Source: an uncultured Verrucomicrobiota bacterium (GTDB taxonomy: Bacteria > Verrucomicrobiota > Verrucomicrobiia > Opitutales > Seribacteraceae). From it: a stretch of DNA of 34,249 nucleotides. This document shows positions 1 through 34,249 of the stretch, piece by piece. The stretch spans positions 1-34,249 of the forward strand of contig CACMZN010000023.1 in assembly GCA_902618175.1 (NCBI GenBank), read 5' to 3'. Below the pieces are notes generated by a model. It was given only the letters and a program-made list of their open reading frames with translations. It made no database searches and was not told where the DNA came from. Position numbers and translations under genes: made by a program. Positions within the stretch are counted from its first letter, which is position 1. Each line of letters starts with the position of its first letter.

Positions 1-215
1 AAAAGGCGATGTTTTGGATGAAGATGTTTTCGCAAGCTCTCTTGTTGCACTTATCGTACGGTGAGGTCCAGTTATGCGTTTAAACCACGCATTGATCCTT
101 CATGAGTTGTCTGATTTTATCCAAAATGGGCGAGATGTCAAAAGGCGGTCGATTAACTCATAAAGGATTACAAAAAATCTGGAAACATCGCTATGTCTCC
201 GAAAAGATAAAGTAA
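1..215. other. left-edge stretch, possible 3' ends of small frames
   Basis: No gene can be assigned securely here. On the plus strand a frame open from the window edge reads KGDVLDEDVFASSLVALIVR and stops at 62-64; this could be the tail of a gene lying to the left. A second plus-strand frame from an ATG at 102 encodes a 37-residue lysine-rich peptide and stops at 213-215, directly against the convergent stop codon of hldD at 216-218. Neither peptide is recognisable and both may be chance. Confidence 0.25.
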
Positions 216-1217
216 TTATGCTCCAAGATTTAGATTAGTAGACAGATAGTTTTTGACATAGTCATTAACTCCTTCCTCCAAAGAAAAGAGGTTTTCGTCA
301 AAACCGGCGTTGTGAATTTTTTCAACCTTTGCTTCGGTAAAGTATTGATATTTGTGTTTGAGTTCGTCAGGCATTTCCACAAATCGGATATTTGAATCTT
401 TGTAGAGTGCCGAAAATAGTGAATTTCCCAAATCGAGCCAACTCCTGGCGTTCCCACTTCCAAGATTGAAGAGTCCATTATGCATATTTTCTTTAGCTAG
501 CCAAAGGGTCATACGCACGGCATCCTTGACATAGAGGAAATCTCGCATTTGTAGACCGTCTGCATATTTAGGATTTTGACTTTTGAAGAGAGTCATCTCA
601 CCCCTTTGGATAATTTGCTTATAAGCTTTGGACACCACAGAACGCATTTTTCCTTTATGCTCTTCATTGGGTCCGTAGACGTTAAAGAATTTGAGACCCA
701 CGATTCTGCTCAACCAGTCTCTTTCCTTTGCAAGAAGATCAAAATTATGTTTGGACCAACCGTAAGCGTTTAATGGTTTGAATTTTTCAATGTTCTCTTC
801 CTGATCATCCATCCCCATCAATCCATCGCCGTAGGTTGCAGCTGAAGAGGCATATAGGAAACGCACACCCTTTTTGAGAGACCATTCGCAAAGCTCCTTG
901 GTGTAAAGATAATTGTTGTCGTGCAGATAGTTTTCATCAGTTTCTGTAGTGCTTGAGCAGGCTCCTAGGTGTATGATCGTATTGACTTTGGCAAGTTCCG
1001 GATCGTTTAGTTCCACCAAATCGCGGAAACTTTGAACACCTATGATTCGTTTGAATTTTAGTTTTTCAAAGTTTCTTTTCTTATTTTCGCCAACCTTTGT
1101 CTCGTCCACAAGCCAGATGTTATCTAAGTTCAAAAGGTTGATTCCCCATATGACAGCGCTTCCTATAAAGCCCGCTCCTCCTGTTACAACGGTGGTTCCT
1201 TTGGAGAGGTCATGCAT
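216..1217 (-). CDS. hldD: ADP-L-glycero-D-manno-heptose 6-epimerase
   Basis: Epimerises ADP-D-glycero-D-manno-heptose to the L-glycero form, the last step in making the heptose donor for the LPS inner core; cytosolic. The 333-residue product has the NAD-binding motif TGGAGFIGS (about 12-20), the family block GACSSTTE (86-93), SSAATYG (124-130), the catalytic Y152-x3-K156 in AYGWSK, and FFNVYGP further on. These blocks match E. coli HldD closely. The ATG at 1217 is preferred: it overlaps the proC stop (ATGCATGA) and puts 12 residues before the glycine motif. An in-frame TTG at 1265 lies deep inside proC and is unlikely. It is the last gene of a minus-strand run, probably translated by coupling to proC. 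Its presence implies heptose-containing LPS. Confidence 0.93.
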   Translation of the reverse strand: MHDLSKGTTVVTGGAGFIGSAVIWGINLLNLDNIWLVDETKVGENKKRNFEKLKFKRIIGVQSFRDLVELNDPELAKVNTIIHLGACSSTTETDENYLHDNNYLYTKELCEWSLKKGVRFLYASSAATYGDGLMGMDDQEENIEKFKPLNAYGWSKHNFDLLAKERDWLSRIVGLKFFNVYGPNEEHKGKMRSVVSKAYKQIIQRGEMTLFKSQNPKYADGLQMRDFLYVKDAVRMTLWLAKENMHNGLFNLGSGNARSWLDLGNSLFSALYKDSNIRFVEMPDELKHKYQYFTEAKVEKIHNAGFDENLFSLEEGVNDYVKNYLSTNLNLGA

Positions 1218-2019
1218 TGGATAATTCAATCGAGCGTTTCGCCGCTGCTTTGACTGCATCACCAACTATCTTTCTCAATTGGCTTTTCCCAAAGCTTTCA
1301 AGTGCAGCCTGTGTAGTCCCATTAGGAGAAGTGACTTCATTTCTCAACTTTTCTGGATGAGAATCGCTGGTTTCCATTAATTTGGCAGCTCCAATAATGG
1401 TTCCGTGCGAAAGCTTTTCCGCTAATTCATGGTCTAACCCAAGCTTTTTCCCAGCCTCTTCAATGCAACAGGCGAATTCAAATAAATAGGCAGGTCCGCT
1501 CCCACTGATAGCAGTCACCAGATCTAAGTCACTTTCTCGATTAACTTCATGAGCATCTCCTAGAGATGACAAGAGTTTTTTGACCAGAAATTGATCTGAT
1601 GGGGACGGTTTATGAGCAAAAAAATAACCAGTTACTCCCTCTCCAATTTGTCCAGGCGTATTAGGCATGGATCGTACGAAATTACGAGCTCTGGGGAAAA
1701 CCTTTTCTATTTTTGCTAGGGTGATGCCTGCCATGATTGAAAGAATGGTAAGATGTTCAGTTTCCTTAGGGACTTGGGAGCGTATTTCTCCAAACTGCTG
1801 AGGTTTGCATCCCAATACCAAAATGTCCGGCTTAAAGCTCAACATTTTTTGAATGGAATCTGCTCGTGCAATGCCCGTTTCTTTAGACAACGCCTCCGAG
1901 GTTCCATCCTTGGCTGAACAACAAACCAATTCGGAGGATACAAAGGCATTGGATTGCAAGAGGGATTTGACAATGGCAGTTACCATTTTTCCAGCTCCCA
2001 AAAATGCTAACTTTGTCAT
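1210..2019 (-). CDS. proC: pyrroline-5-carboxylate reductase
   Basis: Reduces 1-pyrroline-5-carboxylate to L-proline with NAD(P)H, the final step of proline synthesis in the cytosol. The 269-residue length is normal for ProC. The N-terminal Rossmann motif FLGAGKM is at 6-12, the Rossmann-domain motif VLGCKPQ follows, and the C-terminal domain has the signatures SGSGPAYLFEF and EVTSPNGTTQAAL, which bind substrate and form the dimer. Its ATG overlaps the stop of the preceding RDD gene by four bases (ATGA, 2016-2019), and its own TGA overlaps the hldD start. This suggests one transcript with translational coupling. I see no missing motif. Confidence 0.95.
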   Translation of the reverse strand: MTKLAFLGAGKMVTAIVKSLLQSNAFVSSELVCCSAKDGTSEALSKETGIARADSIQKMLSFKPDILVLGCKPQQFGEIRSQVPKETEHLTILSIMAGITLAKIEKVFPRARNFVRSMPNTPGQIGEGVTGYFFAHKPSPSDQFLVKKLLSSLGDAHEVNRESDLDLVTAISGSGPAYLFEFACCIEEAGKKLGLDHELAEKLSHGTIIGAAKLMETSDSHPEKLRNEVTSPNGTTQAALESFGKSQLRKIVGDAVKAAAKRSIELSNA

Positions 2020-2612
2020 TTGTTCGAAACTTCTGAATGTGGAGTATTAGTCATGATGCAGGTCGACCCAGTGATTAGGTCATGAAGTGATCTTTTATTC
2101 CGGTTAAATAGAAAAAAGACGAAATTGATCAGACCAAACAGAGCAAAACTGCAAGATAATCCTTTTAAAGATGCCCTCAAAAAAGCTTGGGTCATGGAGA
2201 GCGGAGAATTCTCCCTGAAACTACATGTCATTATACAAAGAGTTGATTTGCCAATCGTCTTGCCTTGAAAAAGGATTTCACCAACGAGAAAATAGGTAAT
2301 GAATACCAAGGTGACTATAAATTCATAATGAATCTTGGCATAGAACTGTGAAAATTCGAGCATGATTGACTGCACTTGCTCCTTATTTGGTTCCTCTTGT
2401 TCAAAAGTTTGACCAAGGATGCTAGACAACCTTTTGAATTCTTCAGCAGTCTCATTTCCTATTATCCTTGGTAAATAGAACATGATAAGAATTGAAACGA
2501 AAGTCAGCAGAATGAAGTCCATCGAAAATGCTGTAATTCTGCGTCCAACAGATGCGGAAGGTCTTCTCGGCTGAATCGATTTGGAACTGTTTTCCTGATG
2601 CTGAAAGATCAT
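2016..2612 (-). CDS. RDD family membrane protein
   Basis: A 198-residue inner-membrane protein of the RDD family, whose role is generally unknown; some members affect ion transport. The family hallmarks are visible: an arginine pair opening the first helix with an aspartate inside it (GRRITAFSMDFILL, about 24-37) and the C-terminal RSLHDLITGS motif. Three hydrophobic helices lie near 28-48, 93-112 and 148-168. The soluble N-terminus is short and polar, with no signal peptide. It overlaps folD and proC by four bases on each side, so it is embedded in a metabolic operon with which it shares no obvious function. The family call is firm; the role is not known. Confidence 0.85.
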   Translation of the reverse strand: MIFQHQENSSKSIQPRRPSASVGRRITAFSMDFILLTFVSILIMFYLPRIIGNETAEEFKRLSSILGQTFEQEEPNKEQVQSIMLEFSQFYAKIHYEFIVTLVFITYFLVGEILFQGKTIGKSTLCIMTCSFRENSPLSMTQAFLRASLKGLSCSFALFGLINFVFFLFNRNKRSLHDLITGSTCIMTNTPHSEVSNK

Positions 2613-3481
2613 TCCAAAGTAAGCAGAAAAGCTTTCAGGGTATTGGCCATGAGCATTGCCACAGTCATGGGTCCGACTCCTCCAGGAACAGGAGTGATGA
2701 ATGATGCTTTGGGGGCAACAGAGTCGAAATCAACGTCACCGACCAATCGAAAATGACTCTTTTTTGACAAATCTGGAATTCGATTGATACCCACGTCGAT
2801 GACCGTTGCGCCTTCTTTCACCATTTCGGGCTGAACGAAAAGAGGTTTACCGATGGCAGCTATTAGAATATCAGCCTTTAGGGTGTGCTCTGATACTTTG
2901 GAACTTTGCGAATGACAGAAGGTAACGGTGGCATTTCCGGGAATGTCTTTGGCAAGGAAAAGGATACCAGTGGGTTTGCCAACGATAAGACTACGGCCCA
3001 GTACAACCACATGTTTTCCGGTAGTTTCAATTTCAGTTCTTTTTATTAATTCTAGTATACCAGCTGGGGTGCATGGAACGAATGCGTCGTCCAGTTCTTG
3101 AAAAACCTTACCAACGTTAGTCGAGCTGAATCCATCAACGTCTTTTCTGGGAAGTACTCGATTGAAGATGATTCTTTCATCTATATGATCAGGCAATGGA
3201 GCCTGTATCAAAACACCATGAACTTCGGAATCTGAATTTAAGAGATCGATCTTTTGCAACAGCTCACTCTGGGTTATGGATTCTGGATACACTTGCAGTC
3301 TGCTTTCCATTCCGATCTCCCTTGCCGTTTTTTCTTTTTTGCGAACATAGGAGATGGAAGCAGGATCATCTCCAACTCGTACAAAATTCACGCAAGGTTT
3401 CGAATTATGCAAAGCAGATACTTTTTCTGTTAATTCCGCAACAATGACCTTTGCCACTTCATTTCCGTCAATTAGATTCAT
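2609..3481 (-). CDS. folD: bifunctional methylenetetrahydrofolate dehydrogenase/cyclohydrolase
   Basis: Interconverts 5,10-methylene-, methenyl- and 10-formyl-tetrahydrofolate in the cytosol, supplying one-carbon units for purines and formyl-Met-tRNA. The 290-residue protein has the catalytic region SYVRKKEKTA (tyrosine 45 and the lysines at 49 and 51), PRKDVDGF, the nucleotide-binding GRSLIVGKP and the C-terminal signature PVPGGVGPMT. The ATG at 3481 has no Shine-Dalgarno sequence. Downstream, the RDD gene starts within its stop codon; upstream, about 50 bp separate it from the gene at 3531-4169. Confidence 0.96.
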   Translation of the reverse strand: MNLIDGNEVAKVIVAELTEKVSALHNSKPCVNFVRVGDDPASISYVRKKEKTAREIGMESRLQVYPESITQSELLQKIDLLNSDSEVHGVLIQAPLPDHIDERIIFNRVLPRKDVDGFSSTNVGKVFQELDDAFVPCTPAGILELIKRTEIETTGKHVVVLGRSLIVGKPTGILFLAKDIPGNATVTFCHSQSSKVSEHTLKADILIAAIGKPLFVQPEMVKEGATVIDVGINRIPDLSKKSHFRLVGDVDFDSVAPKASFITPVPGGVGPMTVAMLMANTLKAFLLTLE

Positions 3482-3530
3482 GTCGTTGATTTCGGCTCGA
3501 TTACCCGAGAACTTTTGACAACTTGACAGA

Positions 3531-4169
3531 TTAATCGATAGGGCGAAGCAAGCGGGCTCTTATCACGAGGTCTTTGGAGCCTTCCTCTAAAGGTTCAAGC
3601 TTGCCTAGGAGGTTAACTCTCTTGTCGGTAAATGCGACCGGATCAACTGTTCTCAAACCTTCTGTGTCGACAAATGCCAACCTTCTGCCTGAAGAATTTT
3701 CAAGTTGAAAAGGAAAAACATTCTCCATGCCAAGCTTTCTCGGCTTGAGAACTAAAATCCCTTCGAAATTCCGATGGATGTTTACTGCAGGAGGCGGAGA
3801 TGGTGGCTCAATAGGCAAAGTTATCGAGTCGGGTTTTGCCTCTTTCGTCTCAATGGCATCCAACTGATCAATGGGAACACCAACTTTTTCAGCTTCGACA
3901 TTGCTATTTCCCGATTCTGTAGTGAGTTCTTTTTTTTCGTCTGCCTGCTCTGTCCAGTTTTCTCTGCCAACAACAGTTGGCTCAATTTCATACTCATTTT
4001 GTAAATCAACTGAATCTTCTTCGCTGATTGCATCAGAGAAAGCATCCTCAAGCTTTGGAGGTTCGGGATTTCTTTCTGCGGCAAAAGAAACTAGGACAAC
4101 AAATGTTGAAAATATCCCCAGCGAGTGGGAACGAGAAACCAAAAAATTAAAGATTATTCCCATGCTCAT
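3531..4169 (-). CDS. secreted protein of unknown function
   Basis: Not recognised. The 212-residue product starts with a hydrophobic segment (about 6-31, ending near VSFAAE) that looks like a Sec signal peptide or membrane anchor. A low-complexity acidic and proline-rich linker follows (about 32-130, including PPSPPPAV). The last 80 residues form a compact part with alternating hydrophobic residues, probably a small beta domain. It has no cysteine in a lipobox and no catalytic motif I know. It starts 11 bases after the rluB-like stop and lies ahead of folD on the same strand. It is probably a periplasmic or envelope-anchored protein. That it is a coding gene rests on its length, its tight spacing and its signal sequence. 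Confidence 0.65.
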   Translation of the reverse strand: MSMGIIFNFLVSRSHSLGIFSTFVVLVSFAAERNPEPPKLEDAFSDAISEEDSVDLQNEYEIEPTVVGRENWTEQADEKKELTTESGNSNVEAEKVGVPIDQLDAIETKEAKPDSITLPIEPPSPPPAVNIHRNFEGILVLKPRKLGMENVFPFQLENSSGRRLAFVDTEGLRTVDPVAFTDKRVNLLGKLEPLEEGSKDLVIRARLLRPID

Positions 4170-4180
4170 AATCTGAAAAG

Positions 4181-4939
4181 TTATTTCGGAAAGAGCAAAT
4201 CAATTTCTTTGTTTGTTAATTCTCTATATTGCCCGAGGGGAATCTTACCTAACCTTAATCCCCCAATGGAGATTCTTCTTAGCTTTACAATCTTATATTT
4301 TAAAAATGCGAAAACTCTCCTAATTTCCCTTTTCTTGCCATGACAAAGAATAACCTCCAATTTTCTCAAACCAATTGGATTACCGTTCTTTGCCCGAACT
4401 TCATCGAGTTTTATAAATTCGCCCCCTTCTTGAAACCCAGATAACATAATAGAAAGATGTTCCTTTTTAAGTGGTGGATCAATTTCTACCTGATATTTTT
4501 TTCTGATCATCATGGAGGGATGAGTCAGTCGGTGAGCCAAATTACCGTCATTTGTGAGGATGACAAGACCCTGACTTTCAACATCTAACCTCCCAGCACA
4601 GAAGAGACGTAACTTTCTGTGCTTGGCTTCCAAGAGCTCAAATATCAAATTCTTAGCATGCTCATCTTGATTTGAACAAGTGTAATCTTTTGGTTTGTTT
4701 ACCATTAATGCGATGCCTTCAACAAATTTTGCCTGAATTCGCTTTCCATTGATTTTAACTACATCTTTTTCTGGATTGATGCGGCACCCTAATTTTACGG
4801 TTTCACCATTAACGCTCACGGATCCGGAAAGAATCCATTCTTCTCCCTTCCTCCTTGAGCAAAGACCTAAGTTGGCCAAAAACTTTTGTAATTTCGGAAA
4901 ATCGTGATTTGAGGTTTTTCCTTTTTTTTGATCGGTCAT
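4181..4939 (-). CDS. RluB/RsuA-family pseudouridine synthase
   Basis: Isomerises uridine to pseudouridine in ribosomal RNA, probably 23S if it is RluB-like. The 252 residues contain an N-terminal S4 RNA-binding domain (about 14-60, with KFLANLGLCSRRKGEEWI) and a catalytic domain with the signature GRLDVESQGLVILTNDG, in which D119 is the catalytic aspartate. The C-terminal part has KREIRR and LRLGKIPLG, as in the RsuA/RluB/RluE/RluF group. I cannot assign the exact target uridine. It is the first gene of the minus-strand run. Its start faces fabG across an 88-bp intergenic region, so the region should hold two divergent promoters; I found no convincing match to consensus. Confidence 0.9.
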   Translation of the reverse strand: MTDQKKGKTSNHDFPKLQKFLANLGLCSRRKGEEWILSGSVSVNGETVKLGCRINPEKDVVKINGKRIQAKFVEGIALMVNKPKDYTCSNQDEHAKNLIFELLEAKHRKLRLFCAGRLDVESQGLVILTNDGNLAHRLTHPSMMIRKKYQVEIDPPLKKEHLSIMLSGFQEGGEFIKLDEVRAKNGNPIGLRKLEVILCHGKKREIRRVFAFLKYKIVKLRRISIGGLRLGKIPLGQYRELTNKEIDLLFPK

Positions 4940-5027
4940 TTTAAATTGTGGGTTGCTTTAAGAGGTGGATTTTAAGATTTGTCAAATCATGTCCAATTCT
5001 CGTCATGTTCTAAACTAGTTCAATTTT

Positions 5028-5777
5028 ATGAAGGAAGAAATTTTAAATAACAAAGTAGCTCTAGTGACTGGAGCGGGAAGGGGTATCGGAAAAGGCATTG
5101 CTCTTTCATTGGCAAGTGATGGGATGCATGTGATTTGTGTAAGTAAATCATTAAGTTCTTGCGGTTCAACTGCAGAGGAGATCATACAGCAAGGCGGTAG
5201 TGCGGAAGCTCACGCGGTCGATGTATCTTCTGGGGAGGAAATCAGAAGGATTTGTGAAGAATTGCTTACGGAGCATCAATTTATCGAGGTTTTAGTCAAC
5301 AACGCTGGCATTACTAGAGATAATCTGTTGTTTCGAATGGAGGAAGAGCATTGGAACGAGGTGATCAATACCAACTTGAACAGCTGTTTTCATTGGATTA
5401 AAGCCCTTGGTCGCCCGATGACTAGGAAAAGAACGGGAAGAATTCTTAATGTTTCTTCCGTTGTGGGACTTACGGGAAATGCAGGCCAAGCAAACTATGC
5501 TGCAGCAAAAGCAGGGATGATTGGATTGACTAAGAGTTTGGCTCGTGAATTTGCTGCAAGATCCGTTACGGTCAACGCAATCGCACCTGGTTTCATTGAT
5601 ACGGATATGACTTCTTCTCTCGATGAACGCGTCAAGGAAGTGGCGTTGAACTCTGTTCCTTTGAAGAGATTTGGAAGCGTCTCCGATATAGCAGGCATGG
5701 CGTCTTATTTATGTTCAGATAAAGCTTCCTATGTCACCGGTAAAGTTTTTACGGTTGACGGAGGGATGGTGATGTGA
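5028..5777 (+). CDS. fabG: 3-oxoacyl-ACP reductase
   Basis: NADPH-dependent reduction of 3-oxoacyl-ACP to 3-hydroxyacyl-ACP in type II fatty-acid synthesis. It is a classical short-chain dehydrogenase of 249 residues: TGAGRGIGKGIA near the N-terminus, NNAG in VNNAGITRDN, the catalytic serine in NVSSVVG, the Y-x3-K in NYAAAKAG, and the C-terminal VTGKVFTVDGGM typical of FabG. It is the first of three co-directional genes fabG-acpP-fabF, a standard core fatty-acid order, which fixes its function better than the fold alone. No Shine-Dalgarno sequence precedes the ATG (the bases just before it are caatttt). Confidence 0.95.
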   Translation: MKEEILNNKVALVTGAGRGIGKGIALSLASDGMHVICVSKSLSSCGSTAEEIIQQGGSAEAHAVDVSSGEEIRRICEELLTEHQFIEVLVNNAGITRDNLLFRMEEEHWNEVINTNLNSCFHWIKALGRPMTRKRTGRILNVSSVVGLTGNAGQANYAAAKAGMIGLTKSLAREFAARSVTVNAIAPGFIDTDMTSSLDERVKEVALNSVPLKRFGSVSDIAGMASYLCSDKASYVTGKVFTVDGGMVM

Positions 5778-5813
5778 ACAACAAAACATTATAAAAATCA
5801 ATATTTAATCATT

Positions 5814-6056
5814 ATGTCAGATGTAAACGCAGATCGCGTAAAAAAAATAATTGTCAGTCAGCTTAACGTAAGTGAAGAGCAAGTAACCCCTGAAGCTAGT
5901 TTCATTGATGATCTAGGAGCTGATTCTTTGGATCAGGTCGAATTGGTAATGGCTCTGGAAGAAGAATTCGGAGCCGAAATACCGGAGGAAGAGGCTGAGA
6001 AACTTCAAACGGTAGGCTCTGTAATTGATTATGTTCAAAATAATCTTTCCTCCTGA
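5814..6056 (+). CDS. acpP: acyl carrier protein
   Basis: Carries growing acyl chains on a 4'-phosphopantetheine arm. The 80-residue acidic protein has the classic [18 protein letters not shown] helix-II region; the serine of DSL (S37) is the attachment site. It lies 36 bp after fabG and 71 bp before fabF, so it is the primary-metabolism ACP, distinct from the second ACP at 11212-11472. The leader is almost pure A/T without a Shine-Dalgarno sequence, unusual for one of the most abundant proteins in the cell. Confidence 0.97.
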
Positions 6057-6127
6057 CAGCCTCTTGGCTTTTACATAGTGAGTTCTGGTTAATTCGCCCT
6101 CGCATTTGGCTTGGTTCTGAAAGTGAG

Positions 6128-7366
6128 ATGAAACAAGTAGTCGTATCTGGTATTGGTGTTATTACTTCCTTAGGTAGTGGTGTCGATGAGTTTTGGGACG
6201 GATTGAAGTCAGGTCGATCAGGTATTACCAAAGTCACACGTTTTGACTCTTCGGACATACCCAGCAAAGTAGCGTCGGAGGTTTGTAATTTCGATCCCAA
6301 CGACTTTATGGACACTAAGGAAGCTCGGCGGAATGACAGGTATGCTCAACTTGCATTGGCCGCGACCCATTTTGCTCTCATTGACGCAGGTCTTTCTAGA
6401 GATGATCTAATTCCACAGAGAACAGGGGTACTTGTAGGTTCAGGTATTGGGGGGATGGAAACAATTGAAAAGCAAATGACCACTCTGATTGAAAGAGGAC
6501 CACGGAGAGTATCGCCTTTCATGATTCCCTCCTTGATCGCCAATATAGCAGGTGGGATCATTGCAATCGATTTAGGTGCAACGGGTCCAAACTTCGCTTG
6601 CGTCAGTGCATGTGCTTCTGGTTCCCATGCGATAGGTGAAGCATTCGAAATGATTCGTCGAGGAGTTGCCGATATAATCTTCGCTGGAGGAAGCGAAGCA
6701 GCCGTGACTAGAATTGGCTTTGCTGGTTTTTCCTCGATGAAGGCAATGAGTACTAAATTCAATGATGATCCAAGTCGAGCATCTAGACCTTTTGAACGCA
6801 ACCGGGATGGCTTTGTTATGGGTGAGGGTTCGGGAGTATTGGTTTTGGAGACCAAAGAAAATGCTGAAAGAAGAGGAGCTCGTATTTATGCAGAAATCAT
6901 AGGGTATTCAGCAAGTTGTGATGCTTACCATGTCACAACGCCAGATGTGCAGAGCATGTCACTAACTCGATGTATGAACCTTGCCCTCGAGCAGGCTTCA
7001 GTTTCCAAGGAAAAAATCGACTATGTAAACGCTCACGGCACCTCAACTCCATACAACGATCGATCTGAGACTATAGCATTGAAGAATGTCTTTGGGCAAC
7101 ATTCCCAAACTGGACTCATGGTAAGTTCGACCAAATCCATGACCGGACACCTTTTGGGAGCTGCTGGTGCCATAGAGGCAGCAGCGGTTTGTAAGGCAAT
7201 CGATGAAAATGTTGTTCCACCTACGATCAATTACGAAGAACCCGACCCTGATTGCGATTTGGATTACATTCCCAACGAGTCAAGAGATGCCAAAGTGAAT
7301 ATTGCCATGAGCAACAATTCAGGTTTTGGCGGTCACAACGCGTCCTTGGTGTTCCGCAAATTGTAA
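6128..7366 (+). CDS. fabF: beta-ketoacyl-ACP synthase II
   Basis: Condenses acyl-ACP with malonyl-ACP in chain elongation. The 412-residue length matches FabF. The catalytic triad is complete: cysteine 162 in VSACASGSHAIG, a histidine in NAHGTSTPYND and a histidine in TGHLLGAAGAIEAA, with the structural lysine in STKSMTGH. C-terminal NSGFGGHNAS is also typical. It closes the fabG-acpP-fabF unit; tRNA-Arg follows 73 bp later. Comparison with the second ketosynthase at 11496-12740 is useful: this one has the ordinary VSACASGS pocket, the other GAACAAGN. Confidence 0.96.
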   Translation: MKQVVVSGIGVITSLGSGVDEFWDGLKSGRSGITKVTRFDSSDIPSKVASEVCNFDPNDFMDTKEARRNDRYAQLALAATHFALIDAGLSRDDLIPQRTGVLVGSGIGGMETIEKQMTTLIERGPRRVSPFMIPSLIANIAGGIIAIDLGATGPNFACVSACASGSHAIGEAFEMIRRGVADIIFAGGSEAAVTRIGFAGFSSMKAMSTKFNDDPSRASRPFERNRDGFVMGEGSGVLVLETKENAERRGARIYAEIIGYSASCDAYHVTTPDVQSMSLTRCMNLALEQASVSKEKIDYVNAHGTSTPYNDRSETIALKNVFGQHSQTGLMVSSTKSMTGHLLGAAGAIEAAAVCKAIDENVVPPTINYEEPDPDCDLDYIPNESRDAKVNIAMSNNSGFGGHNASLVFRKL

Positions 7367-7439
7367 GACCGAAAGCTAGTCAAGTGGGTGTTTGTTTGTG
7401 CTTGCGGGAATAGATACAAGGTTTACTGTGTGATGTTTC

Positions 7440-7516
7440 GCACCCGTAGCTCAATTGGATAGAGTGCCTGACTACGGATCAGGAGGTTGGGGGTTCGACT
7501 CCCTCCGGGTGTGCCA
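7440..7516 (+). tRNA. tRNA-Arg(ACG)
   Basis: A full cloverleaf of 77 nt with encoded CCA. The acceptor stem is GCACCCG/CGGGTGT (closing G-U wobble), the D stem GCTC/GAGT, the anticodon stem CCTGA/TCAGG with loop CTACGGA, and the T arm GGGGG-TTCGACT-CCCTC. The anticodon ACG (7474-7476) reads CGN arginine codons; in bacteria its A is normally edited to inosine by TadA. It lies downstream of fabF on the same strand and could be read from its own promoter (TTGTTT at 7392, TACAAG at 7415, 17-nt spacing, weak). Confidence 0.96.
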
Positions 7517-7595
7517 TTCCTGTCCAAGCTGAAACGAATTTTTTCTTAGGGTTTAACAAGGGAGATTTATTTTTATGATCCGTTTTGAAAGGTGA

Positions 7596-8879
7596 TTAAG
7601 AAGAGGAGTTTTTCGATGATTCGCCTTTCTCGGAATCATCCTCTTTTTCGTTTTCATTAGAATCTTTGCTCTTTCCATAAAGGGTGTCCTGAGAATCTTT
7701 CTTCTTAGAGTCTCCGTCTTTCATCTCTCTTTTCTTTTCTAAGCGTTCATCAATCTTGTCAGGATGGGAGTCATCTTTGGAGTCGTCCTTATCTTCGGTT
7801 GAATTTTCATCCGAAGGCTTTTCATTGCCCTGATTTTGGTCAGAACCTTTATCATCCTTTTTGTCGGATGCGTTCTTATCTTCTTTGCTTTTCGGATCAT
7901 TTTTTGAACTCTCACTATCTTTATCTTCAGAAGACTCCTGTTTCTTTGCGTGTGCTTTTTTCTTTGCTTCGGCAATCGCTTTTTTCTTTTCTTTTTCAGA
8001 TTCCAACTTTTCTTGCTTGTTTTTCTGCATGCGTGCCTGGACGAAGGAAATGATGCACAAAATGACAAAGATCAATAGGAGACCAGCAGATAAAAGCATT
8101 GATACTGACTTAAGCATCGAAGCATGAACGATTCCATAGGGCTCTGCTTTCAACCACTGCATCTCATTCACTGCTCCGCCAACCTTACCTGCAACGATGA
8201 AGAAGCAAAGCAAACCAATCAAAACCGCCAAGTGCATAATGTGCTTACGGGCCTTGGGAATGACTTCCGCTGCCTGTGCCAAAAAAATCAGCAGGATGCC
8301 TATTATTCCAGGAATAAACGCAGTCCAGCTTTTCTTGAAGGTCAACTTATCATTCGGTTTGAGGGGAGGGTTTAATTCTACATTTGTCCAATTGTTTGAT
8401 TGCAAAGTGACTGGACCCGGATTGCTGGCGGCGTTATTATAAACAAATCGGATTGTCGAGCGATTTATGTCAATGCTTGTCCAGTCAACTGAAATTATTT
8501 CACCCGATCCAGCGTTCTTGTATTTTTCAGATTCCTTTAGCAAGCCCTCGAGTGTTTCGCCTTTTGAGGAAGCATACCAAAAAGACTTTATATCATTAGG
8601 CTTGGAAGACTCGTTGGCAAAATAATTACCCTGAGAAGCAACACCAGCGTGTTCTTCATTCAGCTTGTGAATAATCCACCAAGCATTTTCACCCGCCGAT
8701 TCAGGAACTGGAATAAAATCCAATTCATGCTTTTCTTCTCCATCTGACAGAACGAATGTCGCATCATCCGCAAGAGGACCAGTAAGCTTGATCGACAAGC
8801 CGAGATCTTGAAAAAGATAACCAGCCAACCCAGTAAGTACGAGAAGACTGCCTATGACAAAGGTGGGAATCTTGAGCAT
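7596..8879 (-). CDS. membrane protein with long charged C-terminal tail
   Basis: Not recognised. The 427-residue product has an N-terminal helix (about 5-23), an extracytoplasmic-looking domain of about 160 residues (26-185) rich in W, N and S, then three membrane helices (about 187-204, 214-232 and 257-281). The rest, about 283-427, is a low-complexity tail: first a Lys/Glu/Ala stretch likely to be helical or coiled coil (LESEKEKKKAIAEAKKK), then Asp/Glu/Lys/Ser-rich and almost free of hydrophobic residues, ending in SSKNSSS. The tail is probably cytoplasmic and disordered. No enzymatic motif is visible. It stands alone between tRNA-Arg and the divergent clpS gene. Confidence 0.75.
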   Translation of the reverse strand: MLKIPTFVIGSLLVLTGLAGYLFQDLGLSIKLTGPLADDATFVLSDGEEKHELDFIPVPESAGENAWWIIHKLNEEHAGVASQGNYFANESSKPNDIKSFWYASSKGETLEGLLKESEKYKNAGSGEIISVDWTSIDINRSTIRFVYNNAASNPGPVTLQSNNWTNVELNPPLKPNDKLTFKKSWTAFIPGIIGILLIFLAQAAEVIPKARKHIMHLAVLIGLLCFFIVAGKVGGAVNEMQWLKAEPYGIVHASMLKSVSMLLSAGLLLIFVILCIISFVQARMQKNKQEKLESEKEKKKAIAEAKKKAHAKKQESSEDKDSESSKNDPKSKEDKNASDKKDDKGSDQNQGNEKPSDENSTEDKDDSKDDSHPDKIDERLEKKREMKDGDSKKKDSQDTLYGKSKDSNENEKEDDSEKGESSKNSSS

Positions 8880-8990
8880 AATAACAAATAAAGATCTTTA
8901 CTTACTTCAGGCAAGCATCGAAAGGGAAGGCAGAACAAAAAATGAGCTTTTAAAATCGGATTTGTTGACTAAGCGTATAGAATAACTGGA

Positions 8991-9287
8991 ATGGCACCTT
9001 TCTCAGAACCATCTCCAACAATCATCGAAAAAACCAGGGTAGAAACTTCAATCAGCAAACCTTGGAAAGTGATTGTCTTAAATGATCCGGTTAACTTGAT
9101 GAATTATGTTGTTATGGTTTTTCGAAAGGTTTTCGGTTTTGATGAAAAAAAAGCTGTAAAACACATGAAGGAAGTTCATGAACTGGGTAAGTCCGTCTTG
9201 TGGATTGGTGAAAGAGAACAAGCTGAAAATTATGCTTATCAACTTCAGAGATGGAGGCTTCAAACTCTTCTTCAAAGAGATGATTGA
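8991..9287 (+). CDS. clpS: ClpS-type protease adaptor
   Basis: Delivers N-degron substrates to the ClpA/ClpC unfoldase of the Clp protease. The 98-residue product has a flexible N-terminal arm (1-22) and the ClpS core: WKVIVLNDPVNLMNYVVMVF, a helix with FGFDEKKAVKHM, and EVHELGKSVLW. The substrate-pocket asparagine and first aspartate (LND) and the histidine of EVH are present; the second aspartate of the proteobacterial NDD is replaced by proline (NDPVNLM). That is the version I recall from actinobacterial ClpS. The next gene overlaps its stop by eight bases, and clpS followed by a DUF2017 gene is also an actinobacterial arrangement. Confidence 0.9.
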   Translation: MAPFSEPSPTIIEKTRVETSISKPWKVIVLNDPVNLMNYVVMVFRKVFGFDEKKAVKHMKEVHELGKSVLWIGEREQAENYAYQLQRWRLQTLLQRDD

Positions 9288-9726
9288 ATTTCAGTTGCAA
9301 ATTGATTCTCGAATCCTGAATTCGATGCTGTCTGAGTTGGAAAAAGTTTTTGATAGATCTACAAAGAGAGAAAGATCTTGGTTTTGTTGTCCCGACTTTG
9401 ATGATCAGGATTTGTCTCAGTCTTGGAAAGAAAGCCTTGATGCAGATTTGGCGGATGACCAGCTTTGCTTGGAGAAACTTTTTAAGAATCCAAAGTTCAG
9501 ACATGGCTATGTTGAAGTCGATGAAAAGAATGCGGAATCTGTACTACGTGGTTTAAGCGAGGTAAGAATGATACTGCGGGAAAACTCCTTAAAAGAAATT
9601 TCAGACGCACAATTGGAATCTGGTGAAATCTCCTTCAGAAAGAAAAACTCGACCCTTCGCTTGGGTTATTTTTGTTATTTGATCCTAGCTGAAATACAAG
9701 AAAGAATCATTGCTTATGTTGAATGA
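9280..9726 (+). CDS. DUF2017-like protein, ClpS neighbour
   Basis: A 148-residue protein starting at the ATG that overlaps the clpS stop (ATGATTGA, 9280-9287), so translation is probably coupled. An in-frame TTG or ATG further upstream would sit inside clpS and is less likely. The sequence is helical and charged; AESVLRGLSEVRMILREN (about 87-104) resembles the conserved LNDLR-LALG region of DUF2017 proteins, which follow clpS in Actinobacteria. There is no catalytic motif. The family call rests on position plus this one block, so it is moderate. Function is unknown; a role with Clp proteolysis is inferred from context only. It ends four bases from the convergent flavoprotein gene. Confidence 0.6.
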   Translation: MIEFQLQIDSRILNSMLSELEKVFDRSTKRERSWFCCPDFDDQDLSQSWKESLDADLADDQLCLEKLFKNPKFRHGYVEVDEKNAESVLRGLSEVRMILRENSLKEISDAQLESGEISFRKKNSTLRLGYFCYLILAEIQERIIAYVE

Positions 9727-9730
9727 AATC

Positions 9731-11173
9731 TCAGGATAATATATGATTATTTGCAACTGCAATACCACCCATCATGGCACCAACGATTCCAACATAACCT
9801 TGATCGGTACCGGCAATGAAAAGATTTTTGTAGGGTGTCGAACCGTCTCTACTTTTTGTAGGCGATCCATACAGCGCTCCATTCTCGTGTGATGTGAAGC
9901 GTTTTATTGTTTTGGGAGTGAAAGTATCGGTGAATTCAGTTTTGCAGACGATATCGTCGTACTGTTCAATCCCATTAGTGAGGTATTTTAAGCCATTTGT
10001 TAGAATTTTTTCCTCCCAATTCTTTTTTGTTACCTCATATTCTCTGGTATTCAGTTCGTTCCATCGGTTAAAATTTGCCGGATGCGTTATGCGAAGTTTG
10101 CTTTCTCTTGGTTGAAGCGTTTCGGATAAACCATAATTCTCAGGCAAGCAGATCACCCCTGATCGCAAATCGACGTAATCCGATGGGGTAGAGTAGTCGA
10201 ACTTCGAATTTTGATTAAAAAATACAACAGTTTCATCCCAACCAAAATCTTTTGGGCTTCCTGCAAAAACTTTTATTGACTCGATTATAGTGAAGCGTCC
10301 GGTTTCAGCGTGTTTGTGGTAGTTTTCATCGTTCAGTAAATTCTGCGTTTCAACGATTCCACAAGTCGAGATGATATAATCCGCCTCAAGTTCATCACCA
10401 CCAGCGAGCTTTACGCAGGTGATTCGGTCTTGTTGTGTTTCAATGCTTTGTACGGGTGTATTCATTCTTCTCTCAACTCCAAGCTTCGAAAGCTTATGAG
10501 TAATTTGGTCAAGGATTGAGCGAATGCCTTTGGCTGGTCTTGCCAATCCTTGTCTGAAAATAGCATCGAACAACATTACGAAAGTGGGAAAGTCGATATC
10601 ATTGGAACGCGCTGAACCGTAATAACAGGTTGGACATAGCAGCATTTCTGATAGCAAGTCATCCTGGAAATGCTCTTTTAAAATTCTCCTTGTCGACAAT
10701 TCTCTTGCTTTGGTCGAGTAGGCTGGGAAGTCCAACATTTTCTTCATCAAAGTCAAAAATCTTTCGAATTGAAGGGGAAAATTCTTTTCTATCTCCGAGA
10801 TAAAGTAATCAAATTCATTATTGAATCGAAGATGTGAGTCTCCAAAGGAAATTCTTGAATGGCTTTGCTCCTTTAATTCAAGTGAATCAATTGAAATTCT
10901 CAGTTGTCTACAAATTTTAACAAGAGGGGAGGATTTTGCTGTACTAGGGGAGGGAAAATTGGTTAATGCATGCAATCCAACATCGAATTTGCGCCCTTTT
11001 TTTGCGTAAAAACTATTTAACCCACCGACCACAAAATGTTTTTCCAAAAGCAGAACCTTTTTTCCAAACATCGCCAGCCTTAGAGCTGCTGAAAGACCAG
11101 ACAAACCAGCCCCGATGATGATCACATCATGACGGGTGACCTTACTTGAATCTTTAGGTGAAGGTGCAGACAA
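9731..11173 (-). CDS. phytoene desaturase-like FAD-dependent oxidoreductase
   Basis: A 480-residue flavoprotein of the CrtI/carotenoid isomerase type. The dinucleotide-binding motif is VIIIGAGLSGLSAALRLA (about 17-34), followed by LLLEKHFVVGGLNSF and FDVGLHALTNF as in CrtI-like enzymes; the C-terminal FAD motif is NLFIAGTDQGYVGIVGAMMGG. Members desaturate, saturate or isomerise long polyene or acyl chains. No prenyltransferase or phytoene synthase is in the window; instead a dedicated ACP and ketosynthase lie directly upstream on the same strand (38 bp from the ACP). A substrate bound to that ACP, or an acyl product, is therefore more likely than a carotenoid. The start is a TTG at 11173; no in-frame ATG precedes the glycine motif. 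Confidence 0.85.
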   Translation of the reverse strand: MSAPSPKDSSKVTRHDVIIIGAGLSGLSAALRLAMFGKKVLLLEKHFVVGGLNSFYAKKGRKFDVGLHALTNFPSPSTAKSSPLVKICRQLRISIDSLELKEQSHSRISFGDSHLRFNNEFDYFISEIEKNFPLQFERFLTLMKKMLDFPAYSTKARELSTRRILKEHFQDDLLSEMLLCPTCYYGSARSNDIDFPTFVMLFDAIFRQGLARPAKGIRSILDQITHKLSKLGVERRMNTPVQSIETQQDRITCVKLAGGDELEADYIISTCGIVETQNLLNDENYHKHAETGRFTIIESIKVFAGSPKDFGWDETVVFFNQNSKFDYSTPSDYVDLRSGVICLPENYGLSETLQPRESKLRITHPANFNRWNELNTREYEVTKKNWEEKILTNGLKYLTNGIEQYDDIVCKTEFTDTFTPKTIKRFTSHENGALYGSPTKSRDGSTPYKNLFIAGTDQGYVGIVGAMMGGIAVANNHILS

Positions 11174-11211
11174 ACCCTATGAAATAGAAACTCGCAACGA
11201 AAGATTGCAAT

Positions 11212-11472
11212 TTAGGCCACGGCACCAGAATCAAACTTTGGCAACAGATAATTCGCGGAACTGTCCAAGGACTCCAATTCGCGGTACTCAGCTTCAGGAA
11301 CGTCAATCCCGTGTTGCTTGCGTAGTTCCATTACGATATCCAAAAAATCCATGGAATCGAGATCAAGTTGGTCTCGCAGACGGATGTTGGACTTCACCTC
11401 GGTGAGATCCTCATCGGGAGCAATCTCAGCGATGATATCGAGGACGATTTTCTTGATTTTTTCCTTATTCAT
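11212..11472 (-). CDS. acyl carrier protein of the secondary cassette
   Basis: An 86-residue ACP with the phosphopantetheine serine in LDLDSMDFLDIVMELRK (S40), so DSM rather than the usual DSL. It diverges strongly from the acpP product at 5814-6056 (for example the FLDIVMEL helix and the HGIDVPEAEY segment). It lies 23 bp after the ketosynthase and 38 bp before the flavoprotein gene. This places it as a dedicated carrier for that cassette rather than a spare copy for primary fatty-acid synthesis. The ATG at 11472 has no Shine-Dalgarno sequence. Confidence 0.92.
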   Translation of the reverse strand: MNKEKIKKIVLDIIAEIAPDEDLTEVKSNIRLRDQLDLDSMDFLDIVMELRKQHGIDVPEAEYRELESLDSSANYLLPKFDSGAVA

Positions 11473-11495
11473 GGGCTAATATTTCTTTTTCTATC

Positions 11496-12740
11496 TTAGC
11501 CAGAAAACTTTTTCAAGATTAGAACGGAATTGATTCCGAGCATTCCAAAGGAATTATTGAGAATTATATTAATACCGCCGCGCTTTTGTTTTGCTTCGTT
11601 CATGACCAATCCAGAAAGCGAACATGTCGGATCCAATTCATCAATGTTTATGGTTGCATGGACCATTCCGTCTCCAAAGGAGGGAAGATTCCCGGCAAGT
11701 TCCAATGCACCGGCAGCCCCCATGGAATGTCCGATGAAGCTTTTGGTATTGTTGATACAAGTGTTCTCGGAAATCCCAAATACATTTTCCAAGGCTTTAC
11801 ACTCTTGTGGATCACCCTGTGGCGTGGAGGTAGCGTGAGAGCTGACCAAATCAATCATGGATGGAGTGACCTCGGCATTTTTCAAGGCCTGACGTATGCA
11901 TTCTTCCTGTCTCTCAGGATTAGGAAGTACATAATCAGTGCCATCAGAATTTATGCGGTAGCCCATGATCTCAGCAAGTATGTTTGCTCGCCGGGCCATG
12001 GCATCACTTAGCCTTTCAAGTACATATATGCATCCTCCTTCGCTGACCACGATTCCATTTCTCTCCTTGTCGAAGGGACGGCTTGCTTTTTTAGGGTCGG
12101 AATGGCTCGCCAAAGCACCCTGGCTTTTAAATCCGGCAAAGATACCATAAGCACGAATACTCTCACTCACGCCCCCAGCCAAAGCAACTTTGCATTCGCG
12201 AAGTCTCAGCATCTGAACTCCTTGGATAATTCCTGCATTTCCAGCTGCACAAGCTGCCCCAACCGTGTAATGAGGTCCTGTCAGACCGAGGTTCACGGTT
12301 ATTTCTCCGGCTGGGTTGTTCGCCACTGTTCTTGGGTTGTGATGATGTGTCCAGTATTTGACGTCTTGCTCGTAGTGATCAAACTGTTGGCAAACCTCAG
12401 TTTCCGTTTCGACATTCCCATGTTCAGTTATGCCCAGATATACACCCACACTAGATGGATTAATCTCACTTAAATCCAGACCAGCATTCTTCAAGGCTTC
12501 ACGGGCGCAATAAATGCCAATGCCACCCGCCCGAGTTCCGACTCGAACTTCCTTACGCTTTTGATATTTGGTCTGCTCGAAATCACAAACCCCAGCGGGT
12601 TGCTCTCCCATATTGCGAACGGAAAACGAGCGAACACCACTTCTAGCTTCCAAGAGCCCATTCCTAAAAGTTGGCAAGTCATTGCCTAAGGGACAGGTCA
12701 AACCCAGGCCTGTTATGACAATTCGCTCCTTATCAACCAT
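11496..12740 (-). CDS. FabF-like beta-ketoacyl-ACP synthase, secondary cassette
   Basis: A 414-residue ketosynthase of the KAS II fold with a complete active site: cysteine 164 in GAACAAGNAG, a histidine in SSHATSTPQGD, and a lysine and histidine in NTKSFIGHSMGAAGALE. It differs from FabF at 6128-7366 around the pocket (YWTHHHNPRTVANNPAGE ahead of the nucleophile), suggesting another acyl substrate. It should condense an acyl thioester with malonyl bound to the neighbouring ACP. It is followed by that ACP and the CrtI-like flavoprotein, and lies 80 bp downstream of an NtrC-type activator. I searched the 80-bp gap by eye for a sigma-54 promoter (TGGCAC-N5-TTGC) and found none. Confidence 0.92.
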   Translation of the reverse strand: MVDKERIVITGLGLTCPLGNDLPTFRNGLLEARSGVRSFSVRNMGEQPAGVCDFEQTKYQKRKEVRVGTRAGGIGIYCAREALKNAGLDLSEINPSSVGVYLGITEHGNVETETEVCQQFDHYEQDVKYWTHHHNPRTVANNPAGEITVNLGLTGPHYTVGAACAAGNAGIIQGVQMLRLRECKVALAGGVSESIRAYGIFAGFKSQGALASHSDPKKASRPFDKERNGIVVSEGGCIYVLERLSDAMARRANILAEIMGYRINSDGTDYVLPNPERQEECIRQALKNAEVTPSMIDLVSSHATSTPQGDPQECKALENVFGISENTCINNTKSFIGHSMGAAGALELAGNLPSFGDGMVHATINIDELDPTCSLSGLVMNEAKQKRGGINIILNNSFGMLGINSVLILKKFSG

Positions 12741-12820
12741 TTTTCAAAGTTTTGAAAAAACCTCGTGGATTTCATTCAGTGCATTAAACGAACAAAAATA
12801 AGACTTCACAAACCAATTGC

Positions 12821-14410
12821 TTAATAGCGAATTGCAAAGGAATCGATTCTTTTGCGCAAAGTAGCCCGAGTAATTCCAAGAAGGGCGGAAGCCTTTACTT
12901 GATTTCCCCGACACTCTTTAAGTGTTCTGCAGATCATTTCTTTTTCAACAGTTTCAAGTAAATTTCGATCTGTTTTTGCTCGAGCATGAGCATAAGCAAT
13001 GTCAAAACTTTCATCTGAACTAATGGAACTTGGAGCTTCGATGAAAAACTCATCACTCTTTTTTCCCACACCCTCTTGTCCAAAGAAGGATTTGCTTTTC
13101 AACAAATCAGCTTTGTGTGATTCAGGCTGGTTTTTTTCGGTTTTTTCCTTTTCAAGATTTTGAATTTCAAAGCTAGACGCATCATTTTCGTCATCCTTCG
13201 CCTCAGATAATTTTTCTCCATCATGAATCTCCATCAGGGTCGTGGGCAAATCCTTGCTTAGGATTCGTTTACCTTTGGAAACTACTGAAGAGGAATGAAG
13301 CACATTTTCCAATTCTCTAACGTTTCCGGGCCAGTCATACTTCTTAAGTAATTCAATTGCCTCCTTCGAAATTTCATTTGTCCCTGTGGAATGATTTTTA
13401 TCTAGACGTTGAAGCATGAAATCGATGAGCTCCGGCAAGTCTTCCATACGATTGCGCAAGGGTGGTATTTCGATGCGCACAACATTCAGACGATAGTACA
13501 AATCTTCACGAAAACTTTTTTCCTGTACCATCTCCTCCAAGTTCTTGTGAGTTGCTGCAATCAATCTTACATCCACTTTCTTAACTTTTGTAGCTCCCAC
13601 TCTTTGAATCTCACCTTCTTGTATGGCTCTCAAGATCTTTGTTTGGGTTTGCAGTTGCATGTCACCAATCTCATCTAGGAAAAGAGTACCACCATGACAA
13701 AGTTCAAATTGCCCAGCTTTTGCGTCAGTTGCACCCGTAAAGGACCCTTTTTCATGCCCGAAAAGTTCGCTTTCGATAAGGTTTTCTGGGATTGCAGCAC
13801 AATTTACTGCATAAAACGGTCCACTTGATCTATGACTATGGCGATGAACACATCGGGCTATCAACTCCTTTCCAGTACCACTTTCGCCAGTCACCATTAT
13901 GGTTGCCTCTGATGCAGCAACTTGACCGACTTTTTTTAACACATGTTGCATTTTCTCACCACTGCCAACAATTCCCTCAGCATAATCGGCAGTATTGAGA
14001 AGTCTTTGGTATTCCTCTTTGGAACTAATTGAATCTTGACCTGCTTTAAGGGCTTTGGAAACCAAGCCCTTAAGTTTGACGATATCGAACGGTTTGAGAA
14101 CATAGTCAAATGCACCATGTTTCATCGCTTCAATCGCGGTTTGGGTCGTACCATAAGCAGTCATCAGAATTACCAACGAATCAGGCGCCGTTGTTCTCAA
14201 ATGCTGAAGAGTTTCAATTCCGGAAATTCCCCCCATTCTGTTATCCAAAAAAATAAGATTTGGTTTCTCCTTTTTTGCAGTCTCTATGCCTTTTTCGCCT
14301 GAGTCTGCAGAGATCAGATCATGACCGTCTTGGCTAAGCACTCTGTCAAGTGAATAACGAATTTCCGCATCGTCATCGATGATTAAAATTGTCGATTTGT
14401 CTTTAGTCAC
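12821..14410 (-). CDS. NtrC-family sigma-54-dependent response regulator
   Basis: A 529-residue transcription activator. The receiver domain (about 6-125) has the phosphoacceptor D56 in IFLDNRM, T84 and K106. The AAA+ domain has Walker A GESGTGKE (175-182), the sigma-54 contact loop as GSFTGA (222-227, where GAFTGA is usual) and Walker B TLFLDEIGD. The C-terminal Fis-type helix-turn-helix (about 490-527) includes NQVKASALLGITRATLRKRI. Between AAA+ and the HTH lies an unusually long acidic, polar linker (about 395-480). The start is a GTG at 14410; no in-frame ATG is available. No partner histidine kinase is in the window. Position suggests, but does not prove, that it controls the ketosynthase cassette downstream. 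Confidence 0.93.
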   Translation of the reverse strand: MTKDKSTILIIDDDAEIRYSLDRVLSQDGHDLISADSGEKGIETAKKEKPNLIFLDNRMGGISGIETLQHLRTTAPDSLVILMTAYGTTQTAIEAMKHGAFDYVLKPFDIVKLKGLVSKALKAGQDSISSKEEYQRLLNTADYAEGIVGSGEKMQHVLKKVGQVAASEATIMVTGESGTGKELIARCVHRHSHRSSGPFYAVNCAAIPENLIESELFGHEKGSFTGATDAKAGQFELCHGGTLFLDEIGDMQLQTQTKILRAIQEGEIQRVGATKVKKVDVRLIAATHKNLEEMVQEKSFREDLYYRLNVVRIEIPPLRNRMEDLPELIDFMLQRLDKNHSTGTNEISKEAIELLKKYDWPGNVRELENVLHSSSVVSKGKRILSKDLPTTLMEIHDGEKLSEAKDDENDASSFEIQNLEKEKTEKNQPESHKADLLKSKSFFGQEGVGKKSDEFFIEAPSSISSDESFDIAYAHARAKTDRNLLETVEKEMICRTLKECRGNQVKASALLGITRATLRKRIDSFAIRY

Positions 14411-14500
14411 GAGGATAAGGATTATTTCAGGGTAAGATCATCAACTTTTGAAAGGTTTGGTAAAGAGCAAAGCATTGATTCTGAACGGTTATTCTTTGCA

Positions 14501-14526
14501 TTGACGAACATCATAAGATTTACAAT
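14501..14526 (+). promoter_or_regulatory. candidate promoter of tRNA-Met
   Basis: TTGACG (14501-14506) and TACAAT (14521-14526) lie just upstream of the tRNA at 14541. The spacer is 14 nt, shorter than the usual 16-18, but the same arrangement precedes the 6S RNA gene. Confidence 0.4.
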
Positions 14527-14540
14527 GCTATGGATTATTA

Positions 14541-14617
14541 GCCAGGGTAGCTCAGTTGGTTAGAGCGAGGGAATCATAACCCCTAGGTCGGCGGTTCAAT
14601 TCCGCCCTCTGGCACCA
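14541..14617 (+). tRNA. tRNA-Met(CAT)
   Basis: A 77-nt cloverleaf with encoded CCA. The acceptor stem is GCCAGGG/CTCTGGC, the D stem GCTC/GAGC, the T arm GGCGG-TTCAATT-CCGCC, and the anticodon loop ATCATAA with anticodon CAT. It lacks the unpaired first base of initiator tRNA, so it is elongator Met or the lysidine-modified Ile2 tRNA, which has the same DNA anticodon; I cannot decide between them. The innermost anticodon-stem pair is A-C (AGGGA/CCCCT), a mismatch worth noting. Confidence 0.92.
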
Positions 14618-14632
14618 AAGTTATTGCAAAAA

Positions 14633-15685
14633 TTATTCGGTTGTTTTTTTAAATAACCTATCAAAAAGACTTTTCTGTTTTATTTCTTTTGAATCGTTTG
14701 CATCCATAGGGTTGAACTCTATCAATCTGAGGGTTTCAGACGAGTTGGAGCTCTCTAGGTCGAATGATTTTTTTTCAGTTGGGGTGAATGTTACAACTTC
14801 TTTAGTGGTTGTTTTTTCGATAATGTCAGAATCAGCTTTGTCAAGGAGAAGAGGAGAAATAGTCCTCGGTATGGGTGGAGGAGGCAAATTCGGAGAAACG
14901 GATGCAAATTCCTTTTTTGCTGATGAATTCGTTTTGAGAATGATTTTCTGTTCTCTTTCTATCTGCTTCTGAGTCTTTCCCACATAAGTACGAAATACCA
15001 AGTCATGCCCTGGATGTAACCAGTGTCTGCCAAATCTATAAGGATTTCCTTCTCCAAATGCAAAAGCTCCAAACCACGGTTTCCCGTCGGCAATTTTTTC
15101 GCATATCAAAAAATAGGTTTTACCAGCTTCCATGGGGATTTCTCCCCTCATTCTCAGGGTAATCCATCCAGCTTCGGTTTCGGTCAAACTTTGTCCGGCC
15201 AACTGGTTTACGATGTCGTCTCTGCTAATTTCCCATGATCCGAATTTCGGACCTCTGTCAGGATTACTTGCTCTAACGCTTCCGCTCATTGCAGATCCAT
15301 AATGCTCGGAAATCATGTAGTTTGGCTTTCCAAAAAGAAGAATCTTAGTAAGAATTCCATCTTTACCTGCTGTAAAACTCATCCAGTTCTTTTTAGGTAT
15401 GTGACTGAAACTAGTTTCGTGTTGTTCTTTGTAAAATTCCTGCGTTTGATCCAGCTCTTCAATAAAGACAATCGGAAATTCCTCTCTCACCGACTCAATT
15501 TTTTCCTCTTCCGCTGGGACAGAAATGTCTAGATTTGGAGCATTAAAGGCCTGATCCTTTTTACTTGTTTCTTCATCCGAACAGGAAAAAAAGCACACTG
15601 CAACCATGAACAAAAGTAAAATTGTATGAGAATTTTTCAAAAGGGCAGGGAAAAGTTTACCATATCGAAACAATCTAAGGAGCAA
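14633..15685 (-). CDS. lipoprotein of unknown function
   Basis: Not recognised. The 350-residue product has a basic N-terminus, a hydrophobic stretch and a lipobox-like CFFSC (cysteine 35), so it is probably a lipoprotein. A polar region follows; then at about 90-235 comes a beta-rich domain with many Gly, Trp and aromatic residues (WISFRMRGE-like strands, AGKTYFLICEK, GRHWLHPGHDLVFRTYVG) that resembles a carbohydrate- or ligand-binding sandwich. The C-terminus is low complexity. The longest frame starts at a TTG (15685); a TTG at 15640 would give a tidier signal peptide (MKNSHTILLLFMVAVCFFSC) and may be the true start. It converges with tRNA-Met. Confidence 0.65.
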   Translation of the reverse strand: MLLRLFRYGKLFPALLKNSHTILLLFMVAVCFFSCSDEETSKKDQAFNAPNLDISVPAEEEKIESVREEFPIVFIEELDQTQEFYKEQHETSFSHIPKKNWMSFTAGKDGILTKILLFGKPNYMISEHYGSAMSGSVRASNPDRGPKFGSWEISRDDIVNQLAGQSLTETEAGWITLRMRGEIPMEAGKTYFLICEKIADGKPWFGAFAFGEGNPYRFGRHWLHPGHDLVFRTYVGKTQKQIEREQKIILKTNSSAKKEFASVSPNLPPPPIPRTISPLLLDKADSDIIEKTTTKEVVTFTPTEKKSFDLESSNSSETLRLIEFNPMDANDSKEIKQKSLFDRLFKKTTE

Positions 15686-15813
15686 CTTGCAAGTACTTTA
15701 AACTAGGTTTAAAAGATTGAACTTCAATTCGTGTGATCAGTGCGGTCCAATTAGAAATGAGATTTTTTCTTTTCTGACGATAAATTACAAAAAAAACGCT
15801 TTGAATCTACAAC

Positions 15814-15839
15814 TTGACCTAAAAACACAAACTTATAAT
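15814..15839 (+). promoter_or_regulatory. promoter of the 6S RNA gene
   Basis: TTGACC (15814-15819) and a perfect TATAAT (15834-15839), with a 14-nt spacer. The -10 element ends nine bases before the predicted RNA 5' end, which fits a start at about 15846-15849. Confidence 0.55.
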
Positions 15840-15848
15840 ATGAAATCT

Positions 15849-16032
15849 GACTTCTGCATCGTTCGAGAAGTTTCTTCGGTTTTTTTCCTTACTCCATTAC
15901 TTAAGGGAATCCATCGACGATCGTCTGCAGTCAGGCCGTAAATCGGAAGACTAAAGGCGCTGCGAGGGTACCCACCTGGACCTAACAAGGTCATATAACC
16001 GATGACCGCGATGCACGGCGGAGGCAGAAGTC
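15849..16032 (+). ncRNA. ssrS: 6S RNA
   Basis: 6S RNA binds the sigma-70 RNA polymerase holoenzyme by imitating an open promoter. The two ends pair perfectly over nine bases (GACTTCTGC at 15849-15857 with GCAGAAGTC at 16024-16032), and GCATCG just inside pairs with CGATGC on the 3' side. The enclosed length is 184 nt, the same as E. coli 6S. The 3' half has the features I expect from the family: CCACCTGGACCTAACAAGG, where GACCT-AACA-AGGTC forms the small hairpin on the 3' side of the central bubble, and then GCACGGCGGAGGCAG near the end. A TATAAT box stands at the right distance upstream. There is no open frame on this strand. Confirmation would be a covariance-model hit to RF00013. Confidence 0.85.
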
Positions 16033-16035
16033 ACT

Positions 16036-16203
16036 TTATTCATTGCCCGTTGCGGACATTTCCAACCAGGCATTTCGCTTCACATTGTAATACATCAGTT
16101 TGCTGTCGTAGGGCATCAGATAAATCCAACTGTTTTCCTCGTTGGAATAAACCCAGTGATAGGAATCGAACCACATCCAACCCTTCGGTTGAGGGATTCT
16201 CAA
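16036..16203 (-). pseudogene. orphan aromatic-rich C-terminal fragment
   Basis: In the frame ending at the TAA 16036-16038, the minus strand encodes a stretch that is clearly protein-like: GWMWFDSYHWVYSNEENSWI, then YLMPYDSKLMYYN and an end in MSATGNE. This W/Y/F-rich repeat pattern occurs, as I recall, at the C-termini of larger secreted proteins of Opitutae-type Verrucomicrobia. Here nothing large precedes it: the only starts are an ATG at 16176 (46 residues) or a TTG at 16203 (55 residues), and lpxI ends at 16209. It is either a leftover of a lost gene or a very small translated protein. It ends three bases from the 6S RNA. Confidence 0.5.
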
Positions 16204-16208
16204 TTCCG

Positions 16209-17051
16209 CTAGGTTAAAATACTGGTTAGCCCAATTCCCAAGGCCTTGGCTTTGGCAAGAACCTGAGGCTTGTCCAGAAGCAGAACCGAGCCGGATTCCA
16301 AAGCAACGTTACCGATGCCCGCCTTCTTCATCTCCTGCAGAGTGTGCAGGCCAAGGACCGGAACATCGAAACGAGTGTCCTGCTGGGGTTTGCTCACTTT
16401 GACGAAAAGGCAATTTTTTGCTCCAAATTCGCCGGCTCTTGCGATCATCGAATTGGTGCCCTCAAAAGCTTCGATAGCGAGCACGGTTCCTTCACTGACC
16501 ACAGCTCCCTGGCCCACATCCAATCGGGCATTTTCCTGGGCGATTTCGATCCCATGCTTAAGGTGTTTGGGTTCGATCTTCTCCTTGCCTTGGAGGAGCA
16601 TGCCTTCCTCCGCCAAATCCTCATCCATGAAGATTCGTGCATCCAAGAGGTGGACGCCTGCTTTTTCAATTTCCGCACCAATTGCCCCAAAAATGGTTTC
16701 CGCGTTCTTGCGCTCCAGTCCGGCCAGCATACGGATGGCCTTGAGATCAGGATGAAGACCCCGGAAAAGCTTCCCCGGCGTGACTTGGCCCGCCATCACT
16801 GCGTAGCCGACTCCAAGCTTTTTCAATTCCTTGAGCAGTTTCCCAACCTGACCGACTTTAACGGCGGAGCGTTCGCTCGTGGGAAAGGATTTGACCAGTT
16901 CGGGTGCAGTCTCTCCACCGAGTTCAATCAAGCGAAGGGAAATGCCTGCTTTTCTTGCTCTCGCAGCGAGTAACTGAGGATAAATCCCCTGACCGGCGAT
17001 AAGGGCCAGCGTTTTGCTGGAATCAAAGTCATCGGGCAGGAAACGGGACAT
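16209..17051 (-). CDS. lpxI: UDP-2,3-diacylglucosamine pyrophosphatase LpxI
   Basis: Hydrolyses UDP-2,3-diacylglucosamine to lipid X, the fourth step of lipid A synthesis, taking the place of LpxH. The 280-residue product has the N-terminal block LALIAGQGIYPQLLA, the central AVMAGQVTPGKLF, and the C-terminal catalytic-domain blocks LDVGQGAVVSEGTVLAIEAF, GTNSMIARAG and VALESGSVLLLDK. These define LpxI (formerly DUF1009). The ATG at 17051, 14 bases after the leuS stop, is preferred; a TTG at 17081 would overlap leuS. It probably shares a transcript with leuS. Together with hldD it shows that the cell makes LPS. Base composition is richer in G+C than in most neighbours. Confidence 0.93.
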   Translation of the reverse strand: MSRFLPDDFDSSKTLALIAGQGIYPQLLAARARKAGISLRLIELGGETAPELVKSFPTSERSAVKVGQVGKLLKELKKLGVGYAVMAGQVTPGKLFRGLHPDLKAIRMLAGLERKNAETIFGAIGAEIEKAGVHLLDARIFMDEDLAEEGMLLQGKEKIEPKHLKHGIEIAQENARLDVGQGAVVSEGTVLAIEAFEGTNSMIARAGEFGAKNCLFVKVSKPQQDTRFDVPVLGLHTLQEMKKAGIGNVALESGSVLLLDKPQVLAKAKALGIGLTSILT

Positions 17052-17064
17052 CAGGGCAGGATTT

Positions 17065-19638
17065 TTAGCCTTTGACGGCAAGATTCACCAGTTTGCCGGG
17101 CACATAGATTTCCTTAACGATTTCCTTACCTTCGAGAAAGGCTTGTACCTTGGGGTCAGCTTTGGCGGTCGCCAGAATCGAATCCTTCTCCGCATTTCTT
17201 GGAAATTGAGCTTGGCCCCGCAATTTTCCGTTCACTTGAAAGACAATGGTGATTTCCTCGCTGACCAAAAGCTCCTTGCGAGCCTGGGGCCAGGGATGAT
17301 TGGCAACGGATGGTTTTCCTCCCAATTGTTCCCAAAGTTCCTCGGCGAGGTGAGGGGCGAAGGGAGCGAGGAGTTGGATTAGGGATCGGGCAGTCTCACG
17401 AGCGTAGCTTTCCGACTTTTGCAAATGATTGATCAGGATCATCATTTGCGAAATACCCACATTGAAGCGCAGGTCCTCAATGGCCTCGGTGACTTTAAGA
17501 ATGGTTTCATGCAGAAGACGCAGGGTTTCCTTATTGGTTTCCTCGCCATCTTGGTGTTTACTCACGAGTAGGCATTCCCGGTGAACCTTTCGAAGAAAGC
17601 GATGGACCCCTTCGATCCCTTTTTCGCTCCATGGCTTGACAGCCTCCAGAGGGCCAAGGAACATTTCGAAGAGGCGGAGTGAATCGGCACCATACGCATC
17701 GATGACGACATCCGGATTGACCACGTTACCCACACTTTTGGACATCTTGTTTCCATCCTCTCCGAGAATTAACCCCTGGTGAAAGAGCTTCTTATAGGGT
17801 TCGGGATGAGCGAGTACGCCTTCGTCATGAAGGAATCGATGCCAGAATCGGGCATAAAGCAAATGAAGCACCGCGTGCTCCGCTCCGCCGATGTAAAAGT
17901 CCGGTCCGCCCCAATAGGCTTCCTTTTTTGGATCAACCGGACTTTCCGAGTTTTTTGGATCAAGGTAGCGGAGGTGATACCAACAGGAACCGGCCCATTG
18001 GGGCATGGTGTTGGTCTCTCGGGTGGCGTATACCCAGTTTTCGCCGGCAGGTTTTGGTTCGGTGCGTGAAATCGATTTTCCGGATTCGAGATCAAACCAA
18101 ATTTCGAGCCAATCCGTAATTGTGGCCAGGGGGCTCTCGCCGGTGCCTGCAGGTTGGTAGTTTTCGATCTCGGGCAGTTTAAGAGGCAGTTCGGAAGAGG
18201 GGAGAGGCAGGGCATAGAGGGTGGACCCATCCTGTTCGGAGGTGACGGGGTTAGTTGGAAGAAGGTTGCGGAGGATACCCTCTGACACCTGTGCCTTTTC
18301 AAAATCCTCCAAAGAAACCCAAACCAAGGGGATCGGTTCGCCCCAGTAGCGTTGGCGGGAGAAGATCCAGTCCCTGAGCTTGTAATTGACCGCTCCCTTG
18401 CCTTGTCCCTGGGATTCGAGTTTGCTGATGATCTCGGCTTTGCACAGTTCTGCATCCATTCCGTCGTACTCACTGGAGTTGACCATGACTCCAGGACCGG
18501 AATAGGGAAGTTTGGCTTTTTCCTCATCGCCATCCGCTCGAGCGATCACCCGCTGAATCGGAATGCTGAACTTTTCCGCGAATTCAAAATCCCGCTCGTC
18601 ATGAGCGGGGACAGCCATGATCGCTCCGGTGCCGTAGCTGATGAGGACATAATCGGCCACCCAAACTGGAATTTTTTCTCCGTTCACCGGATTGAGGCAG
18701 TAACTTCCGGTAAACACGCCGGATTTGTCTTTGGCGAGATCGGTACGGTCCAAATCACTCTTTTTCGCGGCTGCGTCGATGTAAGCTTTCACTTCGTCGG
18801 CTTTCTCGGAAACAACCAATTTTGAGATCAGAGGGTGTTCTGGGGCCACCACCATATAGGTTGCTCCAAATAGGGTATCCGGTCGGGTTGTGTAGACTTC
18901 AAGCTTTTCGTCTTTTCCCACGATGACGAACTGAATTTCAGCCCCTTTGGACCGTCCGATCCATGCCTTCTGTTGGCGCTTGGTGGAATCGGGCCAATCC
19001 AAATTGTCCAAGCCCGCAAGGAGCTTATCCGCATAGGCGGTAATCTTCAGAACCACTTGTCGTAGGTTCTTTCGTTCCACTGGGTGCCCGCCGACTTCGG
19101 ACATTCCGTCGACCACCTCTTCGTTGGCCAAAACCGCCCGGAGGTTCGGACACCACCAAACCGGTTTTTTGTCCACATAAGCGAGGCCTCTCTGGAAGAG
19201 TTTGAGGAAGATCCACTGGGTCCATTGGTAATAATGGGGGTCGGTGGTGTTAATTTCCCGATCCCAATCGATGGCAAAACCAATGCTTTTGATCTGCCGG
19301 CGAAAGTTGTCGATGTTCGCTTGGGTGGTTTCGGACGGATGGGTTCCAGTCTTGATGGCATATTGCTCGGCGGGGAGACCAAAGGCATCCCAACCCATAG
19401 GATGTAAAACATTAAACCCGCAGGCTTTTTTGTAACGGGCTAAAATATCGGAGGCAACATAGCCTTCGGGATGTCCTATATGCAAACCGGCTCCGGAAGG
19501 GTAGGGAAACATATCCAAAGCATAATACTTGGTCTTTGCACACTCATCGTCAGCTCGGAAAGTCTTTTCATTTTCCCAAAATTCCTGCCATTTCCGTTCA
19601 ATGGTGGAAAACATGTATCCCTGTTCCTTAAGAGCCAT
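17065..19638 (-). CDS. leuS: leucyl-tRNA synthetase
   Basis: Charges tRNA-Leu with leucine and edits mischarged tRNA. The 857-residue protein is full length: HIGH motif in SGAGLHIGHPEGY (about residue 55), CP1 editing domain with the threonine-rich TTRPDTLFGATY, KMSKS in GNKMSKSVGN (about 630), an anticodon-binding domain, and a C-terminal domain ending in LVNLAVKG. The ATG at 19638 has no Shine-Dalgarno sequence and no T-box or leader structure is visible in the 131 bp separating it from the channel gene. Coding sequence is noticeably richer in G+C than the flanking genes, which leaves long false frames open on both strands inside it. Confidence 0.97.
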   Translation of the reverse strand: MALKEQGYMFSTIERKWQEFWENEKTFRADDECAKTKYYALDMFPYPSGAGLHIGHPEGYVASDILARYKKACGFNVLHPMGWDAFGLPAEQYAIKTGTHPSETTQANIDNFRRQIKSIGFAIDWDREINTTDPHYYQWTQWIFLKLFQRGLAYVDKKPVWWCPNLRAVLANEEVVDGMSEVGGHPVERKNLRQVVLKITAYADKLLAGLDNLDWPDSTKRQQKAWIGRSKGAEIQFVIVGKDEKLEVYTTRPDTLFGATYMVVAPEHPLISKLVVSEKADEVKAYIDAAAKKSDLDRTDLAKDKSGVFTGSYCLNPVNGEKIPVWVADYVLISYGTGAIMAVPAHDERDFEFAEKFSIPIQRVIARADGDEEKAKLPYSGPGVMVNSSEYDGMDAELCKAEIISKLESQGQGKGAVNYKLRDWIFSRQRYWGEPIPLVWVSLEDFEKAQVSEGILRNLLPTNPVTSEQDGSTLYALPLPSSELPLKLPEIENYQPAGTGESPLATITDWLEIWFDLESGKSISRTEPKPAGENWVYATRETNTMPQWAGSCWYHLRYLDPKNSESPVDPKKEAYWGGPDFYIGGAEHAVLHLLYARFWHRFLHDEGVLAHPEPYKKLFHQGLILGEDGNKMSKSVGNVVNPDVVIDAYGADSLRLFEMFLGPLEAVKPWSEKGIEGVHRFLRKVHRECLLVSKHQDGEETNKETLRLLHETILKVTEAIEDLRFNVGISQMMILINHLQKSESYARETARSLIQLLAPFAPHLAEELWEQLGGKPSVANHPWPQARKELLVSEEITIVFQVNGKLRGQAQFPRNAEKDSILATAKADPKVQAFLEGKEIVKEIYVPGKLVNLAVKG

Positions 19639-19769
19639 TCTAGTTGATAATGAAATTTTTGTGACACCTTGGCAAAAGCAAATGGACTAAATTCAGGATG
19701 GATAAGAAGAACAAAAGGCTGATCACCAGAGTACTTATTCCAAGAATAAAAAGTTGTATGAGAGGAAAA

Positions 19770-20690
19770 TTAATGTTTTTCGATCATTTTCTTGATTACT
19801 TTCATTTCCTCCGTAATTTCATGCATTCGTTTGTGAAGATCGTCGATACCATCGCGAATGGGCTCTTCCTTTTGTTGGCGTCTTTGTATTTCTTGCCGTA
19901 TCGACAGTTCTTCCTTTGATTCATCCATGCTGTTCATTATAACCCCGATGACCAAGTTAAGTACGATCATGGTACCGATGAGGACAAAACTTACGAAGAA
20001 AATTGAAGCGCCCAAGGGGGATGCGGAGGAATTCGGATTCCAATTGCTTAAGTCCTCGGAAGTGTAGCCATAGGCATTTGAGCCATACATGTTGATGTAC
20101 ATGACGTCCGTCCAATCCTCTAAGGTAACTACCCGAAACAGTGAAAGGATGGAAATTTGCAAATTTCTAAAGTGAATCGGATCGTTCTCTCCATAAAGAA
20201 AGACTGCCATAGTGCCATAAACGTAAAAGAGTAGAAAAAGCAAGATGCTCACATAAAACATGGAAGGAAGGCTTTTTAGCAGGCAACTTACCAAGACCTG
20301 AAGTTTTGGAATGGCGGTCACCAATTTTAGGACTCGAAGGATTCTTGCTAAACGAAGCACGGGTAGGAATGTGCCTCCCAATGAAAGAAAAGGTTCCAGC
20401 AGACATGCAGCCACAATGGTGAAATCAAAGACATTCCATGGATTCTTGAAGTAATTGAGGGGTCGATTTCCTTCAGCGAGAATCTTTATCAATGCCTCAA
20501 CTGCGAAGACAGTTAGAATAATCCTATCCAGAAGAGTTAGGATACCTACATTCTGTAGGGAGAAATCCTTGTAGGTTTGGGCTCCAACCACAATGCCCGC
20601 CAATAAAATAGTGACGATGATTGTATTTTGAAAAAGAGAGCTTTGGCAGATCTGGGAACAACTTATCGCTAATGAATTCTTTTTTTCCAT
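19770..20690 (-). CDS. voltage-gated cation channel, BacNaV type
   Basis: A 306-residue one-repeat (six-helix) ion channel that should work as a homotetramer in the inner membrane. S1-S4 span about 20-135; S4 carries four gating charges three residues apart (R113, R116, R119, K122 in VLRLARILRVLK). The pore loop is SLFRVVTLEDWTDVMYI, with the selectivity filter T189-LEDWTD-195, and S6 follows (about 228-253, NLVIGVIMNSM). The C-terminus (about 256-304) is a charged likely coiled coil, as in NaChBac. The filter differs from the sodium-selective TLESWSM by two aspartates, the change that makes engineered NavAb calcium selective. About 25 residues rich in N, S and Y separate the filter from S6. 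Confidence 0.9.
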   Translation of the reverse strand: MEKKNSLAISCSQICQSSLFQNTIIVTILLAGIVVGAQTYKDFSLQNVGILTLLDRIILTVFAVEALIKILAEGNRPLNYFKNPWNVFDFTIVAACLLEPFLSLGGTFLPVLRLARILRVLKLVTAIPKLQVLVSCLLKSLPSMFYVSILLFLLFYVYGTMAVFLYGENDPIHFRNLQISILSLFRVVTLEDWTDVMYINMYGSNAYGYTSEDLSNWNPNSSASPLGASIFFVSFVLIGTMIVLNLVIGVIMNSMDESKEELSIRQEIQRRQQKEEPIRDGIDDLHKRMHEITEEMKVIKKMIEKH

Positions 20691-21053
20691 ATGAAAATTT
20701 TAAACTTTTGATGACCTAAGCAGATAATCCAGTAACAATCTATCCTGTGAATAAGATTCTAAGTCCATAGATCAAGATTCTTGTCACTACCGATCACAAA
20801 AAAACCTAACCAGAGAGGCAATATTTTTAAATGATTATACTGAAAGAATGAAGACTGACTTTCGGGAAAAGCAGGTTATTTAACATGTAACGATCTATTT
20901 TAGATAAGGAGTTCTTTACGATCTCTTCACTTTGGACTCAACTAGAGAAACTGTATTGAGAACAAGTCTTCATGCATTGAATCGAAGTGTAAAGGTTTTG
21001 ATTTGCTCTTTTAATTCTTGATAGGATTTCAATCAAATGATCATGATAGCCGA
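20691..21053. other. divergent intergenic region between channel and sulfatase genes
   Basis: About 360 bp of AT-rich DNA between divergently transcribed genes, so it should carry both promoters. I see no RNA gene, no protein-like frame and no convincing -35/-10 pair. An in-frame TTG at 21018 would extend the sulfatase by 12 polar residues ahead of its signal peptide and was not used. Confidence 0.5.
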
Positions 21054-22439
21054 ATGAAATTCCAGACTTTATGTCACCTCATTAATTTTGTTCTGCTCAT
21101 TATCGCTAATGCTAAAGTGTCAACACCCAACCTTATCCTCATCTTTGCAGACGATCAAGGTTACGGTGATCTCAGTTGTTTTGGCTCTACTAAAATCAAG
21201 ACTCCCAACATTGACAGAATAGCCGAAAAAGGTAGAAAATTTACCAATTTTATGGTGGCATCTCCCGTTTGCACTCCTTCCCGTGCAGCACTTTTGACGG
21301 GGTGCTATCCCAAGAGAGTGGGTATGCATAAACATGTTTTGTTTCCTGGTTCGACAAAAGGACTGAATCCCAGCGAACATACGCTTGCTGATCACTTTAA
21401 GGCTATGAATTATGCAACCGCGTGTTTTGGCAAATGGCACTTAGGTCATCATAAAGAAGTACTTCCTACTGCCAACGGATTTGACACATATTACGGCATT
21501 CCGTACTCCAACGACATGAACCATCCGGACAACAAAGGAAAGCCGAAAGGCGGTCCGGAGGGTATGGATTTGCTCTGGAAGGACCCCGAATCAACTTTAA
21601 CGAAGTGGAGAACCCCTCTCGTACTTGATGAGGAGATAATCGAATTGCCAGTGGATCAGAGAACAATCACCAGACGATGTACTCAAAAAACAATCGATTT
21701 TATCAAAGAAAACAAAGATTCCCCCTTCTTTATTTATTTGCCGCATTCAATGCCACACATTCCCTTATATGTTCCAGATGAAATACGCGATCCAAATCCA
21801 ATGAATGCCTATGTAAACACTATTCAACATATAGATTCGGAAGTGGGCAGAATACTCCAAACTTTGGACGAACTCAACCTTACTTCAAATACTTTCATTA
21901 TTTATACCACCGACAACGGACCTTGGTTGGGATTTCGTCATCATGGTGGATCCGCAGGTTCTTTAAGAGACGGCAAGGGCACCACATTCGAAGGTGGACA
22001 GCGGGTTCCTTGCGTAATGAGTGGACCCGGTATTCCTCCTGGCACGATATGCGATGAACTCATGAGTTCAATTGATCTACTGCCAACCTTTGCTGCAATT
22101 ACAGGTAAGCCTCTCCCCCAAAAAGTAAAAATAGATGGTTTGGATGCAACAGCCCTTTTGATGGGTAATGGAAACCCACCGCGCAATGAATTTCTGTACT
22201 ACACCTCCCGGGGAGAGTTGGAAGGGATTCGACAAGGAAAATGGAAATTGCTTGTGAAGAAACAAAAAAAATCAAAGGAGAAATATGAGGTAATGCTTTT
22301 TGACTTGCTTGAGGATTTGTCTGAAAAAAACAACCTCTCCATACAAAATCCTAAGTTGGTTGAACGGTTGTCTTTCAGAATGAAAGAGATTGATGCGGAA
22401 ATCGAGCAGAACAGCAGGTTGCCTTGGCTGAAAAACTAA
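21054..22439 (+). CDS. type I sulfatase, arylsulfatase A-like
   Basis: Hydrolyses sulfate esters, probably on a polysaccharide, outside the cytoplasm. The ATG at 21054 starts a signal peptide (MKFQTLCHLINFVLLIIANA). The 461-residue protein then has the metal-binding FADDQGYGD (D33, D34), the activation motif C73-TPSR with AALLTG, FGKWHLG, YTTDNGP and GGQRVPCVMSGPG. The C-x-P-S-R cysteine must be converted to formylglycine for activity; a candidate modifying enzyme lies at 30054-31154. The substrate cannot be read from the sequence. It stands alone on the plus strand and converges with sufS. Confidence 0.92.
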   Translation: MKFQTLCHLINFVLLIIANAKVSTPNLILIFADDQGYGDLSCFGSTKIKTPNIDRIAEKGRKFTNFMVASPVCTPSRAALLTGCYPKRVGMHKHVLFPGSTKGLNPSEHTLADHFKAMNYATACFGKWHLGHHKEVLPTANGFDTYYGIPYSNDMNHPDNKGKPKGGPEGMDLLWKDPESTLTKWRTPLVLDEEIIELPVDQRTITRRCTQKTIDFIKENKDSPFFIYLPHSMPHIPLYVPDEIRDPNPMNAYVNTIQHIDSEVGRILQTLDELNLTSNTFIIYTTDNGPWLGFRHHGGSAGSLRDGKGTTFEGGQRVPCVMSGPGIPPGTICDELMSSIDLLPTFAAITGKPLPQKVKIDGLDATALLMGNGNPPRNEFLYYTSRGELEGIRQGKWKLLVKKQKKSKEKYEVMLFDLLEDLSEKNNLSIQNPKLVERLSFRMKEIDAEIEQNSRLPWLKN

Positions 22440-22469
22440 GAACGGTCTAGTTTATCTTTTCGGGGAGTG

Positions 22470-23684
22470 CTATCGGAGAATGGAGACGGCTTTTTTAACC
22501 GCCAAGACAAACCTCTCCGCTTCCTGAGGTGTGTTGTATAATGCAAACGATGCTCTAGCCGTAGCCTCAACGCCCAGTTTTTCCATCAGTGGTTGGCAGC
22601 AATGATGACCCGTACGAATGGCAATTCCCTCAGCATCTAAGATGGAAGCTAAGTCGAGTGGATGAATTCCTTCTATGGTAAACGAAAGTACTGCAGCTTT
22701 GTCTTTAGTGATGCCATGTTCGACAAAGCCTGTTATTTCGGAAAGACCATTTTGAGCAATTCGCAAAAGTGATTCCTCATGCAATCTAAGTTGACCCATA
22801 TCTATCTCATCAAGAAAATCAATAGCTGCACCTAGACCAATTGAACCTGCTACGTTTGGAGTTCCCGCTTCAAATCTTTGAGGAACTGGAGCAAAGGTAG
22901 TTCCAGAAAAACTAACTTGGTCGATCATATCGCCTCCGCCTTGGTAAGGAGGGATGGTCTCAAGAAGTTCTTTTTTACCATAGAGAACACCAATTCCCAT
23001 GGGCCCAAATACCTTATGTCCAGAAAAAGCAAAAAAATCGCAATTAAGATCCTTTAGATCAGACCTTTCATGAGCAACACTTTGCGCACCATCTACAACT
23101 ACATAGGTTCCATTTTGATGTGCTTCAGAGACAATGTCCTTAATTGGATTCACCGTACCTAAGGTGTTGGAAATGGAACACAATGAAAGTATTTTTACCC
23201 GTTCCTCACGCAAAAGTTTATCTAAGGCTTCTCTATTCAGTGATCCGTCTGGCAGTGTGGTAACAACTTTGATTGATGACCCAATCTGCTCGCAAAGAAG
23301 TTGCCAAGGTACGATATTTGCATGATGTTCCATTTCTGTAAGAATCACCACATCGTTTTTGGCTAGAATGGTGCGTCCAAAACTTTGAGCCACCAAATTC
23401 AAAGATTCCGTGGCACCTCGGGTGAAAATGATTTCATCTTCACTGACGGACAAAAACTCAGCAATGGTCCGTCTCGCCTTAAGGTATTTTCTTTCCGATT
23501 CTTCAGCCAATTCATAAACCCCCCGATGAACATTTGAATTTGAATTCCTGTAATAATCAGCAATGCATCTTATGACCGCTTCTGGTTTTTGGGATGAAGC
23601 AGCATTATCAAGATACGCGATTGGTTTACCGCGGTTGAGTTTGTTCAAAATAGGGAAAGAAGATCTGATTTTTTCGGTGTTCAC
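22470..23684 (-). CDS. sufS: SufS-type cysteine desulfurase
   Basis: A PLP enzyme that takes sulfur from cysteine for iron-sulfur cluster assembly. The 404-residue length and motifs fit the group II SufS type: the PLP lysine in FSGHKVFGPMGIG (about 224), VDGAQSVAH, PPYQGGGDMI, RFEAGTPNVAG, and the catalytic cysteine loop RTGHHCCQPLM (about 361-362, with two adjacent cysteines). The start is a GTG at 23684. No other suf gene is nearby, so it is a solitary copy here. A 14-bp perfect palindrome lies about 135 bp upstream of the start and could be a regulatory site. Confidence 0.93.
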   Translation of the reverse strand: MNTEKIRSSFPILNKLNRGKPIAYLDNAASSQKPEAVIRCIADYYRNSNSNVHRGVYELAEESERKYLKARRTIAEFLSVSEDEIIFTRGATESLNLVAQSFGRTILAKNDVVILTEMEHHANIVPWQLLCEQIGSSIKVVTTLPDGSLNREALDKLLREERVKILSLCSISNTLGTVNPIKDIVSEAHQNGTYVVVDGAQSVAHERSDLKDLNCDFFAFSGHKVFGPMGIGVLYGKKELLETIPPYQGGGDMIDQVSFSGTTFAPVPQRFEAGTPNVAGSIGLGAAIDFLDEIDMGQLRLHEESLLRIAQNGLSEITGFVEHGITKDKAAVLSFTIEGIHPLDLASILDAEGIAIRTGHHCCQPLMEKLGVEATARASFALYNTPQEAERFVLAVKKAVSILR

Positions 23685-23984
23685 ATTTTAGGAAAGTAGT
23701 TTCGAGTACAAGTACATATGAAAAATATATTTGCCTGTGAATGATGAGGCAATTTAAACCCTAAAAATAGGGATTGAATCCTTATGAGTGACGTCTGATC
23801 ACCAATTACTTTTGAGACACATGCATATGCATGATTTCAATGAAATGTTTGAAAATGCTAAAGACTTGTTTTAACAATAATTTGTGCCACAGGGGACCAA
23901 AAATTATGCTTCTTGTATAATGGAAACCTTATTAAGTAGAAAGAAATCCTGCGTTAGACCAATGGGACCCAAATCGCTTTCAGT
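23685..23984. other. 300-bp gap with palindromes
   Basis: AT-rich, without a protein-like frame. It should hold the sufS promoter. Two inverted repeats are visible: a 14-bp palindrome at 23820-23833, and CCCTA-AAAA-TAGGG at 23759-23772. Neither has a T-run typical of a terminator. Confidence 0.5.
23820..23833. repeat. 14-bp perfect palindrome CATGCATATGCATG
   Basis: A self-complementary 14-mer without a spacer in the gap upstream of sufS. It could be the site of a dimeric DNA-binding protein. Its function is unknown. Confidence 0.4.
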
Positions 23985-25781
23985 TTAATTAAGTATCAAG
24001 GTGTCGAGAACAACTTTTGTATCAGGAAGAGCGTTGCGGAGATTTTCAACTCCTTTTTCAGTGACTTTAGAATTCAATAGATAAATCTCTTCCAATCCTT
24101 TCATAGAGGACAAGGTACGAACACTTCTATCGGTAACTGCAGTACCAACAAGATTTAGGTATTTAAGATGCTGAAGTTTCGATATTGCTTCGATACCACG
24201 GTCACCGGCAAGTGTGTTTCTTAAGCTCAACCAGGTTAGATTTCCAAAACCTTTGATCTTATTAAGACCCTGATCCGTAATTTTCGTCTTTGATAAGTCG
24301 AGGTGTGAAATATTGTTCTTGATTTTCGTTAAAGAGTCAATTGCGTCATCCTTAACTAGGCTAGCGGCTGAAGAAAATTCTGCTCTGACTAAAGAGTGTC
24401 TTTCTGCTAAGGGTGTAACTAAAGCCCCACTTTTCATTGCATCCTTTAAACCAGCGTTGGATACGCTGGTTACTCTTTTTGAAAGCATGGACAAAAGAGA
24501 ATCATTTTTTCCGACGACAGAGAAATTTTCACCCGATTCGATCAATCCCTTTTTGACTTTCGGCGGTGCATTCGGATCAGCGGCAAATTTTGCAGGGCGT
24601 GCAAGGGCACCTTCAAGTATCCATCTTTTGATCATCACGATCTGATCATCTGAAAGTGGTTTACCCTTGGGAGGCATAATTTCTGCCTCATCTTCTCCAA
24701 GTGTAACTACATAATACAATGTGCTCTCTTCTGGATTTCCTGATTCAACAATGGGTCCGTCTAAGTTGCCTTTCATTACCGATTCATGGGTGTCGAGTCT
24801 TAATCCTGCACGAGGTTTGATGGTTCGACCATTGTTGACGTAGGGAGCAGCATGACATTCCATGCACCGATCTTGAAACAAAGGCATAATGTGCCTATCG
24901 AAGCTCACAGGTTCATCGTCTCTTGGAAGAGTGCCTGTTCCAACCATAACTCCACCGCCGTCTGCACTTTCTTTAGCTCCCTCAATAATCCATCTCTTGA
25001 TGATGTCGATTTGTTCTGAATCTAAGGGACCTCCTTTTGGTGGCATAAACAAATCATCGTCTTCAGACAGGGTGATGACTTCGTAAATGATGCTGTCTTC
25101 TGGCTTGCCTGCCTCAACAATCGATCCGCTGGCATTACCTTTTATTATCGAAGCATGATCATCGAGAACAACTCCAGCCTTGGGATTAATGGTCTTACCG
25201 TTTTTTTCGTGAGGTGAACTATGACAAGTGTTACACCGTTCTTCGAAGATAGGCAATACGTGTCTGGAAAAGTCAATGGGTTCGCCAGGTAGAGGAATGG
25301 AAGAACCAATATCTACAACAACCTCATGGGGGTCCTCATCCAAAGCGACTGGTCGGTGGGAGAAGAAAGAACCGTTACGAAAAGTTGGTTTTTTTGTTGG
25401 GGGGGGACGTAGTATTTTGGTCTCATCCTGATCTGCAACCGTCATAGAATCACTTTCCATTTCAACACTCATATCTGAATCAGGTTCAGAATTTGAGGTT
25501 GCGGAGGTAATTTCCGAACGCTTGGGAACACCCTGAGGTATTCTCCCTTCATTTACGGCATTGAGGAGATAAGCTTTGTCATCAGCCGAGAGAGCGTCAA
25601 ATCCTACCTGCATCATTTTGCCTTGTTGATTCATGAGAATAAACAAGGTACCTTTGTATCCAACTGCTTTTCCAACTACCGACTGGCCTTCGGGTGTGGT
25701 GAAGGTCCTGAACGGTTCAACCGCCGAAACTGAAGAAAAGAGAAAAAATAACCCAAAAATTGTTAGTTTAAGTTTTCCCAT
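23985..25781 (-). CDS. SHD1 / double PSC1 cytochrome c / leucine-rich repeat protein
   Basis: A 598-residue secreted multidomain protein. After a signal peptide (about 1-20) comes an SHD1-like beta domain (22-75), an acidic linker, then two homologous planctomycete-type cytochrome c (PSC1) domains. The first has the haem site C183-NTC-H187 and MPPKGGPL (from M246); the second has C306-MEC-H310 and MPPKGKPL (from M369). The repeat period is about 123 residues. The last 120 residues contain leucine-rich repeats (HLDLSKTKITDQGLNKI and relatives). It follows a DUF1501 and a DUF1549/DUF1553 gene on the same strand, a group usual in Planctomycetes and Verrucomicrobia and often near sulfatases. A redox role is inferred from the haem motifs; the substrate is unknown. 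Confidence 0.88.
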   Translation of the reverse strand: MGKLKLTIFGLFFLFSSVSAVEPFRTFTTPEGQSVVGKAVGYKGTLFILMNQQGKMMQVGFDALSADDKAYLLNAVNEGRIPQGVPKRSEITSATSNSEPDSDMSVEMESDSMTVADQDETKILRPPPTKKPTFRNGSFFSHRPVALDEDPHEVVVDIGSSIPLPGEPIDFSRHVLPIFEERCNTCHSSPHEKNGKTINPKAGVVLDDHASIIKGNASGSIVEAGKPEDSIIYEVITLSEDDDLFMPPKGGPLDSEQIDIIKRWIIEGAKESADGGGVMVGTGTLPRDDEPVSFDRHIMPLFQDRCMECHAAPYVNNGRTIKPRAGLRLDTHESVMKGNLDGPIVESGNPEESTLYYVVTLGEDEAEIMPPKGKPLSDDQIVMIKRWILEGALARPAKFAADPNAPPKVKKGLIESGENFSVVGKNDSLLSMLSKRVTSVSNAGLKDAMKSGALVTPLAERHSLVRAEFSSAASLVKDDAIDSLTKIKNNISHLDLSKTKITDQGLNKIKGFGNLTWLSLRNTLAGDRGIEAISKLQHLKYLNLVGTAVTDRSVRTLSSMKGLEEIYLLNSKVTEKGVENLRNALPDTKVVLDTLILN

Positions 25782-25799
25782 ACAGTGCGCGAAAAAAAA

Positions 25800-27098
25800 C
25801 TATGAGAGAACTTCTTGTACAGGATCACCATTGTGAGCGACGGTGAAAGGTCTCCCAGAAGGTGAATACTGGACGTCATTGAGAGGAAGCCCCAATGCAT
25901 AAGCTAAAGTTGCGTTTAAATCTTCGGGTTTGACTGGTTTGTCCTTGCTTAAGTTTCTACCGATTTCGTCTGTATCTCCAAACGACGTACCTCCCTTGAT
26001 GGCACCCCCTGCAAGAAAAGCAGTGTAGTAATAAGGCCAGTGATCTCTACCGTCTCTGGGATTGATATTCGGAGTCCGACCGAATTCTGAAGTCAATACC
26101 ACGATTGTCTCCTTTAGAAGACCGCGAACTTCAAGATCAAGAAGCAGACCGCTCAAAGCCTTGTCGATCTCGCTGCAGTTCTCAGCAACTCTTTCAAAAT
26201 TGTTGTCATGGGTATCCCAGCCTCCTCTGGTTACTTCGACATATCGCACTTGATTTTCAATGAGTCGGCGTGCGAGTAAACAGCCTTGTCCAAAGTTGGA
26301 TGTTCCGTAGAGTTCGTGCATGGCTTCGGGTTCCTGCTCGATGTCAAAGGCATTGAGATCCTCGCTTCTCATAAGCTTGACCGCATCCCTGTAGAGATCG
26401 GTGTACGCTCTGACTTGTTTTTGTGGAAATCTACCAGTAAAAGTTGAGTTCATCTTGGAAGCAAGATCGATACGGCTCTGGAAATGATTTTGGTCGAGGT
26501 GTTCGGCCATAGTACTGTTGGCAAGACCAGACTCAGGGTTCCCAATGGGCAAAGGTCCGTATTTCGATTCCAAGAAACCGGCCCCATGTGAACCACCCCC
26601 GATTTTAACATTCATTGGTATGGTCCTGTTGATCTCACCAGAAAGTTTAGCTACCCAGCTGCCAAAAGAAGGGTGAACGATCGTACCCCTTTTCAAGTAG
26701 CTGGTGTGCATAAGATAACTAGCTTGCTCATGAGCACCCTGACTTGTGACCATGGAACGAATAACGGCGGAATTATGGGCGTGTTTGGCAACTTCAGGCA
26801 GGTGTTCGGAAAGTATGATGTCGTCCGCAGTGGTTTGAATGGATTTTGTGGGACCTTGAATGGCAGGTGCATCAGGTTTTGGTCCGAAAGTATCTAAGTG
26901 AGACATCGCCCCTGCCATATTCAAGTAAATGATGTGCCTTGCACTTGCCGGACGAGCTCCAGGTTCCAAAGCTTTTATGGAGTTGTGTATGTAAGCTCCC
27001 GCCATCGGCATGAGACCAACTCCCAAGCAAGCCTTCGCGGCATTGGCAATAAATTCCCTGCGTCCAAGTTCATCTATGCTGTTGAAACTAGTTTTCAT
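25800..27098 (-). CDS. DUF1501 family protein, probable Tat substrate
   Basis: A 432-residue DUF1501 protein, related in fold to sulfatases/alkaline phosphatases. The N-terminus has a twin-arginine pattern (GRREFIANAAKACLGVG, about 12-28), suggesting export in folded form. Family blocks are clear: HIIYLNMAGAMSHLDTFGPK, WDTHDNNF, LTSEFGRTP and GRDHWPYYYTAFLAGG. The C-terminus PSGRPFTVAHNGDPVQEVLS is typical. It lies 30 bp after the DUF1549/DUF1553 gene, its usual partner, and 18 bp before the PSC1-LRR gene; the three are probably one operon. Its catalytic activity is not established. Its start has the only clear Shine-Dalgarno sequence I found in the window. Confidence 0.93.
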   Translation of the reverse strand: MKTSFNSIDELGRREFIANAAKACLGVGLMPMAGAYIHNSIKALEPGARPASARHIIYLNMAGAMSHLDTFGPKPDAPAIQGPTKSIQTTADDIILSEHLPEVAKHAHNSAVIRSMVTSQGAHEQASYLMHTSYLKRGTIVHPSFGSWVAKLSGEINRTIPMNVKIGGGSHGAGFLESKYGPLPIGNPESGLANSTMAEHLDQNHFQSRIDLASKMNSTFTGRFPQKQVRAYTDLYRDAVKLMRSEDLNAFDIEQEPEAMHELYGTSNFGQGCLLARRLIENQVRYVEVTRGGWDTHDNNFERVAENCSEIDKALSGLLLDLEVRGLLKETIVVLTSEFGRTPNINPRDGRDHWPYYYTAFLAGGAIKGGTSFGDTDEIGRNLSKDKPVKPEDLNATLAYALGLPLNDVQYSPSGRPFTVAHNGDPVQEVLS

Positions 27099-27104
27099 TT
27101 GTAT

Positions 27105-27109
27105 TCCTT
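27105..27109 (-). promoter_or_regulatory. ribosome binding site of the DUF1501 gene
   Basis: AAGGA six bases ahead of the ATG at 27098. Notable because nearly all other genes in the window lack such a site. Confidence 0.6.
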
Positions 27110-27128
27110 AATATTATTCCATTTGCCG

Positions 27129-29654
27129 TTATTGGACAAACATGAATTCATGGCTATTTACTAAAACCCAGACTAAGTCGTGGGCTGCTTGTGCGGTCTT
27201 GCCGGAGACAAGAGGAGTGAAGTCGGAAATCTCTTTGGTGGTAGGTTTGCGGTTAAGTATTGATAGAAAAGCATTTTCGATCATCAAATGAGAAGATTTC
27301 GTCTTATTTATGTTTAACAAGACTTCGGCCTCTCTATTCTTGAGCAATCGCTCCTCGACGTAACCGTTCAATAAGTTAAGAACTTGGGTTACCGAGGCTT
27401 GTTTGTGGCTGTTTTCAATTTGTTCGCGATCAGAGCCCCCAAATTCACGAATGAGATGTCCTGCTCTGGCAGGCGACCCAACTTCAGAAGCACGAACGGA
27501 GTTTCGATCCCGAACGAAGTTTACATATTCTTCTGAGGAGGAGTTGGAAGAAGCCATTTTTTTCTGATTCATTTCCGCCTTGAATTTGTTCAAACAATTC
27601 TGGCAGCAAAAACCAATGGTTTCCCCGTTCTCATTGATCGCCAACAACGAAGGATCAATCGGTCTGCCGGGTTTCAAGGGACAATCGATGTTTACTGGAT
27701 TGCTTAATTTGGGCGTACTGGGTTGGGTGAGCGCAGTGGGAGTAGGTTGACTGCTTTTGAATCTGTTTAGGCAGGATCTACAGCAAAAGCCAATAGTTTC
27801 TCCCTTCTCATTAAGGGCCTTGAGACTAGGATCAATGCTTCTGCCAGGTTTGAGTGGACATTCGGTGTTGATGGGCTCTCCCAGCTTTGGAGACATTTCG
27901 GCAGGATTATTTGCGGGTGTGGGCGTGGCAGCTCCCGGTTCCGATCGAAGACCAGTTCTTTCCATAACCAAATCAAAAAGCTCTTCACCCGTCATAGTCG
28001 AATATTTCTCGAAGTTTGCATAGTGGTCCTGACGAGGTTTGATTTTCCGGGAGTCTGGATTGGGATAATTGAGCGTTATTAGGGAGTCCCAGAGTTGTTC
28101 ACCAGTCATTCTTTCAACTTGTGGACCTTGATAAAAATAAGGCACGCTTTTCCTTGAAGGATTGTCTGGGTAAGGACCAGCGATTACCCACTTAACGTCT
28201 TCGGGCATGCTGGTGTCCTTGGCATCCCTAGCCAGGATGTCTCTGGCAGGTGCCAATCTTTGAAAAGTTTTCGTATTATATAGAACTCGTAAAAATTCCT
28301 TGAGATCGTAATCTAAGGCAACCATGACCTTCTCAAGGTGAAGCTGTAGTTTAGGGTGCGTTGCCATGGTGTCGTCAAACATATTGTCCAGAGGTTCAAT
28401 AAGTGAAATGCCAAACGTCTTCTTCCAAAGTCTGTTGACGATGACTGTGGTAAATCGAGGATTCGAATCTGATGCTACCCAACTCGCATAGGATGATCTG
28501 GGACTTTTCTCCTCAAGGTCTTCATCCAGTTCAATGGCCAGTCCAAATATAGTGCTAGCTTTCACTTGCTCGCTGGGCTGGGCATTGTCGTACTGGTAAT
28601 CATAAGGAAGATTAATCTTGCCTGTTCCTGTGCTTGACAGACCAGTTAGCATTATATCGCTTATATCTCTGGCAGCATCCCTAACTCTCCGGGCTGTTCT
28701 CGGATCATCACCCTGCTCGATTCTTCGTTGCTCAGCTCGGGCGAGACGGTTCATTATGTTAAGATTTTCCTGACCACGGAGTTGAACGTTTCCGACTCCA
28801 TGTGTGAAGGCAGCCATTTCATAAAATTGTTTTTGTGTCCAGCGGTCAAAAGGGTGGTTGTGGCACATGGCGCATTCCAAACTGGTACCGAGGAATATCT
28901 TGACCGTGTTGGACATGTTGTCGAGTGGCATACCTCGATCACGTGCGTAATAACCAATGCCACCGTTACCTCTTTCCCACATGTTTCCAGATGAAGAAAG
29001 CATTTCCCTTACCCAGTCATCGTATGGTTTGTTGGTGGCGATGAAATTTTTGATGTAATCGATGTAAGGTTTTCCCGACACCCGATTACCGAGATTGTCT
29101 TTAGCCCTCAGCACATCTGCCCAATAATGAAACCAATTACTTACGTACCCTTCGGTGAGAAGGAGCTTGTCGATGAGATTTTTGCGTTTGCCGGTTTTGT
29201 CCTTGTCGTCCAAAAAATCCTTGGTTTCGGATAGGGTGGGTATCCTCCCCATGATCTTCAAGTAGGCACGTCTAAGGAAAACCTCATCCCCTGCTATTTT
29301 ATTTTCGCGCTGGTTGTAAGATCTGAGTTTCGAAATGACCAAGTCATCAATTGCTTTGGCATTGATGGCGAGGGCACGGTCATTCAAGGGACGAGGAAAC
29401 TCAGGTAATTTTTTGTGGTCTGGAGGGAAGTTGTTTTTGACGAAAGCTTGGTCGTCTTCCGTGAAAATGTCCAAACTAACGCGGAAAAGTTGCAAATCAC
29501 TACTTCGTCTTAAAAGAATGTCCCCTTCTCCTTCATAGCTCACAATCGAACCTCTTATAACCTGACCGTTCTTGGAGTGAAAGTCTCGCTCAGCGATTCC
29601 AAACGCAGATGTTAAAATAACATATAACGGGAGCGTGAAAATGAAAATTTTCAT
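27129..29654 (-). CDS. DUF1549/DUF1553 protein with SHD1 and tandem cysteine modules
   Basis: An 841-residue secreted protein. Order: signal peptide (about 1-21), SHD1-like domain (22-77), DUF1549 (about 103-285) with a haem-type site C261-AMC-H265 followed by HPFDRW, then DUF1553 (about 380-570 and 740-841; VNRLWKKTFG, DYDLKEFLRVLYNTKTFQR). Inside DUF1553 sits an insertion of two near-identical modules (590-634 and 649-693), each with CPLKPGR-x-IDPSL and IGFCC-xx-C-xxx-FK. They look like small metal-binding domains of the YHS/TRASH kind. It leads a probable operon with the DUF1501 and PSC1-LRR genes. It may be extracytoplasmic and redox-linked; its reaction is unknown. No Shine-Dalgarno sequence is present. 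Confidence 0.92.
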   Translation of the reverse strand: MKIFIFTLPLYVILTSAFGIAERDFHSKNGQVIRGSIVSYEGEGDILLRRSSDLQLFRVSLDIFTEDDQAFVKNNFPPDHKKLPEFPRPLNDRALAINAKAIDDLVISKLRSYNQRENKIAGDEVFLRRAYLKIMGRIPTLSETKDFLDDKDKTGKRKNLIDKLLLTEGYVSNWFHYWADVLRAKDNLGNRVSGKPYIDYIKNFIATNKPYDDWVREMLSSSGNMWERGNGGIGYYARDRGMPLDNMSNTVKIFLGTSLECAMCHNHPFDRWTQKQFYEMAAFTHGVGNVQLRGQENLNIMNRLARAEQRRIEQGDDPRTARRVRDAARDISDIMLTGLSSTGTGKINLPYDYQYDNAQPSEQVKASTIFGLAIELDEDLEEKSPRSSYASWVASDSNPRFTTVIVNRLWKKTFGISLIEPLDNMFDDTMATHPKLQLHLEKVMVALDYDLKEFLRVLYNTKTFQRLAPARDILARDAKDTSMPEDVKWVIAGPYPDNPSRKSVPYFYQGPQVERMTGEQLWDSLITLNYPNPDSRKIKPRQDHYANFEKYSTMTGEELFDLVMERTGLRSEPGAATPTPANNPAEMSPKLGEPINTECPLKPGRSIDPSLKALNEKGETIGFCCRSCLNRFKSSQPTPTALTQPSTPKLSNPVNIDCPLKPGRPIDPSLLAINENGETIGFCCQNCLNKFKAEMNQKKMASSNSSSEEYVNFVRDRNSVRASEVGSPARAGHLIREFGGSDREQIENSHKQASVTQVLNLLNGYVEERLLKNREAEVLLNINKTKSSHLMIENAFLSILNRKPTTKEISDFTPLVSGKTAQAAHDLVWVLVNSHEFMFVQ
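27576..27887 (-). repeat. tandem duplication encoding two cysteine modules
   Basis: Two copies of about 135 bp (27753-27887 and 27576-27710) offset by 177 bp, alike at both protein and DNA level by eye. They encode the paired CPLKPGR...GFCC-xx-C modules of the DUF1549/DUF1553 protein. Confidence 0.8.
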
Positions 29655-30053
29655 AGTATTATAGTTGATCGAAATTCGATAAACGGCAAGTTTTTTTTGA
29701 AAAATTACAGCTAATTGATCGTAGTTTTGACAGTAGCAAAAACATCGAACTCGAAAAAAATTCTGGTTGTTTAGAATTGTTGATCCAATACATCACAAAT
29801 TCAATGGGTTTTCGAACGCTAAGACAAGTCGCTTTACTTGTACTGAATTCTTTACACTCCTCTAGGGTATGGCTTGATTTGATGTAATGTGGATTGAGCT
29901 TGATGTCTAGACTGTGGCGCAACAAAATCTAAGTTATATAATTCTGACAGGATAATAGAGTATGCATCCCAGTAGATATGTAGAGGTTTTTTATCCAGTC
30001 AGAATACCTAAGCTTCAACATTTTAAAATATGCAAATTATAATCTGTCTTGAG
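29655..30053. other. 400-bp AT-rich intergenic region
   Basis: Upstream of the DUF1549/DUF1553 gene and downstream of the formylglycine-enzyme gene, both on the minus strand. An 88-codon minus-strand frame from a TTG (29659-29925) ends four bases before the next ATG, but its second half looks non-coding and I do not recognise it. A TATAAT on the minus strand ends only three bases before the ATG at 29654, too close to act as its -10 box in the normal way. No RNA gene or terminator is evident. Confidence 0.4.
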
Positions 30054-31154
30054 CTATTCTGTGTCTTTAACACATCTGAAGCCAGAATGGTTTGTAGGTG
30101 AAAGTATCTCGGCATAATGTCTTGCTGCAGGTCGGTATCTCAAGCAATAATCCCAGTGACAAAGAAAAGACCCGCCCCTGCTCACATGTAGGAAAGTTAG
30201 CTCACTTGTTCCTTCCTTTGGAATCGGACAGGTTCCATGACGATTAAAGTGCTCAAGTTCGAAATTTGTTATTGGATGCTCAGGACCAGTGGGATTTGGG
30301 TGAGGATTTTGAATAAATTCATTGTAATAGTCAGGGTGGTAATAATCACTGCAAATTTCCCACACATTTCCAGCCATATCAAAAAGGCCAAATGCATTGG
30401 GAGGAAATGAGCCCACAGGAGCTGTACTTTTGTATCCATCCTGAACCGAATTATTGGCTGGAAATCTTCCTTGAAAACAATTCGCCATCCATCTGCCTTC
30501 AGGCTTGGGATCGTCTCCCCATGTGAACATTGCATTCTTCAAACCGCCTCTTGCCGCTAATTCCCACTCCGCCTCGGTAGGAAGTCTTTTTCCTGCCCAT
30601 TCAGCATAGGCTTTTGCGTCGTTTGCATTAAGACAAACCACAGGATGATTCATCCGATGTCTTATATTCGAGCCTTCTCCTTCAGGATGTTTCCAACAAG
30701 CTCCTTTTGCATAGGACCACCATCGCCATGCGTCATCTGAAGCCCAAGGATCAATATCTTCGGGGGGCGGACTGAAGATGGTTGCTCCTGGAACCAATTG
30801 TTCGGGAGGAGCGTTTGGGAATTCATTTTCACTGAGGCTTTTCTCTGCAAAAGTGACGTATCCAGTTGCATCCACGAATTCCTTGAATTTCGCATTGGTC
30901 ACTTCGTGCTTGTCTATCCAAAAACTTGATACAGTCACGAGATGGGCAGGAGATTCTTCTCTATACCTTTTGCCGTTTCCAGGATTGTATTCGTTTCCCC
31001 TACGATAAGTCTGTCCTGGAATCAGAACCATGCCTTCTCGTTCCACGATTTCAACGCCTTTTACTATTTCAGGAACTGAGTTGCCTCCGACGGGGGCGTT
31101 CTCACATCCTATGAAAACCAAAAAAATGTATGCTGCTTGTGGTCCTATTTTCAT
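30054..31154 (-). CDS. formylglycine-generating enzyme, lipoprotein form
   Basis: A SUMF1/FGE-family protein. Family blocks include MVLIPGQTYRRG, FWIDKHEVTNAKFKEFV, RLPTEAEWELAARGG, FGLFDMAGNVWEICSDYY and RGGSFLCHWDYCLRYRPAAR. The last contains both copper-binding active-site cysteines of true FGEs (C-HWDY-C, residues 332 and 337), corresponding to human Cys336 and Cys341. It should therefore oxidise the cysteine of C-x-P-S-R sulfatases such as the one at 21054-22439. The ATG at 31154 gives 366 residues and a short signal peptide ending in a lipobox (FLVFIGC, cysteine 17). Longer starts up to 31313 run into the upstream gene. An exported, lipid-anchored FGE is unusual, since bacterial ones such as the Streptomyces enzyme are cytosolic. 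Confidence 0.85.
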   Translation of the reverse strand: MKIGPQAAYIFLVFIGCENAPVGGNSVPEIVKGVEIVEREGMVLIPGQTYRRGNEYNPGNGKRYREESPAHLVTVSSFWIDKHEVTNAKFKEFVDATGYVTFAEKSLSENEFPNAPPEQLVPGATIFSPPPEDIDPWASDDAWRWWSYAKGACWKHPEGEGSNIRHRMNHPVVCLNANDAKAYAEWAGKRLPTEAEWELAARGGLKNAMFTWGDDPKPEGRWMANCFQGRFPANNSVQDGYKSTAPVGSFPPNAFGLFDMAGNVWEICSDYYHPDYYNEFIQNPHPNPTGPEHPITNFELEHFNRHGTCPIPKEGTSELTFLHVSRGGSFLCHWDYCLRYRPAARHYAEILSPTNHSGFRCVKDTE

Positions 31155-31254
31155 CCCACGGCAGTTCCGATCTCCGTCAGTTTTCATAAGTCGATCAATT
31201 TTAATAAAGAACTGAATTTCGCAACCATGAAGCGGTAAAAATTGTATTGCCAGT

Positions 31255-32244
31255 TCATCCAATGCGATAAGAGTTCTGAGTCGGCGTAGATCCCATCCGA
31301 TTGAGGGTTTCAATCAAAATCAGATTGGTTGGCGAGACATTTATGAAAAAGAATTCCGGTCTTACTGAAGGAAGGGGAGGTAGAGGAATATTCTGATCGC
31401 GAACCCACTCGATCACTTTTTGATAAAAAAAATTCTTTTCGATAGCTAAATTGATTCCTACTGAGTTTTCATTCGTGAAATACACGGATCCGATCGGTTT
31501 TCCCGATGTACGAATCAGCCACCACGACCGATAGGGATGCTCCTTGACAAATTTTGCATGCTGAGCGAATGGAGGAAGTTGCTGATGAGAAATTTTATAT
31601 TTTCTCTGTTTGAGCAGGGCATGTAGGATCTCCGTTTGCTCGCTTGTTCCCGTAATTTTTTCATATTCCAGTAATTCGGTGTCATCTGTTTGCTTTCCAT
31701 AATCCCAGAAATCTGTTGGAAAATTGCTCTTACAACGCGTAAACCTACTGCGATTGAAAATTTCTTTGTAGAGCGACATGGTTACGAGGAGCATTTCTTT
31801 GTCATTTTTTGTTATGATTCGATTGTAAGAGGGCGTGAATCTATATCCATGTAGAAGGTGAAGTCCGATGACTGTCGTGTTAAGATAAAGCATCTCGGCA
31901 TCGATTCTATGAATACCCAGAGAATTGAAGCAAAAGTTATAGAAGTAGGGGGGAATCAAACCACCCAATCTAACATTATCTTCTTCACCAATGTAAAAGC
32001 CCCATGAAGCTGTCTTTTCGAATGTGTTATATTTGCTGAGGCTGAGATAGCCTATGGGTTTTTTGAGATAAAGAATCAACCAATGGTAAAAATCAGTTTT
32101 TTTTCGAGAATTGATGATCCATTTCTTTTGTTCTTGCACACCATGTCGAACCTCCGTGCACATAAACTTGGAAACTCTTGGAGATTTTCGCCAATCAAGA
32201 ATTAACTTGGCATGATTCACTTCAATTTCACAGAAGGAAAGCAT
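31255..32244 (-). CDS. protein with two GNAT-like domains
   Basis: A 329-residue protein. The N-terminal half (about 1-155) is GNAT-like and resembles amino-sugar N-acetyltransferases of the PseH kind: LILDWRKSPRVSKFM, KPIGYLSLSKYN, ASWGFYIGEE, then the region before LLHGYRF. The C-terminal half (about 215-320) looks like a second, more divergent copy (SWWLIRTSGKPIGSVYFTN, GINLAIEKNFF). It starts six bases after the acyl-ligase gene and is therefore in the same operon as that gene and the SDR. It may move an acyl group made by these neighbours onto an amino sugar. The substrate is inference; the fold call is moderate for the first half and weak for the second. Confidence 0.65.
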   Translation of the reverse strand: MLSFCEIEVNHAKLILDWRKSPRVSKFMCTEVRHGVQEQKKWIINSRKKTDFYHWLILYLKKPIGYLSLSKYNTFEKTASWGFYIGEEDNVRLGGLIPPYFYNFCFNSLGIHRIDAEMLYLNTTVIGLHLLHGYRFTPSYNRIITKNDKEMLLVTMSLYKEIFNRSRFTRCKSNFPTDFWDYGKQTDDTELLEYEKITGTSEQTEILHALLKQRKYKISHQQLPPFAQHAKFVKEHPYRSWWLIRTSGKPIGSVYFTNENSVGINLAIEKNFFYQKVIEWVRDQNIPLPPLPSVRPEFFFINVSPTNLILIETLNRMGSTPTQNSYRIG

Positions 32245-32250
32245 CTCTTT

Positions 32251-33546
32251 TCAAATCCTTTTGTGGCGATGCCCAACCTTCACTTGCTCAACGCGAATCT
32301 TGCGTGGAATCATATGGTTTTGAAGGTGATCGTGAAGGAATTTCTTAAAAGTGACTTTATCAAAGGAGTCTGCGTTTTGAGGTTGTACAATGATTTCTGC
32401 ATGCTGGCCAGTGATGGGATTTTCTTTACCGTAGGCTTTAACCAAGGCAATGTTTGGATAGGTCAAGGCAACCCGCTCGATCTCAGAAGCCAAGCACTTG
32501 AGTCCGCCAACGTTAATGACTTCATTGGTTCTACCCACGATTTTGTAAAACTCGTCTTTTTTTTCCACCATATCCTTGGTGTCGTACCAGCCTTCTTGAT
32601 CAAAAGGGGAGGGGGCATTCAAATAACCAAGCATTCGGTTCGCCGATCGGATTTGCAGCACATTTTTAACTACCCGTGTCTCCACTCCCTCTCCTCCCAC
32701 TTTCATAAATAGACTTTTACGAGATTTCGATTTGACGCGAACGATGCCAAGTTCGGACATTCCGAATGTTTGTCTGAAGTCTACTTTGGGCAATGAATCA
32801 CAAAGCTTATCCAAAGTGGGTTGATCCATTCGCTCTGTTCCATAGGTTATAATGCGGACGCTGGATGGAAATCCATCTGGAATGACTCCACTCATCAACA
32901 TAATCCTTAAAAATGTTGGTGTTGTGGGAAGGACTTCGACATTGTGAATGGCACAGGTTTTCAGTATTCCATCCACAGATCGGTCTTCAGGAGCAACTAC
33001 CACTCCACGATTGAACAAAGTATGAAGTAGGGTGTTGATTCCACCGATGTGGTCGAAAAGTAGAAAATTTAAAGTCCTCAATTGGGGACGAGGCGTATCA
33101 AATCGCTTCAGAAAATAACTTAAGTCATGAAGGATTGCCTTTGGGCGACCAGTGGTACCGGTAGAGAAAAGAACCAAACCGGGATTTCCACGTTTTCTCA
33201 GTTTTTCGATCATTGGATGATTGTCTTGATGCTTAAGACGGGTTGCTCTTGCGTTCTCTATGACAACATCGACCAATGCAGAATCAAAAAAATATCGGTG
33301 GTCATCCCTGGTCTCAATCGTCAGGGGGACGATGATCACATCCAAATCAATTAGGCGAAGTAAAATCAAAATTGAAGAGGGATTAAAATCGCCAATGAGG
33401 GCGACCACGTCTCCGCGTCGAATAAGGGATAAGTCAACCCGCTTCTGGGAGAGAATTTCCGAAAAACTCAAGTTGCCGCTCGGATGGATAAGAAATGGAT
33501 GGCTAATGTTTTTCCACTTCAAAGAGAGTTTTTCAATTAAGTTCAT
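32251..33546 (-). CDS. AMP-forming acyl-CoA/acyl-ACP ligase-like protein
   Basis: A 431-residue member of the ANL adenylate-forming family, short for the group. The phosphate-binding loop is LFSTGTTGRPKAILHD (about 127-142); further motifs are ITYGTERM, FRQTFGMSELG, EGWYDTKDMVE and GRTNEVINVGGLK. The C-terminus ends in VGHRHKRI, which may supply the usual catalytic lysine. It should activate a carboxylic acid as an acyl-adenylate and pass it to CoA or a carrier protein. The ATG at 33546 shares a base with the stop of the SDR gene (TGATG) and is preceded by GGTGGAGC; the GNAT gene follows after six bases. The acid used is unknown. Confidence 0.85.
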   Translation of the reverse strand: MNLIEKLSLKWKNISHPFLIHPSGNLSFSEILSQKRVDLSLIRRGDVVALIGDFNPSSILILLRLIDLDVIIVPLTIETRDDHRYFFDSALVDVVIENARATRLKHQDNHPMIEKLRKRGNPGLVLFSTGTTGRPKAILHDLSYFLKRFDTPRPQLRTLNFLLFDHIGGINTLLHTLFNRGVVVAPEDRSVDGILKTCAIHNVEVLPTTPTFLRIMLMSGVIPDGFPSSVRIITYGTERMDQPTLDKLCDSLPKVDFRQTFGMSELGIVRVKSKSRKSLFMKVGGEGVETRVVKNVLQIRSANRMLGYLNAPSPFDQEGWYDTKDMVEKKDEFYKIVGRTNEVINVGGLKCLASEIERVALTYPNIALVKAYGKENPITGQHAEIIVQPQNADSFDKVTFKKFLHDHLQNHMIPRKIRVEQVKVGHRHKRI

Positions 33547-34223
33547 CAAGCTCCACCCACGTTCAGTACCTGACCGCTTAGGGAACTGGACTGCGAATCA
33601 AGCAAGAATTCGCATACATCGCTTATGTCCTCCGGATTAAATCGCTTTGGAATGACTTGTCTGGCAATGATGTCATTGATTTGTTCGTCGGTGACTCCCT
33701 TAAGCAAGTCGGTTTTGATGGGACCGGGAGCTATGCAGTTTACCGTGATGTTGAAATCTGACATTTCCCTCGCAAAGCTTCTGGAAAACCCCTCCACTCC
33801 AGCTTTGCTCGCCGCATAGACGGATTCACCCTTGAGTCCCAGAGCGACCGCTATACTTGAAAAATTAATGATGCTTCCCTTTTTATTTCTTATCATTAGA
33901 GGAGCCAAAAGCTGGCAACAATAGATGGTGCCAGTAAGATTAGTTTGTATCAGCTTCTCAGTCATGCTCGGCGGAGTGGTTACTGCGAGATTCATGGACG
34001 CAATTCCAGCTGCATTGATCAAACCATCCAAATTACGCTTTTCCATTCGGAAATTCCTGGCAATCTCTTTGACGGCATTATAGTCTGAAATGTCGCAAGC
34101 CATTGATTCGAAAGGCAAATCTATCTTATTTCGCGATAGGCCCAACACCTTTTTGCCTGACTGCAACAATCGTTCTGCAATAGAACGACCCAGTCCTCTA
34201 CTGGCCCCCGTGACAATAATCAT
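33546..34223 (-). CDS. SDR-family oxidoreductase, FabG-like
   Basis: A 225-residue classical short-chain dehydrogenase. It has TGASRGLGRSIAERL at the N-terminus, NAAG in INAAGIAS, the catalytic serine in NFSSIAV, Y-x3-K in VYAASKAG, and a C-terminal SGQVLNVGGA. It is FabG-like but shorter than, and clearly different from, fabG at 5028-5777. Its gene is joined to the acyl-ligase gene by a one-base stop/start overlap, so it probably reduces a 3-oxoacyl thioester or a sugar intermediate in that pathway. Only 26 bp lie between its start and the window edge, so the operon may begin further right. Confidence 0.88.
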   Translation of the reverse strand: MIIVTGASRGLGRSIAERLLQSGKKVLGLSRNKIDLPFESMACDISDYNAVKEIARNFRMEKRNLDGLINAAGIASMNLAVTTPPSMTEKLIQTNLTGTIYCCQLLAPLMIRNKKGSIINFSSIAVALGLKGESVYAASKAGVEGFSRSFAREMSDFNITVNCIAPGPIKTDLLKGVTDEQINDIIARQVIPKRFNPEDISDVCEFLLDSQSSSLSGQVLNVGGA

Positions 34224-34249
34224 TTCTCGATTTCAGACTGAGCGTGCCA

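Follow-up and report, generated by a model that had tools for sequence, protein, structure and literature searches.

A ketosynthase, ACP and CrtI-like cassette from an uncultured Verrucomicrobiota bacterium as a candidate half of a type II polyunsaturated acyl synthase supplying OleA

In Shewanella, the hydrocarbon made by the Ole enzymes depends on the polyunsaturated fatty acid synthase Pfa, and a 16:4 chain has been predicted (PMC6463001). Desulfotalea psychrophila makes C31:8 and C31:9; it is described as lacking any known PUFA pathway and as carrying FASII clusters of the CrtI type (PMC2649909), and in 2009 an extension of FASII was put forward for it as the source of polyunsaturated chains (Rattray 2009). 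Besides that proposal, searches of an open-access library brought up none for a type II supplier of OleA. The same types of part (FabF, ACP, CrtI-like and FabZ) are also reported to cluster in Kuenenia (PMC2649909), and antiSMASH 'ladderane' clusters have been called outside the anammox bacteria, in Verrucomicrobiota among other phyla (PMC9902471).

Analysis of the window, the whole 34,249-nucleotide stretch of DNA from an uncultured Verrucomicrobiota bacterium, revealed a cassette on the minus strand. ORF calls gave the order NtrC-type sigma-54 activator (14410-12821; Pfam Response_reg, Sigma54_activat and HTH_8), KAS II-like ketosynthase, hereafter KS (12740-11496; Pfam ketoacyl-synt N and C domains), dedicated ACP (11472-11212; PP-binding, PF00550) and CrtI-like FAD flavoprotein, hereafter CrtI1 (11173-9731; Pfam Amino_oxidase), the ORF of which had TTG as its putative start codon. 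The gaps were 80 bp between the NtrC-type gene and KS, 23 bp between KS and the ACP and 38 bp between the ACP and CrtI1, which reproduced from ORF coordinates the gene order and the last two gaps given in an earlier note on this DNA. That note had also described an intact Cys-His-His site in KS and a DSM motif in the ACP, and both were present (VGAACAAG, HATST and GHSMG in KS; LDSMDF in the ACP). The separate fabG-acpP-fabF set that it had reported lay on the plus strand (fabG 5028-5777, acpP 5814-6056, fabF 6128-7366) and was of the ordinary fatty-acid type by ORFs and Pfam.

KS shared its domains and catalytic triad with FabF/KAS II but was distinct from it, scoring 307 bits against the NCBIfam fabF equivalog model (cut-off 493.75) and showing 35% identity to the FabF of its own genome. 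In the KS tree the window-type sequences formed a clade of 34 rows (support 100/99). CrtI1 reached 76.2 bits against NCBIfam crtI_fam, below the cut-off of 238.1; its fold was FAD amine-oxidase-like, with carotenoid desaturases as the nearest solved structures. PDB sequence searches with KS, CrtI, FabZ and the ACP returned general relatives only. A FAD-dependent fatty acid isomerase of Propionibacterium acnes that produces conjugated linoleic acid (PDB 2b9w) was 11% identical; its substrate is a free fatty acid, not an acyl-ACP.

The NtrC-type protein contained receiver, AAA+ and Fis-type HTH domains (Pfam), and from gene adjacency only it is likely to regulate the cassette. A scan of the window found 18 sites of the -24/-12 sigma-54 type with ≤2 mismatches against 16.0 expected, which is not above chance, and none directly upstream of KS or the NtrC-type gene on their strand. 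NtrC homologues with 50-60% identity were encoded near KS in five other Opitutales loci (L145, L147, L148, L150 and L152).

Examination of 18 KS loci from close relatives (L034-L050 and L112) revealed the NtrC-type gene beside KS, on its upstream side, in 18/18, the ACP in 17/18 and CrtI in 16/18, three of these 16 being cut by contig ends; the two loci with missing neighbour genes (L044 and L045) were both contig ends. Because these neighbours were kept across the 18 loci, the gene order of the cassette is not due to chance. Beyond close relatives, the ACP followed KS within about 1.3 kb in 49/62 loci, whereas CrtI1 was near KS in only 13/62. The earlier note had made its reading depend on the trio being conserved together in relatives; this held among close relatives, where the full trio is fixed, but not in general elsewhere, where KS and the ACP are the firm pair. 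In Pirellula-type KS loci the neighbours (a CitMHS transporter, a methyltransferase and UbiD) differed by lineage, and no common function emerged from them.

A second CrtI-like protein, CrtI2, was encoded on contig C31 of the same genome, in a single operon of one direction with the order CrtI2-FabZ-FabI-OleA-OleB. This order was kept in all 12 of the OleA loci fetched from the family. OleA (C31, 5136-6152) scored 358 bits against NF006720 (cut-off 285) and carried the Cys122 motif SNACLG. OleB (4243-5139 of locus L124) had 45% identity to that of an OleABCD operon (L109) and was named only as a haloalkane dehalogenase in NCBIfam, below cut-off. FabZ and FabI kept their normal catalytic residues; FabZ retained the FabZ-type Glu, and no FabA-type isomerase was seen in the module formed by the two halves. 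The dehydratase and reductase that the earlier note had listed as missing from the cassette were present in the same genome. OleC and OleD were found neither in the window nor on C31 of this genome (G000, 67% complete) and were present in many relatives' clusters. The halves were joined as KS-ACP-CrtI-CrtI2-FabZ-FabI-OleA-OleB in nine of 14 fetched Verrucomicrobiota KS loci, which had been picked mostly for KS near oleA. Two Bacteriovoracaceae MAGs encoded KS-ACP-CrtI-OleA-OleB-OleC, one of them with OleD as well, and FabG was also within some Planctomycetota, Dehalococcoidia and Bpl_4 clusters. As FabZ, FabI and CrtI2 adjoin oleA-oleB on C31, the Ole route to hydrocarbons is the most likely destination of the cassette's product.

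The distribution of KS closely followed that of OleA, which was called by NF006720 at its cut-off. Among 144 Verrucomicrobiota genomes, KS was found in 32, OleA in 33 and both in 31, and CrtI2 was in exactly the same 32 genomes as KS; the one KS genome that had no OleA over the cut-off (G161) encoded CrtI2, OleC and OleD. Among 293 Planctomycetota, KS was found in 84 and OleA in 124, with both in 84 and KS alone in none. KS was therefore absent from 110/111 Verrucomicrobiota and 169/169 Planctomycetota genomes that have no OleA, and was carried by 115 of the 157 OleA-positive genomes in the two samples. A further 49 KS-positive genomes contained OleA over the cut-off in 46 cases, the exceptions being G213 and G225, without OleA, and G211, with a piece of OleA below the cut-off. 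In a set of 57 genomes of relatives, many of them incomplete, the match was looser (KS 43, OleA 44, both only 38): KS occurred without OleA in G006, G016, G024, G050 and G053, of which G016 and G053 are 92-95% complete, and OleA without KS in G001, G002, G009, G010, G029 and G032. Fisher values for these gene distributions ignore shared ancestry. In 40 of the 84 KS-positive Planctomycetota KS was ≤7.1 kb from oleA; in the other 44 the two were far apart on one contig (18) or on different contigs (26).

A multidomain PfaA scoring over the TIGR02813 cut-off, taken as the mark of Pfa, occurred in only two of the 144 Verrucomicrobiota, which were the only two with OleA but no KS; weaker matches below the cut-off were found in six, three of them KS-positive (G048, G137 and G182). 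Among the KS-less, OleA-positive Planctomycetota, 33/40 encoded Pfa-like genes in the oleA flank, family models having been applied to one of these 33 flanks (L170); the remaining seven had no Pfa there, and two of the seven were on contigs <10 kb. Altogether, a Pfa-like synthase was present in 35 of the 42 OleA-positive genomes without KS, at oleA in 34. No Pfa-like genes were found in the 20 KS-positive oleA flanks examined. The window's genome, at 67% completeness, had no PfaA match at E≤1e-100, and its KS and ACP are separate genes. The distributions of KS and Pfa were near either/or. As KS tracks OleA and the KS-less, OleA-positive genomes mostly carry Pfa, it appears that Ole can be supplied in either of two ways, by type I Pfa or by a dissociated KS module.

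We consider it probable (about 0.7) that the cassette is half of a type II synthase, independent of oxygen, that replaces Pfa and makes polyunsaturated acyl-ACP as the precursor of long-chain polyene hydrocarbons. The dedicated KS would extend chains on the dedicated ACP, with reduction and dehydration by FabG, FabZ and FabI, and CrtI1 and CrtI2 would create or reposition cis double bonds without oxygen. OleA would then take two finished chains off the ACP and join them head to head, and the remaining Ole enzymes would convert the product to a long polyene hydrocarbon, C31:9 being one example. What the sequences show is the gene content, its conservation and clustering, the near either/or distribution with Pfa and the conserved catalytic residues; the polyunsaturated product, the use of this ACP by OleA and the reactions of the two CrtI-type enzymes are inferred. 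The suggestion in the earlier note of a special acyl or polyene product on its own carrier, as opposed to ordinary fatty acids, is supported at the level of inference, without its link to ladderanes.

The module may instead feed OleA a chain that has one or two double bonds or is modified in some other way, giving a hydrocarbon that is not a C31:9-like polyene. Co-occurrence reveals the partner and not the number of double bonds, and FabZ and FabI have normal catalytic residues; however, in the genomes of these phyla that have no KS, the alternative supplier found at oleA is a polyunsaturated synthase of the Pfa-like kind, and two CrtI-like enzymes seem too many for one double bond, so we regard this as unlikely. 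A paralogous set that makes unsaturated fatty acids for the membrane, while OleA simply draws on the common pool, would fit the 44 Planctomycetota in which KS is not shown to lie close to oleA. It is improbable given the near-complete absence of KS from genomes lacking OleA and its absence from the 35 Pfa-Ole genomes.

Synthesis of ladderanes or similar lipids, as in anammox bacteria, would account for the parts list shared with Kuenenia and for the 'ladderane' calls outside the anammox group. The KS clade, however, was found in 0/33 putative anammox genomes at E≤1e-70, four anammox FabF sequences from CrtI clusters fell outside the 34-row clade, anammox CrtI was outside both the CrtI1 and CrtI2 clades, and OleA, the companion of the module, was in one of the 33. 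The ladderane comparison made in the earlier note did not survive these results; the pathway was rejected on gene distribution and the KS and CrtI trees, and is very improbable here. A pigment route, to a carotenoid or an aryl-polyene, would agree with the solved folds nearest to CrtI1 but is scarcely credible, as CrtI1 scores below the crtI_fam cut-off, the genes that accompany it encode FabZ, FabI and Ole proteins, and no phytoene synthase or aryl-polyene gene was among the annotated cluster genes. The family scores and the accompanying genes led us to reject the carotenoid pathway.

With polyunsaturated acyl synthesis as the preferred reading, the module offers a concrete, testable gene set for making such chains with neither oxygen nor Pfa. 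It would account for the way in which OleA-positive, Pfa-less Planctomycetota and Verrucomicrobiota could make polyene hydrocarbons. Its seven proteins are small, and even together with the Ole enzymes their expression and dissection should be easier than for Pfa. The non-anammox 'ladderane' clusters left without known function in the account of PMC9902471 may also be explained by it. We lean, somewhat less firmly, towards the wider view that this is a second, independently evolved PUFA synthase, dissociated, oxygen-independent and of type II, in which two CrtI-type flavoproteins replace the FabA-type isomerase domains of Pfa; it would be the main OleA supplier in Verrucomicrobiota and Planctomycetota, and many of the non-anammox 'ladderane' calls may be the same pathway.

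Pfa (PfaABCDE) with OleABCD, as in Shewanella, Photobacterium and Geobacter bemidjiensis, resembles the module in the supply of chains to OleA that is proposed for the latter, in its site beside oleA and in its KS, ACP, KR, DH and ER activities. In Pfa these activities sit on very large multidomain type I proteins that include dehydratase/isomerase domains of the FabA type, whereas the module has discrete proteins, a FabZ-type DH and two added CrtI-like flavoproteins. The anammox ladderane-candidate clusters of the Kuste3606/Kuste3607 type have FabZ, FabF and CrtI-like genes adjacent, as in the module, but their KS and CrtI are of other clades, OleA is nearly absent from the candidate genomes, and one member of their FabF pair lacks the Cys-His-His triad, unlike the window KS. 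The anammox enzymes being a different branch, having the same kinds of parts is not enough to indicate ladderanes. The clusters of D. psychrophila (DP1860, DP2405 and DP2406) are alike by description, combining FASII and CrtI-like genes (PMC2649909). Two of its genes have consecutive locus tags in that description. The radical SAM and ligase genes described for that organism were not noticed among the genes annotated in this analysis.

Domain searches of the window bore out the earlier note's description of a cassette of an NtrC-type sigma-54 activator, a FabF-like ketosynthase (KS), an ACP and a CrtI-like flavoprotein (CrtI1); the four genes lay where it had placed them (9731–14410, all on the minus strand), with the intergenic gaps of 23 and 38 bp that it gave. 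Among the matches listed, KS, ACP and CrtI1 reached no NCBIfam model at cut-off, so standard annotation would yield a generic FabF, ACP and FAD oxidoreductase. The nearest named relatives of the window's genome (2.03 Mb, 67% complete) were Opitutia/Opitutales MAGs. Elsewhere in the window, the ORF at 19770–20690 (minus strand) matched Ion_trans and may encode a voltage-gated channel of bacterial type, and a run of Planctomycete-type cytochrome (PSCyt1), DUF1501 and PSCyt2/PSD1 genes occupied 23985–29654 (minus strand) of this verrucomicrobial genome.

A search across 84,980 species genomes revealed at least 80 KS loci; the matches listed, at 58–84% identity, took in Planctomycetota, Dehalococcoidia/Chloroflexi, Bacteriovoracaceae and unplaced MAGs. 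The ordinary FabF of relatives shared only about 33–38% identity with the window KS. In an alignment of 122 KS sequences, the commoner motif variants, which account for 115, 72 and 113 rows at the three sites, all had Cys, His and His. The conservation of the trio, on which the earlier note had staked its reading, held in close relatives, where NtrC-KS-ACP-CrtI was fixed (NtrC in 18, ACP in 17 and CrtI in 16 of 18 KS loci, the misses being contig ends), but only partly beyond them: ACP followed KS in 49 of 62 loci, and CrtI1 was inside the fetched stretch, often a short one, in 13. An oppositely directed NAD-epimerase-like gene flanked KS in several Opitutaceae-type loci (L144, L146–L151, L154); its product, at 25–28% identity to OleD, is too distant to be named OleD.

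Two Bacteriovoracaceae MAGs (L078, L104) had the order KS-ACP-CrtI-OleA-OleB-OleC, with OleD in one, and KS-ACP-CrtI-CrtI2-FabZ-FabI was found in L066, L083 and other loci. As these clusters joined a second CrtI-like flavoprotein (CrtI2), FabZ, FabI and head-to-head olefin (Ole) genes in other lineages, the search was moved to the window's own genome. Its contig C31 (locus L124) encoded, all on the minus strand, CrtI2 (7438–8928), FabZ (6961–7398), FabI (6149–6955) and OleB (4243–5139), by family assignment, and OleA (5124–6152; 358 bits, cut-off 285). Residues that we take to be catalytic were conserved in >93% of aligned sequences: FabZ His44 and Glu58 (n = 43, after removal of 16 anammox rows), FabI Tyr155 and Lys162 (n = 46), OleA Cys122 (n = 54) and OleB Asp118 (n = 39). 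The order CrtI2-FabZ-FabI-OleA-OleB was present in all 12 OleA loci fetched from the window's family, and both halves formed a single eight-gene cluster in nine of 14 KS loci of other Verrucomicrobiota (L144–L151, L153), picked mostly for nearness to oleA; 4–5 kb insertions interrupted those of L149 and L153. A FabG-like gene (37–40% identity to the window FabG) between CrtI2 and FabZ in L092, L111, L227, L228, L232 and L238 completes KS-ACP-KR-DH(-ER) within one cluster. Downstream of oleB, L124 encoded a XerC/D-like recombinase (3035–3979) and a YceI-like protein (2200–2811); both were near oleB in 10 of the 12 family loci.

Among 144 Verrucomicrobiota genomes, all except the window's own ≥90% complete, the KS clade was present in 32 (12 families), CrtI2 in exactly those 32 and OleA over cut-off in 33; KS and OleA co-occurred in 31, G161 had KS only, G100 and G172 OleA only, and 110 neither. 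For 293 Planctomycetota (requested completeness ≥88%) the counts were KS 84, OleA 124, both 84 and KS only 0. Fisher tests, uncorrected for shared ancestry, gave p = 5e-28 and 6e-43, respectively. In 49 other KS-positive genomes OleA was over cut-off in 46, G211 had a piece below cut-off, and OleA was missing from G213 and G225. Of the first 57 relatives sampled, many with incomplete genomes, 43 had KS and 44 had OleA; the two coincided in 38, whereas six had OleA alone and five KS alone, the latter including G016 and G053 (92–95% completeness). KS and oleA were ≤7.1 kb apart in 40 of the 84 Planctomycetota, shared a contig at long distance in 18 and were on separate contigs in 26; in Verrucomicrobiota, KS-oleA was ≤15 kb in 10 of 31 and CrtI2-oleA in 15 of 31. 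G161 (L252), the sole sampled Verrucomicrobiota genome with KS and CrtI2 but without over-cut-off OleA, encoded OleC and OleD 3.4 kb from CrtI2. OleABCD is already known in Opitutae, in a passage that does not have the supplier as its subject (PMC5673642).

The type I polyunsaturated fatty acid (PUFA) synthase protein PfaA (TIGR02813) exceeded cut-off in two of the 144 Verrucomicrobiota, exactly the OleA-positive, KS-less G100 and G172; weaker sub-cut-off matches occurred in six more, three of them KS-positive. PfaA and a KS/FabA-type protein directly adjoined oleA in G100, and Pfa and oleA were on separate contigs in G172. When oleA flanks were fetched for all 40 OleA-positive, KS-less Planctomycetota, 33 encoded Pfa-like proteins (31–59% identity to those of G100/G172 over hundreds to thousands of residues), mostly directly adjoining oleA; the one checked by family models (L170) had KS and FabA-type domains. 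No Pfa-like protein was found in flanks L182, L184, L189, L190, L191, L192 and L204 (L190 and L192 being short contigs), nor Pfa in a chosen set of 20 oleA flanks of KS-positive Planctomycetota. Together, these counts divide the 157 OleA-positive genomes of the two samples into 115 with the module KS, 35 with Pfa-like proteins (34 at oleA) and seven with neither detected. The L184 flank comes from a 5.9-Mb genome (G475) that encodes OleA together with a protein resembling hydrazine synthase, and in which KS clade and Pfa are both absent at the locus; this genome may be a mixed bin.

In putative anammox genomes (L206–L218) the order FabZ-FabF-FabF'-CrtI was conserved, and FabF' had lost Cys-His-His, as listed for Kuste3606. 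HZS_alpha (PF18582) domains were present in many copies, mostly within long ORFs, in G337, G409, G526, G482 and G376, Planctomycetota that do not resemble anammox bacteria. Clusters that antiSMASH labels 'ladderane' have been reported from several phyla, Verrucomicrobiota among them, and may have an unknown function (PMC9902471); many of the non-anammox calls may represent the module. The individual parts of the module are already known, as is Pfa-Ole coupling itself (PMC6463001; PMC3098273). Searches of open-access literature turned up no dissociated OleA supplier alternating with Pfa, save a 2009 proposal of a FASII extension for PUFA.

OleA apparently takes chains directly from the ACP domains of Pfa (PMC6463001). 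Because OleA appears to draw on them in this way, the module's dedicated ACP fits the same hand-over. Family models placed FabA-type domains in the G100 Pfa protein. The cis double bonds of Pfa products are thought to come from such dehydratase/isomerase domains. In the module, the CrtI-like flavoproteins could move the enoyl double bond and isomerise it with no net redox change, a reaction type found among other enzymes of this flavoprotein fold. Alternatively, they could desaturate acyl-ACP, as Rattray and colleagues proposed for Desulfotalea psychrophila (PMC2649909). That the CrtI-like flavoproteins take part in making the double bonds is probable (roughly 0.75). Pfa carries FabA-type dehydratase/isomerase domains, whereas the module has a FabZ, which is not FabA-type, together with two CrtI-like flavoproteins.
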